From positions 1-64,000 of the forward strand of contig JAGWWY010000005.1 in the NCBI GenBank assembly GCA_018970145.1: a DNA stretch of 64,000 nucleotides. Direction: 5' to 3'. The position numbers were made by a program, and so were the translations under genes. Positions 1-64,000 of this stretch are shown here, piece after piece; positions within the stretch are counted from its first letter, which is position 1; each line of letters begins with the position of its first letter. The stretch comes from Gammaproteobacteria bacterium. Its GTDB lineage: Bacteria; Pseudomonadota; Gammaproteobacteria; Steroidobacterales; Steroidobacteraceae. The notes beneath the pieces were generated by a model, which ran no database searches, was not told the origin of the DNA, and saw only the letters and a program-made list of their open reading frames with translations.

Positions 1-64
1 CGTCATTTGCCCGTTCGACGACATCCATATCGACTTACACCTCACCCGAGCTGCCTAAAACTCT
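1..64. other. Window edge upstream of galE, no gene assignable
   Basis: Two rightward frames end here: one at the TAA at 56-58, and one at a TGA that would overlap the galE start as ATGA. Either could be the last ~20 codons of an upstream gene, but neither tail is recognisable. No ribosome binding site stands out before galE, which fits translational coupling to an upstream gene. Confidence 0.3.
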
Positions 65-1042
65 ATGAAAATCCTCGTCGTCGGCGGAGCGGGCTACATC
101 GGCTCGCACATGGTGAAACTGCTCGGTGAGCGCCGCTGCGCAGTAACGACACTCGATGATCTCTCGAGTGGGCACCGTGATGCCGTCCTGACAGGGGATT
201 TCGTGCAAGGCGATATGGCGGACACCGAACTGCTCCGCAGCTTGTTTGCGCGACGAAAATACGATGCTGTCATGCACTTCGCTTCGTTCATCGAGGTGGG
301 TGAATCGGTGCGCGAGCCAGCGAAGTATTACCGCAACAACGTGGCCAATACGCTGACGCTACTCTCAGCCATGCGCGAAGCGGGTGTTGACCGTTTTATC
401 TTCTCATCGACAGCGGCAATCTTTGGCACACCGCAATACGTACCGATCGACGAGCGTCATCCACGCGCACCGATCAACCCCTACGGTCGTACCAAAAATA
501 TGGTCGAGGACGTGTTGGGCGATTACGAGCGCGCCTATGGTCTGCGCTCGGTCTGCCTCCGGTATTTCAATGCCGCGGGTGCTGATCCGCAAGGAAAACT
601 CAGCGAACGACACGATCCTGAGAGCCACCTCATCCCGCTCGCCTTGCAGGCCGCCTCAGGACGGCGCGCGGGCCTGTCGGTGTATGGCACCGACTACGAC
701 ACGCCGGATGGCACCTGCATTCGCGACTACGTGCACGTGAGCGATCTGTGCGAAGCACATTGGCTGGCGCTCGAGTCGCTGCGCGATGGTGCGAGCAGCC
801 AGGCCTATAACCTCGGCAACGGCAATGGCTTCTCGGTACTCGAAGTCATCGAGACGGCGAAGAAAGTGACCGGTGTTGATTTCGCAGTGAAGCACGAGGA
901 GCGTCGCGCGGGCGACCCGCCGCGACTCGTCGCCGACTCTTCGGCCATCAAATCGAGACTCGGCTGGTCGCCGCGTTACGCCGATCTCGACACCATCGTC
1001 GCGCATGCGTGGGCGTTTGAACGCGCACGCAAGCCGAGCTGA
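65..1042 (+). CDS. galE: UDP-glucose 4-epimerase GalE
   Basis: This cytoplasmic NAD-dependent short-chain dehydrogenase interconverts UDP-glucose and UDP-galactose, feeding galactose use and surface polysaccharide synthesis. The 325-residue protein starts directly with the Rossmann glycine motif GGAGYIGS (residues 7-14). It carries the catalytic Ser/Thr stretch FSSTAAIFG (about 113-121) and the YxxxK pair Tyr140/Lys144. The substrate-binding C-terminal part (NLGNGNGFSVLEV, and RAGDPPRLVADS near residue 285) is intact. Length is close to the family norm of 330-340. It ends one base before the convergent efp stop. A relative acting on another UDP-sugar cannot be excluded from sequence alone. 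Confidence 0.93.
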   Translation: MKILVVGGAGYIGSHMVKLLGERRCAVTTLDDLSSGHRDAVLTGDFVQGDMADTELLRSLFARRKYDAVMHFASFIEVGESVREPAKYYRNNVANTLTLLSAMREAGVDRFIFSSTAAIFGTPQYVPIDERHPRAPINPYGRTKNMVEDVLGDYERAYGLRSVCLRYFNAAGADPQGKLSERHDPESHLIPLALQAASGRRAGLSVYGTDYDTPDGTCIRDYVHVSDLCEAHWLALESLRDGASSQAYNLGNGNGFSVLEVIETAKKVTGVDFAVKHEERRAGDPPRLVADSSAIKSRLGWSPRYADLDTIVAHAWAFERARKPS

Positions 1043-1043
1043 A

Positions 1044-1613
1044 TCAGCTCTTCGCGCGCGAGATGTATTCACCCGTACGGGTGTCGACTTTGATGACTTC
1101 GCCCTGGTTGATGAAGAGCGGCACGCGTACGACGGCGCCGGTCTCGAGCTTCGCAGGCTTCTGACCACCGGTTGCGGTATCACCGCGAACACCCGGGTCG
1201 GTCTCGACGATCGTGGCTTCGATGTGCGCTGGCGGGGTCACTACGAGCGGCACGCCGTTCCAAAGCGTGACGATGCAGGTCACGCCATCCTTCAGCCATT
1301 GCGATGAATCACCCACCGCTTCTTTGCTCGCGGTGTGCTGCTCGAAATTGTCGGGCACCATAAAGTGGTAGAAGTCGCCGTCCTGGTAGAGGTACTGCAT
1401 ATCGACGTCCATGACGTCGGCTGACTCGACCGAATCACCGGACTTCCAGGTCTTCTCGACCGTACGACCCGTCTTCAGGTTACGCACGCGGACGCGGTTG
1501 AACGCCTGGCCCTTGCCGGGCTTGACCATCTCGTTCTCGACGATCACATACGGATCACCGTCGATGAGGATCTTGAGGCCGGACTTGAATTCGCTGGTGT
1601 TATAGCTGCCCAT
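1044..1613 (-). CDS. efp: Elongation factor P
   Basis: EF-P binds the ribosome between the P and E sites and relieves stalling at consecutive prolines. The 189-residue protein has the N-terminal KOW-like domain with the loop KPGKGQA. Lys34 in that loop is the residue that receives beta-lysine in EpmA/EpmB systems. OB domains follow, ending in RTGEYISRA. The open frame extends upstream to 1679, but the start is placed at the ATG at 1613 because a GGAAGAG site lies just before it and EF-P proteins begin with this MxxYxxxxF pattern. It is divergent from epmB, the gene for its own modifying enzyme. Confidence 0.96.
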
Positions 1614-1679
1614 GTTCTCTCTTCCGCTTTGCGTTCCCGCGAGGGTCAGCCCAGAATACCCGGGCCAAAAAGGGCGCAC
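1614..1679. promoter_or_regulatory. Divergent efp/epmB control region
   Basis: These 66 bases separate two divergent genes of one pathway, so both promoters must lie here or run into the coding starts. The efp ribosome binding site (GGAAGAG on the minus strand) is clear. No convincing -35/-10 pair could be picked for either side. Confidence 0.4.
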
Positions 1680-2708
1680 ATGATAACGGCTACCCCCCTC
1701 TCCCGCCAGCAGCCTGCCGCACCGACCTCCTGGCAGCAGGACTTTGCAGACTCCATCACCGATCCGGCGGAACTCGCCGACCTACTGCATTTGCAGGCTG
1801 AATGGCTCGAAGGGGCGCGTGCGGCAGCGGCCAGCTTTGGTCTTCGGGTACCGCGCAGTTTCGTGAACCGCATGCGCGTCGGAGACATCGGCGACCCCTT
1901 GCTGCGCCAGATCCTGCCGATCGGCGCCGAGCTCGACCGAACGTCGGGCTACATGTCAGACCCACTGCAAGAAAGCGATGCCGGCCTCGCGCCCGGACTT
2001 TTGAAGAAATACGCACACCGAGCCTTGTTGATCACGACCGAAGCCTGCGCGGTTCATTGTCGCTATTGTTTTCGACGCGAGTTCCCTTATGCAGAGCAGC
2101 AGGGAGAACTTGGCCGCTGGCGCGAAGCCATCGCTGCGATCGCCGCCGACAGTTCGATACGCGAAGTCATCTTGAGCGGCGGTGATCCACTCTCGTTGAC
2201 CAACGCGCGCCTGCGCTCGTTGTCGGATGCGATGAAACCGATTGCACACATCGAGTGGCTGCGCATCCACACGCGAAACGCGATCGTATTGCCATCGCGC
2301 GTGGACGGCGGTTTTCTCGAGTGGCTCGCGAGCCTGCCGTGGCGGGTTACGCTCGTCTTGCATGTGAATCACGCCAACGAGCTGCAAGGCGATGCAGTCG
2401 AAGCGATCGAACGACTACGCGGCACCGGCGCGCTGCTCTTGAATCAGGCCGTGCTGTTGCGCGGCGTGAACGATGATGCGGACACGCTGATCGCACTCTC
2501 GAGGCGACTACATGACCTCGGGGTCGTGCCGTACTACCTGCACCTACTCGATCGCGTGAACGGCACTGCCCATTTCGAAGTCAGCGAAGCGCGCGGTCAG
2601 CAGCTCGTGACCGTCATGGCGCAATCGTTACCCGGCTTTCTCGTCCCGAAACTCGCGCGTGAGATACCCGGGAGAGAGGCGAAGACGGTTATTGCGGCCG
2701 GGCTCTGA
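1680..2708 (+). CDS. epmB: EF-P beta-lysylation protein EpmB (lysine 2,3-aminomutase)
   Basis: A radical-SAM, PLP-dependent enzyme that converts (S)-alpha-lysine to (R)-beta-lysine for EF-P modification. The 342-residue protein has the radical-SAM triad Cys123, Cys127 and Cys130 (CAVHCRYC). A C-terminal [10 protein letters not shown] segment contains the probable PLP lysine. The N-terminal RVPRSF and DPLLRQ segments are typical of EpmB rather than clostridial lysine aminomutases. The open frame could start at 1629, but the ATG at 1680 matches family N-termini and clears the efp start. EpmA, which ligates the beta-lysine, is not in the window. Confidence 0.93.
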
Positions 2709-2717
2709 TGATTGGGG

Positions 2718-2990
2718 TCAGTCCCGATCGACCCGCTCCTGCAGCCAAACCTTGATCAAAGACTGGTAAGGCACATCTCGAGAGTTCGCTGCCGATTTAA
2801 TCGCATCGAGCAGATGCGAGGGCAGTCTCAGAGAAATCGTTTTGGTAGTTGGCTTGAGATTGGGAAAGACGGCTCGCTGCGCCTTGCTCCAATCTAGGTA
2901 CTGGGTCGAATCACGCCCCGCAGCCTCCCAAAAGCGCCGCTCCTGGGCTTCCGTTTTGAACTTGGGAACCGATTTAACCGGCTTGGTCAT
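2718..2990 (-). CDS. brnA: BrnA/CopG-type antitoxin
   Basis: A 90-residue antitoxin that would neutralise BrnT and repress the operon. The N-terminal half (PKFKTEAQERRFWEAAG, then LDWSKAQRAVFPNLKP) is the toxin-binding region seen in CopG_antitoxin proteins. The C-terminal half (TISLRLPSHLLDAIK, then VPYQSLIKVWLQERV) is a ribbon-helix-helix DNA-binding fold. Its start overlaps the end of the toxin gene by 17 bases, so the two are translationally coupled, toxin first as usual for BrnTA. It ends 10 bases from the epmB stop. Confidence 0.85.
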   Translation of the reverse strand: MTKPVKSVPKFKTEAQERRFWEAAGRDSTQYLDWSKAQRAVFPNLKPTTKTISLRLPSHLLDAIKSAANSRDVPYQSLIKVWLQERVDRD

Positions 2991-3270
2991 AAACAGCTCG
3001 CTCTTTTCGGTGCATATCCCGGGCGGAAATCACTCGGATCAAGGTGCATTCGACGCGCAGGGTATACGTGATGTGCAAGCGCCGACCCGCCCGAGTCTCA
3101 CCCAATGCGTGGTAACGAGGCTCGCGCTCGCTGTGACGCGAATCCACCAACAGCAATGGCCGACTGAAGAAAACCTCTTCGGCTTCCGACTGAGAAACGC
3201 CGTGCTTCCGGTTCTTCAACCGATTGCCATCGTCCCAGTCGAATGCGATCAAATCGGGCAATTCAAGCAT
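2974..3270 (-). CDS. brnT: BrnT family ribonuclease toxin (DUF497)
   Basis: A 98-residue toxin of the BrnT/DUF497 family, small RelE-fold ribonucleases that arrest translation. The family pattern is present: FDWDDGNRLKNRKHGVS with SEAEEVF (residues about 10-34), the central RYHALGETRAGRRLHITYT, and the C-terminal IRVISARDMHRKERAVY that holds the proposed catalytic Arg and His/Lys residues. The start lies within a few bases of a perfect palindrome that contains the likely -10 region, so the leader is very short and no good ribosome binding site is seen. The module sits between core genes epmB and parC and looks like an insertion. Confidence 0.85.
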   Translation of the reverse strand: MLELPDLIAFDWDDGNRLKNRKHGVSQSEAEEVFFSRPLLLVDSRHSEREPRYHALGETRAGRRLHITYTLRVECTLIRVISARDMHRKERAVYDQAG

Positions 3271-3271
3271 C

Positions 3272-3296
3272 CCTGTATATTATGGAAATATACAGG
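3272..3296. promoter_or_regulatory. Palindromic operator/promoter of the brnTA pair
   Basis: A perfect inverted repeat: CCTGTATATT (3272-3281), a 5-base spacer, then AATATACAGG (3287-3296). It ends one base upstream of the BrnT start. On the minus strand it contains AT-rich -10-like sequence (CATAAT/TATATT). BrnA is a ribbon-helix-helix repressor in known systems, so this is the natural site for autoregulation. The repeat is seen directly; its role is inferred. Confidence 0.7.
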
Positions 3297-3330
3297 AATC
3301 ACTGGCATCCCAAAACAGGCTTAAATCGAA

Positions 3331-5592
3331 CTAATTGCCTGATTCGACCCGCGTCACCTTCCGCCAACCGCGAGTGATCACGGAGCCGCGCTGTGCGCGC
3401 GAGCCCTGATACTCCTTCAGTTCGCTGAAGCTATAGGTCTTGCTACGATCATCGTTGTAGATGATCAGTGAGCCACCCGGTTCAACCACGGCCGCGCCAA
3501 TCACGATCTCGGCACGCTCCTTCGCGAGCTGCGTCGGAATATTGAAGAGCTTGTTGCCTTTACCTTTCGGCATCTCCGGCACTTCGCTCACGGGGAACGC
3601 GAGCAGACGCCCATTCTCGCCATCTGCATCGACGATGGCGATACACACCAAGGCCTTCTCGGACGGCACGAACGCCGGTGCGATGGCATACGAATTCTCG
3701 GGCACATTGAGCACGGCCTTACCGGCCTTGCGATCCGTGACGAGATCTTTGAAGCGCACCGTAAACCCATAGCCTGCGTCGGACATCACGAGCCACAGAC
3801 TCTCGTCGGCGCCCATCATCACGCCCGTGAAACGCGCGCCGTCGGGCGGATTGAGGCGTCCCGACAACGGTTCGCCAAGACCGCGCGCCGAGGGCAACGA
3901 GTGCGCCGGCATACAGTAGGTGCGGCCGGTGGTATCAAGGAACACCGCCTGCTGCAGAGACATGCCGCGCGCCGCACCTTGATATTGATCGCCCGTCTTG
4001 TACTGCAGCGAGCGTGGGTCGATCTCGTGCCCCTTCGCGGCGCGCACCCAACCACCCGCCGAGAGCACGACGGTCACAGGCTCGTTTGCAATCAGCGCCG
4101 TCTCGTCGATCGCCTGCGCCGCCTCGCGCTCGACGATCTTGGATCGGCGTGCATCGCCGTATTTCTCGGCATCTGCGGTGAGCTCATCCGAGACCAACTT
4201 GCGCAGCTTTTTCTCACTGCCGAGGATGGATTGAAGTTCATCTCGCTCGGCGGCGAGCTCGGCTTGTTCGCCGCGGATCTTCATCTCCTCGAGCTTGGCG
4301 AGGTGACGCAGCTTCGTTTCGAGGATCGCTTCGGCTTGCTCTTCACTCAGGCTGAAGCGCTTCATCAACACCGGCTTCGGCTCATCCTCGCGCCGGATGA
4401 TACGGATCACCTCATCGAGATTGAGGTAAGCAACCAGCAATCCATCGAGGATGTGCAATCGACGCGTAACTTTGTCGAGACGCCACTCAAGACGACGACG
4501 GACAGTGCCGATGCGGAACTTGAGCCACTCGCTCAGAATCTCGCGCAGCCCCATCACCTTCGGTCGACCATCGAGGCCGATCACGTTCAGGTTGACCCGG
4601 TAGTTACGCTCGAGATCGGTGGTGGCGAACAAGTGTGCCATCAACTGCTCGACATCGACCTTGCGGCCCTTCGGCACGATCACAAGGCGCGTCGGGTTCT
4701 CGTGATCCGACTCGTCGCGCAGGTCCTCGACCATCGGCAATTTTTTCGCGCGCATCTGCTCGGCGATCTGCTCAAGCACTTTCGAGCCCGAGGTCTGCCA
4801 TGGCAGCGCCTCGATGACGATGCAGTCATCTTCCATGACGTAGGTTGCACGCGCCTTGAAGCTGCCGGTGCCCTTCTCATAGAAATCGACCAGGTCGGAG
4901 CGCGGCGAGATGATCTCGGCGCCGGTCGGCAGATCCGGGCCCTTTACGAACTTCATCAGCGCGCGAGTCGTCGCCTCGGGCTCTTCGAGCAAGTGGATGC
5001 AGGCGTTAGCGACTTCGCGCAGATTGTGCGGCGGAATGTCGGTCGCCATGCCGACGGCGATGCCGGTCGTGCCGTTGAGCAGCAGATTCGGCATGCGCGC
5101 GGGCAATACCGTCGGCTCTTCCATCGTACCGTCGAAATTCGGTACCCACTCGGTCGTGCCCTCACCGAGCTCTTTGAGTAGAACCTCGGCGTAACGCGTG
5201 AGTTTCGCCTCGGTGTAGCGCATCGCGGCGAACGACTTCGGGTCGTCCTGCGAGCCCCAGTTACCCTGTCCATCGACGATGGTGTAGCGATACGCAAAAG
5301 GCTGCGCCATCAGTACCATCGCTTCGTAGCACGCTGAATCGCCATGTGGATGGAACTTGCCGATTACGTCACCCACGGTACGCGCGGATTTCTTGTGCTT
5401 GGAAACGGCCGACAGCCCAAGCTCGCTCATCGCGTAGATGATGCGGCGCTGCACGGGCTTCAAACCATCTCCGATCGCCGGCAGCGCGCGATCGAGAATG
5501 ACGTACATCGAGTATTCGAGATAGGCCTTCTCGGTGAAGGCGCGCAGCGGTTGCCGCTCGACGCCTTCAAGGCTCATTTGGGTCGTGGCCAT
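3331..5592 (-). CDS. parC: DNA topoisomerase IV subunit A
   Basis: The breakage-reunion subunit that decatenates replicated chromosomes, working with ParE. The 753-residue protein has catalytic Tyr126 in AAMRYTE. The quinolone-determining stretch [10 protein letters not shown] carries Ser86 and Glu90, the unmutated (susceptible-type) residues. The C-terminal beta-pinwheel lacks a GyrA-type box, and 753 residues matches ParC rather than GyrA. The open frame extends to 5634, but the ATG at 5592 is the right start because the parE stop overlaps it by one base (TGATG) and the N-terminus aligns with ParC. Forms an operon with parE. Confidence 0.95.
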
Positions 5593-7484
5593 CAGATACT
5601 CACCTGCACGAGGTTCCCCTTCTGCTCGAGCCATTCACGTCGATCCGCAGCGCGTTTTTTGGCGAGCAACATATCCATCAAAGAATCGGTCTGATCCGCT
5701 GCATCGAGCGTCAACTGCACGAGCCGTCGCGTACGCGGATCCATCGTGGTTTCGCGCAGTTGCGACGGGTTCATTTCACCCAAGCCCTTGAAACGCGTGA
5801 CCTGCGGCTTGGCACGAACCTTCTCTTGTTCGAGTCGATGCAGATAGGCGTCCCGCTCGGCGTCATCAAGAGCGTAGAACACCTGTTTACCGGCATCGAT
5901 ACGATAAAGTGGCGGCATCGCGACATGCACATGCCCATTCGCCACCAGCGGACGGAAGTGCCGCAAAAACAAAGCGCAGAGCAAGGTCGCGATGTGCTGT
6001 CCGTCGGAATCGGCATCCGCGAGAATGCAGATCTTGTTGTAACGCAGACCCGAGAGATCGCTGCTACCCGGATCGATGCCAATCGCCACGCTGATGTCGT
6101 GCACTTCCTGCGAAGAACCAATTTCGCCGGGCTCAAGCTCCCATGTGTTCAGAATCTTGCCACGTAGCGGCATGATGGCTTGAAAATCCTTATCGCGCGC
6201 CTGCTTGGCAGAGCCACCGGCTGAGTCACCCTCGACCAAAAACAGTTCCGAGCGAGTGGGATCATCACCCGCACAGTCGGCCAATTTGCCCGGCAGCGCC
6301 GGACCACCCGAGACGCGCTTGCGCTGCACCTTCTGCGCCGCCTTCATGCGGGCTTGGGCGTTTTCGATGGCGTACTGCGCGATTCGCTCACCGGCATCCG
6401 GATGCTGGGCGAGCCACAGCGAGATCGCGTCCTTGGCGAAACTCTCGACCAACTGCGCCGCATCGCGCGAGGCGAGGCGCTCTTTCGTTTGGCCAGCGAA
6501 CTGCGGCTCTCGAATCTTGATGGAGAGGACGTAGCGCACGCCGTCCCACACATCCTCAGGCGTAAGCTTTACGCCGCGCGGCAATAAATTTCGGAACTCG
6601 CAGAACTCGCGCACCGCCACGGCCGTGCCAGAGCGCAGACCATTCACGTGGGTGCCGCCGTCGGCCGTCGGAATCAGATTGACATAACTCTCGGCGATCG
6701 GGTTTTCGACCGCGGGAGCCCAGCAGAGCGCGAATTCGACGGTGTCCTGATCCTGCTCGCGCTTACCGGTAATCGGCTCGTTGGGCAGACGATCCGACTT
6801 GCCGAGTTCATCGACGAGATAGGCCCCGAGGTCACCCGCGAAGAACCACTCGTCTTTCTCGCCCGTGAATTCATTGGTGAAAGTGATCCGCAGACCTGGG
6901 CACAGCACGGCCTTGGCCTTGAGCGTGTGGCGCAACTGCGGGATCGAGAACTTGTCGGAATCGAAGAACTTACCATCGGGCCAAAAACGCACCGTCGTAC
7001 CGGTGTTGCGCTGTCCAACCGTCCCCACGACATCGAGCTTGGAGCTCAAAGCCCCGTTACGAAAGCCGATGTTGTATTCCTTGCCACCGCGACGAACCCA
7101 GCACTCGAGCTGTCTCGAGAGCGCGTTGACCACCGACACACCAACGCCGTGCAAGCCGCCCGAGAAACCGTAGCTACCGCTGTCGAATTTGCCGCCCGCG
7201 TGCAGGCGCGTGAGGATCAGCTCGACGCCGCTGACTTTTTCCTTGGGGTGAATATCGACGGGCATGCCGCGACCATCGTCGCGCACCTCGAGTGAGCCAT
7301 CCTTGAAAACCGTGACATCGATTTGCTTCGCATGACCCGCCAAGGCCTCATCGACGCTGTTGTCGACGACTTCGTGTGCCAGGTGATTGGGCCGGGTCGT
7401 GTCGGTGTACATGCCGGGACGTCGCCTAACAGGCTCCAACCCGGAGAGAACCTCAATCGCTGAGGCATCGTAATCTTTCGCCAT
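5592..7484 (-). CDS. parE: DNA topoisomerase IV subunit B
   Basis: The ATPase and metal-binding subunit of topoisomerase IV, 630 residues. The GHKL ATPase domain shows [20 protein letters not shown] and [18 protein letters not shown]. The transducer domain follows, and the TOPRIM domain contains [16 protein letters not shown] and [11 protein letters not shown]-terminal [12 protein letters not shown] motif completes it. Length is that of ParE (about 630), shorter than GyrB (about 800) because it lacks the GyrB insert. First gene of the parE-parC operon, and divergent from xseB across 72 bases. Confidence 0.95.
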
Positions 7485-7499
7485 CCGGACATTGTATCA

Positions 7500-7556
7500 A
7501 CCGTATTACCCCGAAGCGCCGCGGCTGCGGTATAACAACGCTTCAAGGAGTTCCGC
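7500..7556 (+). promoter_or_regulatory. Probable xseB operon promoter and ribosome binding site
   Basis: Within the short parE/xseB divergent gap, TATAAC at 7531-7536 is a good -10 candidate for the rightward operon. AAGGAG at 7545-7550 is a strong ribosome binding site 6 bases before the xseB ATG. No clear -35 hexamer was found at the right distance. Confidence 0.45.
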
Positions 7557-7811
7557 ATGACCCGAAAACGCTCGCCGGATTTCGAAAAATCGCTCACGGA
7601 GCTCGAGGAGCTCGTCGAAAAACTCGAAGGCGGCGATTTACCGTTGGAAGACGCGCTGAAAGCGTTCGAGCGCGGCGTCGGACTCACCCGCGAGTGCCAA
7701 ACGGCGCTCGAGGCGGCGCAAGCCCGCGTGGACATCCTCATGAAGCGCAACGGCGAGGCCACGCTGCAACCCTTCGACGCTGAGAGCGACGAAGACGATC
7801 AAGACGTTTAA
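7557..7811 (+). CDS. xseB: Exodeoxyribonuclease VII small subunit
   Basis: The small subunit of exonuclease VII, several copies of which assemble on each XseA subunit to degrade single-stranded DNA. The 84-residue protein shows the family signature FEKSLTELEELVEKLEGGDLPLEDALKAFERGV in segments, then a second helix (LTRECQTALEAAQARVDIL). These form the antiparallel helical hairpin. An acidic tail (AESDEDDQDV) follows. A strong AAGGAG site precedes it. It is followed after 6 bases by ispA, the classic xseB-ispA-dxs order; xseA is far away at 52.8 kb. Confidence 0.95.
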   Translation: MTRKRSPDFEKSLTELEELVEKLEGGDLPLEDALKAFERGVGLTRECQTALEAAQARVDILMKRNGEATLQPFDAESDEDDQDV

Positions 7812-7817
7812 ATCACG

Positions 7818-8690
7818 ATGGATTATCGCGCCCGTATCGAAGCGGTCCTCGATCGCGCCCTGCCCATCCCCGAGGCCGGCTCACAACGCCTCACCGAAGC
7901 GATGCGTTACAGCGTACTGGGTGGTGGCAAACGACTGCGCCCGACGCTTGTCTATACGGCTGGCGTCGCGCTTGGCGCGAGCCTCGACGCGCTCGATGAT
8001 CCAGCGGCGGCGGTCGAACTGATCCACGTATACAGCCTCGTGCACGACGATCTGCCCGCGATGGATGATGACGACTTGCGACGCGGTCGCCCCTCTTGTC
8101 ATCGGGCCTTCGACGAAGCGACTGCCATTTTGGCCGGCGATGCCCTGCAGGCGTTGGCGTTCGAGATCCTCGCGGGCCCGGAGTCTCTCGCAGAACCCGA
8201 AGCGCTTCGCCGTCTAACGATGTGTCGGCTGCTCGCGCATCGCATCGGCACCGTCGGAATGGCCGGTGGTCAGGCCATCGACCTCGAGTCGGTCGGCAAG
8301 CGGATCGATCTGGCAGCGTTGCAAGACATGCACCGACGCAAGACCGGGGCGCTGATCGAAGCGAGCGTGCTGCTCGGTGCGGTCGCCGCTGGGGTCACCT
8401 CAGGCCCTACTTATCGGGCGCTGCAGGATTACAGCGCCGCCATCGGTCTTGCCTTCCAGATCCAGGACGACATCCTGGATGTGACCGGTACGACCGATGC
8501 GATTGGCAAGATCGCCGGTGCCGATGCTGCCCTCGACAAGCCGACCTACACGAGCCTGCTCGGCCTCGATGGAGCTCGCCGCGCGGCGGCGGAACAGCAC
8601 GACCGCGCCCTCGCCGCTGTCGCCCCATTGGGGGCGGCCGGTCAAGGGCTCGCAAAGCTCGCCGACTTCGTCGTCGGTCGAGCGTCTTGA
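7818..8690 (+). CDS. ispA: Farnesyl diphosphate synthase (short-chain polyprenyl synthase)
   Basis: Condenses dimethylallyl or geranyl diphosphate with isopentenyl diphosphate to make farnesyl diphosphate, the precursor of quinone side chains and undecaprenyl phosphate. The 290-residue protein has the first aspartate-rich motif in LVHDDLPAMDDDDLRRG (about residues 76-92) and the second in FQIQDDILDVTG (about 213-224). The substrate-binding GGGKRLRPTL segment lies near residue 35. Middle gene of xseB-ispA-dxs. Product chain length is inferred from operon context and length. Confidence 0.93.
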   Translation: MDYRARIEAVLDRALPIPEAGSQRLTEAMRYSVLGGGKRLRPTLVYTAGVALGASLDALDDPAAAVELIHVYSLVHDDLPAMDDDDLRRGRPSCHRAFDEATAILAGDALQALAFEILAGPESLAEPEALRRLTMCRLLAHRIGTVGMAGGQAIDLESVGKRIDLAALQDMHRRKTGALIEASVLLGAVAAGVTSGPTYRALQDYSAAIGLAFQIQDDILDVTGTTDAIGKIAGADAALDKPTYTSLLGLDGARRAAAEQHDRALAAVAPLGAAGQGLAKLADFVVGRAS

Positions 8691-8710
8691 TTCTGTAATA
8701 TCTCGCCATC

Positions 8711-10645
8711 ATGGTTGAGGCCACCCACTGCGATCCGCGCACCTACCCGTTGCTGTCCCAAATCGGGACACCGGCGGACCTGCGCGCCTTGCCGCCGAAG
8801 CAACTCGGCGAGGTGTGCCGAGAGCTGCGCGAATATTTGATCAATACGGTGGCGACGCGCGGTGGCCACTTCGCCGCTGGACTGGGCACGGTCGAGCTCA
8901 CGGTCGCACTGCATTACGTCTACGACACCCCGCACGATCGGCTGGTGTGGGACGTTGGACATCAAGCCTATCCACACAAGGTGCTCACCGGTCGACGTGA
9001 CCGCTTGGCCTCCGTGAAACAGAAGGATGGGCTTGCGCCCTTTCCGACCCGCAGCGAAAGCCCGTACGACACCTTTGGTGTTGGGCACTCGAGCACGTCG
9101 ATCAGCGCTGCACTCGGCATGGCTGTCGCCGCCGAACGCGAGGCACAGTCACAAGGAATCGAGCGTGCGACCCGTCGCACCGTCGCCGTCATTGGTGATG
9201 GCGCTATGACGGCGGGTATGGCCTTCGAAGCACTGAACAATGCAGGCTCGCTCGGTACCGATATGCTGGTCGTGCTGAACGACAACGACATGTCGATCTC
9301 GGAGAACGTCGGTGCGCTGTCAAATTATTTCGCGCGCATTCTCTCGAGCCGAAAATATTCGGCGCTGCGCGAAACCGGCAAGAAGGTGCTGCGCAAAATG
9401 CCGACCGCTTGGGAACTCGCGCGTCGCTCAGAGGCGTATTTCAAAGGCATGGTACTGCCCGGCGGGCTCTTCGAAGAACTCGGCTTCAATTACATTGGCC
9501 CGATCGACGGTCACGACATCGATGCTCTCGTACGCACGCTGCGTAATCAGCGTCAGTTACGAGGACCGCAGTTTCTGCACGTTGTCACCCGCAAGGGCAA
9601 AGGCTATGCGCCGGCTGAAGGCGATCCGATCAAGTGGCACGGCCCTGGCCCCTTCGACCCAGCGAGCGGCACGATCTTCAAAGAAAAGGCGGCAGGGCCC
9701 GTATTCTCGCAGGTTTTCGGTGACTGGCTCTGCGACATGGCCGAGCGAGATCCTGCCATCGTCGGTATCACCCCCGCCATGCGCGAAGGTTCTGGGCTCG
9801 TCGAATATTCCAAGCGCTTTGCAGATCGCTACTTCGACGTTGCGATTGCCGAGCAGCACGCCGTGACCTTTGCAGCCGGCCTCGCCTGCGAGGGGCTCAA
9901 ACCCGTCGTCGCAATTTATTCGACCTTTCTACAGCGCGGCTACGATCAGCTCGTGCACGATGTTGCCCTGCAGAATCTGCCGGTCGTGTTTGCACTCGAT
10001 CGCGCCGGTCTCGTCGGTGGCGATGGCGCCACCCACCAGGGCGCGTATGACATCTCCTTCCTGCGCTGTATCCCGAATCTTGTGCTGATGGCGCCCGCCG
10101 ATGAAAATGAATGTCGGCAGATGCTCTATACCGCAACCACGCTACCCGGGCCGTCGGCGGTGCGCTATCCCCGCGGCCAAGGTTCGGGCGCAAGAATTGA
10201 AGCTGAAATGAGCGTGTTGCCAGTCGGTCAAGCCGAGTTGCGTCGCGAAGGGCGCAGTGGCCTTGCGATCCTCGTATTCGGTACTTTGCTCGCGAAGACT
10301 GTGCCGGTCGCTGAGCAACTCGATGCCACGCTCGTCAACATGCGCTACATCAAGCCGCTTGACATCGACCGCCTACGCGAACTCGCGCGGCGTCACACAG
10401 CTTTCATTACGGTCGAAGAAAATGCGATTGCCGGTGGCGCGGGCTCCGCGGTGGCCGAAGCGCTCGCTGGACTCGGTATCAGCTTGCCGATCCATCACAT
10501 CGGGATCCCGGATCGCTTCATCGAACACGGCAGCCGTGACGAATGTCTCGAGGCTGCGGGTCTGCATACCGCAGGTATCGGCCAGCAAGTCGAGCGCTTC
10601 TGGTCGACCCAATCCGCCGTTTTACGACGCTCTGCTGCCAATTGA
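8711..10645 (+). CDS. dxs: 1-deoxy-D-xylulose-5-phosphate synthase
   Basis: The thiamine-diphosphate enzyme that joins pyruvate and glyceraldehyde-3-phosphate in the first step of the MEP isoprenoid pathway. The 644-residue protein has the ThDP-binding [18 protein letters not shown] motif with the downstream N-D-N pattern (near residue 190), the transketolase pyrimidine domain with [14 protein letters not shown] (catalytic Glu), and the C-terminal domain ending in [10 protein letters not shown]. Length is typical (about 620-650). The product feeds both ispA upstream and thiamine/pyridoxal synthesis; the convergent neighbour thiL also belongs to thiamine metabolism. Confidence 0.96.
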
Positions 10646-10655
10646 AAGGAATCTG

Positions 10656-11444
10656 ATGTCCTCCGCAACGACCGCTCCCGTCGAAGACGTTCAATCGCGC
10701 GCTGACCATCGGCGCATCGCGATCGACAAAGTTGGCATCAAGGATATTCGGCACCCTGTCAAACTGCGCGATCGCACCGACGGCGAACAACATACGATCG
10801 CCACCTTCAACATGTATGTGAATTTGCCGCATGATTTCAAGGGCACGCACATGTCGCGCTTCGTTGAGATTCTGCATAGCGAACGCGAAATCTCGGTCGA
10901 GCACTTTCCGATGTTGTTGAACGAGATGACGCAGCGACTCGAAGCCGAGGCGGGACATATCGAAATGCGCTTTCCGTTCTTCGTGATGAAGAAAGCGCCG
11001 GTCTCCGGTGTCGAGAGTCTGATGGATTACGAAGTCACGTTGATCGGTGATCGACGCGCCGGCACAACCGAGATCCGCGTGAAGGTCGTGGTGCCGGTAA
11101 CGAGCCTCTGCCCTTGCAGCAAAAAGATCTCCGATCGCGGCGCACACAATCAACGATCGCACGTGACGATCACGGCCGCGTTGCGCGAGCACGTCTGGAT
11201 CGAAGAGTTAATCGATATCGCCGAAGACGAGGCCTCATGCGAGGTTTTCGGCATCCTCAAGCGCCCGGATGAGAAGTACGTCACCGAGCGTGCTTACGAC
11301 AACCCGAAGTTCGTCGAGGATCTCGTACGCGATCTCGCGTTGCGGTTGCGGCAGGAGTCTCGCATTGCAGCCTTCGTGGTCGAGGCCGAGAACTTCGAGT
11401 CGATCCACAACCATTCGGCTTACGCACTCATCGAGAGCAACTAA
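10656..11444 (+). CDS. folE2: GTP cyclohydrolase FolE2 (type IB)
   Basis: Converts GTP to dihydroneopterin triphosphate for folate synthesis. It belongs to the FolE2 (COG1469) family, which does not depend strictly on zinc. The 262-residue protein carries the diagnostic segment [19 protein letters not shown] with Cys152 and Cys154; the first is the expected metal/catalytic cysteine. It also has the N-terminal [10 protein letters not shown] and TFNMYVNLP. The frame is open much further upstream inside dxs, but the ATG at 10656 has an AAAGGA site 5 bases before it and matches family starts. Last gene of the xseB operon and convergent with thiL. No Zur-like site was seen before it. Confidence 0.93.
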
Positions 11445-11453
11445 CTTCGTAAC

Positions 11454-12419
11454 CTACGCCTTGAAGTGATCCCAGCCGCTGCGCACGATGCCAAGTGCAG
11501 TGCGATCGATCGGCTGGCCGGCGAGGGTCATTCGCAAGCCCTGATGCGCATCGATATGTCCGATGGGCGTGATGGCGACCGACTGATCCGCGACCGATCG
11601 CTCCGTCGAGATTCGCTGCCACTGCTCCCAACGCGCGGGTGGCATCGTGAAGAGTAACTCGTAGTCGTCACCGCCCGTGAGGGCAAGGCGCCGCGCCTCA
11701 TCACGACCCCTCTCGCCAAGCAACTCTTTCGAGAGCGGCAAGCTATCGATCGTAACCGTCGCACCGACACCGCTCGCCGCGGTCAACTTGCCGAGATCCG
11801 CCAACAGACCATCGGACACATCCATCGCCGCGGAAGCGACATCCAGCAACGACTCGCCGAGTGCAATACGCGGCGTCGGATAATCGAAACGCTGGCTTAG
11901 ATAGTCGTTGGAGTCGTGCAGGCCTGCCGCGGCATCACCGAGCGTACCGGACACCAACACCACATCGTCGACGCGTGCCCCGCTACGGCGCAGGCCGCGG
12001 CCGTAGGGAACGTAGCCTATGGCCTGAACGGTCACGCTCAACGGCCCGCGAGTCGTATCGCCGCCCACGAGCGCGAGACCATACTGACGAGCGAGATCTA
12101 AAAACCCACTGGCGAATTCTTTGAGCCAGGACTCATCGGTAGCAGGTAGCGTCAGCGCGAGTAGCGCCCAAGCGGGCTTGGCCCCCATCGCCGCGAGGTC
12201 CGAGAGATTTACCGCGAGTGCACGATGACCGATTGAGTGCGGTGAGGCGCCGGATTTGAAGTGCGTTCCCTCTACCAGCGTGTCGGTCACCATCACGAGG
12301 TCAAAACCAGCCTTGGGGCGCAGCAGAGCGCCGTCGTCCCCCACACCCAACACGACATCGTCGCGGTGAGCCGCCGCATCGCGGAAGTATCGATCAATGA
12401 GATCGAATTCGCCGAGCAT
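11454..12419 (-). CDS. thiL: Thiamine-monophosphate kinase
   Basis: Phosphorylates thiamine monophosphate to the active cofactor thiamine diphosphate. The 321-residue PurM-like protein starts MLGEFDLIDRYF and has VGDDGALLRP (Mg-ATP Asp residues), SDLAAMGAKPAWALLAL, the GGDTTRGP motif and AMDVSDGLLADLGKL. Its start overlaps the nusB stop by one base, closing the nrdR-rib-nusB-thiL string. The thiamine diphosphate it makes is the cofactor of Dxs, encoded 0.8 kb away on the other strand. Confidence 0.95.
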   Translation of the reverse strand: MLGEFDLIDRYFRDAAAHRDDVVLGVGDDGALLRPKAGFDLVMVTDTLVEGTHFKSGASPHSIGHRALAVNLSDLAAMGAKPAWALLALTLPATDESWLKEFASGFLDLARQYGLALVGGDTTRGPLSVTVQAIGYVPYGRGLRRSGARVDDVVLVSGTLGDAAAGLHDSNDYLSQRFDYPTPRIALGESLLDVASAAMDVSDGLLADLGKLTAASGVGATVTIDSLPLSKELLGERGRDEARRLALTGGDDYELLFTMPPARWEQWQRISTERSVADQSVAITPIGHIDAHQGLRMTLAGQPIDRTALGIVRSGWDHFKA

Positions 12420-12856
12420 CAGCCCTCGTGCGGGCGCAGCGTTCGCGCGGCCTTGTCGAGCACGGCATTAACGTATTTGTGTGCGTCAGTAGCACCGTAT
12501 TTGCGGGTCAACGAAACGGCTTCGTTGACGATCACGCGCCACGGCACATCGGGTCTCTCTTCGAGCTCGAGGAGCCCGATCCACAAAATGCCATGCTCGA
12601 CCGGATCGAGCTCACTGGCCTTGCGATCGGCGTAGTTCTCGAGTGCGTCATCGAGCGCGATGCGACGCGTTCCGATGCCCTGCACGAGCTCTCGGAAATA
12701 CTCGGCATCCGCGCGAACCATGTCTTCGTCACTTTGGAATTCGCTGACGAGGTCTTGCCACGGACTCTCATTGAGCTGCCAGCGATACAGCGCCTGCATG
12801 GCAAGCTTGCGCGCCAAGCTACGCGCGCCGGAGCGCGGATCGCGTTTGGCGCTCAT
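12419..12856 (-). CDS. nusB: Transcription antitermination protein NusB
   Basis: NusB with NusE (S10) binds boxA RNA in rRNA leaders and promotes antitermination. The 145-residue all-helical protein has the N-terminal SLARKLAMQALYRWQL (arginine-rich RNA-binding side), the central ENYADRKASELDPVEHGILWIGLLEL, and the C-terminal VIVNEAVSLTRKYGATDAHKYVNAVLD. One-base overlaps with ribH upstream and thiL downstream show tight coupling, as in many gammaproteobacteria. Confidence 0.96.
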   Translation of the reverse strand: MSAKRDPRSGARSLARKLAMQALYRWQLNESPWQDLVSEFQSDEDMVRADAEYFRELVQGIGTRRIALDDALENYADRKASELDPVEHGILWIGLLELEERPDVPWRVIVNEAVSLTRKYGATDAHKYVNAVLDKAARTLRPHEG

Positions 12857-13341
12857 CAGTCTTCCGATCCGGCATCAAGGCCACGCAGCAAGGTTGCCAT
12901 CTCGATAGCCGCCTCCACCGCTTCTCCGCCCTTGTTCATGCGAGACGGATCCGCGCGCTCCTCGGCCTGTGCACGATTCTCGACCGTCAGCACACCAAAG
13001 ATCACCGGCACACCCGTCGCGAGGCCTGCACTCATGATGCCGCGCGCCGCCTCACCAGCCACATAATCAAAATGCGCTGTATCACCGCGGATGACACAGC
13101 CGAGCGCGACGATGGCGCTGTAGCTCCCCGTCGCTGCGAGCGCTTCGCAAGCAAGCGGCAACTCGAAGGCGCCAGGCACGTGGTGTAACTCGATCGACTC
13201 GGGCAGACCACCCAAGCGCTGCCAGGTCATCATCGCCCCGTCGATCAATTGTTGAACGATAGGCTCATTGAAGCGCGCCGCCACGATCGCGACGGCGAGA
13301 CCTTCGGGATGCAGTTCGCGCGGGCGGGATTCGAGTTTCAT
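12856..13341 (-). CDS. ribH: 6,7-dimethyl-8-ribityllumazine synthase
   Basis: Condenses 5-amino-6-ribitylaminouracil with 3,4-dihydroxy-2-butanone-4-phosphate, the penultimate riboflavin step, in large icosahedral or decameric assemblies. The 161-residue protein shows AARFNEPIVQQLIDGA, HHVPGAFELPLACEAL and GCVIRGDTAHFDYVAGEAARG, the last with the active-site His. Overlaps ribBA by 4 bases (ATGA) and nusB by one. The C-terminal tail (LDAGSED) is short and acidic. Confidence 0.95.
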   Translation of the reverse strand: MKLESRPRELHPEGLAVAIVAARFNEPIVQQLIDGAMMTWQRLGGLPESIELHHVPGAFELPLACEALAATGSYSAIVALGCVIRGDTAHFDYVAGEAARGIMSAGLATGVPVIFGVLTVENRAQAEERADPSRMNKGGEAVEAAIEMATLLRGLDAGSED

Positions 13342-14450
13342 GACTCACGGTCCACATAGCTCTCCACCTCGAGATCGAAGGCAGAGAGCCCATGCAATTG
13401 CTTTGGCGCGGATAGTACACGCATTCGGGAGATCCCGAGATCCTTCAGGATTTGAGCGCCGATCCCGTAAGTGCGCAACACCGGTGCCGCCGGTGACGCA
13501 GCGGGCGTCGCAGCCTCGATACCCATGATCGCGTCGGCCAACTCTCGCGGGGTCTCGGTTTCGCGCAGCAACACCACGACACCCACACCCTCTTTGGCAA
13601 CACGCTCGAGGGCTGCGCGCAGCGTCCAGCGGCGTGACTCGCCTTGCAACGCCAACAAATCACGCAAGGTGTCCGTGAGATGCACCCGCAGCAGCGGCGC
13701 TGCAACCGATGAGAGATCACCGCGTACCATCGCCAAGTGCACATTGCGATGGACATGATCCTGGTAGGCGATCAGCTTGAAGGGACCAAACTCGGTATCG
13801 ATCTCTTTTTCAGCCAAGCGCTCGACAGAGCGCTCTTTGCGCAAGCGATATCGGATCAGATCGGCAATCGTGCCGATCTTGAGGCCATGCTCTCTCGCAA
13901 ATCGCTCGAGCTCCGGGCGGCGCGCCATCGTGCCATCGTCGTTCATGATCTCGACAATGACGGCCGCCGGCTGCAAGCCGGCAAGCCGAGCGAGATCGCA
14001 ACCCGCCTCGGTGTGCCCGGCGCGAGTCAGCACGCCACCCGGCTGAGCCATGATGGGAAAGATATGCCCAGGCTGACGCAAATCCTGCGGCTCGGCATCG
14101 AGCGCCACCGCGGTACGCACCGTATGCGCTCGATCGTGGGCAGAGATACCCGTCGTGACGCCCTCGGCCGCTTCGATCGAGATCGTGAAGTTGGTGCGAT
14201 GCTCGCGATGCGTATCGCTGACCATCAGAGGCAGTCGCAACTGACGACAGCGCTCTTGAGTCAAAGTCAGACAAATCAGACCGCGTCCGAATCGCGCCAT
14301 GAAGTTGATGTCCTCGGGGCGTACTTTGTCGGCCGCCATGAGCAAATCGCCCTCATTCTCCCGATCTTCGTCATCGACGATGACGACCATTTTGCCAGCG
14401 GCGATATCCGCGAGAATCTCTTCGATCGAATCAAAAGTTTTGGCAGTCAT
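13338..14450 (-). CDS. ribB: 3,4-dihydroxy-2-butanone-4-phosphate synthase with degenerate GTP cyclohydrolase II domain (RibBX type)
   Basis: Residues 1 to about 205 are an intact RibB domain that makes the 4-carbon riboflavin precursor from ribulose-5-phosphate. Its metal-binding stretch [18 protein letters not shown] and the [13 protein letters not shown] motif are present. The C-terminal half has the fold of GTP cyclohydrolase II ([26 protein letters not shown]), but the stretch that normally holds the three zinc cysteines reads [18 protein letters not shown] and has none. GTP cyclohydrolase II activity is therefore very unlikely; a separate RibA is needed elsewhere. This matches the RibBX hybrids known in Proteobacteria. 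Overlaps both ribE and ribH by ATGA. Confidence 0.92.
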
Positions 14451-15058
14451 GCGCGCACACTCTCGAGCAGTCGCTCGACATATCGGGCTACTTGATCGAC
14501 TTCGAGGTTGACTTTGCGCCCCACCGTGAATTCACCAAGCGTCGTTACACTCTGGGTATGGGGAATCAGATTGACACCAAAATCAGCTACACCCACCTCG
14601 TTGATGGTGAGACTGACGCCATCGATGGCTACCGAGCCTTTGCGTGCAAAGTAGCGCGCGAGCGCCGGCGGACAACCGAAACTCATGCGTACCGAGCGCG
14701 CATCGCTTTCGATCGACCGCACTTCACCCAAGCCATCGACATGCCCGGAGACAAGATGACCACCGAGCGCGTCGCCCGCCCGCAATGCCGGCTCGAGATT
14801 GACGCGTGAGCCGACCGACAGAGCGCCCAACGTGGTGAGCGACAGGGTTTCGTTCGATACATCCGCTGCAAAGGTCTGCGCACCGGGCGTCTTATCCAGA
14901 TCAAGCGCCGTGAGACATACGCCGCTGACGGCGATGCTATCGCCCGGCACCGTGTGATCGAGCCGCAAACTCGTCACCGCGATTCGCAAACGCACGTCAC
15001 CCTCGCGTCGTTCGAGCGACACGATGCGACCGACGTCCTGCACGATTCCGGTGAACAT
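14447..15058 (-). CDS. ribE: Riboflavin synthase (alpha chain)
   Basis: Dismutates two 6,7-dimethyl-8-ribityllumazine molecules to riboflavin; functions as a trimer. The 203-residue protein consists of two similar lumazine-binding barrels. The first starts [12 protein letters not shown] and contains SGVCLTAL and [11 protein letters not shown]. The second repeats the pattern with [15 protein letters not shown] and FGVNLIPHT. Length is typical (200-215). It begins 3 bases after the ribD stop and overlaps ribBA by ATGA. Confidence 0.95.
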
Positions 15059-15061
15059 GAC

Positions 15062-16114
15062 TCAGGCACTCCGAAGTGGGCGCAGCATGATACGGATATC
15101 AGGGCCGATCTGGCGAAGATCCGTGGTCTGCCAACGTGAGGCATCGAGCAAACGATCGATCTTGAGCGCCGCGAGCGGACGCCCCTCGGAACCGAGCAGC
15201 ATGGGCGCGAGATAAATCACGAGCTCATCGACGAGATTTGCGGTGATCAGGGAACCGGCGAGCGTCGCACCGGCCTCGGTCCACACTTCGTTGATCTCGA
15301 GCGCGTTCAAGGTCGACAAGACGGCCGGGAGAGACAGTCGACCGCTCGCCTCCAGCGCGATCTCTTTCGAGGTCAAGTGCAACACCTCGCCGGGTTCGGC
15401 GAACAACCGCGCGCGCTTTGGAATTCGACCGTCGCGATCGAGCAAAACCCGTAGCGGCTGACGAGCCGAATCCAGCCGCACCGACAACCGAGGATCATCG
15501 GCGAGCACGGTGGCGCTCGTGCTCAAGATCGCAGCGCTCTCGGCGCGCCAGCGTTGCACATCCTCGCGCGCGGCGTCACTCGTGATCCAGTGGCTCTCGC
15601 CGCTCGCCGTGGCGGTGCGCCCATCGAGACTTGCAGCCATCTTCAAACGCAACCAGGGTCGCTGCCGACGCATGCGACTGAAGAAACCAAGGTTGAGCTC
15701 TTCGCCTTCTGCCGCCCGCAAACCTTGCTCGACGACGACACCGGCCTCGCGCAAGCGCGCGGCCCCGCTGCCATCGACGCGTGGATTCGGATCGCCGCTT
15801 GCATAGATCACCCGCGCGATGCCAGCGGCGATCAGGGCTACGCTGCACGGCGGAGTGCGCCCATGGTGATTGCAAGGCTCGAGCGTGACGAAGGCGGTGG
15901 CACCGCGAGCGCGCTCGCCCGCCTCGCGCAGTGCAAAAACTTCGGCATGCGGCTCACCCGAGCGCTGGTGCCAACCCTCGCCGATGACCTGCTCGCCGAA
16001 GGCGATCACGCAGCCGACGCGTGGATTGGGCTGTGTCGAGGTGCGCCCCTGCGCGGCGAGCTCCAGGGCGCGTCCCATGGCGGCGTACTCGAAACTACTC
16101 CAGCGCTCAGTCAC
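15062..16114 (-). CDS. ribD: Bifunctional pyrimidine deaminase/reductase RibD
   Basis: Performs riboflavin steps 2 and 3. The N-terminal cytidine-deaminase-type domain has the zinc motif [10 protein letters not shown] and [15 protein letters not shown]. The C-terminal domain is the NADPH-dependent reductase ([34 protein letters not shown]). The open frame runs upstream to 16231 through a low-complexity Arg-rich stretch that is antisense-like and overlaps nrdR. The GTG at 16114 is the chosen start: it overlaps the nrdR stop by 8 bases, has AAAGGTGG before it, and gives a 350-residue protein aligning with RibD from its first residues. Confidence 0.94.
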
Positions 16115-16688
16115 GTTTGCCACCTTTGGTCTTGCCGATGGCGTCCTTGCCCGCCGCGTCCTTGCCCGCCGCGTCCTTGCCCGCCGCGTCCTCCGCAGAC
16201 AGCAGTGACAGCTGCCCCTCGAGCGGCTCACGCCGACGACGCACTTTCAACTTGTCGACTTCGTCGCGGAAGGCATCGACGTCTTGAAAGCTGCGATAGA
16301 CTGAAGCAAATCGAACGTAGGCCACTTCATCGAGATGACGCAATTCGTTCATCACGAACTCGCCGACTTGCCGCGAAGGCACTTCGCGCTCACCGAGACT
16401 GCGCAGCCGATGCGTGATCCGCGAGATCGCAGCCTCAATCCGATCTTGTTCGACGGGCCGCTTCTGCAACGCCTTGATGAGACCCGAGCGCAGCTTCTGC
16501 TCGTCGAACGGCTCGCGGCTACCATGACTTTTGACCACGAGCGGCATGACGAGCTCGGCGGTCTCGAAGGTCGTGAAGCGCTCGCCACAGGCGAGGCATT
16601 CACGCCGACGACGGATCTGTCGCCCTTCAGCGGCGAGACGCGAGTCGTTGACCTTGGTCTCTTCGTGGCCGCAAAAAGGGCAATACAT
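16107..16688 (-). CDS. nrdR: Transcriptional repressor NrdR with repeat-expanded C-terminus
   Basis: NrdR is a zinc-ribbon/ATP-cone repressor that senses dATP/ATP and controls ribonucleotide reductase genes. The zinc ribbon has Cys3, Cys6, Cys31 and Cys34. The ATP cone follows ([20 protein letters not shown] to [15 protein letters not shown]). Typical NrdR ends near residue 150; this one is 193 residues. The extra tail contains [20 protein letters not shown] and then four AAGKD/AIGK-type repeats encoded by a 15-bp tandem repeat, ending in KGGKRD. The tail's role is unknown. Lies between glyA and ribD, a common gammaproteobacterial order. Confidence 0.95.
16141..16185. repeat. 15-bp tandem repeat inside nrdR (VNTR-like)
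   Basis: Three perfect head-to-tail copies of GCGTCCTTGCCCGCC occupy 16141-16155, 16156-16170 and 16171-16185, followed by a partial copy to about 16192 and preceded by a degenerate one. The unit is a multiple of three, so changes in copy number keep the nrdR frame and only add or remove DAAGK units. Confidence 0.9.
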
Positions 16689-16696
16689 AACTCAGA

Positions 16697-17953
16697 TCAG
16701 GCTTGATACACCGGGAATCGCCGGCAGAGTGCCGTCACCTTCGCGCGCACCTGCTCGATCGCAGCGGCCGCGCCTTCGGCGTCGAGCACATCGGCGATGA
16801 GATCGGCCACTTCGCGTACTTCGGCTTCTTTGAAGCCCCGGGTTGTCGCCGCTGGCGTACCGATGCGGATACCGCTCGTCACCATCGGCGGGCGCGGATC
16901 GTTCGGCACCGCGTTCTTGTTCACCGTAATGTGCGCAGCACCGAGTGCGGCGTCGGCATCCTTGCCGGTGATGTTCTTGTCCGACAGATCGATCAGGAGC
17001 AGGTGGTTGTCAGTGCCGCCCGAGACGATGCGATAACCGCGCTGCTGAAGCTGCGCGCACATGGCACGCGCATTGACGACGACCTGGCGCTGATAATCTT
17101 TGAACTCCGGCTGTAGCGCCTCGAGGAAGGCGACCGCCTTCGCTGCGATCACATGCATCAAGGGACCACCCTGCGTACCCGGGAAAACCAGCGAATTGAA
17201 TTTTTTGGTGAGCTCATCGTTCTTGCGTGCGAGGATCAATCCGCCGCGCGGTCCGCGCAACGTCTTGTGGGTCGTGGTGGTCACGACATCGGCATAAGGA
17301 ATCGGATTCGGGTACTCACCCGCCGCAACGAGACCCGCCACGTGCGCCATGTCGACATGCAGGTAGGCGCCTACCTTGTCGGCGATCGCACGAAAACGTG
17401 GAAAGTCGAGCAAGCGAGAATATGCCGAGAAGCCGGCGATGATGAGCTTGGGCTTGACCTCGAGTGCTTGCGCTTCGAGGGCGTCGTAGTCGATCTCGCC
17501 GTTGTCGGGTCGAATGCCGTACTGCGAGGCGGTAAAGATCTTGCCCGAGAAGTTCACCTTCGCGCCGTGCGTAAGGTGACCGCCGTGATCGAGGCTCATG
17601 CCGAGGATGGCATCACCCGGCTTCAGCAAAGCTAGGTATACCGCGGCGTTGGCCTGCGAACCGGAGTGCGGCTGCACGTTGGCGTAGTCGGCACCGAAGA
17701 GTTGCTTGGCGCGATCGATCGCCAACTGCTCGGCAATATCCACGTGCTCGCAACCGCCGTAGTAGCGCTTGCCGGGATAGCCTTCGGCGTATTTGTTGGT
17801 GAGCACGGAACCCTGCGCCTCGAGCACGCGCGGACTCGCATAGTTCTCGGAGGCGATCAACTCGATATGATCTTCCTGACGTTGCCGTTCGGCGCCCATC
17901 GCAGCGGCGAGCTCGGGGTCGAATGCGGCAATGGTCATCTGGCTGGAGAACAT
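16697..17953 (-). CDS. glyA: Serine hydroxymethyltransferase
   Basis: PLP enzyme that converts serine and tetrahydrofolate to glycine and 5,10-methylene-tetrahydrofolate, the main one-carbon source. The 418-residue protein shows [36 protein letters not shown], and the PLP-lysine motif [14 protein letters not shown] near residue 225. The start at 17953 has GAGG about 8 bases upstream; a second in-frame ATG five codons later ([10 protein letters not shown]) is possible. Together with the nearby folE2 it serves folate metabolism. nrdR follows after 8 bases. Confidence 0.96.
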
Positions 17954-18036
17954 CGGCGAGGCCTCGGGAAAGCAGGTGGCGGAAAGCTCGGTATTTTAGC
18001 CGAAGGCGGCGGCTCCCCGGCCCGCTCGTCTTGCAA

Positions 18037-18978
18037 TCAAGCGAAAAGATGCTCGACGACGGCGTTCCAGGCAGAGGCGATGTTCGGTCGGTGATAACCG
18101 CCACCACCGGTGGCGAGCAAGCGGCCGTGACCCAAGCGCTCGGCCAAGTTGCGCAAATCCGCTGTCGCGCGCGCGTGGGCGCCTGGCGAGAACCGCAAGT
18201 GCGTCAACGGATCGCCCGCCACACTGTCGGCACCGGCCTGCAGGATGATGAACTCGGGCGCGAACGTCTCGAGGTGACGCAACACCTGCTCCCAGGCTGG
18301 CTCGAACGCGGCATCGTCGGCACCGGGCATCAGCGGCAGATTGAGCTTGGTGCCCGTCGCCTCGCCCTTGCCGATCTCGTCCTCCGATCCGGTACCCGGG
18401 TACAAGTGGCGCCCATCCTCGTGGATGTCGGCGAAGATGACGCCCGGGTCGGTCTCGAAGCCGTAATAGAGTCCATCGCCGTGGTGGGCATCGATGTCGA
18501 CGTAGGCAATCCGTTGCAGGCCGTGCTCGCGGCGCAACCATTCGATCAACACCCCGCAATCGTTCAGGGCGCAAAATCCCGCCGCGCCGCGCCGTGCGGC
18601 GTGGTGCAGGCCTGCGATGGGCACGAAGGCCCGTCGCGCTCGCCCCTGCATGATCTCGGTGCCCGCCAGTAAAACGCCTCCGACGACGTCTGAGGCGGTT
18701 TCGAAGACGCCGCGAAAAGCGGGCGTATCGCCGCCGTCGAGATAGCCCTCGCCAGTCGCAGAGCGTTGTTGCAAGAAGGCAAGGTAGGCCGGGGAGTGGA
18801 ACAGCGCAAGTTCGTCGGCGCTCGCGCGGCGCGGCTCCTCGATACGGCAACGTCGCTCGAGGCCACGCGCTTCGAACTCGCGGTAGAAGGCATCGTGACG
18901 GTCGAGGCCGAAAGGATGACCCGCACCAAACCCGTAGCGCGCGAGCCGCTCGCCGGCGACGACCAGAACTTCGGACAT
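18037..18978 (-). CDS. Histone deacetylase superfamily protein (AcuC/class II HDAC-like)
   Basis: A zinc-dependent arginase/deacetylase-fold enzyme of 313 residues. The zinc and catalytic residues are visible: [18 protein letters not shown] (the paired His and substrate loop), [14 protein letters not shown] (metal-binding Asp and His), [15 protein letters not shown] (second metal Asp) and the glycine-rich LATGGGGYH. Bacterial members deacetylate acetyl-lysine on proteins such as acetyl-CoA synthetase, or acetylated polyamines; the substrate here cannot be told. It lies upstream of glyA in the same direction (83-base gap) and is divergent from ettA (54 bases). Confidence 0.88.
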
Positions 18979-19032
18979 CGTCCTGCCCTCCCGAAGATGC
19001 GGCGAAGCCTAGCACAGGCGATAATCACGCCC

Positions 19033-20706
19033 ATGGCTCAATACATTTACACGATGAACCGGGTGGGCAAGGTTGTCCCCCCGAAACGTCACATCCTGCG
19101 CGACATCAGCCTTTCCTTCTTTCCGGGAGCCAAGATCGGCGTGCTCGGTCTGAACGGCTCGGGTAAATCGACGCTCCTGAAAATCATGGCCGGTCTCGAT
19201 ACGAACATCGAGGGCGAGGCACGACCGCAGTCGGGGATCCGCGTGGGCTACCTGCCGCAGGAGCCAGAGCTCGATCCGAACAAGAACGTGCGCGAGGAAG
19301 TCATCGCCGGAATCGGCGGTATGTTCGCGAAGGTCGAACGCTTCAATGCGATCAGCGAAGCCTTCGCCCTGCCGATGTCCGACGACGAGATGAACAAGCT
19401 CCTCGAAGAGCAGGCCAAGCTGCAGGATGACATCGATGCCGCCGGTGGCTGGGAGCTCGATCGCAAGCTCGAGATCGCCGCTGACGCGCTGCGTCTGCCG
19501 CCCTGGGAAGCCAAGATCGAAAATCTCTCCGGTGGTGAAAAGCGCCGCGTGGCGCTGTGCCGTCTGCTGCTCGCAGCGCCTGACATGCTGCTGCTCGATG
19601 AGCCCACCAACCACCTCGATGCCGAATCGATCCATTGGCTCGAGAAGTATCTCGAGGCCTATCCCTCGACCGTGATCGCGGTCACCCACGATCGCTACTT
19701 TCTCGACAACGTCGCCGAGTGGATCCTCGAACTCGATCGGGGTCATGGCATTCCGTACCAAGGTAACTACTCGACTTGGCTCGAGCAGAAAGAAAAACGC
19801 CTCGCGCAAGAAGAGCGCGAGCGCGATGCCCTGCGCAAGACGCTCGAGCGCGAGCTCGAGTGGGTGCGCCAAAATCCGAAAGCGCGTCAGGCCAAGAGCA
19901 AGGCGCGCATGCAGCGCTACGAGGAGCTCGCCTCACGCGAATTCCAAGAGCGCAACGAGACGAACGAGATCTACATCCCGCCCGGTGAGCGCTTGGGTGA
20001 TCTCGTGATCGAGGCCAAGGGTTTGCGCAAAGCCTTTGGCGACAAGTTGCTGTTCGACGATCTGAACTTCAACCTGCCGCGCGGTGGCATCGTTGGCATC
20101 ATCGGCCCGAACGGCGCCGGTAAGACCACGCTCTTTCGCATGCTCACCGGTGTTGAACAGCCGGATTCCGGCGAATTCCGTGTGGGTCCGAGCGTGAAGC
20201 TCGCGTATGTTGATCAATCACGCCAGGCGTTGAACGACAAGAACAGCGTGTGGCAGGAAATCTCGAACGGTCTCGATCTGATCAAGGTCGGCAACTATGA
20301 GACACCCTCACGCGGTTACGTCGGGCGCTTCAACTTCAAGGGCACGCAACAACAGCAACTCATCGGTGAGCTCTCGGGCGGTGAGCGCAATCGCGTGCAT
20401 TTGGCCAAGGTGTTGAAGTCTGGCGGCAACGTGTTGCTGCTCGACGAGCCCACGAACGACCTCGACGTCGAAACGCTGCGCGCGCTCGAGGAGGGCCTAC
20501 TGGCTTATCCGGGCTGCGCCGTCGTCATCTCGCACGACCGCTGGTTCCTCGATCGAATCGCCACCCATATCCTCGCCTTCGAGGGCAACTCGGAGGTGGT
20601 CTGGTTCGAAGGCAATTATCAGGAATACGTCGAGGACTATAAGAAACGCCGCGGCGAGGACGCCGAGCGTCCGCACCGCATCCGGTACAAACCGCTGACG
20701 CGTTGA
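19033..20706 (+). CDS. ettA: Energy-dependent translational throttle protein EttA (ABC-F)
   Basis: An ABC-F ATPase that binds the ribosomal E site and gates entry into elongation according to the ATP/ADP ratio. The 557-residue protein starts [17 protein letters not shown], exactly as EttA, and has two ABC modules: Walker [10 protein letters not shown] and GPNGAGKTT, signatures [12 protein letters not shown] and [12 protein letters not shown], and Walker [12 protein letters not shown] and [11 protein letters not shown]. The charged helical linker ([19 protein letters not shown]) lies between them. The open frame is longer upstream, but the ATG at 19033 is clearly the start. No membrane domain, as expected. 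Confidence 0.96.
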
Positions 20707-20709
20707 GGA

Positions 20710-21090
20710 TCAGCCTCCGCCGCCGTTCAAAATGGCGGAGGCGCCGATCGAACCACGCTGCTGTTGTTCGCGCACCCACTCACCCGAGCCGTTCTGCGAC
20801 TCGGTGGTCGTGCAAACCTTGCGGGTTCGGAAACTCGAGCCCGTGACTTTCTCTTCGCGACACTTGACCTTCGGTGTCTTGTCTTCGGTCTTGGCGGCGA
20901 CCGGCGTCGCGCTAGCCGGCGTGGTAACCGCTGCGGGCGTGGTGGCTGACGGTGTTGTGCTGGCTGCCGCCGAAGTACTCGCCGGTGCTGCGCTACCCGG
21001 GACGGGCGGATCTGCGGCGAAGACCGGCAGAGTCATCAACCCACCGGTCATGATCAGCAGCGATTTCGACAACTTCTGAGCGAACTTCAT
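20710..21090 (-). CDS. Small secreted protein with Ala/Thr/Pro-rich linker and two-cysteine C-terminal domain
   Basis: Not assigned to a named family. The 126-residue product has a signal peptide (MKFAQKLSKSLLIMTGGL, cleavage likely after VFAA), then a low-complexity Pro/Ala/Ser/Thr linker of about 45 residues. A conserved-looking C-terminal domain, KVKCREEKVTGSSFRTRKVC followed by TTTES, has two Cys that could form a disulphide in the periplasm. Similar C-R-x-x-x-V-T-G-S...C tails occur in small exported proteins of xanthomonads and sphingomonads. The frame extends to 21129 but the ATG at 21090 gives a proper signal peptide. It is divergent from the TPR-sulfotransferase gene by 59 bases. Confidence 0.75.
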   Translation of the reverse strand: MKFAQKLSKSLLIMTGGLMTLPVFAADPPVPGSAAPASTSAAASTTPSATTPAAVTTPASATPVAAKTEDKTPKVKCREEKVTGSSFRTRKVCTTTESQNGSGEWVREQQQRGSIGASAILNGGGG

Positions 21091-21149
21091 GGCCACGCGC
21101 CTCCGCATTCGTTTGAGCAATATCTCCACCCTGAGTACGCTAGCGAGCC

Positions 21150-22946
21150 ATGAGCACTGAGCGCAAGCCCTTGCCGAACATTTGGTGGACTGAGGCGGCC
21201 ATTCCCGTGCTCGAATCGTGGCTCAAGGAGGATCCCGAGTGCGGCGAAGCCTGGCTGGCCCTGCACTACGATCTCACCACGGCCGGTCAGCTCGAGGCGG
21301 CACGCCACGCTTATAGCCAATTTCTGCGTAGTCGCTGTCCCGTCGGGCCCGTCCGACGAGCCGCCGAGCAACTCTGCGAAGGGCGCCTGCCCGAAGCCGA
21401 TTTTTTGCTGAAAGATCATCGGCGACGCAATCCGCCGGATCCGCTCGTATTACAACTGGCGGCAGAGGCGGCGTTTCGTCGTCAAAAGGACGGCGATTCC
21501 ATTGCACTGTTGCACGAATGTTTGCAGCTCGCACCGGATCAGCCCGGTGCGCGCTTCTCGCGCGCCCTCGCCTATTACCGCACAGGCAAGCCCGTCGAAG
21601 CTGAAACCGATCTTGAAACGGAGCTACAGCGACAACCGAATAACCCCGCCTGTCGCGCCCTGCTCGCTGCGGCGCTCACCAAAACTACGGGTGTGGAGCG
21701 TGCGCTCGAATTGTATGCACGGCTGACCGACGAGTTCCCGAGCCAAGCGACGCTATGGATGAGTTTTGGCCATGTGCTGAAAGCGGCGGGTCGACAACCC
21801 GAGAGCATCGAGGCCTATCGAAAAGCCACGCAGCTTGAACCGAAGATCGGTGAGGCTTGGTGGAGTCTTGCGAACCTGAAGACGGTCAAACTTTCAGCGG
21901 AGGATATCGCCGCGATGACGGCGCAATTAGATCGAAGCGATCTGACTGACGATGATCGGCTGCACTTCGAATTTGCGCTTGGCAAAGCACACGAGGATCT
22001 CGCGCAGTTCGACACCTCGTTCCGACACTACGATGCCGGTAATCGTCTTCGCTTGCGCATCGCGCCCTACGAGGCGGAAAGCTCGACGGTCAATCTGCGT
22101 CGCAGCCAAGCCATTTATACCCGTGATTTCTTTGCCGAGCGTCGAGACTGCGGCGCGAAGGCGCTCGATCCCATCTTCATCGTGGGCTTGCCGCGAGCCG
22201 GATCCACGCTGATCGAACAGATTCTCGCGAGCCACTCGCTGATCGAAGGCACGATGGAACTGCCGAACATCACGGATATCGCCCGCAGCATCGCGGATCG
22301 ACAACGCAACGACGCCGATTACGACTACCTGCCGCTGATCCCGAGCTTGGCCTCCGATGAGTGGCGGAGCCTCGGCGAACGATACATCAGCGGCACCCGA
22401 ATCTATCGCAAGACGGCGCGCCCGCTGTTCATCGACAAGATGCCGAACAACTTCACGCATCTGGGGCTCATCCATCTCATCTTGCCGAACGCGAAGATCA
22501 TCGATGCCCGGCGTCACCCGATGGCCTCGTGCTTCTCGAACTTCAAGCAGCATTTTGCGCTAGGGCAGTTGTTCTCTTACGGTCTCGAGAACATCGGTCG
22601 CTTTTATCGTGATTACGTGGAGTTGATGGCGCACTTCGACGAGGTGCTGCCGGGCCGAGTTCACCGCGTGTATTACGAGAATATGGTCTCGGACACCGAA
22701 AACGAGATCAGGCGCTTACTCGATTATTGCGGTGTGCCGTTCGAGGAGCAGTGCCTGCGCTTTCACGAAACGGAGCGCATCGTACGCACGGCGAGCTCAG
22801 AGCAGGTGCGAAAGCCGATCTATCGCGAAGGCGTCGATCACTGGCGTCACTACGAGCCTTGGCTCACACCGCTGCGAAGCGCACTCGGTGCCGTGTTGAC
22901 GAGCTATCCCGACGTACCGGTATTCGACTCGTCATCGAATCGATAA
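21150..22946 (+). CDS. TPR-repeat sulfotransferase
   Basis: A 598-residue fusion. Residues about 1-270 are tetratricopeptide repeats (for example HYDLTTAGQLEAARHAYSQFL and ALYRTGKP-type helices; ALELYARLTDEFPSQATLWMSFG; SIEAYRKATQLEPKIGEAWW). Residues about 335-590 are a PAPS-dependent sulfotransferase with the 5'-phosphosulfate loop FIVGLPRAGSTLIEQILAS, an acidic/Asn region, KMPNNFTHLGLIHLILPNAKIIDARRHPMASCFSNFK (3'-phosphate site) and WRHYEPWLTPLR near the end. There is no signal peptide, so it is cytoplasmic. It likely sulfates a peptide or glycan bound by the TPRs; the substrate is unknown. Part of the hydroxylase/sulfotransferase cluster, and overlaps the next gene tail-to-tail by 43 bases. 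Confidence 0.88.
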   Translation: MSTERKPLPNIWWTEAAIPVLESWLKEDPECGEAWLALHYDLTTAGQLEAARHAYSQFLRSRCPVGPVRRAAEQLCEGRLPEADFLLKDHRRRNPPDPLVLQLAAEAAFRRQKDGDSIALLHECLQLAPDQPGARFSRALAYYRTGKPVEAETDLETELQRQPNNPACRALLAAALTKTTGVERALELYARLTDEFPSQATLWMSFGHVLKAAGRQPESIEAYRKATQLEPKIGEAWWSLANLKTVKLSAEDIAAMTAQLDRSDLTDDDRLHFEFALGKAHEDLAQFDTSFRHYDAGNRLRLRIAPYEAESSTVNLRRSQAIYTRDFFAERRDCGAKALDPIFIVGLPRAGSTLIEQILASHSLIEGTMELPNITDIARSIADRQRNDADYDYLPLIPSLASDEWRSLGERYISGTRIYRKTARPLFIDKMPNNFTHLGLIHLILPNAKIIDARRHPMASCFSNFKQHFALGQLFSYGLENIGRFYRDYVELMAHFDEVLPGRVHRVYYENMVSDTENEIRRLLDYCGVPFEEQCLRFHETERIVRTASSEQVRKPIYREGVDHWRHYEPWLTPLRSALGAVLTSYPDVPVFDSSSNR

Positions 22947-23560
22947 CCGAACAGGTCGATGTCGATCCGATAACGCTCGGCGACGCGCTGTTTCAAGTCT
23001 GCGTCGTAGTACTCACGGTAATCGCGATGTTCGGACGCGTTACGCGTCTCGAGAGCGAGTTGCGGCAAGGAGAGCGCTTTACAGAGCGCATCGAAATCCG
23101 ACTGCAGTGATTCGGCTCGCAAGAGATGCGACACCATCACTACGCCGCTCTCGTCGGTGACGAAATCGGCCTGGGCGCGAAAATGTACGGGGCTCTGATT
23201 CTGCGGATTGGCGAGCACGCGTCGCATCGCCGCTTGCGGATCGCTCGCGAATAAGTCGGTGTGACGCATCATGAAGGCGACATACGAGACGAATCTCGCC
23301 CACGGATTTCGAACCACCGCGAAAGATACATAACGCGACCAGAGATCCGAACCCAAGGCGTCACGGATCTCGCGCGCGAGCTGATGGCCGTGCTCCACCC
23401 GTGAAAACTCCGGCCGCTCGATGCGCTTGCGAACGAACAACGACACCTGTTCCTCGTCGTTGTCATTAAGACAGGGACGCAGAGCAAAGCGGATGCTGTG
23501 GCTCGCCACTTTAGGCACTGCCACGAACACGAACCGATGTTGATGCGAAATGATGGTCAC
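22904..23560 (-). CDS. Sulfotransferase family 2-like protein
   Basis: A 218-residue protein resembling the Sulfotransfer_2 family (carbohydrate-type sulfotransferases). It shows the PAPS 5'-loop FVFVAVPKVASHSIRFAL at residues about 10-27 and the 3'-phosphate motif AVVRNPWARFVSYVAFM near residue 80. The C-terminal EYYDADLKQRVAERYRIDIDLFGYRF is the family's usual ending. No signal or membrane segment is seen, unlike eukaryotic Golgi relatives. It lies 15 bases downstream of a small hydroxylase gene in the same direction, so hydroxylation and sulfation are probably co-expressed. Substrate unknown. Confidence 0.82.
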   Translation of the reverse strand: MTIISHQHRFVFVAVPKVASHSIRFALRPCLNDNDEEQVSLFVRKRIERPEFSRVEHGHQLAREIRDALGSDLWSRYVSFAVVRNPWARFVSYVAFMMRHTDLFASDPQAAMRRVLANPQNQSPVHFRAQADFVTDESGVVMVSHLLRAESLQSDFDALCKALSLPQLALETRNASEHRDYREYYDADLKQRVAERYRIDIDLFGYRFDDESNTGTSG

Positions 23561-23575
23561 GCGGGTTAGACGGAC

Positions 23576-24115
23576 TCAGGCTGGCTCTTCGAAATAATCG
23601 ACGATCAAGTGGATGCGCCGCACCGGCGAGGCATTGAGGACGCTGTGCCGGCGCAGATTGTCGAGCTCATAGGCCTGACCAACGGCGAGTTTGATGTCCT
23701 CGCCTTCGACCCAAAACTGCACGTCGGGGTGCGTCTCGAGCGGAACGTGAACACGATGCGCCGCCTCTAGCGTCGGACCATAGTCTTCGTGCTCGGGTAT
23801 GTCATCGCCAGGCCCGAGAGCAGCCACCTGTGCATTCAAGACTCGACCCCGACGGGGATAGAACGAGGCGATGCGTTGTACAACCGGTTCGAATGCGCCG
23901 TGCAAAGGCGCCCAACCGGTAAGCCGACGCGTCGGCATGGTCGGGCCACCCACCGTCATGAGCAGATAGATCGTCCGGCTTTTACGATACGGCGCCAGAC
24001 GCTTCTGAAACTCCTGATCGGCGTTCCATAGTTCTTCGGGCTGCTGCAGGAGGCATGCCTTGAATCCGGTGATATCCACCTCACCGAGGTGTCGCATTCG
24101 TTCATCGCAACGCAT
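23576..24115 (-). CDS. Aspartyl/asparaginyl beta-hydroxylase-type protein
   Basis: A 179-residue, single-domain member of the Asp_Arg_Hydrox (AspH-like) 2-oxoglutarate/Fe(II) dioxygenases. The cupin core shows VAALGPGDDIPEHEDYGPTLEAAHRVHVPLETHPDVQFW in segments, with the iron-ligand candidate in PEHED, the AHRVHVPL strand, and the second ligand His in ELDNLRRHSVLNAS. It ends in RRIHLIVDYFE. Cytoplasmic, with no signal peptide. The first gene of a two-gene unit with the family-2 sulfotransferase, divergent from the TPR-oxygenase by 65 bases. A later in-frame ATG (residue 7) is an alternative start. Substrate unknown. Confidence 0.82.
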   Translation of the reverse strand: MRCDERMRHLGEVDITGFKACLLQQPEELWNADQEFQKRLAPYRKSRTIYLLMTVGGPTMPTRRLTGWAPLHGAFEPVVQRIASFYPRRGRVLNAQVAALGPGDDIPEHEDYGPTLEAAHRVHVPLETHPDVQFWVEGEDIKLAVGQAYELDNLRRHSVLNASPVRRIHLIVDYFEEPA

Positions 24116-24180
24116 GCGTCGATGCTAACCGGCTCATCGGGCTATGGCCATCGCGCGCCGGAGGGAGAACAATACGGTTC

Positions 24181-26049
24181 GTGACGATCTCATCCGCACC
24201 CGGTACAAACGACCAACAGCAACTCGCCGCCGCACACACCGCGCTGACGCAAGGCAAGCTCGATACGGCACTCACTCTGGTCGAGACGCTGCTGCAGCGC
24301 CTCCCCGCTTGGGCGCCTGCCGTGCATCTGGCCGGTCTGATCGCCAAAGCCGTGGGTGATCTCTCTCGAGCCGAGGACCTGATGCGCCGCTCGCTGGAGC
24401 TGCCGGGTCCGGCGCCACGCGCCCGCGCGGAGTATGCAAACAACCTCGGTAATCTGCTGCGTAGCGCCGGCTATCCTGCCGCTGCTGCGGCGGCATATGA
24501 ACTTGCCATCGAACTGGCCGCGTTACCGCAGGCCGCAATCGGTCTTGCGCGCGCGCTGCTCGAACTCGAACGACCCGAAGAAGCCTTGCAAGTCATTGCG
24601 ACTCACACGGGCGCATCAACACCCTTGCTCGCGGTGCTCATCCGCTCCGAGGCGCTATCGCAACTCGGCGAACGCCAGGCCGCGCTACATGCACTCGGTG
24701 CCGTGAACGAGGTCGAGAAGACGCGCAGCAGTTTCTGGGTGGCGCTCGGATCGCGCCTCGCCGCCCTCGGCCGTTTCGAGGAGGCAGAGACCGCGCTCCT
24801 GCCGCTGCTCGCGACATCGGACGCCGCAGCCGCCATGCTCGCCTTGGCCGAAGTTCGCGTCATGTCGCGCGACTGGGTCAATGCACTCGAGATCTTGAAA
24901 AAGGGCATCCAGCAATTCCCGCACAGCATCGAGCTGCATAGTCGCCACGCGGGACTCGCGTGGATGATGGGCGATCATCGTCACTTCGCCGATCCGATGC
25001 GAAAAGCACTCACCGATCGGCCTACTCACAGCGGACTACGGCTTGCTTTGGTGACGGCTCTCGGCAATGCCGGTCTGCATGACGAGGCCGAGCAAATCCT
25101 TCGCGCCGGGCAATTGCTGCGTCCTAACGATCCGCATTTTCTCTCGCTGCTCAGTCTGCGTTGCGCCGAGACGGAGCGTCTCGATGAGGCGGCACAATGG
25201 ATCGAAACGGCCCTCTCGATCGCACCCGAATTCGAATTGGTACGCGAGCATGCGACTATCGTGGCGCTGTGCCGCCAGCAACCCGATGTCGCTTTGACGC
25301 ACACGGAGTGGCTGACAAGTCGACGACCGCTCGGTCAATTCGCCTGGGCCTTGCACACGACGGCACTCCGCACCGCCGCACGCGATGAGTGGCGACGCTA
25401 CGCCGACCCCAGCGCGGTCTGTCACAGCCGCGTACTCACGCCACCGGCTGGCTATGCGTCGATCGAAGCGTTCAACGCCAAGCTCGCTGATCGATTGCGA
25501 GTACGACACAATCTCTCCGCGCATCCACTGGTGAATTCGGTTCGCCAGGGGACGCAGATCGAGATCCTCCCAGAAGCGGAGACGGATCCGATCCTACGCG
25601 AGTTTTTCGAAATGATTCGCGCGCCGATCGCGAATGTCATCGCCTCGATGCCCGAGGATGCCACTCACCCGCTACATGCGAGACGAGCGCACTCGAGAGA
25701 GTCTGAGGATTTTCACTTCTCGGGTTGTTGGAGCGTGCGGCTACGCGGTGGTTCGGGAAAACATGTGAGCCATATCCATCCGCGCGGTTGGCTCAGCTCG
25801 GCGTACTACGTCGAAGTGCCCGAGACGATCGCATCCGATCCCAATCGAGGCGGGTGGTTGCGTTACGGCGATCCGCCGTATCCGATCAAAGATTTAGAAC
25901 CGAGTGGTTGGGTGCAACCCAAAAGTGGCACACTGGCGCTCTTCCCGTCGTATCAGTGGCATGGAGTCGAGCCATTTGCAGGCAAAGGAGAGCGCATGAC
26001 GATCGCCTTCGACGTGGTACCACGTCGCGGCTATTCGCGCCCTGGCTAA
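24181..26049 (+). CDS. TPR-repeat 2OG-Fe(II) oxygenase
   Basis: A 622-residue fusion starting with GTG; GGAGGGAG lies about 12 bases upstream, a long spacing. Residues about 10-380 are tetratricopeptide repeats (AAHTALTQGKLDTALTLVETLL; LGNLLRSAGYPAAAAAAYELAIEL; and more). Residues about 420-620 are a 2OG-Fe(II) oxygenase of the kind grouped as putative prolyl-4-hydroxylase-like (2OG-FeII_Oxy_5): SGCWSVRLRGGSGKHVSHIHPRGWLSSAYYVEVP, then GWVQPKSGTLALFPSYQWHGVEPF, with the HxH-like and distal His iron ligands and the arginine for 2-oxoglutarate near ERMTIAFDVVPRRG. Together with neighbours it looks like one of three hydroxylases acting around one receptor. Confidence 0.87.
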   Translation: MTISSAPGTNDQQQLAAAHTALTQGKLDTALTLVETLLQRLPAWAPAVHLAGLIAKAVGDLSRAEDLMRRSLELPGPAPRARAEYANNLGNLLRSAGYPAAAAAAYELAIELAALPQAAIGLARALLELERPEEALQVIATHTGASTPLLAVLIRSEALSQLGERQAALHALGAVNEVEKTRSSFWVALGSRLAALGRFEEAETALLPLLATSDAAAAMLALAEVRVMSRDWVNALEILKKGIQQFPHSIELHSRHAGLAWMMGDHRHFADPMRKALTDRPTHSGLRLALVTALGNAGLHDEAEQILRAGQLLRPNDPHFLSLLSLRCAETERLDEAAQWIETALSIAPEFELVREHATIVALCRQQPDVALTHTEWLTSRRPLGQFAWALHTTALRTAARDEWRRYADPSAVCHSRVLTPPAGYASIEAFNAKLADRLRVRHNLSAHPLVNSVRQGTQIEILPEAETDPILREFFEMIRAPIANVIASMPEDATHPLHARRAHSRESEDFHFSGCWSVRLRGGSGKHVSHIHPRGWLSSAYYVEVPETIASDPNRGGWLRYGDPPYPIKDLEPSGWVQPKSGTLALFPSYQWHGVEPFAGKGERMTIAFDVVPRRGYSRPG

Positions 26050-26075
26050 GTGAGGCCAAATCGACTCGCGCTCCG

Positions 26076-27329
26076 TCAGCCCAAGCGAAACTGGCGCTCT
26101 GCGGCCGCCATGCGTTGCACGATCTGTCGCTCCTCGAGCGTCAGTAACGGATTCCAGACATCGAAGATCATCACGACCCGAATCTCGTCGCTATCGTTCC
26201 AAGCTTCGTGCTCGATGGTGTCATCGAAAACGATCACTTCGCCCTCGACCCAGCGACGATTGTCGTAGCCCACTCGGAATAGACACGGTTCGGGAACGAC
26301 CAAGGGCAGGTGCGCAACGAGACGTGCATTCGACTCGCCATGATGCGGTGGAATCTTCGTCTTTGGCGCCAACACCGAAAACATGGCATTGGGGCAGGTA
26401 CCGGCGAGATGGACCGCATCGATCAACTTCAACGCTTGGGCTGTCTTCGGACAGCGCGCGAGGTTGGCTTCGACCGGCTCGCCACCGCGATACAGATGAA
26501 AACTCGTCCACGCGCGCGAGTGATTGAGTTCCGCCCATTGATTCACCGGATCACCGGCACCGTACTGCACATAAGGCGTGAACTCGGCAGAGGCTTCGCT
26601 CAAGGCTGAGATCATTTCGTCGCGAATATCGGCGGTACGCTTCTCGAGTTCGGGGACCCAATCAAACATTTCGCGCCGAAAGAACGGTTGCGCGGGTAAG
26701 CGTGGCACGCCGAGCTGGTTGCTCTGCGAGAGAAACGGTTTGCACCTCCCCGCCAAAATCGAAATTGCCTCGCGCCAACGCGCGCTCAAACCCGGCAGAC
26801 CATCGACGGCCTGAAGCAAGCTCGCTTCGAGCGCTTCGCTGTACATCGAAACCACTTGCTCGGCGTGCGCGAGCGGCCGGCGGAAAGACTCCGGTCGATA
26901 TTCCGCAGGCGGTGAGATTTTGAGCACATCGCGATAGACGAGCGCTGCCGCCTTGGGCTTTCCCTGCCGCTCGAGTAGATCGGCTTTCTGCAGCAATGCA
27001 GGCCAGCAATAGGGGTCGATGGCGAGCGTCGCTTGTAAGGCTTCGAACTCGTCCTCGTAGCGGCCGAGCAAACGCAAGCTCGCCGCACGCGTCAGACCAA
27101 AGTCGACCAGAGCATCAGGCTCGATCTCGTGGGGCTTCACCCGCTCGAGCAACTCCAAGGCTGCCGCGGCACGGCCGGTCTCCAAGTCGAGTCGGCACAG
27201 GGCGATGACCGCGCGCGCTGCCGAGGGCTGTGCCGCCACGATAGTCTCATAGCTTCGTCTTGCCGCCGCCTTGTCGCCCGCGGCCTCTGCTTCTTTGGCC
27301 TCACGCCACCACTGCTGCACGTTGCTCAT
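26076..27329 (-). CDS. TPR-repeat aspartyl/asparaginyl beta-hydroxylase
   Basis: A 417-residue fusion. Residues about 1-160 are TPR-like helices (WWREAKEAEAAGDKAAARRSYETIV; ALELLERVKPHE; ALQATLAIDPYCWPALLQKADLLERQGKPKAAALVYRDVL). Residues about 230-400 are an AspH domain: FSVLAPKTKIPPHHGESNARLVAHLPLVVPEPCLFRVG (the PPHHGESN iron-ligand region and Arg for 2-oxoglutarate), then EGEVIVFDDTIEHEAWND with the second His. No signal peptide. A strong terminator at 27344-27377 sits between the TonB receptor gene upstream and this gene, so it is probably expressed from its own promoter or by limited read-through. Substrate unknown. Confidence 0.87.
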   Translation of the reverse strand: MSNVQQWWREAKEAEAAGDKAAARRSYETIVAAQPSAARAVIALCRLDLETGRAAAALELLERVKPHEIEPDALVDFGLTRAASLRLLGRYEDEFEALQATLAIDPYCWPALLQKADLLERQGKPKAAALVYRDVLKISPPAEYRPESFRRPLAHAEQVVSMYSEALEASLLQAVDGLPGLSARWREAISILAGRCKPFLSQSNQLGVPRLPAQPFFRREMFDWVPELEKRTADIRDEMISALSEASAEFTPYVQYGAGDPVNQWAELNHSRAWTSFHLYRGGEPVEANLARCPKTAQALKLIDAVHLAGTCPNAMFSVLAPKTKIPPHHGESNARLVAHLPLVVPEPCLFRVGYDNRRWVEGEVIVFDDTIEHEAWNDSDEIRVVMIFDVWNPLLTLEERQIVQRMAAAERQFRLG

Positions 27330-27343
27330 GGATCGCTCACTTC

Positions 27344-27377
27344 AAAAAAAAGGGGTGCCGCCGAAGCGACACCCCTT
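27344..27377 (-). terminator. Rho-independent terminator of the TonB-dependent receptor gene
   Basis: On the minus strand, a 12-bp stem (27366-27377 pairing with 27350-27361, one U-G wobble) is closed by a UUCG tetraloop and runs into eight T residues. It begins about 24 bases after the receptor stop codon. UUCG-capped stems followed by a T run are among the strongest intrinsic terminators. Confidence 0.93.
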
Positions 27378-27400
27378 GTTTATCAACGTTATCGTCGAGA

Positions 27401-30400
27401 TCAGAACTTGTACGAGACACCGACGCTGTAACGGGGTCCGAGCGGATCGTACATATCGACGTAGGCGTTCGCCGAGGTGTTGCCACCCGGAATGTTACCC
27501 ACGACGGTCGGATCTTCGTCCGTCACGTTCTGAGCGGCCAAGGTCACGCGCAGCGCATCGTTCCACTTCCAAGTGACCGAGAGGTCGACGTATTGGAAGG
27601 AAGGAATGTTCTCGATGAGGTAGATGCTGCGACCGACCTGATCCGGATCATCGTTGCGAGCCTGTACATCGACCGACGACAGGTGACGCACGAAGACCGA
27701 AGCCGAGAAGGCGCGCCAATCAGCCGACAATGACAGATTCGCGCGATCCTTCGGAGTCGGCGTACCGCAAGTATCACCGTAGACGCCTTGACACTCGATC
27801 AGCGGCGAGGCCGGGCTCGACTTGAACGAGCTATCGAGCGTGTGCGAACCGGAGATACCCGCCGTCAGACCGACTTCACCCAACTCGAACGCGTAAGAGA
27901 AGGCGTAATCGACACCCTCGGCCGTCAGCGTCGAGAGGTTGCGAGTCTCTTGGACGATACCGAAGCCATCGCCCTCGAGTTCACCGAGCGAGTTACGCTT
28001 GATGAGACTGCAGAAGCTCGTGATGTTGTTGTTGAAGCAGTTGTCGAGCACTTCCTGCGCGCCATACGAGCCGATACCACCTTCGATCTCGATCTTGTAG
28101 TAATCGACCGAGGCGGTGAAACCCGGCAGCGCTTCCGGAGTCATCTGGAAGCCGATCGTGAAGGTGTCCGCCTCTTCGGCCTCGAGCGAGATACCGAGAG
28201 CGACGGCACCACCGCCGATGCTCGCAGCCTGCTGCGCGGCCGGCGGCGCGATCGAACCGATCTGCGAAGCCGGGGCACCCTGCGCAATACACTTCGCACG
28301 CAGCGTTGCATTGGTGACCGGACCCGAGCCCGCGCAAGGATCACTGCGCACTTCGGTGAGACCGAAGGCGAGCGGCGCAAACTGTTCGCCGATATTTGGT
28401 GCGCGAACGGCTTTCTGCAACATCGCACGGAAGCGGTAACCCGCAACCGGCGTGTACTCCAAACCGGCTTTCCAGGTCTCGAAGGAGCCGGCGAGGTTCG
28501 TTTCCGAAGCACGCAGACCGAGGTCGAGCGCGAGGTTCTCGACACCCGCCTTACCCGTGATCAACGGCACATAAGCTTCGCCAAAGAATTCGAGCGTATC
28601 GACACGGCCGGCGAGCGGCGGTGCCGTACCACCCTGACCCATCGCACCACCGAACTGGGTGAGATCGTCAGGGCGGAAGTCGGCGTTGAATTCGGTCCAC
28701 TCGGCACCGAAGGCGAGACCAACCGGTGAATCCGCAGCTGGCAACTGGATGCCCGCCACCGGACCCGACACGATTGCCGAGGCCGTCTTGGCTTCGGTGA
28801 CCTGGGTCGAGTAGTAGCTGGCGCGGATGTAGTCGAGACCCGCCTGCGAGATGGCACCGGTCATCGGCACGCCGCTGTCGCGGTAGACGCTACCGTTACC
28901 CGAGAAGATGTTGACCGGCGCACAGGTGCCGCCCGAGACGCACTTGATGCCATCGGGAGTCTGGATCGCCACGATCGCTTTGCGGGCCCGATCGATGCTG
29001 ACGTCATTCTGCAGACCATCGAGACGCGAGACGCGACCGAACTGCGACGAAACGTCGTAGGTCCAATCCGAAGCACCGATATCGCCCCGCACGCCCGCGG
29101 TCAGCTGGAGCGTCTTCGACTCGGAAATACCGACGCGAGGTCCAAGCTCGATCAGACGGCGGCGCAGGCCGTTGACCGTGACGAGTTGGGTACCCGGGGT
29201 CGCATTCGGGTTGAAAACGCCGTGCGGCACTTCACCGGCGATCGGGAAGGCAGCCTCGTTGTTGTACGCGGCGATCAAGGCTGTGCGCTGACCGGCGGTG
29301 AGGAACGGGTTGTCCAGGTTGACCTTGAACGTGGCCGTCGAACCACCGAAGAACGCCGAAGAGGCGAGCTGCGTCGGCACGTCGGAGTTGACGGCGAACA
29401 CGCGGCCGTAGATCTCGGTCGAGTCGCTGATGTCGAAGTCGATCGAACCGAAGGCCGACCAGCGCTCCTGCGGAACCTGGAAGTAGTTGTACGGGTTGTA
29501 GTTGAAGGTAGCGTTCGGCGCGTACTGACCGAGTCCACCGCGGGTGGTCAGCTTGCCATCCGGGGTGAAGTAACGGCTCGAGAAACCGCCCGACGCCGTA
29601 CGGATCGCAGCGCGCGTCGCACCGGCGTTGCTCGAACCGAGCTGACGGTCGGCACCAAAGATATCGGACGAGTAAGCGTACCAGCTGCCGGCGTAACGGT
29701 AACCGTCGGCGGCGAACAGGTTGTAGTTCGAATAAGCGCGGTCACCCTGCAGCACTTCATCGCGCTTGGTGTAACCGAACGAGAGGATCGCCGAACCGCG
29801 ATCGTCCGCGAACTTGGCGCCGGCCGTGAGCGCGGCGCTCATCACGCGCCCATCGCCTTCGCCGTACTGCGAAGCGTTGTAGTCAGCCTGCAGGCCTTCG
29901 AAATCCTTCTTCGTGATGAAGTTCACGACGCCCGACACGGCATCCGAACCGTAGACGGCCGAGGCACCGCCCGTGACGATATCGACGCGCTCGACGATCG
30001 CGCTCGGGATCAGGTTGATGTCGACAGCACCGCTCGTGCCGAACGGCGGCAAACGCTTGCCATCCATCAACACCAAGGTGCGGTTCGAACCGAGGCCACG
30101 CAGGTTGATCGTGGCGGCACCCGGGTTGCCGTTATTGATGTACTCGGTCGCGCCCGGCAGGAACTGGGGCAGCTGACGCAGCTGAGTTTCGAGGTTGATG
30201 ACGTTCAGCTCTTCGAGCTGCTCGGCCGACACCGTCGAGATGGGGCTGTTGGAAACGAGGTCCGGCTTCGCGATACGCGTACCGGTGACGACGACTTCAT
30301 CCAAACTCGCTTCTTGAGCGAGGAGCATGCCGGGCATGGCAAACGCCATAGAACCGTAAAGAACTTGTGCGACGCTTCGTCGAACGAGTGGATTCGATGT

Positions 30401-30406
30401 ACTCAC
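27401..30406 (-). CDS. TonB-dependent outer-membrane receptor
   Basis: An outer-membrane beta-barrel for energised import of a large or scarce ligand, 1001 residues. A signal peptide (ending about MLLAQEA) is followed by the TonB-box-like LDEVVVTGTRI. The plug domain has LRQLPQFLPGA, INLRGLGSNRTLVLMDGKRL and GGASAVYGSDAVSGVVNFI. A long barrel follows, ending in the terminal aromatic signature RYSVGVSYKF. The GTG at 30406 is the likely start: GGGAGGG lies 6 bases before it. The frame could open at 30421, but that would bury the binding site in the coding sequence. No FecR/sigma partner is nearby; instead it adjoins hydroxylases and sulfotransferases. Ligand unknown. Confidence 0.92.
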   Translation of the reverse strand: MSTSNPLVRRSVAQVLYGSMAFAMPGMLLAQEASLDEVVVTGTRIAKPDLVSNSPISTVSAEQLEELNVINLETQLRQLPQFLPGATEYINNGNPGAATINLRGLGSNRTLVLMDGKRLPPFGTSGAVDINLIPSAIVERVDIVTGGASAVYGSDAVSGVVNFITKKDFEGLQADYNASQYGEGDGRVMSAALTAGAKFADDRGSAILSFGYTKRDEVLQGDRAYSNYNLFAADGYRYAGSWYAYSSDIFGADRQLGSSNAGATRAAIRTASGGFSSRYFTPDGKLTTRGGLGQYAPNATFNYNPYNYFQVPQERWSAFGSIDFDISDSTEIYGRVFAVNSDVPTQLASSAFFGGSTATFKVNLDNPFLTAGQRTALIAAYNNEAAFPIAGEVPHGVFNPNATPGTQLVTVNGLRRRLIELGPRVGISESKTLQLTAGVRGDIGASDWTYDVSSQFGRVSRLDGLQNDVSIDRARKAIVAIQTPDGIKCVSGGTCAPVNIFSGNGSVYRDSGVPMTGAISQAGLDYIRASYYSTQVTEAKTASAIVSGPVAGIQLPAADSPVGLAFGAEWTEFNADFRPDDLTQFGGAMGQGGTAPPLAGRVDTLEFFGEAYVPLITGKAGVENLALDLGLRASETNLAGSFETWKAGLEYTPVAGYRFRAMLQKAVRAPNIGEQFAPLAFGLTEVRSDPCAGSGPVTNATLRAKCIAQGAPASQIGSIAPPAAQQAASIGGGAVALGISLEAEEADTFTIGFQMTPEALPGFTASVDYYKIEIEGGIGSYGAQEVLDNCFNNNITSFCSLIKRNSLGELEGDGFGIVQETRNLSTLTAEGVDYAFSYAFELGEVGLTAGISGSHTLDSSFKSSPASPLIECQGVYGDTCGTPTPKDRANLSLSADWRAFSASVFVRHLSSVDVQARNDDPDQVGRSIYLIENIPSFQYVDLSVTWKWNDALRVTLAAQNVTDEDPTVVGNIPGGNTSANAYVDMYDPLGPRYSVGVSYKF

Positions 30407-30512
30407 TAGCAACCCTCCCACAGGGTAAAGACGGTCTTGCCGAGACCTGTTAATAGACCTAGTTACGAGGGTATGCCCTTCCCTAAATCGGCGTCAAGCA
30501 ATGCCCCCACAG

Positions 30513-30530
30513 TGTTGCTTAAAAGCAACA
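30513..30530. promoter_or_regulatory. Inverted repeat between purL and the TonB receptor gene
   Basis: TGTTGCTT (30513-30520), two bases, then AAGCAACA (30523-30530): a perfect 8-bp palindrome just after the purL stop. It has no T run, so it is either a weak purL terminator or an operator upstream of the receptor gene. On the minus strand TTGACG follows, a possible -35 of the receptor promoter, but the matching -10 is poor. Confidence 0.4.
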
Positions 30531-30532
30531 AA

Positions 30533-33500
30533 CTATCCGAGCCAAGCCCTCGCATTGCGGAAGAGACGCACCCAGCCGGAATACTCGCCGGAGCCCGCAG
30601 GATGCCAAGACATCTGCGCGTTGCGAAACACCCGCTCCGGGTGCGGCATCATGATCGTCACGCGGCCGTCTTGGCTGCATAGCGCCGCCAATCCGTTTGG
30701 CGAGCCGTTCGGATTGGCAGGATAGCGCGAGGCGATGACCCCGCGCGATTCGACGTAACGCAAGCCGATCGTGCCCGAGTTCTCGCAAGCGGCCGCCTGC
30801 ACCGTATCGACGAATTCCGCGCGGCCCTCGCCATGCGACACCGCGATCGGCAACACGGAGCCCGACATGCCGGCGAACAAGATCGACGGCGTCGAAAGCA
30901 CTTCAACCAAGCTCGCACGCGCCTCGAACTGCTCGACGCGATTACGAACGAAACGCGGCCAATGCGTCGCACCCGGAATGATCGGTGCGAGTTGCGCCAT
31001 CATCTGGCAACCGTTGCAGACGCCGAGTGCGAAGGTGTCACCACGCTCGAAGAAAGCGGCGAACTGCTCGCGCATCTGCGCATTGAAAAGTATCGATTTG
31101 GCCCAGCCCTCGCCGGCACCGAGCACGTCGCCGTACGAGAATCCACCACAAGCGACGAGCCCCTGAAAATCGGAGAGAACGTGGCGACCCGCGACGAGAT
31201 CGGTCATGTGCACATCGTGAGTCGCGAACCCTGCGCGATCAAATACCGCTGCCATTTCCGACTGGCTGTTCACGCCCTGCTCGCGTAATACAGCCAAACG
31301 CGGGCGAACACCCGTTGCGATGTAGGGCGCTGCGACATCATCACCGACATCAAAACTCAGATCGACGAGCAGCGGTGGCGTCGTGATCTGGGTCGCTGCC
31401 TCGAACTCTTCTTGAGCGCAAGTGGGATCATCGCGCCGCTCACGCATACGGAACGAGGTCTCGGACCACTCACGCTTGAGGTTGGCCCACGATTCGTCAA
31501 TCAACAACGATCCCGCGCTGATGCGGATACGATCGGACTCTGGCTCGACACGGCCGATGACCGCACTGCAATGACCGACACCGTGCGCAAAGAGCACGCC
31601 GAGCACCTCAGCAGCATCGAGAATACGCACTTGCAGCACGATGCCGAGCTCTTCGGAGAACAGCGCGGCGAGCGCATCTTCCTTGTTCTGCCGCGCATGT
31701 TTGCTCTTGAGGCCGATGTTGACCTCGATACCGCAGTGACCGGCAAAAGCCATTTCGATCAACGTGACAGCAAGACCGCCGTCTGATCGATCGTGATAGG
31801 CGAGCACCTTGTCGCGCTCGCGCAGCATGGCAAGCGCCGCCGCCACGCCTTTCAGCAGAGACGGGTCATCGACATCGGGCGGTTCCGTGCCGAGCGCACC
31901 ATAAACTTGCGTCAGTACCGAGCCGCCTAAACGATTACGGGCTTCACCAAGATCAACATAGATCAACGCCGTGGGGCCGCAGTCGCGACGCAACTCCGGT
32001 GTCCAACAGCGACGCACATCGGCCACGGGCGAGAACGCCGAGACAATCAAAGAAACCGGCGCGACGACCGACTTCGATTCACCCGACTCGTCTTTCCAGG
32101 CGGTGCGCATCGAAAGCGAATCTTTGCCAACTGGTATTGCAATACCGAGCGCGGGGCAAAGCTCTTCACCGATGGCTTTGACGGCCTCGTAGAGCTTGGC
32201 ATCTTCGCCCGGCTCCCCGCAGGCTGCCATCCAGTTGGCCGACAAGCGAATATCGCTCAGACGACGCACATCGGCTGCCAAGATATTTGTGATTGCCTCG
32301 CCCACGGCAAGGCGCGCAGCGGCGCCGGAATCGAGGATTGCGACCGGCGTTCTCTCGCCCATCGCCATCGCCTCGCCTTCGACGCCAAAATAATCGGCTG
32401 TGGTGACACCGCAGTCTGCGACCGGTACCTGCCAAGGCCCGACCATCTGGTCGCGCGAAATCATGCCGCCGACCGTGCGATCACCGATCGTGATGAGGAA
32501 GGTCTTGTCGGCCACCGCCGGGAATCGCAGCACGCGGCGCAGTGCCTCGCGTGCATCGAGCGTCGCGAGCCCGAAAGGCACCGCTGCAGGCGGCACACTC
32601 GTGACATCGCGCAGCATCTTTGGCGTCTTGCCGAGCAGCACTTCGAGCGGCATGTCGACTGGCGTTTCATTGAGCAACGAATCAACGACCCGCAGCTGCC
32701 CGTCGTCGGTCAACGTGCCGATCACGGCATAAGGACAACGCTCGCGGGCACAGAGCTTGTCGAAATCGGTAATACGATCTGCTGCGACGATGAGCACGTA
32801 GCGCTCTTGCGACTCGTTGCACCAGAGCTCCATCGGCGACATTCCGGGCTCGTCCGACGGAATCGCCCGCAGATCGATGATGGCGCCGCGATTACTATGC
32901 GAGACGGCTTCAGGGACCGCGTTGGAGAGACCGCCAGCGCCGACATCGTGGATCAGCAGAATCGGATTCGCTGCGCCTTCGGCCCAGCAGCGATCGATCA
33001 CTTCCTGCGCACGCCGTTGCATCTCGGGATTGCCACGCTGCACCGAGGCGAAATCGAGATCCGCCGATGACGTGCCGGCGCCGACCGAGGAGGCAGCGCC
33101 GCCTCCCAAGCCGATCAACATCGACGGGCCGCCCAGCACGACCACCTTCGCGCCAACCGGGCAGTCGCGCTTCTCGATGTGATCGCGGCGCACGTTACCA
33201 AGACCGCCCGCAATCATGATCGGCTTGTGATAACCGCGATGCCGAGTCGGCGGATCACCAGCACCATGTAATTCAAAGTTACGGAAATAGCCGCAAATTC
33301 CAGGGCGTCCGAATTCATTGTTGAAGGCCGCCGCACCGAGCGGCCCCTCGGTCATGATCTCGAGCGCCGAAGCGATGCGATCAGGCTTGCCGATCGCCGG
33401 CTGCCCCGGCAACTGCTCCCACGGTTGCTCAAAACCCGGGATGCGTAAATGCGATACCGAAAATCCGACCAGCCCCGCTTTGGGCTTCGCGCCGATGCCG

Positions 33501-34483
33501 GTCGCGCCCTCATCACGGATCTCACCACCCGAGCCCGTCGACGCACCCGGGAACGGCGAAATCGCCGTCGGATGATTATGCGTCTCGACCTTCATCAGGA
33601 TGTCGATGGGCTCGACGTGGGCGCGGTAAACTCCGCTCGCAGGATCGACGAACCACCGACGACCTGCGGGTGCACCCTCGATGACGGCCGCGTTGTCGCG
33701 ATAGGCGCTCAAGACACCCTGAGGTGCCTTCGCGTGCGTATTGCGAATCATCGAGAACAGAGACTTACGTCGTGCCTCGCCATCGATGATCCAATCAGCA
33801 TTGAAAATCTTGTGGCGACAATGCTCCGAGTTCGCCTGCGCGAACATCATGAGTTCCACGTCGGTCGGTTCGCGCCCAAGCTTGGCGAACGCCTCGAGCA
33901 GATAATCGATTTCGTCGTTGGACAATGCGAGTCCGAGCTCTCGATTGGCCGTCACCAAAGCGTTGCGATCACCGCACAACGGCACGCTCACGAGTGGGCG
34001 CGGCACTTCGGTCACGAACAACGCGTCCGCCTGCGCGACATCGATAAACACCGCTTCGGTCATGCGATCGTGGATCGCAGCGACGACCTCTGCACGCTCA
34101 CTCTCACTGAGGGCACACTCGCAACTAAAGCGGTATTCGATCCCCCGTTCGATACGGCGAATCGTGCCTAGCCCGCATACGTGCGCGATGTCAGTGGCTT
34201 TGCTCGCCCAAGGCGAAATGGTACCGGGACGCGGGAACACCCACAGCGACTCGATGTGCCCGGCGAGATGACCGGAAGAGCCTGCCGCGGGCGCATTTTC
34301 GGCACGTGGGCCGTAGGTCAAAAGCGCCTCGAGACGACGCGCGTCCTCAGCCGTTAACTCGGTCGAGACATCAACGAGGTGGATCCAGCGCGTTTCGACC
34401 GCCCTCACCACCGGCAGCCGCAAGCCGGCCAGCAGTTTGTCGGTGCGGAAGCCTGAGAGCGCGGGAGAACCGCGAAAAACCAT
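30533..34483 (-). CDS. purL: Phosphoribosylformylglycinamidine synthase
   Basis: The large single-chain PurL of gammaproteobacteria (1316 residues) that converts FGAR, glutamine and ATP to FGAM in purine synthesis. It has the N-terminal domain ([35 protein letters not shown]), two PurM-like ATP domains ([43 protein letters not shown]) and a C-terminal class I glutaminase with the nucleophile in [13 protein letters not shown] and the His/Glu in [10 protein letters not shown]. The frame extends to a GTG at 34516, but the ATG at 34483 matches the family N-terminus; the ribosome binding site before it is weak. DUF1820 gene lies just upstream. Confidence 0.96.
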
Positions 34484-34496
34484 GCCGAGTGAGGGC

Positions 34497-34838
34497 CTAT
34501 TTCTTTGAGCCGTCACCCGCGGGAGGCGAGTAGACCGGCATGGGGAATTGCGCGACGTTCGAGCCTTCGTAGGCGCTGATCTTGCTGACGCCCTGCGTTT
34601 TCACCTCGTCGATACGCAACACCGAATGCATCGGAATGTAGCTGCGCTTGACGCCCTCGAATTCGGATTTGATCCGCTCTTCGCCGGGGTCTACCACCAC
34701 GCTCGAGCGCTCACCGAAGACGAGCTCTTCGATTTCCACGAAACCGAACAAGCTGCCGTGCGAAACCTTGCGGGCGAAGATCTCGTAGACCTTGCCTTGG
34801 TTGACGAACATGACTTTGTAGATGTGACTGGCGGGCAT
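34497..34838 (-). CDS. DUF1820 family protein
   Basis: A 113-residue conserved gammaproteobacterial protein of unknown function. The DUF1820 pattern is plain: [20 protein letters not shown] near the N-terminus, [21 protein letters not shown], then [21 protein letters not shown], and a Pro-rich tail ([11 protein letters not shown]). No signal peptide or membrane segment. The start is only 17 bases from the 3' CCA of tRNA-Ser and has no recognisable ribosome binding site, so it is probably cotranscribed with the tRNA. The purL start codon follows 13 bases after its stop. Confidence 0.88.
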
Positions 34839-34855
34839 GCTGGTTGATCAGAAAG

Positions 34856-34948
34856 TGGCGGAGAGGGTGGGATTCGAACCCACGTGCCGGGATTAACCGA
34901 CCATCCGATTTCGAGTCGGCGCCGTTATGACCACTTCGGTACCTCTCC
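34856..34948 (-). tRNA. tRNA-Ser(CGA)
   Basis: A 93-base minus-strand gene with encoded CCA. The 7-bp acceptor stem is GGAGAGG/CCTCTCC followed by discriminator G and CCA (34856-34858). The anticodon loop CTCGAAA gives anticodon CGA (codon UCG). A long variable arm (class II, as for serine) and the T arm with GTTCGAACC are present. It reads toward the DUF1820 and purL genes. Confidence 0.96.
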
Positions 34949-34958
34949 GGAGCCGGTT

Positions 34959-34964
34959 ATTCTA
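34959..34964 (-). promoter_or_regulatory. Probable -10 element of tRNA-Ser
   Basis: TAGAAT on the minus strand lies 10 bases before the mature 5' end of the tRNA and is followed by a GC-rich discriminator, as in stringently controlled stable-RNA promoters. The -35 would fall inside the first codons of mltF and is not a clear match. Confidence 0.5.
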
Positions 34965-36331
34965 ACCGACATGAACCCGCGCGGGACAGTAACCACCCCC
35001 TTCTTGGTCATCCTGGGAGCGCTTTTACTCATCCTCGGCGGATGTGGTGCTTGGCGCCCCGAGGCTTTGGAAGAGATTCGTAAACGGGGCGAACTGCGCG
35101 TGGCGATGTTCAACTCGCCGACAACCTACTACCTCGGTCGCGAGGGTCCTGAGGGCGCCGAATACGAGCTCGCATCACGATTTGCCAAACAACTCGGCGT
35201 GAGACTCGAAGTGGTGGTGGTTGCCGACCGCGCCGAGCTGCGCGAAGCGATTGCGACACGCAGAGCCGATATCGCCGCCTCGCGATTGAGTTGGAGCAAG
35301 CAATGGCGCGTCGTCGCCTTGCCCTCGGAGGTGTACGCCGAGTCGCCGCTCTTCTGGGTCTACCAAAGGGGCGGGCCGCGGCCGAAAACCGTCGCCGACT
35401 TGAAGAGTCTCAACGCAGTAGTGCTCGAAGACAGCGCAGCTTGGCACTATCTGCAATCGTTGTCGGCGCTCGAGCGCGCCGCCTATGAATTGACAGAGCT
35501 GCCCAAAAACCTCGGTCGCGATCCACTCGATATCGTGGCCTCGGGGCGTGCCGAGGTGACGCTGATCGACGGCTTCGAGTACGCGAACCTGCGCACGCGC
35601 TATCCCTCGCTCGATGTGGCCTTTGGTGTCGAGGCGCGTCGGCCGCTCTACTGGATGGTACGCAAAGACGGACGCGATTTACTCAGAGAGGTGAATCGCT
35701 TCCTAAGCGAACAGCGCACCAAAAAAAACATTCCCGACCCGGCATCAGAAATCGATCCGAGCACCTTGCCGGATTCGCACGCGCAACAATTTTCCCTCGA
35801 TCTCGAGGTGAAGTTGCCGCTGTATCGCGAGCTGTTCGAGAACGCGGGCGCTGAAACCGATCTCGACTGGCAACTCATCGCTGCGCTCGGCTATCAGGAA
35901 TCCCAGTGGGACCCAAAAGCGCGCAGCCCGTTTGGCGCGCAAGGCCTGATGATGTTGATGCCTCGCACGGCCCGCTCACTGGGGGTGACGGATCCTTACA
36001 ACGCCGAGCAAAGCATTCTCTCCGGTGCTCGGTACCTCGCGCAGTTGCGCGAGACGATTCCCGATCGCATCCGTGAGCCGGATCGGACCTGGATGGCGGT
36101 GGCAGCCTACAACATGGGCTATGGCCACCTCGAAGATGCACGCGTGTTGACAGCGCGCCAAGGGGGTAACGCCGATCGCTGGATCGATGTGCGCGAACGC
36201 CTGACTTTGCTCTCGGACGAGTTCTGGTATCTGCAACTGAAGAACGGCTATGCACGCGGCTGGGAGACGCGACTACTCGTCGATCGCGTTCAACAGTATC
36301 GCGAGCTGATCGAACAAAAATTCGGCCATGC

Positions 36332-38241
<1,910 letters not shown>

Positions 38242-38251
38242 TCACCGATCG

Positions 38252-38288
38252 ATAGACGGCGTCTATCGACAGCATCCGTTCTGTCGAT
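38252..38288 (+). promoter_or_regulatory. OxyR-type binding site upstream of ahpC
   Basis: ATAG-N7-CTAT (38252-38266) is a perfect match to the OxyR half-operator. After a 7-base spacer comes a second, weaker copy (ATCC-N7-CGAT, 38274-38288), giving the four-element spacing of the OxyR consensus. The site ends at TTGGAC (38288-38293), a possible -35 with CATCAT about 18 bases on, the usual position for activation. The first half lies in a 10-bp palindrome (TCGATAGACG/CGTCTATCGA). The site is 92 bases before the ahpC start. Confidence 0.8.
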
Positions 38289-38380
38289 TGGACTAATTCT
38301 AAGTTCCGTCCCATCATTCGCCCCGCGCCGCTAGGTTGCGACGCATTGCAACATTTTCTTCACTATCGATAGGAAGTCCC

Positions 38381-38944
<564 letters not shown>

Positions 38945-38983
38945 ACCGCGCTACCGCTCGCCACTACCGCTCATCGGAAGAAC

Positions 38984-40570
38984 ATGATGCTCGACGAAAC
39001 GCTCCAGTCCCAGTTACGGGCTTATCTCACGAAGATAGTCCAACCCGTCGAGCTCATCGCGTCTCTTGATGAGTCACAGGGCGCGCAGGACATGCGCACC
39101 CTGCTCGAGACGATCGCCAGCCTGACCGACAAGGTGTCGGTCAGGCTGGACGGTCAACAAACCCGTCGCCCCTCGTTCCAGATTCGGCGAGTGGGCGCTG
39201 CGACGTCACTGCACTTTGCGTCCGTGCCGCTCGGCCACGAGTTCACCTCGCTCGTGCTAGCACTGCTATGGAGCGGCGGTCATCCACCCAAAGTGGACGA
39301 AGCGACCATCGAGGCGATTCGCAATCTGTCGTCATCGTTGCGCTTCGAAGTGTTCATGTCGCTGTCGTGCCATAACTGCCCGGATGTGGTTCAGGCACTG
39401 ACCTTGATGTCGGTGATGAACCCGCGTGTCGAAACCATCGTCATCGATGGCGCGCTGTACCAGGATGAAGTCACGGCTCGCCAGATCATGGCCGTGCCGA
39501 TGGTGTTCTTGAACGGCGAGCTCTTCGGTTCGGGCCGCATGAGCCTCGAAGAAATCCTCGCCAAGCTCGATACCAACAGCGCGGAAAAAGAGCGCGCGAA
39601 AATCGACGCCAAGGCGCCCTATGACGTGCTCATCGTCGGCGGTGGCCCGGCTGGTGCTGCTGCTGCGGTCTATGCGGCACGCAAGGGACTGCGAACGGGC
39701 ATTGCCGCCGAACGCTTTGGCGGCCAAACGAACGATACGCTCGGCATCGAGAACTATATTTCTGTGCTCGAAACCAACGGACCCAAATTCGCAGCCGATC
39801 TCGAAGCGCACGTGCGTCACTACGATGTCGACATCATGAACCTGCAGCGCGTCGAGAAACTCGTCCCCGCGGCCAAGCCCGGTGATCTCGTCGAAGTCGT
39901 CATGAGTCATGGCGGCACGCTGCGTTCGCGCTCAGTGATCCTCGCAACCGGTGCGCGTTGGCGCAACGTCAATGTGCCCGGCGAGTCCGAGTATCGAAAT
40001 CGCGGTGTTGCTTATTGCCCGCATTGCGACGGCCCGCTCTTCAAAGGTAAGCGTGTCGCCGTCATCGGCGGCGGTAACTCAGGCGTCGAGGCCGCGATCG
40101 ACCTTGCCGGTGTCGTCGGACACGTGACCGTGGTCGAATTCATGGATCAGCTCAAAGCGGATGCCGTGCTCGTCTCTAAGCTGAAGAGCTTGTCCAACGT
40201 CTCGATCATCGTGAACGCGCAGACCACCGAGATCCACGGTGATGGCAAGACGGTGAATGCGCTCTCGTACAAGGACCGTGCGAGCGGCCAAGCGCAACGA
40301 CTCGCGCTTGAGGGCGTGTTCGTCCAGATCGGTCTCGTGCCGAATACCGAGTTCCTCAAAGGCACGATCGAACTGTCGCGCTTCGGCGAGATCGTGGTGG
40401 ACCACCACGGTGCCACGAATGTCCATGGCGTTTTCGCTGCCGGTGATGCAACCACAGTGCCCTACAAGCAAATCGTCATCGCCGCAGGCGATGGGGCGAA
40501 AGCCGCTCTAGGCGCCTTCGATTATTTGATCCGAAGCTCAGCACCACCGATCGAAGCGGTCGCCGCCTGA
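38984..40570 (+). CDS. ahpF: Alkyl hydroperoxide reductase subunit F
   Basis: The flavoprotein that passes electrons from NADH to AhpC. The 528-residue protein has the N-terminal double thioredoxin-fold domain with CHNC (near residue 130), and the C-terminal thioredoxin-reductase-like part with FAD site [17 protein letters not shown], redox CPHC (near 345), NAD site [15 protein letters not shown] and [15 protein letters not shown] occurs twice in a row (38984 and 38987); either may be used. Length matches E. coli AhpF (521). Confidence 0.97.
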
Positions 40571-40654
40571 TCGGCAGCATCGGACGTTGCGGCGGGCGGT
40601 CGTTCTGCATAATCTGAGTGCGGGTCGAGATCGAACCATCCGTCGGGGGACTCT

Positions 40655-42376
40655 GTGTCAACAACTGCCGATTTTGATTCAATTGCCCGCGCTCGAGCGA
40701 GGTTGCTCGCTGCCGCGGTCTGCGTCAGTGCGCTGAGTCTCAGCGCATGCGGTGGTGGTGGCGGTGGTGGCGGTACGACCCCAGCGCCGCCGACCGTCGT
40801 CGGTCCGCCCCCCGCTCCTCCCCCACCACCCCCTCCGCCTGCACCCCCGCCACCGAGTGGTCCGAGTTGGTCGTCCGGCGTCTTCGCCGCAGCCAGCACC
40901 TTCAAAGATCGCTGTGAGACGCCGCGCACTGGGGTCGATCTCAATAACCGCGCCTTTCCCGATAGGGCCGGAACCGCCGTCGAAGAGCGCTTCTGGCTGC
41001 GTTCATGGACGCGCGAGACCTACCTTTGGAATACCGAAGTGACCGATCAGAATCCGGCCAACTTCACGAGTCGTACCGCCTATTTTGCCGTGCTCAAAAC
41101 GAATGCGGTCACCCCATCGGGCAAAGAAAAAGACGACTTTCATTTCAGCGAGTCGACCGTCGCCTACCAACAGCGACAAAACTCGGCGCCGCGCGCGACG
41201 TTCGGTGCGGATTTGATTGCGCTCTCGACACGGCCGCCGCGCGACTATCGCGTTGGATACACTGAACCACAGTCGCCAGCGGCCGCCGTCACGGGCGGCC
41301 AAGCGAATTTCGTGCGCGGAACGCGTCTGCTGCGAGTCAATGGGATTGATCTCGTCAATGGCAACACCCAATCGGACATCGATCAGCTGAACGCTGGCCT
41401 GTTCCCCGCCACCGCCGGCGTGAGTACGACCTTCGTGGTTCGAGACCCGGGCGCGACCGCAGATCGCACCGTGACGATGACATCGATCTCGCTGTCACCG
41501 AGCCCGGTGAATCGCACCCGCATCATCAACACGCCGACCGGCAAAGTTGGCTATATCCTCTTCAATACGTTCAGCCCTTTCGAGAGCGAACGCGCGATCG
41601 TGCAGGCCATCACCGAGCTTCGTATCAACAGCGTGACGGATCTCGTGCTCGATCTGCGTTACAACGGCGGCGGTCTGTTAGCCGTCTCGTCACAGCTCGC
41701 CTACATGATTGCCGGTGCCAATCGCACCGCTGGCAAGTCGTTCTCGAAGCTGCGTTTCAATCAGGGTGCGGGATCGCTAAATCCGGTGACCGGCAGTGCA
41801 AACAATCCAACCCCGTTTTACTCGCAGACCCTCGGCTTCACGCTCACGAGCGGCACCGATTTGCCTGCACTCAATCTCGCGCGTGTGTTCGTCCTCTCCA
41901 CCGGAGAGACCTGCAGCGCGAGCGAGGCGGTGATCAATGGACTACGGGGCGCGGATATCGAAGTCAATTTGATCGGTACGAAAACCTGTGGAAAGCCCTA
42001 TGGCTTTTATCCGCAGGATAACTGTGGCGAGACCTACTACACGATCCAGTTCCAGACGACCAACGACAAGTCTTTCGGCGATTACGCCGATGGCTTTTTG
42101 CCGAACAACTCGTCGACACAGTTCGGGGTGCGCATGCCCGGCTGTGAAGTCGCGGATGATTTGACGCGCGAGCTTGGCGATTCGAACGAGGCGTTGCTCG
42201 CCGCAGCGCTCCAGTTCCGCGTCAATGGGACTTGCCCCGTGCAACCCTCGGGCGAAGCATCGTCAAAGATGATTCGACAGAGTGTCTCGGGGCTGCCACT
42301 CGAGCTGCCGGCGCGCGGCTTGATGGAAACCAACTACGATATGACGATGCCATCGAATCGCACGGGAATCCGTTGA
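40655..42376 (+). CDS. S41 family peptidase lipoprotein with Gly/Pro linker
   Basis: A 573-residue carboxyl-terminal-processing-type serine protease anchored as a lipoprotein. A GTG start is preceded by GGGGGA. The signal peptide ends with lipobox LSAC, followed by a run of eight glycines and a proline-rich linker that would span the periplasm. A PDZ-like segment (SPAAAVTGGQANFVRGTRLLRVNGIDL) precedes the S41 core: VGYILFNTF, TDLVLDLRYNGGGLLAVS and the active-site region STGETCSASEAVINGL with the catalytic Ser. The C-terminal part ends in a polar tail. Substrate unknown; a small lipoprotein gene follows after one base. Confidence 0.87.
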   Translation: MSTTADFDSIARARARLLAAAVCVSALSLSACGGGGGGGGTTPAPPTVVGPPPAPPPPPPPPAPPPPSGPSWSSGVFAAASTFKDRCETPRTGVDLNNRAFPDRAGTAVEERFWLRSWTRETYLWNTEVTDQNPANFTSRTAYFAVLKTNAVTPSGKEKDDFHFSESTVAYQQRQNSAPRATFGADLIALSTRPPRDYRVGYTEPQSPAAAVTGGQANFVRGTRLLRVNGIDLVNGNTQSDIDQLNAGLFPATAGVSTTFVVRDPGATADRTVTMTSISLSPSPVNRTRIINTPTGKVGYILFNTFSPFESERAIVQAITELRINSVTDLVLDLRYNGGGLLAVSSQLAYMIAGANRTAGKSFSKLRFNQGAGSLNPVTGSANNPTPFYSQTLGFTLTSGTDLPALNLARVFVLSTGETCSASEAVINGLRGADIEVNLIGTKTCGKPYGFYPQDNCGETYYTIQFQTTNDKSFGDYADGFLPNNSSTQFGVRMPGCEVADDLTRELGDSNEALLAAALQFRVNGTCPVQPSGEASSKMIRQSVSGLPLELPARGLMETNYDMTMPSNRTGIR

Positions 42377-42377
42377 G

Positions 42378-42746
42378 ATGCGCTTGCGCTCGGACAAGAT
42401 CGCGTTGATCTTGGGCCTTGCCGCAAGTGCCGGCGCCTGTCAGACGACGGGCGGTGCCCCTTTAAGAACCGCGATCTTGCTCGAATCAGACGAGCAGACT
42501 CGTGCGCTGCTGGTTAAGACGATCGAGGATCTGGTCGGATCGGGGCGGATCACGCTCGGCCCCGTCGATCTGACACGTGATTCTTTGATCTCGGTATTAC
42601 CGCCCCAACCGGGGCCGTACGAGGGCAACAGCCCGGCGATGCCGCGTTATTTCGAACTCATCACAGACGGTAAGAACTGCTTTCTGCGCGAACGTGGCAA
42701 GGACGAATTGCGCGCACTGCCGAGCACCACTTGCCGGGCGCAGTGA
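42378..42746 (+). CDS. Small putative lipoprotein of unknown function
   Basis: Not recognised. The 122-residue product has a signal peptide (KIALILGLAASAGAC) with a lipobox cysteine at residue 21, then a soluble domain rich in charged residues (LLESDEQTRALLVKTIEDLV; DSLISVLPPQPGPYEG) with two further Cys (CFLRE and TTCRAQ) that might form a disulphide. The ATG lies one base after the S41 stop, so it is almost certainly translated as the second gene of a two-gene unit and may assist or inhibit the protease. Confidence 0.72.
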   Translation: MRLRSDKIALILGLAASAGACQTTGGAPLRTAILLESDEQTRALLVKTIEDLVGSGRITLGPVDLTRDSLISVLPPQPGPYEGNSPAMPRYFELITDGKNCFLRERGKDELRALPSTTCRAQ

Positions 42747-42756
42747 GGCCGATCGC

Positions 42757-43911
42757 TCATTTCATCGGCGTCAAACGGAACAACTTGCCCATCGATTCCG
42801 ACAAGACATAGAGCGCTCCATCGGTCCCTTCGCGCACATCGCGCACCCGACCAAAACCGCTGATGCGCTCCTCGCCCGTAACGCTATCGCCATTTAAAGT
42901 CAGACGAATCAGCATTTGCTCGCGCAGTGAGCCCAAAAAAAGACTGCTCTGCCACTGCGGAAACAACTTTCCGGTGTAGAAGGTGAGACCCGACGGCGCG
43001 ATCGACTGCGGCAACCAGATCTTCAACGCTTTGGGGATGTCATCGCGCTCGGTGCCCTCACCTATCGTTCGCCCAAGTCCGTAAGTGCGCCCGTGGGTAA
43101 TCACCGGCCAACCGTAATTACGACCCGCGCGCAGGATGTTGAGTTCGTCGCCTCCTTGCGGCCCATGCTCGTGCGCCCAGAGCTCCCCTGTACGCGGGTG
43201 AATCGCGGCGCCCTGCACATTACGATTGCCGTAGGTGAAGATCTGCGGCATCGCCCCCTCGCGCTTGGCGAGCGGGTTATCTGCCGGGACGGTCCCGGTT
43301 TCGGTGAGTCGCAAAACGGTGCCAAGGTGATTACCGATATTTTGAGCTTCGTCCTGACGACCGCGATCACCGAGCGTGACGAAGAGGTTGCCGTCGCGAT
43401 CCCAGATGAGCCGTGACCCGAAGTGGTGACCCGTATTCACCTTAGGCTGCTGAACGAAGATCACCTGTACGTCAGTGACACTGCACTGATCGGCCTCACA
43501 GACGAGTCGACCGCGCGCGACCTCGGTGCCCACGGCCTCCGCATCGCCCGCCGAGTAGGTCCAATAGATCAACTGGTTCTGGCGATACCCCGGATGCGCC
43601 ACGACATCGAGCAATCCGCCCTGACCGCGCGGCGTAACCTTGGGCAAACCGGCCACCGGTGGTGCGAGCAACCTGCCCTCGCGCATCACGCGAAGATTGC
43701 CGGGCTTTTCGGTGATGAGGATCAAGCCATCGGGCAGCAGAGCCACGCTCCACGGCATCGTCAGGTCGCTGGCAACCGTCTCCACTTTGAGCGTATAACG
43801 CTCGGTTTTGAGGGGAGACTCCTGCGCGAACGTCATCGGCGCGGCGATGGAAACGAGCATCGTCAAAATAAGTCCGTGCAGCTGTCTGATCGAATTCACC
43901 GTGAAGAACAT
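42757..43911 (-). CDS. PQQ-dependent aldose sugar dehydrogenase (YliI-like)
   Basis: A periplasmic soluble six-bladed beta-propeller enzyme oxidising aldoses with pyrroloquinoline quinone, 384 residues. A signal peptide (cleavage near MTFAQES) is followed by the GSDH family pattern: MPWSVALLPDGLILITEKPGNLRV, GQGGLLDVVAHPGY, NTGHHFGSRLIWDRDGNLFVTLGDRG, GNRNVQGAAIHPRTGELWAHEHGPQGGDELN and GRNYGWP. No pqq synthesis genes are in the window, so cofactor supply is not settled. Convergent with the small lipoprotein gene (10 bases). Confidence 0.9.
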   Translation of the reverse strand: MFFTVNSIRQLHGLILTMLVSIAAPMTFAQESPLKTERYTLKVETVASDLTMPWSVALLPDGLILITEKPGNLRVMREGRLLAPPVAGLPKVTPRGQGGLLDVVAHPGYRQNQLIYWTYSAGDAEAVGTEVARGRLVCEADQCSVTDVQVIFVQQPKVNTGHHFGSRLIWDRDGNLFVTLGDRGRQDEAQNIGNHLGTVLRLTETGTVPADNPLAKREGAMPQIFTYGNRNVQGAAIHPRTGELWAHEHGPQGGDELNILRAGRNYGWPVITHGRTYGLGRTIGEGTERDDIPKALKIWLPQSIAPSGLTFYTGKLFPQWQSSLFLGSLREQMLIRLTLNGDSVTGEERISGFGRVRDVREGTDGALYVLSESMGKLFRLTPMK

Positions 43912-43961
43912 CGCTTCTGCCTCGAAGTTAACGCTTGAAGTCAGTCATGCAGCGAGAATTG

Positions 43962-45092
43962 TCATGGCAGTCTCGCGAGCCACGCCGCTGCAGTCTCGAC
44001 GGCAACGAGACCGCGCTGTTCTCGCTGACGCGCATGCCGAAGCAATAATATAGCCTTGGCGTTGGGAAAACGCCCTGCAGTGGCAGCAAGATAGGCAGGA
44101 ACCTGCGAATCGGCCCACTTACTCTCGATCAACCGGATCGGATCCCCCTGCTCACATACGACGAAATCGATCTCACGACGTTCTTTATCGCGGATGTAGT
44201 GCAGGCTAGTGTCGACACCTTCTGCATCGCGTCGCTGCTGCACGCTGGCGTAAAGCATCACTGCACAAGCGTTCTCGAACCGCGCACCATCATCACCTTG
44301 AACGAGCCCCGTATCGTAGAAATAGATTTTGGGCTCCTTGAGCAAGGCACGCGCGATATTTCGATGGTACGGTCTCACCGCAAAAACCACGTGCAAGGAC
44401 TCGAGAATCTCCAAATAGCGCGTGAGTGTTGTTGGCGAAATCTGTAAGTCACGAGCAATCGAGGCCAGAGACAGCGGCGAGCCAACACGCGTTCGCAGCA
44501 TCTCGACGAACATCCTCATCGCACGCACTTCAGCGATCCGCGAGAATTCCAAGATGTCATCGCGGATCAGGCCGTCAAGATACAACTGCCGCCAACGCTG
44601 TGCGTCTGTATCCGTCTCGGCAAGTAACGGTTCGGGGAAACCCCCTCGCACCAACAGTCGGCTGAGCGCATCATCGGGCGACACTCCCGCGCTCTCGACA
44701 AGCTCCTTGACCGTGATCGGCATCAGGTGCCAGGAAAAATAACGACCGACAAGTGATTCACCGGCCTGACGGAAGGCATCCAGCCGCGCGCTGCCAGTCA
44801 CTAAAATACTCTGATTCGGCAGGCGTGCGTCATACACTCCTTTGAGCCACTGACGCCAATCCTTCATCTTGTGAAGCTCGTCGAACACCAGCAGCGGCGC
44901 ATCAGTCACCCATGACTGAGCGAGTATCACCCGCTGATCTGCGAGCACATCCCAGTTGAGCACCTGAGCACCCGGACGGCGGCTCGCGATGGATTTGGCC
45001 AACGTCGTTTTGCCGGCTTGCCTAGGCCCGGTCAGAAAAACCATCTTGCGCGCGAGATCGCGCTCGATGAGCAGCTCAATAAAACGTTGCAT
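43962..45092 (-). CDS. AAA ATPase with DUF4143 domain
   Basis: A 376-residue protein of the widespread ATPase family with N-terminal P-loop (TGPRQAGKTT, residues 21-30), Walker B LLVFDEL with Asp71/Glu72, sensor SILVTGSARLDAF, and a C-terminal DUF4143 domain (winged helix QISPTTLTRYLEIL and nuclease-fold-like EIDFVVCEQGDPIRLIESKW). Function of the family is unclear; some members are linked to toxin-antitoxin or defence functions, others are merely abundant. It is monocistronic, with an iterated motif just upstream that suggests tight self-control. Confidence 0.87.
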   Translation of the reverse strand: MQRFIELLIERDLARKMVFLTGPRQAGKTTLAKSIASRRPGAQVLNWDVLADQRVILAQSWVTDAPLLVFDELHKMKDWRQWLKGVYDARLPNQSILVTGSARLDAFRQAGESLVGRYFSWHLMPITVKELVESAGVSPDDALSRLLVRGGFPEPLLAETDTDAQRWRQLYLDGLIRDDILEFSRIAEVRAMRMFVEMLRTRVGSPLSLASIARDLQISPTTLTRYLEILESLHVVFAVRPYHRNIARALLKEPKIYFYDTGLVQGDDGARFENACAVMLYASVQQRRDAEGVDTSLHYIRDKERREIDFVVCEQGDPIRLIESKWADSQVPAYLAATAGRFPNAKAILLLRHARQREQRGLVAVETAAAWLARLP

Positions 45093-45093
45093 C

Positions 45094-45156
45094 TGACTAT
45101 TTTCTATTTGACTGGAAAATAGTCAAGACTAATTCACCAAACACTGGAAAAAAGTC
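45094..45156. promoter_or_regulatory. Iterated operator-like repeats upstream of the AAA ATPase
   Basis: TGACTATTTTC (45094-45104) faces GAAAATAGTCA (45115-45125) as an 11-bp inverted repeat. The right arm lies in ACTGGAAAATAGTC (45111-45124), which recurs with one mismatch as ACTGGAAAAAAGTC at 45143-45156, exactly 32 bases later (three helical turns). The inverted repeat begins just upstream of the ATPase start codon. Confidence 0.65.
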
Positions 45157-45311
45157 GTTTGCAGCGCTGCGCTTCGGTGTCTGCAGCCCCTCCTATCCGG
45201 GGCGCTGGCGGGTCATTGTCGTCTCCGTGGCCGAAGGCTGTCGTTTCCTTGGCCAAGGCCACGGCCTGTAATTGGCTCTACGCATTGGGCGTAACACCTT
45301 CGGTATCCACG

Positions 45312-45797
45312 ATGAATCAGAATACGCAACGTAAAACGGGAACAGCCCGTACCAGCAACTCAGCACACGGAGACACCCGCATCAAAGTAAACATGACAAA
45401 CGGCATCGAGGCTTGGTTCGATGTCGATGACATCACCCTTCACGTCTGGTGCTCGAACTGGACTGGTCGCGAGGTCGTCACGGTTTGCCAAGGTGACGAC
45501 AAGCGCGTGGTGTCGGATAAGCGCAGTTGGCGTTTCAAGACGCCTCACGCCTTCGAGCACAACGGCCAGCACTACCTGGTCGCATTTAGCGTGGGTTTCG
45601 GCGGGGCCGGTGTCGAGCTGTACCGTAATGGCGTGCTGATCGACTCCGACCAGATCAATACCACTGGCATCCGCATTGATCCGGCGACGGGCAAACTGGA
45701 TTGGCGGCATGCGCTCAAGAACCTGGCGCTGCCTTTGATACTAGGCCTCGCCGTTGGTATCGGCTTCGGTTACCTCGCTGGACTCACATTCAAATGA
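45312..45797 (+). CDS. Hypothetical protein with C-terminal membrane anchor
   Basis: Not recognised. Starting at the ATG at 45312 the product is 161 residues: a polar N-terminus, a central beta-rich region (IEAWFDVDDITLHVWCSNWTGREVV; AFSVGFGGAGVELYRNGVLID) with repeated short strands, and a single hydrophobic C-terminal helix (LPLILGLAVGIGFGYLAGL) that would anchor it in the inner membrane. The frame opens at 45159 but that stretch is low-complexity and probably untranslated. No clear ribosome binding site. An XRE regulator with its own membrane helix follows after 34 bases. Confidence 0.6.
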   Translation: MNQNTQRKTGTARTSNSAHGDTRIKVNMTNGIEAWFDVDDITLHVWCSNWTGREVVTVCQGDDKRVVSDKRSWRFKTPHAFEHNGQHYLVAFSVGFGGAGVELYRNGVLIDSDQINTTGIRIDPATGKLDWRHALKNLALPLILGLAVGIGFGYLAGLTFK

Positions 45798-45831
45798 CCG
45801 TCCAAGTCGAATCGCCTGCGGGGCGCGCCTG

Positions 45832-46155
45832 ATGGAGATCTCAAGCGAGAAGGTACGCGAGGCACGCATGGCACGCGGCTGGACCCAACAGCAACTTGCT
45901 GAGATTGCGAACTTGAGTTTGCGCACCGTGCAGCGGGTTGAGAACCAGTCAGTCGCCTCCAACGAGACGGTCTCGGCGCTGAGCGCCGTACTCGAAATTC
46001 CGCGTACCGAGCTCATGACTCTAAACGCGAATCAGCTAGGGCAGACCGAGGCCGAGCGAAGCATGGGACGACTGCTGGCGGCAATGGTGCTACTCGGTGC
46101 CGCGCTGGGCTCCGGCATCACGGTGTTTTTCATGGTCTGGCTTGGCGGCAGCTAA
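45832..46155 (+). CDS. XRE family regulator with C-terminal transmembrane helix
   Basis: A 107-residue protein with an N-terminal Xre/Cro-type helix-turn-helix (VREARMARGWTQQQLAEIANLSLRTVQRVEN, residues about 7-38) and a C-terminal hydrophobic helix (AAMVLLGAALGSGITVFFMVWL). Such membrane-tethered XRE proteins are common but little studied. The frame opens at 45754, but the ATG at 45832 starts right before the helix-turn-helix. It is probably cotranscribed with the preceding membrane protein, which may be its partner or target. The 92 bases after it hold nothing recognisable. Confidence 0.75.
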   Translation: MEISSEKVREARMARGWTQQQLAEIANLSLRTVQRVENQSVASNETVSALSAVLEIPRTELMTLNANQLGQTEAERSMGRLLAAMVLLGAALGSGITVFFMVWLGGS

Positions 46156-46247
46156 CGTGCAGTAAGTCGCATCGGCTTCGTGCATTCGTCCAACAGGGTT
46201 GCATGAGCTCGGTATCGACGTCATGCGCAGATGAAATCAGACGCTGC

Positions 46248-46484
46248 TCAAACCCATCCACGTCGCCACTGCAATGCATTCTTGAGCTCGCGCCAAGCAA
46301 TGACTTGTACGCGCTTAGAATGAACCGCCTCGATTTCGATCGACACGACGGGCGACCCGGGCGGCAACGGCTCAATCACCTTGGTGACGAGAAAATGCTT
46401 TTCCTTGTTGCACGGTGTGACCGCCGTCCACTTCGTATGCAACAGTTTCTTCGGACTCAAGGCGTTGATGGGCGAGTTCTTCAT
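46248..46484 (-). CDS. TIGR02450-type Trp-rich protein
   Basis: A 78-residue conserved protein of unknown function. The family pattern is clear: NPKKLL-like start (LSPKKLLHTKWTAVTP), NKEKHFLVTKV, then IEIEAVHSKRVQVIAWRELK and a final Trp-containing tail (ALQWRRGWV). It is coupled to the DUF1415 gene by a one-base overlap (TAATG). Confidence 0.85.
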   Translation of the reverse strand: MKNSPINALSPKKLLHTKWTAVTPCNKEKHFLVTKVIEPLPPGSPVVSIEIEAVHSKRVQVIAWRELKNALQWRRGWV

Positions 46485-47032
46485 TAGAGTCCGCCGCGTT
46501 TCAAAACCTGCAGCCTCTCTCGACCCAGTCGCTGAAGCGTCAGGAGGTTGGTTGCGGGGATGCTGCTAGTATCACCGAAAGAGTCAACTGCCCGCGCGAT
46601 GCTGTCCTCCCGCAACAAATGCAGCGTCGGATACGGCGATCGATTGGTCTCATTGCCAATGTCATCCGATTCAGTCTCGGCGAACTGGTAATCGGGGTGG
46701 AAGCTCGCGATCTGGATCTCACCCTCAAGCCCCAACATCCGCAGCAACTCATCGGCCACGTCTAGAAAATCATTAAACTCGCGAAAATCCTGCAAAACCT
46801 GCGGATGGATCAACAGTGTCGTCTCGAGCTCCTCCGGTGGCGCCGCAACAAGATGCTGCAACTCTCTCGCGAGATCTTCCAGCAAAGCCTCTGGCTTCTC
46901 GGCATCGCTCGTTACGTAGCGGATCAATCCTTTGATTGCAGGCGCCGGTGCGAAAGGGCATAGCTTGAGGCCGATGACGACCCGCTCGACCCAATCACGT
47001 GTCTCGCTGATGCAATGCAAAGTCACTCCCAT
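46484..47032 (-). CDS. DUF1415 family protein
   Basis: A 182-residue protein of the uncharacterised DUF1415 family. Diagnostic parts are [18 protein letters not shown] near the N-terminus, [40 protein letters not shown], and the ending [12 protein letters not shown] with [11 protein letters not shown]. Its ATG overlaps the stop codon of a guaA 3' remnant (GAATGGGAGTGA), which tells that it once followed a guaA gene directly. Function unknown. Confidence 0.88.
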
Positions 47033-47114
47033 TCAATCGTCGCGCGCGGCTTGCAGTGAATGTCGGAGATCAGGCGGCTCACGCCCTTTACTTCGTTGAC
47101 GACGCGGCGCGAGC
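47023..47114 (-). pseudogene. Second copy of the guaA 3' end (remnant)
   Basis: These 92 bases align without gaps to the last 92 bases of the intact guaA (49613-49704), about 70% identical by hand count; long exact matches include TCACTCCCA and TCGTTGACGA. Translated, it reads [18 protein letters not shown] and ends ATIEWE, against [18 protein letters not shown] and ATIEWE in the intact gene. The frame stays open to 47262 but the extra part is not GuaA. It is a displaced or imported guaA tail, not a working gene. Confidence 0.85.
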
Positions 47115-47483
47115 GACAACACCGAAGCGTATCCGCGAGGGCAGAGGCCCACACATGAGCAAGCGTCGTCGGAAGAGCCGGCGGGAGTCTCGCGTCGATG
47201 AGGCCTGGGTCATATTCCGTCTGAGCTGCTTGCCAACGCCCGCGACCGAGGTCTCGCCGCACACGCCCTCGTCATGCCAGAAAGCGCGTCATCAGCGACG
47301 GGCGCCGAACATGCCGCCACCCTTGGAATGATAGCCGGGCGGGCGGCGGACGAAGAGTTGGACGGCGTACTCGAAGAGGCGCGCTCGGTCTTCGCCGATC
47401 GCCTCGGCGATCGACTAGCCAGCACGAAGTTGACACCCCTTGCGCTCGACACCAAAATGCAACCATTACGGTTGGAGGTGGCC
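47115..47483. other. Gene-free stretch between the guaA remnant and the antitoxin gene
   Basis: About 370 bases with no supported gene. Both strands have open frames, but none has a recognisable product or a good start; the frame feeding into the antitoxin on the plus strand is probably untranslated. The strong GGAGG site at its right end serves the antitoxin at 47484. Likely decayed island sequence. Confidence 0.5.
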
Positions 47484-47729
47484 ATGCCCACTACATTGAC
47501 CCTGAAAAACATCCCCGACGAAGTGTACGAACGCCTTCGAGCGCAGGCGACACTGAACCGTCGCAGCCTCAACAGCGAGGCCATACTTTGCCTTGAGACC
47601 ATCCTGAACCTGCGCCCCGCCGACACCCGCGAAAGACTCGCTCGGCTCAGAGGGATGCGCGCCGCGCTGGGCGAAGCCCGATTCGGAACTGGCGACATTG
47701 ATGGATTCAAGCGCGACGGCCGGGAATGA
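47484..47729 (+). CDS. FitA-like ribbon-helix-helix antitoxin
   Basis: An 81-residue Arc/MetJ-type DNA-binding antitoxin. The N-terminal PTTLTLKNIPDEVYERLRAQATLNRRSLNSEAIL is the ribbon-helix-helix domain typical of FitA/VapB antitoxins; the C-terminal part (GMRAALGEARFGTGDIDGFKRDGRE) would bind the toxin. The ATG at 47484 is chosen because TTGGAGG lies 7 bases before it. It overlaps the toxin gene by ATGA. Confidence 0.83.
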   Translation: MPTTLTLKNIPDEVYERLRAQATLNRRSLNSEAILCLETILNLRPADTRERLARLRGMRAALGEARFGTGDIDGFKRDGRE

Positions 47730-48121
47730 TTGTTGTTGATACCAACGTCATCGCCTACCTGATGCTGCCCGGTGACCTGACAGCGGCAGCCGAGGCCCTG
47801 TTGGAGAGCGAGCCCGATTGGGTGGCGCCGCCACTCTGGAAGAGTGAATTCAGAAGCATATTGGCGGGCTACATGCGCAGAGGAACGCTCTCGCTGCAGC
47901 AAGCAACGGAGATCCAAACTGCGGCCGAGGACCTGTTGGCCGGCAACGAAATCAACCCTGAATCCAAGGCAATCCTCCAACGGGTGGCTGAGAGCCCCTG
48001 CTCCGCCTACGACTGCGAGTTCGTCGCTCTGGCGCAGCAACTCGAATGCGCGCTCTACACCATGGACACTAAGGTATTAAACGCATTTCCTAAAACAGCG
48101 AAGTCCTTGCGAAAGCCCTAA
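47726..48121 (+). CDS. PIN-domain toxin (VapC/FitB-like)
   Basis: A 131-residue ribonuclease toxin. The four acidic active-site residues of PIN domains are present: Asp5 (VVDTNV), Glu41 (WKSEF), Asp96 (AYDCEF) and Asp114 (TMDTKV). VapC family members cut tRNA or rRNA. Coupled to the antitoxin by a 4-base overlap, it forms a complete type II module inside the guaA-flanked region. Convergent with the Fic gene (25 bases). Confidence 0.88.
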   Translation: MIVVDTNVIAYLMLPGDLTAAAEALLESEPDWVAPPLWKSEFRSILAGYMRRGTLSLQQATEIQTAAEDLLAGNEINPESKAILQRVAESPCSAYDCEFVALAQQLECALYTMDTKVLNAFPKTAKSLRKP

Positions 48122-48146
48122 CGCCTGAATGAGGCTGCCCCGCCCA

Positions 48147-49322
48147 TCACGTCACCGGATAAAGCTTCGGGAACCAGCGCTCGACGACGTCGATGGGAAA
48201 GCCCAGCCGCAACGGCGCTTTGTGTGAGCCTGAAACCAGCAGTCGCTTGTCGATCAGCGCGGAAATCACGCGACGCGCCGTGCGTTCGCTCGTGTCAATC
48301 AGCTGAGGGATGCGACCACGCTCCAGTTCTCCCGCGAGCAGCGCTTCGCGTAGTACCGCGTAGCTGCGCTTCGGCAATCGCTCCGCGCTTTCCTCATCGC
48401 GCACGTAGAGCTCCATCCGGCGCTGGAGTTCCGACGGATCGAGCAACTCGCGCATGTAGCGGACTTGATCGAGACAGGTCTCCAAGAAGAACCGGCAGAA
48501 GTCGATCAGCGCATCGTGGGACAGCGCCCCTCGCCCGTCGAAATCGTGCCGGCGAGGCTCATCCGCCGCCATGAGGAGACGCTTGTATTCGCCCGAGTTG
48601 CGCGCCAGTCCGCGCGACACGGACCAGAGCGCTGAGCCAATTCCGATATCGAGCAGCAGGGCGTGGGACATCAAGCGCGCAACGCGACCGTTGCCATCCA
48701 GGAAGGGATGGATCCAAAGGAACCGATGATGAGCCGCGGCAACGGCGATCACCTGCCGCGGCTTCGTCAGCCGTGCCGCTTCGTACGCCTCCTCGAACCG
48801 GCCAAGAAATGCGGACAGATCATCAGCAGCCGGTGCGACATGCCGTCCGACTGCGACGCCACGTGCACGCAGCTGCCCCGGGACAAAAGGAATGCGCTCT
48901 CTGGTGTCGGGGTTTTCAACGACCAGCAGACTCTCGGGCAACCGCTTGCAGAATTCCCGATGCGTCCACTCGATGAAGGCACGCGAAGCGGGCGGCCGCG
49001 GCATGTCGCCCACACGCTCGTCGATCATCTGCTGCACCTCGATGTGCGCCCGCGCCTCGAGCTGCAGGTCGCGGCGATGCGGGTCGCTGGAATAATCCGC
49101 CGACAAGGCACGATCGATATCGCGAGGATGGGTGTTGTGGCCCTCGATGAGGTTCGAGTAGTAGCAGTTCATCGACCGCACGAGATCGGCAACCGACAGC
49201 CGAACCACGGAATGCAGCTGGGCCGACAGCTCGCTGGCCTCCCGGGCCAGGTCGAAGGCCAGGTTTTCGAGCACGGGCGTGGCTTCGGCCGGCATGAACG
49301 GCTCGGCGGCGGCGGGGGTCAA
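48147..49322 (-). CDS. Class II Fic protein (adenylyltransferase-like) with C-terminal winged helix
   Basis: A 391-residue Fic protein. The catalytic motif is HPFLDGNGR (His205 to Arg213), matching HxFx(D/E)GNGR exactly, so AMP transfer to a target protein is expected. Upstream, S56NLIEG61 fits the (S/T)xxxE(G/N) inhibitory motif, placing it in class II (self-inhibited by its own N-terminal helix, Glu60). A C-terminal DUF4172-like winged-helix region (RTARRVISALIDKRLLVS) suggests DNA or partner binding. No FicA-like antitoxin gene is adjacent, consistent with built-in inhibition. Lies within the guaA-flanked region. Confidence 0.87.
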   Translation of the reverse strand: MTPAAAEPFMPAEATPVLENLAFDLAREASELSAQLHSVVRLSVADLVRSMNCYYSNLIEGHNTHPRDIDRALSADYSSDPHRRDLQLEARAHIEVQQMIDERVGDMPRPPASRAFIEWTHREFCKRLPESLLVVENPDTRERIPFVPGQLRARGVAVGRHVAPAADDLSAFLGRFEEAYEAARLTKPRQVIAVAAAHHRFLWIHPFLDGNGRVARLMSHALLLDIGIGSALWSVSRGLARNSGEYKRLLMAADEPRRHDFDGRGALSHDALIDFCRFFLETCLDQVRYMRELLDPSELQRRMELYVRDEESAERLPKRSYAVLREALLAGELERGRIPQLIDTSERTARRVISALIDKRLLVSGSHKAPLRLGFPIDVVERWFPKLYPVT

Positions 49323-49612
49323 GACACGCCCCCAAAAGCAGGGATTCTGGCCGGTTCCATGGCCGGAATAATCGCATTATAAACAGTGATTTGTCACCAT
49401 AGTAGCGGACCATTTTGGCCGCTACTGTGACCGAGGCCGCGGCCGAATAGGAAATTCAACCCACCTTCCGCGCCGAAGCCAACTTCGCCGAACGGGCCCT
49501 ATGGTGAGCCCCCGACTACCGTCGAAAACCGGCTCGAGTTTCGACCACTACTTCCCGGAATCTCAGCGCTGAATTGACGGGCGCACTGACCCACCATCCC
49601 GCGAGCGTACCT
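49323..49612. other. 290-base gap between the Fic gene and guaA, with promoter and hairpin
   Basis: No gene is supported here. On the minus strand a perfect TATAAT (49376-49381) is a good -10 for the Fic gene about 54 bases downstream. A stem AGTAGCGG (49401-49408) with CCGCTACT (49419-49426), extended by an inner CC/GG pair, overlaps the expected -35 and could be an operator. The rest, up to the guaA stop, shows nothing else. Confidence 0.55.
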
Positions 49613-54121
<4,509 letters not shown>

Positions 54122-54997
54122 ATGATTCGCTCGATGATGATGCGTTCGATCGCTCGATGGCTCGCCATGGCTTGCCTTGCCGCGTGCCTGTCGATCGCGC
54201 GAGCGGAACTTGCTCTGCCACGCGCAAGCGCGGTTCCTGGCGGTGTCGTCATGATCGATATTGAAGGCGACTCCATCGAAGCGCCGTTGGTGAGTTTCGA
54301 GGGGGATGCCGTGATGGTGTTACCGCGTGATCGCGGCTGGATCGCACTCGTTGGCATTCCGCTCTCGCGCGAACCGGGGACTGCCGCGATCCAGATCCGT
54401 CGTGGTGCGAGCACGCTCACTCGCGGTTTCACCATCGACGGCAAGCAATATCGAACGCAAGCACTGAAAGTGGCGCCCAAGCACGTGGATCTCTCCCCTG
54501 AGGATGCCGCACGAGTCGAGCGCGAGCAGCCACATCTACGCGCAATGTACGGGACTTTCACCGCACAGCCCCCCGAGACGCTGCGGTTCATCCCGCCTGT
54601 CAAAGGGCCGCGCTCGAGCTCGTTCGGCTTGCGACGCGTATTCAACAACCAGCCCCGCAATCCGCACTCCGGGATGGATATTGCCGCTCCCATCGGTACG
54701 CCCGTCGTGGCGCCAGCGCCGGGTACGGTCATCGACACGGGCGATTATTTTTTTAATGGCGGCACAGTGATCGTCGATCACGGCCGTGGGCTCGTGACGA
54801 TGTACTGTCACTTGAGCCGCATCGATACGAAGGTCGGTCAAAAAGTCGCAGCAGGCGAGAGGCTTGGCGAAGTCGGTGCGACGGGGCGGGTGACCGGCCC
54901 TCACCTGCACTGGGGCGTCGCGCTCAATCGCGCGTTCGTCGACCCCGCGCTTTTTCTCGAATCTGCGAACGCGTCGCCCGTTGCGGGCGCTCGTTAG
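54122..54997 (+). CDS. M23 family peptidase (LytM-type)
   Basis: A 291-residue exported zinc metallopeptidase. A signal peptide (ending near IARAE) is followed by a beta-rich N-terminal domain and the LytM domain with NPHSGMDIAAPIGTPV (first zinc His and Asp) and TGPHLHWGVALN (HLH motif), with the third ligand in TMYCHLSR. It cuts peptidoglycan cross-links or activates amidases; both metal-ligand motifs are intact, so it may be active itself. It starts immediately after the xseA stop (TGAATG). Its end overlaps der tail-to-tail by 74 bases. Confidence 0.9.
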   Translation: MIRSMMMRSIARWLAMACLAACLSIARAELALPRASAVPGGVVMIDIEGDSIEAPLVSFEGDAVMVLPRDRGWIALVGIPLSREPGTAAIQIRRGASTLTRGFTIDGKQYRTQALKVAPKHVDLSPEDAARVEREQPHLRAMYGTFTAQPPETLRFIPPVKGPRSSSFGLRRVFNNQPRNPHSGMDIAAPIGTPVVAPAPGTVIDTGDYFFNGGTVIVDHGRGLVTMYCHLSRIDTKVGQKVAAGERLGEVGATGRVTGPHLHWGVALNRAFVDPALFLESANASPVAGAR

Positions 54998-56321
54998 GTC
55001 GCGCGTAAGGGTTTTTGTCGGTTCGATATTCGATCGCCACCGGCGAGGCGAACAAATCGAACTCGCGTCGGAAGACGTTGGCGAGATAACGCGTGTAAGC
55101 CTCGGGTACGTGCGCAGTTTGATTGCCGTGGATGATGATACGCGGCGGGTTACGACCGCCTTGGTGCGCATAGCGCAACTTGATGCGACGACCCCGTACC
55201 ATCGGTGGTTGGTGCTGCACCATCGCTCTCTCGAGCGTCTTGGAGAGCTTCGGCGTCGGAATTTCGGTCATCGCGGCGTCGTAGGCCTTGATGGTGGCGA
55301 CGACGAGTTCGCCGACACCTGTGCCATGTCGAGCCGAAATGAAATGCACCGGCGCGTAAGGAACGAAGTCGAGCTTGAATTCCAGTTGCCGACGTATCTC
55401 ATCGCGCTGCTCGACCGGAATGCCGTCCCATTTGTTCACGGCGATGATGAGCGCACGACCGCGATTCAAGGCGAGCCCGAGTACATTCGCATCCTGCTCA
55501 CCGATGGTGTCATGCGCGTCGACGACGAAGATCACGACGTGCGCAGTATCGATCGCCTGCAGCGTGCGCGCGACGCTCGCCTTCTCAATGAAATCCTCGA
55601 CCTTCCCCCGGCGACGAACGCCCGCGGTATCGATCAAAGTAAACTCGCGTCCGTCGCGTGCGAACGGCACGAAGATGCTATCGCGCGTCGTACCGGGCAT
55701 ATCGCTCGCGATAACGCGCTCTTCACCAATGAGGCGATTGACGAGCGTCGACTTACCGACGTTCGGCCTGCCGATGATGGCGATACGAATTCGACCATCA
55801 TTTGGATTCGAGCTGCGCTCGATGGCCTCCGGATCAAAATCCGCAAGCACATGATCCATGAGCTCGCGACAACCATCGCCGTGCGCCGAGGCGATGGCAA
55901 TCGGATCGCCTAAGCCGAGTGAATGAAAATCGGCGGCGGCAGTAGAGGGATCGAGACCCTCGGCCTTATTGACCGCGAGCACCACCTTCTTGCCGGAACG
56001 ACGCAGCTCGCTCGTGACCCAATAATCTTGGGGTGTGAGACCCGTGCGTGCATCGGCCAAGAAAACCAACACATCGGCTTCGGCTACGGCGCGCTCGGTC
56101 TGTAAGCGCATCGGCGTTTCGATACCCGAAGGCTGTTCGACCAATCCACCGGTATCGACGACGACATAGGGAACGGGACCCAATTTCCCGTAACCGTACT
56201 GACGATCACGCGTTACGCCGGGCAGGTCAGCCACGAGCGCATCGCGCGTGCCCGTCAAACGATTGAACAGCGTGGACTTGCCAACGTTGGGACGCCCCAC
56301 GAGCACGATTACCGGCAACAT
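54924..56321 (-). CDS. der: Ribosome biogenesis GTPase Der (EngA)
   Basis: A double-GTPase that acts in 50S subunit assembly. The 465-residue protein has two G domains with P-loops GRPNVGKSTLFNRL (near residue 8) and GRPNVGKSTLVNRL (near 185), switch motifs DLPGVTRD and DTAGVRRRG, base-recognition NKAE and NKWD, and a C-terminal KH-like domain (LKYAHQ-like segment LRYAHQGGRNPPRIIIHG). End of the ndk-to-der leftward run; der follows bamB after 19 bases. Confidence 0.95.
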   Translation of the reverse strand: MLPVIVLVGRPNVGKSTLFNRLTGTRDALVADLPGVTRDRQYGYGKLGPVPYVVVDTGGLVEQPSGIETPMRLQTERAVAEADVLVFLADARTGLTPQDYWVTSELRRSGKKVVLAVNKAEGLDPSTAAADFHSLGLGDPIAIASAHGDGCRELMDHVLADFDPEAIERSSNPNDGRIRIAIIGRPNVGKSTLVNRLIGEERVIASDMPGTTRDSIFVPFARDGREFTLIDTAGVRRRGKVEDFIEKASVARTLQAIDTAHVVIFVVDAHDTIGEQDANVLGLALNRGRALIIAVNKWDGIPVEQRDEIRRQLEFKLDFVPYAPVHFISARHGTGVGELVVATIKAYDAAMTEIPTPKLSKTLERAMVQHQPPMVRGRRIKLRYAHQGGRNPPRIIIHGNQTAHVPEAYTRYLANVFRREFDLFASPVAIEYRTDKNPYARPNERPQRATRSQIREKARGRRTRD

Positions 56322-56340
56322 GCTCGCAGCTCCTGAAAAA

Positions 56341-57501
56341 TCAGCCGCGCGGACGGAAGGCCGTCACACGGCCCTCGTCATCCTGCAGCACGACGAGATC
56401 ACCGGCACGTACCGGCGGATTGCTGACGCGAGCGCCAGCCTGTGAGCGGGCGACGAAAGCTCCACTTGCAGCGTCCAACCAGTGCACATACCCCTCGAAA
56501 TCCGCGACGGCTACGTACGCGCCGATCGCCACAGGAGCCGACAAACCGCGCAAGCGCAGCCCAGCTTGCCGCCACACTTCGACACCGGAACGACGTCGCA
56601 GCGCGACCACCTCGCCGGTCACCGTGCTCACGTAGACCGATTCCTCATCGACGTCGAGACCGCGATGGCTCGACAGCTCGCGCGACCACCAAGACTGCCC
56701 CGAATCGAGGGCTAACATCGCGACTCGGCCTTGAAACCCAGCTACGAAGACATCGACTCCAGATACTTTGACCGCCGCGTCGATATCGACCATGCGCTCG
56801 AGCTCCGTGCGACCACTCGGCGCCGAGACGAGCTGCTCCCAAAGCACTTCGCCGTTACGAGTCTCTGCGGCGATCACACGTCCGTTGTCAAAACCGCAGA
56901 TCGCAGCATTACCTGCGACGACGGGCGCCGCAGCGCCACGCAGCGTGAGTCGTGGAATCTGCTGCTCTTCGCGCCACAAAGTTTTGCCATTTTCACGCGA
57001 CAATCCCAGCAGCACGCCCGCAACGGTACGGACAATCACAGCATCAGAGGCAATCGCAGGAGCTGATAGCACTTCACCGCCCACCGACACGGTCCACAGT
57101 GTCGAACCGGTCGTCTGGTCGAGTGCGATCAACTCGCCATTGGCAGAGCCCACCGCGACGATGCCGAATCCGGCGCCGGGACCACCCGTCAACTCGGAAC
57201 GAGTACGCGCGCGCCACAGCGTTTTCCCGCTGGCTTGCGAGATCGCCAGCACATCGCCCTCGCGACCCGCCGCATAGACCACCTCGCCATCGACGGCAGG
57301 TGCGAGCCCTGCTCGCATGACAGGATCGCCGCCACCGATAGAGACACTCCAGACTCGATCGACATTGAGACTCGACTTGAAGTCGACCAGCTCAGCCGGT
57401 GGTTCGATATCTTTGTCCTTGTCGCAACCGGCAAGGAGACCAAAAACTCCGAGCGCCACGGCCACCCAGAAATCACGCGAACTGAGCTTGAAACGAATCA
57501 T
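56341..57501 (-). CDS. bamB: Outer-membrane protein assembly factor BamB
   Basis: A lipoprotein of the BAM complex that inserts beta-barrels into the outer membrane. The 386-residue protein has a signal peptide with lipobox LLAGC and then eight beta-propeller blades of PQQ-like repeats (for example GEVVYAAGREGDVLAISQASGKTLWRAR; SANGELIALDQTTGSTLWTVSV; GRVIAAETRNGEVLWEQ). The frame opens at 57522, but the ATG at 57501 with GGAG upstream matches BamB. Fits the order yfgM-bamB-der. Confidence 0.93.
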   Translation of the reverse strand: MIRFKLSSRDFWVAVALGVFGLLAGCDKDKDIEPPAELVDFKSSLNVDRVWSVSIGGGDPVMRAGLAPAVDGEVVYAAGREGDVLAISQASGKTLWRARTRSELTGGPGAGFGIVAVGSANGELIALDQTTGSTLWTVSVGGEVLSAPAIASDAVIVRTVAGVLLGLSRENGKTLWREEQQIPRLTLRGAAAPVVAGNAAICGFDNGRVIAAETRNGEVLWEQLVSAPSGRTELERMVDIDAAVKVSGVDVFVAGFQGRVAMLALDSGQSWWSRELSSHRGLDVDEESVYVSTVTGEVVALRRRSGVEVWRQAGLRLRGLSAPVAIGAYVAVADFEGYVHWLDAASGAFVARSQAGARVSNPPVRAGDLVVLQDDEGRVTAFRPRG

Positions 57502-57518
57502 GCAAATTCTCCGGCCCC

Positions 57519-58193
57519 TCACGGACCTTTGGGCGCCTCGATGCCATCGGCCTCGGCATCGGCAATCTTCAAACGCAAACCTTCAAGGTCGACCGTAGCC
57601 GGCTTGGTGGGATCACTCGACCCAGCCTCCGCTTTCCGCCACGCCGCAAGCGCCCCGGCGCGATCACCTTTGACATGCAACGCATCGCCGCGAACGTCGT
57701 CGAAGCGCGCCGCGAATGCACCTGGCTCGACTGCACTGAGCGTCGCGAGCGCCGCATCAGCATTACCCTGCGCGATTTGCACGCGAGCCAACCGAACCCG
57801 TGCCACCAACTGCAACTGCGGATCATCAGAACCCTTCATCACGCGCTCTAAGCGCGTTGCCGCTTCGCCTAATTCGTTGGCCTCAACCTGCACGCGCGCG
57901 GCCAGCAGATCCGCTTGATCGGCGTAGGCCGACGAGGCGTATTCGGCACGCAACGCTTCGACCGCTTTCAGTGCGTCTGCGCGTTCGTTCTTCTCTAGCG
58001 TGTCGATGATGCGCTGATACGATTCACTCGCTTCGACGTGACGACGCTCGATACGCGCTTCCCACCAACGCCAACCGGCCAGGGCGCCCAACCCGAGCAC
58101 CACGCCCGCGACCAGCCACGGTCCGTTCTCGCGGATCCAGCGTTTGACCCGCTCCCACTGTTCTTCTTCGTTGTAATAATCGTCATCGATCAC
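57519..58193 (-). CDS. yfgM: YfgM family inner-membrane TPR protein
   Basis: An inner-membrane protein with a periplasmic tetratricopeptide domain that works with PpiD at the Sec translocon. The 224-residue product has a cytosolic N-terminus (DDDYYNEEEQWERVKRWI), one membrane helix (WLVAGVVLGLGALAGWRWW, about residues 26-44) and TPR-like helices to the end. The GTG at 58193 is chosen over the earlier ATG at 58220 because GGAG lies 8 bases before it and it clears the hisS stop by 5 bases. Confidence 0.9.
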   Translation of the reverse strand: MIDDDYYNEEEQWERVKRWIRENGPWLVAGVVLGLGALAGWRWWEARIERRHVEASESYQRIIDTLEKNERADALKAVEALRAEYASSAYADQADLLAARVQVEANELGEAATRLERVMKGSDDPQLQLVARVRLARVQIAQGNADAALATLSAVEPGAFAARFDDVRGDALHVKGDRAGALAAWRKAEAGSSDPTKPATVDLEGLRLKIADAEADGIEAPKGP

Positions 58194-58198
58194 GTGCT

Positions 58199-59485
58199 TT
58201 ACTCCTGACGTGAAAACCACTGACCCACGGTCTCAACCGCAGTCGTCAAAGAAATTTCGGTAGCCTCACCAGCACCTTCGCGCAGCGGCTTCATCTGCAC
58301 GACGCCACGCGCCAACTCGTTCTCACCGAGGACCAGCGCGAGCGCGGCACCACTGCGGTCAGCACGACGAAACTGGGCTTTGAAATTGCCGCCACCGAGA
58401 TTGGTGTCGATCCGACGCCCCGGCATCGCACTACGCAACGCATCGGCAAGACGAAAGGACTCGCGCACCGCGGCCGCACCTTGGGCCACGAGATACACAT
58501 CGGCCAACGCCGCCTTGGGTGCGGTCTCTGCTTGCTCGAGCAGCGCCACCACCCGCTCGACACCCATCGCAAAACCGATCGCAGGCGTTGCCTCGCCACC
58601 GAGTTGCGAGATAAGGCCGTCGTAGCGACCGCCCGAGCAAACGGCATCCTGTGCGCCGAGCGCATCCGTCACCCACTCGAAAACGGTACGCGAGTAGTAG
58701 TCGAGGCCGCGTACGAGCCGCGGGTTGACCGCATAGGCGATTCCGAGCGCATCGAGCATCGCACGCAACTCGGCGAAGTGATCCTTGGACTCGGCATCGA
58801 GGTAGTCCGGCAAGATCGGTGCCTTAGCGATCATCGATTGCATCGTCGGATTCTTGCTGTCGAGAATACGTAGCGGATTACCCTCAAGTCGACGACAACT
58901 GTCTTCGTCGAGCGTGTCGTAGTGCGACCGGAAATAGTCGGTAAGCTCTGCTCGATAAGCACGACGCGAATCTGCCGTACCCAAAGAATTGATTTGCAGT
59001 GTGACCCGGGTGATCCCGAGACGCTGCCAGAAGGCGTTCGAGAGCGCGATCAGTTCGGCATCGATATCAGGGCCAGCAAAGCCGATCGCCTCAACGTCGA
59101 TCTGATGGAATTGCCGAAAACGACCCTTCTGAGGCTTTTCGTGCCGAAACATCGGGCCCACGCACCACAATTTGTGACGTGCGCCGCGCAGCATGCCGTT
59201 GGAAATAGCGGCGCGAACCATGCCCGCTGTTGCCTCGGGACGCAGCGTGAGTCGCTCGCCGCCTTTATCCTCGAAGCTATACATCTCTTTTTCAACAACG
59301 TCGGTGTATTCGCCGATCGCGCGCTTGAACAGATCCGTCTGCTCCACCACGGGCACGCGCATTTCCTCGAAGGCGTAAGCGTGCAATAAATCGCGCGCAG
59401 TCGCCTCGAGAAACTGCCAGCGTGCGATCTCGGTCGGCAGCACATCGTTCATGCCCTTGACGGGCTGGATCATCGAAGCAGTCAT
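58199..59485 (-). CDS. hisS: Histidyl-tRNA synthetase
   Basis: Charges tRNA-His with histidine; a class II synthetase of 428 residues. It has the N-terminal PVKGMNDVLP, motif 2 (FRHEKPQKGRFRQFHQID), the HisA/HisB boxes LVRGLDYYSRTVFEW and GGRYDGLISQLGG, and a C-terminal anticodon-binding domain (GANLGGGNFKAQFRRA-like segment). The ATG at 59485 overlaps the rodZ stop by ATGA. In most relatives ispG lies between rodZ and hisS; it is absent here. Confidence 0.96.
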   Translation of the reverse strand: MTASMIQPVKGMNDVLPTEIARWQFLEATARDLLHAYAFEEMRVPVVEQTDLFKRAIGEYTDVVEKEMYSFEDKGGERLTLRPEATAGMVRAAISNGMLRGARHKLWCVGPMFRHEKPQKGRFRQFHQIDVEAIGFAGPDIDAELIALSNAFWQRLGITRVTLQINSLGTADSRRAYRAELTDYFRSHYDTLDEDSCRRLEGNPLRILDSKNPTMQSMIAKAPILPDYLDAESKDHFAELRAMLDALGIAYAVNPRLVRGLDYYSRTVFEWVTDALGAQDAVCSGGRYDGLISQLGGEATPAIGFAMGVERVVALLEQAETAPKAALADVYLVAQGAAAVRESFRLADALRSAMPGRRIDTNLGGGNFKAQFRRADRSGAALALVLGENELARGVVQMKPLREGAGEATEISLTTAVETVGQWFSRQE

Positions 59486-60351
59486 GGATCAGTCGATCGG
59501 GTATTACGCGAGGCGGCACGTTGCACGTTGCCGTCAGCATCGATCGTAACGAAAGCGGTCGCGTTGTAAATGAAGGCGGCTGGTACCGTGATCGGACGAC
59601 CGTCGAGCTCGATCGCGACCGCAGCGGCGCGACCCAGCACGACGCTAAACGGTGCCTCGCCACGGAGCGCAAGCGGGGTACCGGCAGCCGCGTTACCGTA
59701 ATAACGACGAACTTTACTCGCGTCGTAGACCTCGATCCATGACGACTGACGCGGCACGAGCCGCAGCACGGCAACACGGTCGGAAACGGGGTTGGTGGTG
59801 GTGAGAGGCGCCGGCGCCACATCCAACGTGGCCGCCGGTGCCGATGCAGTTTCAGGCGCGGCGGCTAACGTGGCCGCCGGTGCCGATGCAGGCGCAAGTG
59901 AGGTGGCAGGCGTAGTTACCGGCGCCGCAACCGGTGCGGGTGCCGGCGCTGCGGCCACCGGCGCGTTGGCCGAATCCCAACGCAAAATCAACCAAGCGGC
60001 CACCGCGATGATCGCACTGATGCCAGCCACCGTGGCGCGACGCATCCACGCTTTGGGATCGACTGCGCGCGGCGGTACGCGCGGGATGCGCGCCAGATCC
60101 GGTTCGGCAAGTTTCTCGGCACGCAGCGTCGCCCATGCGCTCAACAGTTGTTCCGTCGGAGCGCCAAGGAAATCAGCGTAGCGCCGCAAGTGCCCCTGCG
60201 CGAACACCGGCGCGCCCAGTTCTTCGAATCGATCGGCCTCGAGTGCGCGCAGCAGCGCTTCATCGCAGTGCAGCTGCGTCGCCGCCTCGGCGAGAGTCAC
60301 GCCCTTGGCCGCACGTGCCGTCGAGAGCAGTGTGCCGATTGAATCGCTCAC
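59482..60351 (-). CDS. rodZ: RodZ-like cell-shape protein with helix-turn-helix
   Basis: A membrane protein that links MreB to the peptidoglycan elongation machinery. The 289-residue protein has an N-terminal helix-turn-helix ([20 protein letters not shown]; residues about 8-70), a single membrane helix ([18 protein letters not shown]), a long Ala/Pro-rich periplasmic linker with an internal DNA repeat, and a C-terminal DUF4115 beta domain ([37 protein letters not shown]). Coupled by ATGA overlaps to rlmN upstream and hisS downstream. Confidence 0.92.
59825..59891. repeat. 25-bp direct repeat in the rodZ linker
   Basis: A 25-base sequence beginning AACGTGGCCGCCGGTG occurs at 59825-59849 and again at 59867-59891, offset by 42 bases. 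The offset is a multiple of three and the unit lies in the Ala/Pro-rich linker, so expansion would only lengthen the periplasmic tether. Confidence 0.85.
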
Positions 60352-61469
60352 GAAGAGAGTCCTGCTGCCATCGCACCTGAGAGCTTGTCACCTAAGCGAA
60401 CTCGCGTGCGATCGTTCACCCTGCCCGCCAACTGACCACAGGCCGCATCGATGTCGTCACCGCGCGTGCGCCGAATGGTCGCCAATACCCCACGCTGGAT
60501 CAGCTCATCACGAAAACGCGTAATCACCGGCATCGGCGATCGACGGTAGCTCGTACCCGGAAATGGGTTGAACGGAATCAGGTTGAGCTTGGCAGGCCGC
60601 CCCTTGAACATCTTGGCGAGTGCCCGTGCATGCTCGAGTTGATCGTTCACGCCATCGAGCATCACGTATTCGAAGGTCACGCTGCGACCGTTCTGCTCAT
60701 CGATGTAGTGCCAGCAGGCCTCGAGCAACTCGGCGATCGGATGTTTACGATTGATCGGTACGAGCTCGTTACGCAGCGCGTCGTTCGGCGCATGCAGGGA
60801 GACCGCGAGCGCACAATTCACCTCTTCGGCGAGCTTGTACATCTGTGGCACGAGGCCCGAGGTCGACAACGTGACGCGACGGCGCGAAATGTCGAAGCCG
60901 AGATCATCAAGCAGGATGCGGATCGCAGGCACGACATTGCGAAAATTCGCGAGCGGCTCGCCCATCCCCATGAAGACGACGTTGGTGATGCGTCGATCGC
61001 CGCCAGGTTCGAAACCGAGTTCGCGATTCGCCAGCCACACCTGACCCACAATCTCGCCGGTCGAAAGATTACGGTTGAAGCCCTGCTGCGCCGTCGAACA
61101 AAAAGAACAGTCGAGTGCGCAACCAACCTGCGAGGAAATGCAGAGTGTGCCGCGATCGACCTCCGGGATGAAAACCATCTCGAAAGCCTGCGCGCTATCG
61201 GCGCGCAGCAGCCACTTTCGCGTTCCGTCAGCCGAGTCATGCCGCGAGACGATCTCAGGCACACGAATTTCGGCGCAGCCTTGCAATTGCACACGGAAAT
61301 CTTTGGCTAGATCTGTCATGCAGGCGAAGTCGCCCTCCGCGCGCTTGTACATCCAGCTCATCAGCTGGCGCGCGCGGAAGGGCTTGTTGCCGAGGCCGCC
61401 CACGAACGACTCCAACTCGGCTCTCTCGAGTCCGAGCAAATTCGTTCGCGCGATGGCAGCTTCGGTCAT
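60348..61469 (-). CDS. rlmN: Dual-specificity RNA methyltransferase RlmN
   Basis: A radical-SAM enzyme that methylates C2 of A2503 in 23S rRNA and A37 in some tRNAs. The 373-residue protein has the iron-sulfur triad Cys117, Cys121 and Cys124 (CALDCSFC), Cys110 beside it, and the C-terminal methyl-carrying Cys344 (DAACGQLAG). [13 protein letters not shown] and [12 protein letters not shown] are typical. It belongs to the ndk-rlmN-rodZ order. Confidence 0.96.
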
Positions 61470-61487
61470 GACGTCGATCGCGAGCGA

Positions 61488-61916
61488 TCAGCCGCGCGGG
61501 CAAATCTCGATGCCGCGGAAGAAGTAGGCGATTTCCTGAGCGGCCGTATCCGGACCATCGGAGCCGTGGACGGTGTTCGCCTCAATGCTCTCGGCTAGGT
61601 CGGCGCGGATCGTGCCCGGTGCCGCCTTCTTCGGATCGGTGGCGCCCATGATCTCGCGGTTCTTCGCGATGGCGTTGTCGCCCTCGAGCACCTGCAACAC
61701 CACCGGGCCCGAGGTCATGTACTTCACGAGATCGTTGAAGAAGGGACGCTCGCGGTGAACGGCGTAGAATCCTTCCGCCTCGGACTTGGACAGATGCACC
61801 ATGCGAGCAGCGACGATCTTGAGACCCGCCTGTTCGAAACGACGGTAGACCTCACCGATCAGGTTGCGGGCGACGCCGTCAGGTTTGACGATCGAAAAAG
61901 TGCGTTCCAAGGCCAT
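61488..61916 (-). CDS. ndk: Nucleoside diphosphate kinase
   Basis: Balances NTP pools by transferring the gamma phosphate through a phospho-histidine. The 142-residue protein has [26 protein letters not shown], and the active-site His in ENTVHGSDG (written here as [11 protein letters not shown]). The ATG at 61916 has AAGGA 9 bases upstream; the ATG nine bases earlier lacks spacing for any ribosome binding site. Followed by rlmN after 18 bases. Confidence 0.96.
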
Positions 61917-62029
61917 GCGAGACATCCTTCAAGGTTTGTTGGGAGAAAAGGTAGCCTGATAGTGTACCCGCGAGGGCACTGCCCCGGCAACGCGAGGGAA
62001 CGCGCAAGTGACTGGATGGCAAGGTTTTT

Positions 62030-62353
62030 TTAAACGCTGAAGCTTTCTCCGCAACCACATTCGCCCTTGACGTTCGGGTTGCGGAACTTGAAGGCCTCGT
62101 TCAGGCCCTGCTTCACGAAGTCGATCTCGGTGCCGTCGATCAACGCAAGACTTGCGGGATCGACGAGCACCTTCACGCCGCGATCCTCGAAAATAAGGTC
62201 TTGAGGCTCGGTAGAGTCGGCGTAGTTGATGACGTAGGCAAAGCCCGAGCAGCCGGTTTTGCGCACCCCGAGTCGCAAACCAATACCTTGGCCGCGAGTC
62301 TCGAGAAAGGTCTTCACCCGATCCGCCGCCGCGGGCGTCAAGGAGATCGTCAT
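62030..62353 (-). CDS. iscA: Iron-sulfur cluster assembly protein IscA
   Basis: An A-type carrier that delivers Fe-S clusters to apoproteins. The 107-residue protein has the three conserved cysteines Cys35 (TGCSGF), Cys99 and Cys101 (GECGCGESF), and [11 protein letters not shown] is characteristic of IscA. Coupled by ATGA overlap to the cysteine desulfurase gene. The usual iscU, hscB, hscA and fdx are not here. Confidence 0.94.
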
Positions 62354-63885
62354 GGTCTGGTGTCACCTCGTGAGTGCTTTGATTCTAGCGCCTCTTTTGC
62401 GGCACGCCACGCATCTTCGACCCGAATCAATCGCCCGAGTTTCTCGATCGGCACCTGAAATTGCAAAGCCCACTGCGCCGGCGCACCCAGATCGGCGATT
62501 TCTGGCCTGTGCCCCAGCCACTGCCGCTCAAAAGCCTGCAGCACCCGCCACAGATCGGGGCAGGTAAAGGCTCTGAAACCGACCGCTGCGATTCGGCCGT
62601 GCGCATCGCACGCGAGGTAGCAGCGCACGCGCATCCCCTCGCGATAGGAGCCCGCCTCGCCGACCGCCCAGACGACGTCTGGGGCAAGCACCGCCGCGGG
62701 GACCGAGTCGGCATCGCGATCGCGCAACTGCAAGACGGCGCGACGAATCACCGTGGCCGCGAGCCTCGCCTGCTCGGTGGTGTTACCGCGACCGAACGCC
62801 ACCCGCAGCGTCGAGCGCGCCCACTCCACTGGCACGCCTTGAGCGCGTAAGACGTACGAGGGTTCGCCGGAGGCCGAGTCGCAAGCCGCGCCGCTGGAGA
62901 CGGCGATCTCAGGCAGCGCTGCCAGCAGACTCTCCCCTTCGACGCGCTCAAACGTCACGGATACCAAGCCCGGCAAGCGCCGCTCCGGGTGATCCTCCCG
63001 GTAATCATTGAAACGCACACCCGCGAGATCCGCGAGGTTGCGCTTGAACTCATGGACGAGCGAGGCCGCCTGTTCAGCATCGCGATGTAGTCGATTGGCA
63101 GCGAGACGCGCAGCCGCAGCGAAGCCCGTAATCTGATGGGTGGCCAAGGTGCCCGGACGAAGGCCGCGCTCGTGACCGCCCCCGTAAGTCAAAGGCTCAA
63201 GCCACGGCCTCGCACGAGCTGACACATACAGCGCACCGATACCCTTCGGGCCGTACATCTTGTGTGCCGACAGCGAGAGCAGATCGATATCGAGCGCATG
63301 GACATCGAGGGGCAGCTTGCCAACAGATTGCGCCGCATCCACGTGCAGTAAGACGCCTGCCTCGCGACACAGGCGCGCGATCGCGGCAATATCCTGCACG
63401 ATGCCCGTCTCGTTGTTGGCATGCATGATCGAGACCAATTGTGTGTCGCTGCGCAACGCGCGACGTAGCGCCTCGGGATCGATGAGCCCGTCGGCCTGCG
63501 GTTCGAGCCAGGTGATCTGCCAACCGCGTTTCTGCAAGTATTTGCAGGGATCGAGCACCGCTTTGTGCTCGATACGCGAGGTGATCAGATGCCGTCCGTG
63601 ATCGCCACGCCCACGCGCGATACCGAGAATGGCGAGGTTGTCGGACTCGGTCGCACCGGAGGTGAAGATCAACTCGCGCGGATCAGCACCGATCAAGGCT
63701 GCGATGTCGCTGCGCGCTTGCTCGATGAGATCAGCTGCGAGCTTGCCAAAATAATGCGTACTCGATGAGGGATTACCGATACCCCCATCGCCCGCGAGGC
63801 ACGCGCGCATAACCTCGATCACCTCGGGATCACAGGGCGTCGTTGAGGCGTGATCGAGAAAGATCGGTGCCGACGGGGATGTCAC
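62350..63885 (-). CDS. Cysteine desulfurase fused to a degenerate IscU-like domain
   Basis: A 511-residue fusion. Residues 1 to about 390 are an IscS-type PLP enzyme: [11 protein letters not shown] start, PLP-lysine in [15 protein letters not shown], and the sulfur-carrying Cys in [15 protein letters not shown]. Residues about 405-505 align with Isc[37 protein letters not shown] (Cys442 in the place of IscU Cys63), then [19 protein letters not shown] in the place of the IscU Cys106 segment. Two of the three IscU cluster ligands are missing. It starts with GTG and overlaps the trmJ stop (GTGA). Standard IscS proteins end near residue 400. Confidence 0.88.
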
Positions 63886-64000
63886 TCGCGTGGCCCCGCG
63901 TGGCGACGTTTATTCTGCACCGCCGTGAGAATGCCGCGCATGATATTGGCCTCGTTCTGATCGAGCTCGGCACGATTGATGAAGCGGCGAATGCGCTCCA
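63882..64000 (-). CDS. trmJ: tRNA (cytidine/uridine-2'-O-)-methyltransferase TrmJ, C-terminal fragment
   Basis: Only the last 39 residues are in the window; the rest lies beyond the right edge. The tail ERIRRFINRAELDQNEANIM followed by RGILTAVQNK matches the C-terminus of TrmJ, which methylates position 32 of several tRNAs. trmJ next to an isc gene is a familiar gammaproteobacterial order (trmJ-iscR-iscS), here without iscR. Overlaps the next gene by 4 bases. Confidence 0.82.
   Translation of the reverse strand, partial: ERIRRFINRAELDQNEANIMRGILTAVQNKRRHAGPRE

Follow-up and report, generated by a model that had tools for sequence, protein, structure and literature searches.

The window, the whole 64,000-nucleotide stretch of DNA analysed here, carries a cluster of seven genes (P1 to P7; strand order - + - - + - -), bounded on the left by an ABC-F-like gene (18766-20706, plus strand) and on the right by a gene of 1327 residues (30533-34516, minus strand) that we take to be purL. 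The genes, mapped with a simple ORF script in which antisense frames are possible and short genes may be missed, are:

20710..21090, minus strand: P1, small secreted protein, 126 aa from an ATG at 21090, with a signal-peptide-like N-terminus by eye
21150..22946, plus strand: P2, TPR-sulfotransferase (TPR-ST), 598 aa, with Pfam TPRs and Sulfotransfer_3 (1.1e-47)
22904..23560, minus strand: P3, Sulfotransfer_2 protein, 218 aa (Pfam 2e-13; residue conservation)
23576..24115, minus strand: P4, short Asp_Arg_Hydrox protein, 179 aa (Pfam 1.5e-10)
24181..26049, plus strand: P5, TPR-Oxy_5, 622 aa, with Pfam TPRs and 2OG-FeII_Oxy_5 (1.5e-21)
26076..27329, minus strand: P6, TPR-AspH, 417 aa, with Pfam TPRs and Asp_Arg_Hydrox (1.8e-42)
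27401..30421, minus strand: P7, TonB-dependent receptor (TBDT), with Pfam Plug and TonB_dep_Rec_b-barrel

The Pfam scan and the reading frames returned, for all seven genes, the domains or features named in the initial annotation (hydroxylases, sulfotransferases, a receptor and a two-cysteine protein), and placed TPRs on the same three enzymes (P2, P5 and P6). By eye, P2 to P6 begin with ordinary or TPR sequence, and the N-terminus of P7, like that of P1, resembles a signal peptide. The positions to which we assign a likely catalytic role, comprising histidines, arginines and residues of the binding loop, are at least 90% conserved within each enzyme family (115, 11, 14 and 44 sequences).

Both P6 and P4 score above the curated Asp_Arg_Hydrox cut-off (PF05118; 145.3 and 41.6 bits, respectively, against 22.6). 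Human AspH is the best PDB match of P6 by sequence (5apa, 9.3e-25) and by fold, and AspH is the sole PDB family that P6 matched at E 0.001; with an AF2 model of P6 (mean pLDDT 91.4), the top eleven Foldseek matches were all AspH and spanned TPR and oxygenase. In P6, as in human AspH, the TPRs lie N-terminal to an HxG...H oxygenase, and S318, H329, H340, H374 and R384 align with human S668, H679, H690, H725 and R736, the Fe and 2OG residues reported for the human enzyme. The two proteins differ in that P6 has no visible ER signal or anchor, its model opening directly with TPR-region helices, and in the domain orientation of the model (full-length rmsd ~18-19 Å against 3.1 Å for the oxygenase alone). 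A hydropathy script did not separate P6 (1.44) from P7 (1.55), and thus leaves a cytoplasmic site for P6 unproven. Matches to P6 were present in 96 records of a plasmid collection, one of them covering at least 80% of the protein; of two regions opened, one showed a row of TBDT, hypothetical protein and AspH, and the other had no gene annotation there.

P5 has the conserved residues H528, H531, H533, H594 and R605, and scores above the PF13759 threshold and below that of NCBIfam TIGR02466 (41.1 against 62.5 bits). P4 and P3 share a strand, with P4 upstream at a distance of 15 bp, and short AspH relatives of its type occur fused to Sulfotransfer_3 in other genomes. P3 overlaps P2 tail-to-tail, and both combine a Pfam sulfotransferase domain with conserved, presumably PAPS-binding residues (in P2, R349, G351, D429, K430 and R455, which do not vary across 13 aligned sequences), as is typical of PAPS sulfotransferases; an APS kinase in the same genome means that a PAPS source is present. 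The C-terminal half of P2 has weak PDB matches to CurM and to protein-tyrosine sulfotransferases. Throughout the 2.43-Mb genome we found no Asp_Arg_Hydrox beyond the two in the cluster and no Sulfotransfer_3 beyond the one. Oxy_5 genes do occur elsewhere: C10:16674, a long frame, has no TBDT match nearby, and C10:5838, which at 276 aa has no room for a long TPR array, adjoins another TBDT, which may be chance.

P7 has the plug and barrel domains of a TBDT, measures 1006 aa from a GTG at 30421 (1001 from the start used in the initial annotation), and bears near its N-terminus a TonB-box-like VTGTRI that we assume to be its TonB box. Since the genome holds 39 TBDT barrels, a single receptor beside such genes means little alone; it is the recurrence in other genomes that lifts the adjacency above chance. 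A neighbourhood search in relatives, which the initial annotation had set as a test, showed that the arrangement is not random: a TBDT lay within 6 kb in 41 of the 54 TPR-AspH loci with flanks of 6 kb or more on either side (absent at 13), and in 59 of all 80 loci, 23 of these 59 having it directly upstream on the same strand at a distance of at most 300 bp. Among 47 loci with 9.5-kb flanks, TBDTs numbered 24, 19, 1, 6 and 2 in successive 2-kb bins, a sharp drop past 4 kb from TPR-AspH, with the outer bins possibly missing genes cut by the locus end. A TBDT-labelled ORF was also present in 28 of 40 TPR-ST stretches, which were chosen as strong matches. The loci are related, so their counts are not independent; three contigs are duplicates (L114, L148 and L157 are G018, G001 and G016), and the distance and fusion counts come from home-made profiles for which the proteins of the window served as seeds. 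Many loci hold just one or two of the enzymes, in varying combinations. The evidence supports the conclusion that the enzyme genes form a recurrent receptor-centred set, not a random assortment.

The enzymes are linked to one receptor subfamily: on a receptor tree the AspH-linked label was clustered (18 changes against 60.3 when shuffled, with 0 of 500 shuffles as low; near-copies contribute). The 38 comparison receptors from the cluster's own genome were taken as stop-to-stop frames; one of them (G000:C19:4496), counted as unlinked, adjoins a TPR-Oxy_5 gene. Starting from receptors, the association is looser: twenty regions at P7-like receptors, mostly chosen for having no known enzyme and including some short contigs, held TPR-Oxy_5 and/or TPR-ST in 7 cases and none of the enzymes in 13. 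No receptor column strictly separated 85 AspH-linked from 13 unlinked members, with 29 ST-only members also compared, and a residue strictly specific to enzyme-linked receptors was rejected accordingly; N97 (0.84 against 0.38), S263 (0.94 against 0.54) and N985 (0.86 against 0.46) are commoner in linked than in unlinked receptors. The EGF-like ring motif of AspH sites spans ten residues, C-x-[DN]-x4-[FY]-x-C. In a further difference from human AspH, the neighbouring receptors do not conserve this motif: the looser C-x-[DN]-x6-C, scored in the receptors as the candidate substrates, occurred in only 18 of 70 linked ones, and we rejected it as a general AspH site there.

The small protein P1 is Ala/Pro/Thr-rich, has two cysteines and a C-terminal motif C-x5-TGS-x7-C, and gave no Pfam match at E 0.01. 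It resembles the RaxX-RaxST system of Xanthomonas, in which a tyrosine-sulfated peptide is found, in that a bacterial sulfotransferase lies beside a small exported protein, but P1 contains no tyrosine, which excludes its tyrosine sulfation in this window, and is accompanied by hydroxylases and a TBDT. Across 60 relatives, 13 of the best 14 P1-profile matches (E up to 1.2e-14) lay at enzyme or receptor clusters, a result that is partly circular because the 20 proteins behind the profile came almost entirely from loci retrieved for cluster enzymes or receptors; 8 of the 13 are the profile's own rows and most others close orthologues. Outside known clusters, 20 P1-motif regions held a TBDT at one and enzymes at one. 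TG[ST]R-like cores occur in P1, and the box, where one was detected in a linked TBDT, is mostly VTG[ST]RI; given that the wider motif family lies mostly away from TBDTs, we do not rely on the idea that P1 mimics a TonB box or provides a shared docking peptide. A small secreted protein, either P1 or a second family, was found within 8 kb at 27 of 41 TBDT-positive against 1 of 13 TBDT-negative loci, the second family having been discovered among the very TPR-AspH loci used for its count.

Asp_Arg_Hydrox and Sulfotransfer_3 are fused in one protein in eight genomes, three of the fusions (L103, L168 and L264) being identified by Pfam and five more as near-full-length profile matches among 369 genomes of the class. 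Two further genomes (L105 and L106) encode a TPR-Oxy_5-Sulfotransfer_3 fusion, both covered by Pfam. For five of the eight AspH fusions (L264, L283, L284, L286 and L287) the stretch seen held no TBDT, and in the stretches of L286 and L287 none of the remaining cluster enzymes was detected. With hydroxylase and sulfotransferase domains combined in single proteins of ten genomes, the pairing of hydroxylation and sulfation put forward in the initial annotation is supported, and the fusions make this link directly testable with one protein.

The reading we favour, to which we assign a probability of roughly 45%, is a cytoplasmic, TPR-guided module of this receptor subfamily that would hydroxylate and sulfate the receptor or a small secreted partner. 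The hydroxylases P6, P5 and P4 and the sulfotransferases P2 and P3 would work in the cytoplasm, with TPR domains gripping a protein or peptide in its unfolded state; one of the 2OG enzymes would hydroxylate a side chain and a sulfotransferase would then, in the presumed order, sulfate either the hydroxyl so formed or a Ser/Thr close by. The substrate would be encoded in the same cluster, would be secreted or sit in the outer membrane, and would acquire its modifications before export by Sec; candidates are the TBDT itself and the small partner with two cysteines, which is P1 here and belongs to another family elsewhere. The joining of TPRs to modifying enzymes is consistent with a partner that is a protein or peptide, as in human AspH. 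TPR-linked modifiers such as O-GlcNAc transferase likewise join a TPR array to a protein-modifying catalytic domain, and O-GlcNAc transferase appears among the TPR matches of P2 (PDB search) and P6 (Foldseek), although its chemistry is different and the P2 matches lie in the TPRs.

The interpretation in the initial annotation, a modified peptide or receptor, is supported in part, by the recurrent receptor-centred set and by the fusions; against it stand the poorly conserved EGF-type motif, the want of a strictly linked-specific receptor residue and the same-subfamily receptors with no enzymes nearby. The single partner on which the three TPR domains might dock, also proposed there, is hypothetical. 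The more specific proposal that TPR-guided AspH-like hydroxylases make hydroxyls which fused or neighbouring sulfotransferases then sulfate, yielding O-sulfated hydroxy-amino acids on TonB receptors or small secreted partners, is possible but doubtful; we know of no description of this residue type in bacteria, and on this proposal the bacterial enzymes would be functional counterparts of human AspH. In line with the initial annotation, which knew of no pathway for the combination, none of the papers listed in searches of an open-access library appeared to describe hydroxylase, sulfotransferase and TBDT together. TBDT loci with cytoplasmic accessory enzymes such as SapC, cupin or tryptophan halogenase exist, and similarly combine a TBDT with oxidative enzymes of the cytoplasm whose target is not established, but their enzyme families are others, and the TPR fusions and sulfotransferases are particular to the present set; a literature search found no paper joining TonB-dependent, SapC and tryptophan halogenase.

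Tentatively, the enzymes could instead be tailoring enzymes for a short peptide or small molecule, such as a metal-binding compound, that is exported and re-imported through the receptor, with P1 as a periplasmic helper. TBDTs normally import, and beta-hydroxyaspartate serves as a metal ligand in some siderophores; the weak match of P2 to CurM, a polyketide sulfotransferase, and the differing enzyme combinations among loci, as in tailoring pathways, also agree with this. TPRs on three unrelated catalytic families, however, point to a protein partner, and no scaffold-making enzyme was recognised in the 28 largest neighbour groups, a weak negative because each group was judged on the first 80 residues of one member, most without a domain search. 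Less probable is that hydroxylation and sulfation are real yet act on separate substrates, the genes being neighbours only because a variable slot collects genes for the cell surface or for adaptation. A diverged cluster in G013 and G020 occupies the same chromosomal slot (glyA, HDAC-like, ABC-F ... purL, names that are partly our assumption), so that the cluster behaves as a replaceable cassette, and the many loci with one or two enzymes would also suit this view, but the fusion of both activities, the TBDT distance profile around TPR-AspH and, near-copies notwithstanding, the clustering of the AspH-linked label on the receptor tree argue against it. A role of P6 and P4 in lipid hydroxylation, as for LpxO or OlsC, with sulfotransferases acting on lipid or glycan, finds some footing in sub-threshold NCBIfam matches of P6 (OlsC 97.8 bits, LpxO 61.2 bits) but is very improbable, since these scores fall far under the equivalog cut-offs of 450 and 500, and AspH is the only PDB family that P6 matched at E 0.001 and tops its full-length fold matches.

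In many environmental bacteria TonB receptors are main gates of uptake, and a genome can hold dozens, many of them with no known ligand. If the favoured module of dedicated enzymes beside one large receptor subfamily is real, either chemical editing takes place on the receptors or their partners, or a whole class of ligand has yet to be recognised. Bacterial counterparts of human AspH that share its TPR-plus-oxygenase plan would also help to explain the origin of that plan.

Gene calls and Pfam searches placed the seven genes, with the features named in the initial annotation, in 20710-30421. They encode a small secreted two-cysteine protein (20710-21090, minus strand), a TPR-sulfotransferase (Sulfotransfer_3), a Sulfotransfer_2 protein, a short Asp_Arg_Hydrox protein, a TPR-2OG-FeII_Oxy_5 protein (Oxy_5), a TPR-linked aspartate/asparagine beta-hydroxylase-like protein (TPR-AspH) and a TonB-dependent receptor (TBDT; 27401-30421, minus strand). 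The genome that carries them (2.43 Mb, 94.65% complete, 23 contigs) has two Asp_Arg_Hydrox genes and one Sulfotransfer_3 gene, all inside the cluster, together with four Oxy_5 genes (E 1e-8), 39 TBDT barrels and an encoded APS kinase. Ten further proteins of the window that we scanned look like products of ordinary chromosomal genes, e.g., topoisomerase subunits, DXP synthase and GMP synthase.

We searched 60 genomes, this one and its near relatives, for the TPR-sulfotransferase and TPR-AspH, and obtained matches in 55 and 45 of them, respectively. Eighty stretches were fetched, and of the 40 retrieved for the TPR-sulfotransferase, which were strong matches rather than a random draw, 28 contained a TBDT-labelled open reading frame. 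A 14-protein TPR-AspH profile was then run against GTDB species genomes, where at least 595 stretches matched and 551 were confirmed; the best 80 came from Xanthomonadaceae, Caulobacteraceae, Hyphomonadaceae, Sphingomonadales, Rheinheimera, Chromatocurvus, Haliea and others. Among the 54 of these best 80 loci flanked by 6 kb or more on each side, a TBDT lay within 6 kb of TPR-AspH in 41, against a chance expectation of about a quarter of loci, estimated from the TBDT density of the window's genome only (39 in 2.43 Mb). Within 8 kb, Oxy_5 was found in 20 of the 54, Sulfotransfer_3 in 16, Sulfotransfer_2 in 3 and the small secreted protein in 12 (15 with a wider profile). Distance served as a control within these loci: in successive 2-kb bins moving away from TPR-AspH, 47 loci with 9.5 kb flanks contained 24, 19, 1, 6 and 2 TBDTs, where genes truncated at a locus end may be missed in the outer bins. 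Because the loci are related, we attach no formal probability to the grouping. The neighbourhood check across genomes, through the 41 of 54 loci and the distance profile, bears out the proposed association of these enzymes with the receptor: the set forms a genuine system that recurs. Starting from the receptors, the link is weaker: in 20 regions around receptors like that of the window, mostly chosen without a known enzyme, TPR-Oxy_5 and/or a TPR-sulfotransferase occurred in 7 and none of the cluster enzymes in 13, some of whose contigs are too short to tell. The enzymes are thus more faithful to this receptor subfamily than its members are to them. A nearly identical gene order was also seen in a record titled Candidatus Planktophila lacus (L111), an actinobacterial name that likely reflects a mislabelled or mixed metagenome bin.

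Two genomes of the same genus (G013 and G020; loci L081 and L087) were compared with window positions 16697-34516. In both, the flanking genes (glyA, ABC-F, purL and one HDAC-like gene) are about 70-91% identical, and the position between them is taken by a diverged cluster of a TPR-sulfotransferase, a member of a second secreted family (two-cysteine proteins with a LENGQVWRQ segment), TPR-AspH, Oxy_5 and a TBDT. The slot retains the system, whose components diverge or are exchanged.

On a FastTree phylogeny of 180 TBDTs, the label of AspH linkage required 18 changes versus 60.3 on average after shuffling (0 of 500 shuffles as low), and that of linkage to a TPR-sulfotransferase alone 4 versus 27.3, contrasts that are inflated by near-copies on a tree with several flagged long branches. 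The linked receptors are long, averaging 1000 aa, and rich in cysteine, with a mean of 11.8 residues versus 4.0 in a set of 38 other TBDT frames from the window's genome, read stop to stop. Since unlinked members of the clade also carry conserved cysteines, these mark the subfamily rather than modification, and no alignment column of linked versus unlinked receptors strictly marks the linked members. The receptor closest to that of the window in the same genome (on contig C19) also adjoins a TPR-Oxy_5 gene. In a second arrangement (L035-L069), a TPR-sulfotransferase, often of about 670 aa, directly adjoins a TBDT from another clade (members mostly 800-900 aa, with a VTA-type box), without hydroxylases. 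In one Xanthomonas phaseoli genome (L155), the cluster receptor reads as two frames, of 318 and 672 aa, and at 347 and 424 aa the frames for the sulfotransferase are short.

With a profile of the small secreted protein, 13 of the 14 best hits in the 60 relatives (E up to 1.2e-14) came from enzyme or receptor clusters; the exception is on a contig of G055 (C4; L251). As 8 of these 13 are themselves among the sequences that make up the profile and most others are close orthologues, this only shows that the window-type protein stays in clusters among near relatives. Weaker motif proteins lie mostly elsewhere and the wider motif family mostly does not adjoin receptors: in 20 regions not known as clusters, a TBDT was found in one and enzymes in one. 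Among unlabelled neighbours, the second secreted family was the most frequent (21 of 80 TPR-AspH loci; 32 of 80 within 8 kb by profile, including L122 11242-11709); for the one member that we scanned, NCBIfam gave no match and Pfam only one below threshold, to VasI. Of 41 TBDT-positive loci, 27 had one or other secreted protein within 8 kb, versus 1 of 13 TBDT-negative loci. The cysteine-bracketed TG[ST] core of the window's small protein (20710-21090) resembles the VTG[ST]RI TonB-box region of linked receptors (27401-30421).

Four proteins in the first sets of loci join two enzyme domains by Pfam: Asp_Arg_Hydrox with Sulfotransfer_3 (AspH-ST fusion) in L103 and L168, and TPR, 2OG-FeII_Oxy_5 and Sulfotransfer_3 in L106 and L105. 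A third AspH-ST fusion (L264), used as query against 369 genomes of the class, matched in 21 (E 1e-25): five of these matches cover both domains over almost the full length, uninterrupted by a stop, whereas three are to the hydroxylase part only and 13 to the sulfotransferase part only.

Locus maps around AspH-ST fusions and unfused hydroxylases
L285: TBDT, Oxy_5, two TPR-sulfotransferases, AspH-ST fusion, Sulfotransfer_2 and TPR-AspH
L283, L284: TPR-sulfotransferase beside or near the AspH-ST fusion; TBDT absent from the stretch seen
L286, L287: AspH-ST fusion with no other labelled gene
L289, L290: unfused hydroxylase inside a cluster of TBDT and TPR-sulfotransferase
L288: unfused hydroxylase adjoining an Oxy_5 gene and close to a sulfotransferase; stretch lacks a TBDT

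A TBDT was seen with three of eight AspH-ST fusions (L103, L168 and L285) and not with the other five; the receptor link comes from the other counts, not from the fusions. The best evidence for a coupling of hydroxylation and sulfation comes from the fusions, and they strengthen that proposal of the initial annotation, to which they were not visible. Two fusion clusters contain an extra small 2OG-FeII_Oxy_3 protein (L168 6333-6962; L103 3371-4063).

The window's TPR-AspH matched exclusively AspH entries in PDB (11 distinct sequences, E 0.001), and the ten best Foldseek matches of its AF2 model (mean pLDDT 91.4) were AspH chains of about 430 residues. The oxygenase alone superposes on 5apa at 3.1 Å, whereas the full length fails to superpose (about 18-19 Å), and the relative orientation of the two domains in the model thus differs. 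In human AspH, according to PMC13168262, the TPR domain participates in substrate binding.

Among the open-access titles and opening lines of abstracts covered, none appeared to describe the hydroxylase-sulfotransferase-receptor combination, and in the main text of PMC1790865 the words sulfotransferase, hydroxylase, tetratricopeptide and TPR are all absent. As far as open-access searching reaches, the combination is thus not in print.

We propose that the TPR domains would hold an unfolded polypeptide in the cytoplasm, that a 2OG enzyme would hydroxylate it and a PAPS enzyme sulfate it, and that the modified product would leave via Sec. The small secreted protein has zero tyrosines, and its sulfation would therefore need Ser, Thr or a hydroxylated residue. 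Being the most constant partner, the receptor would be the first candidate substrate, with this protein or the second secreted protein the next candidate.
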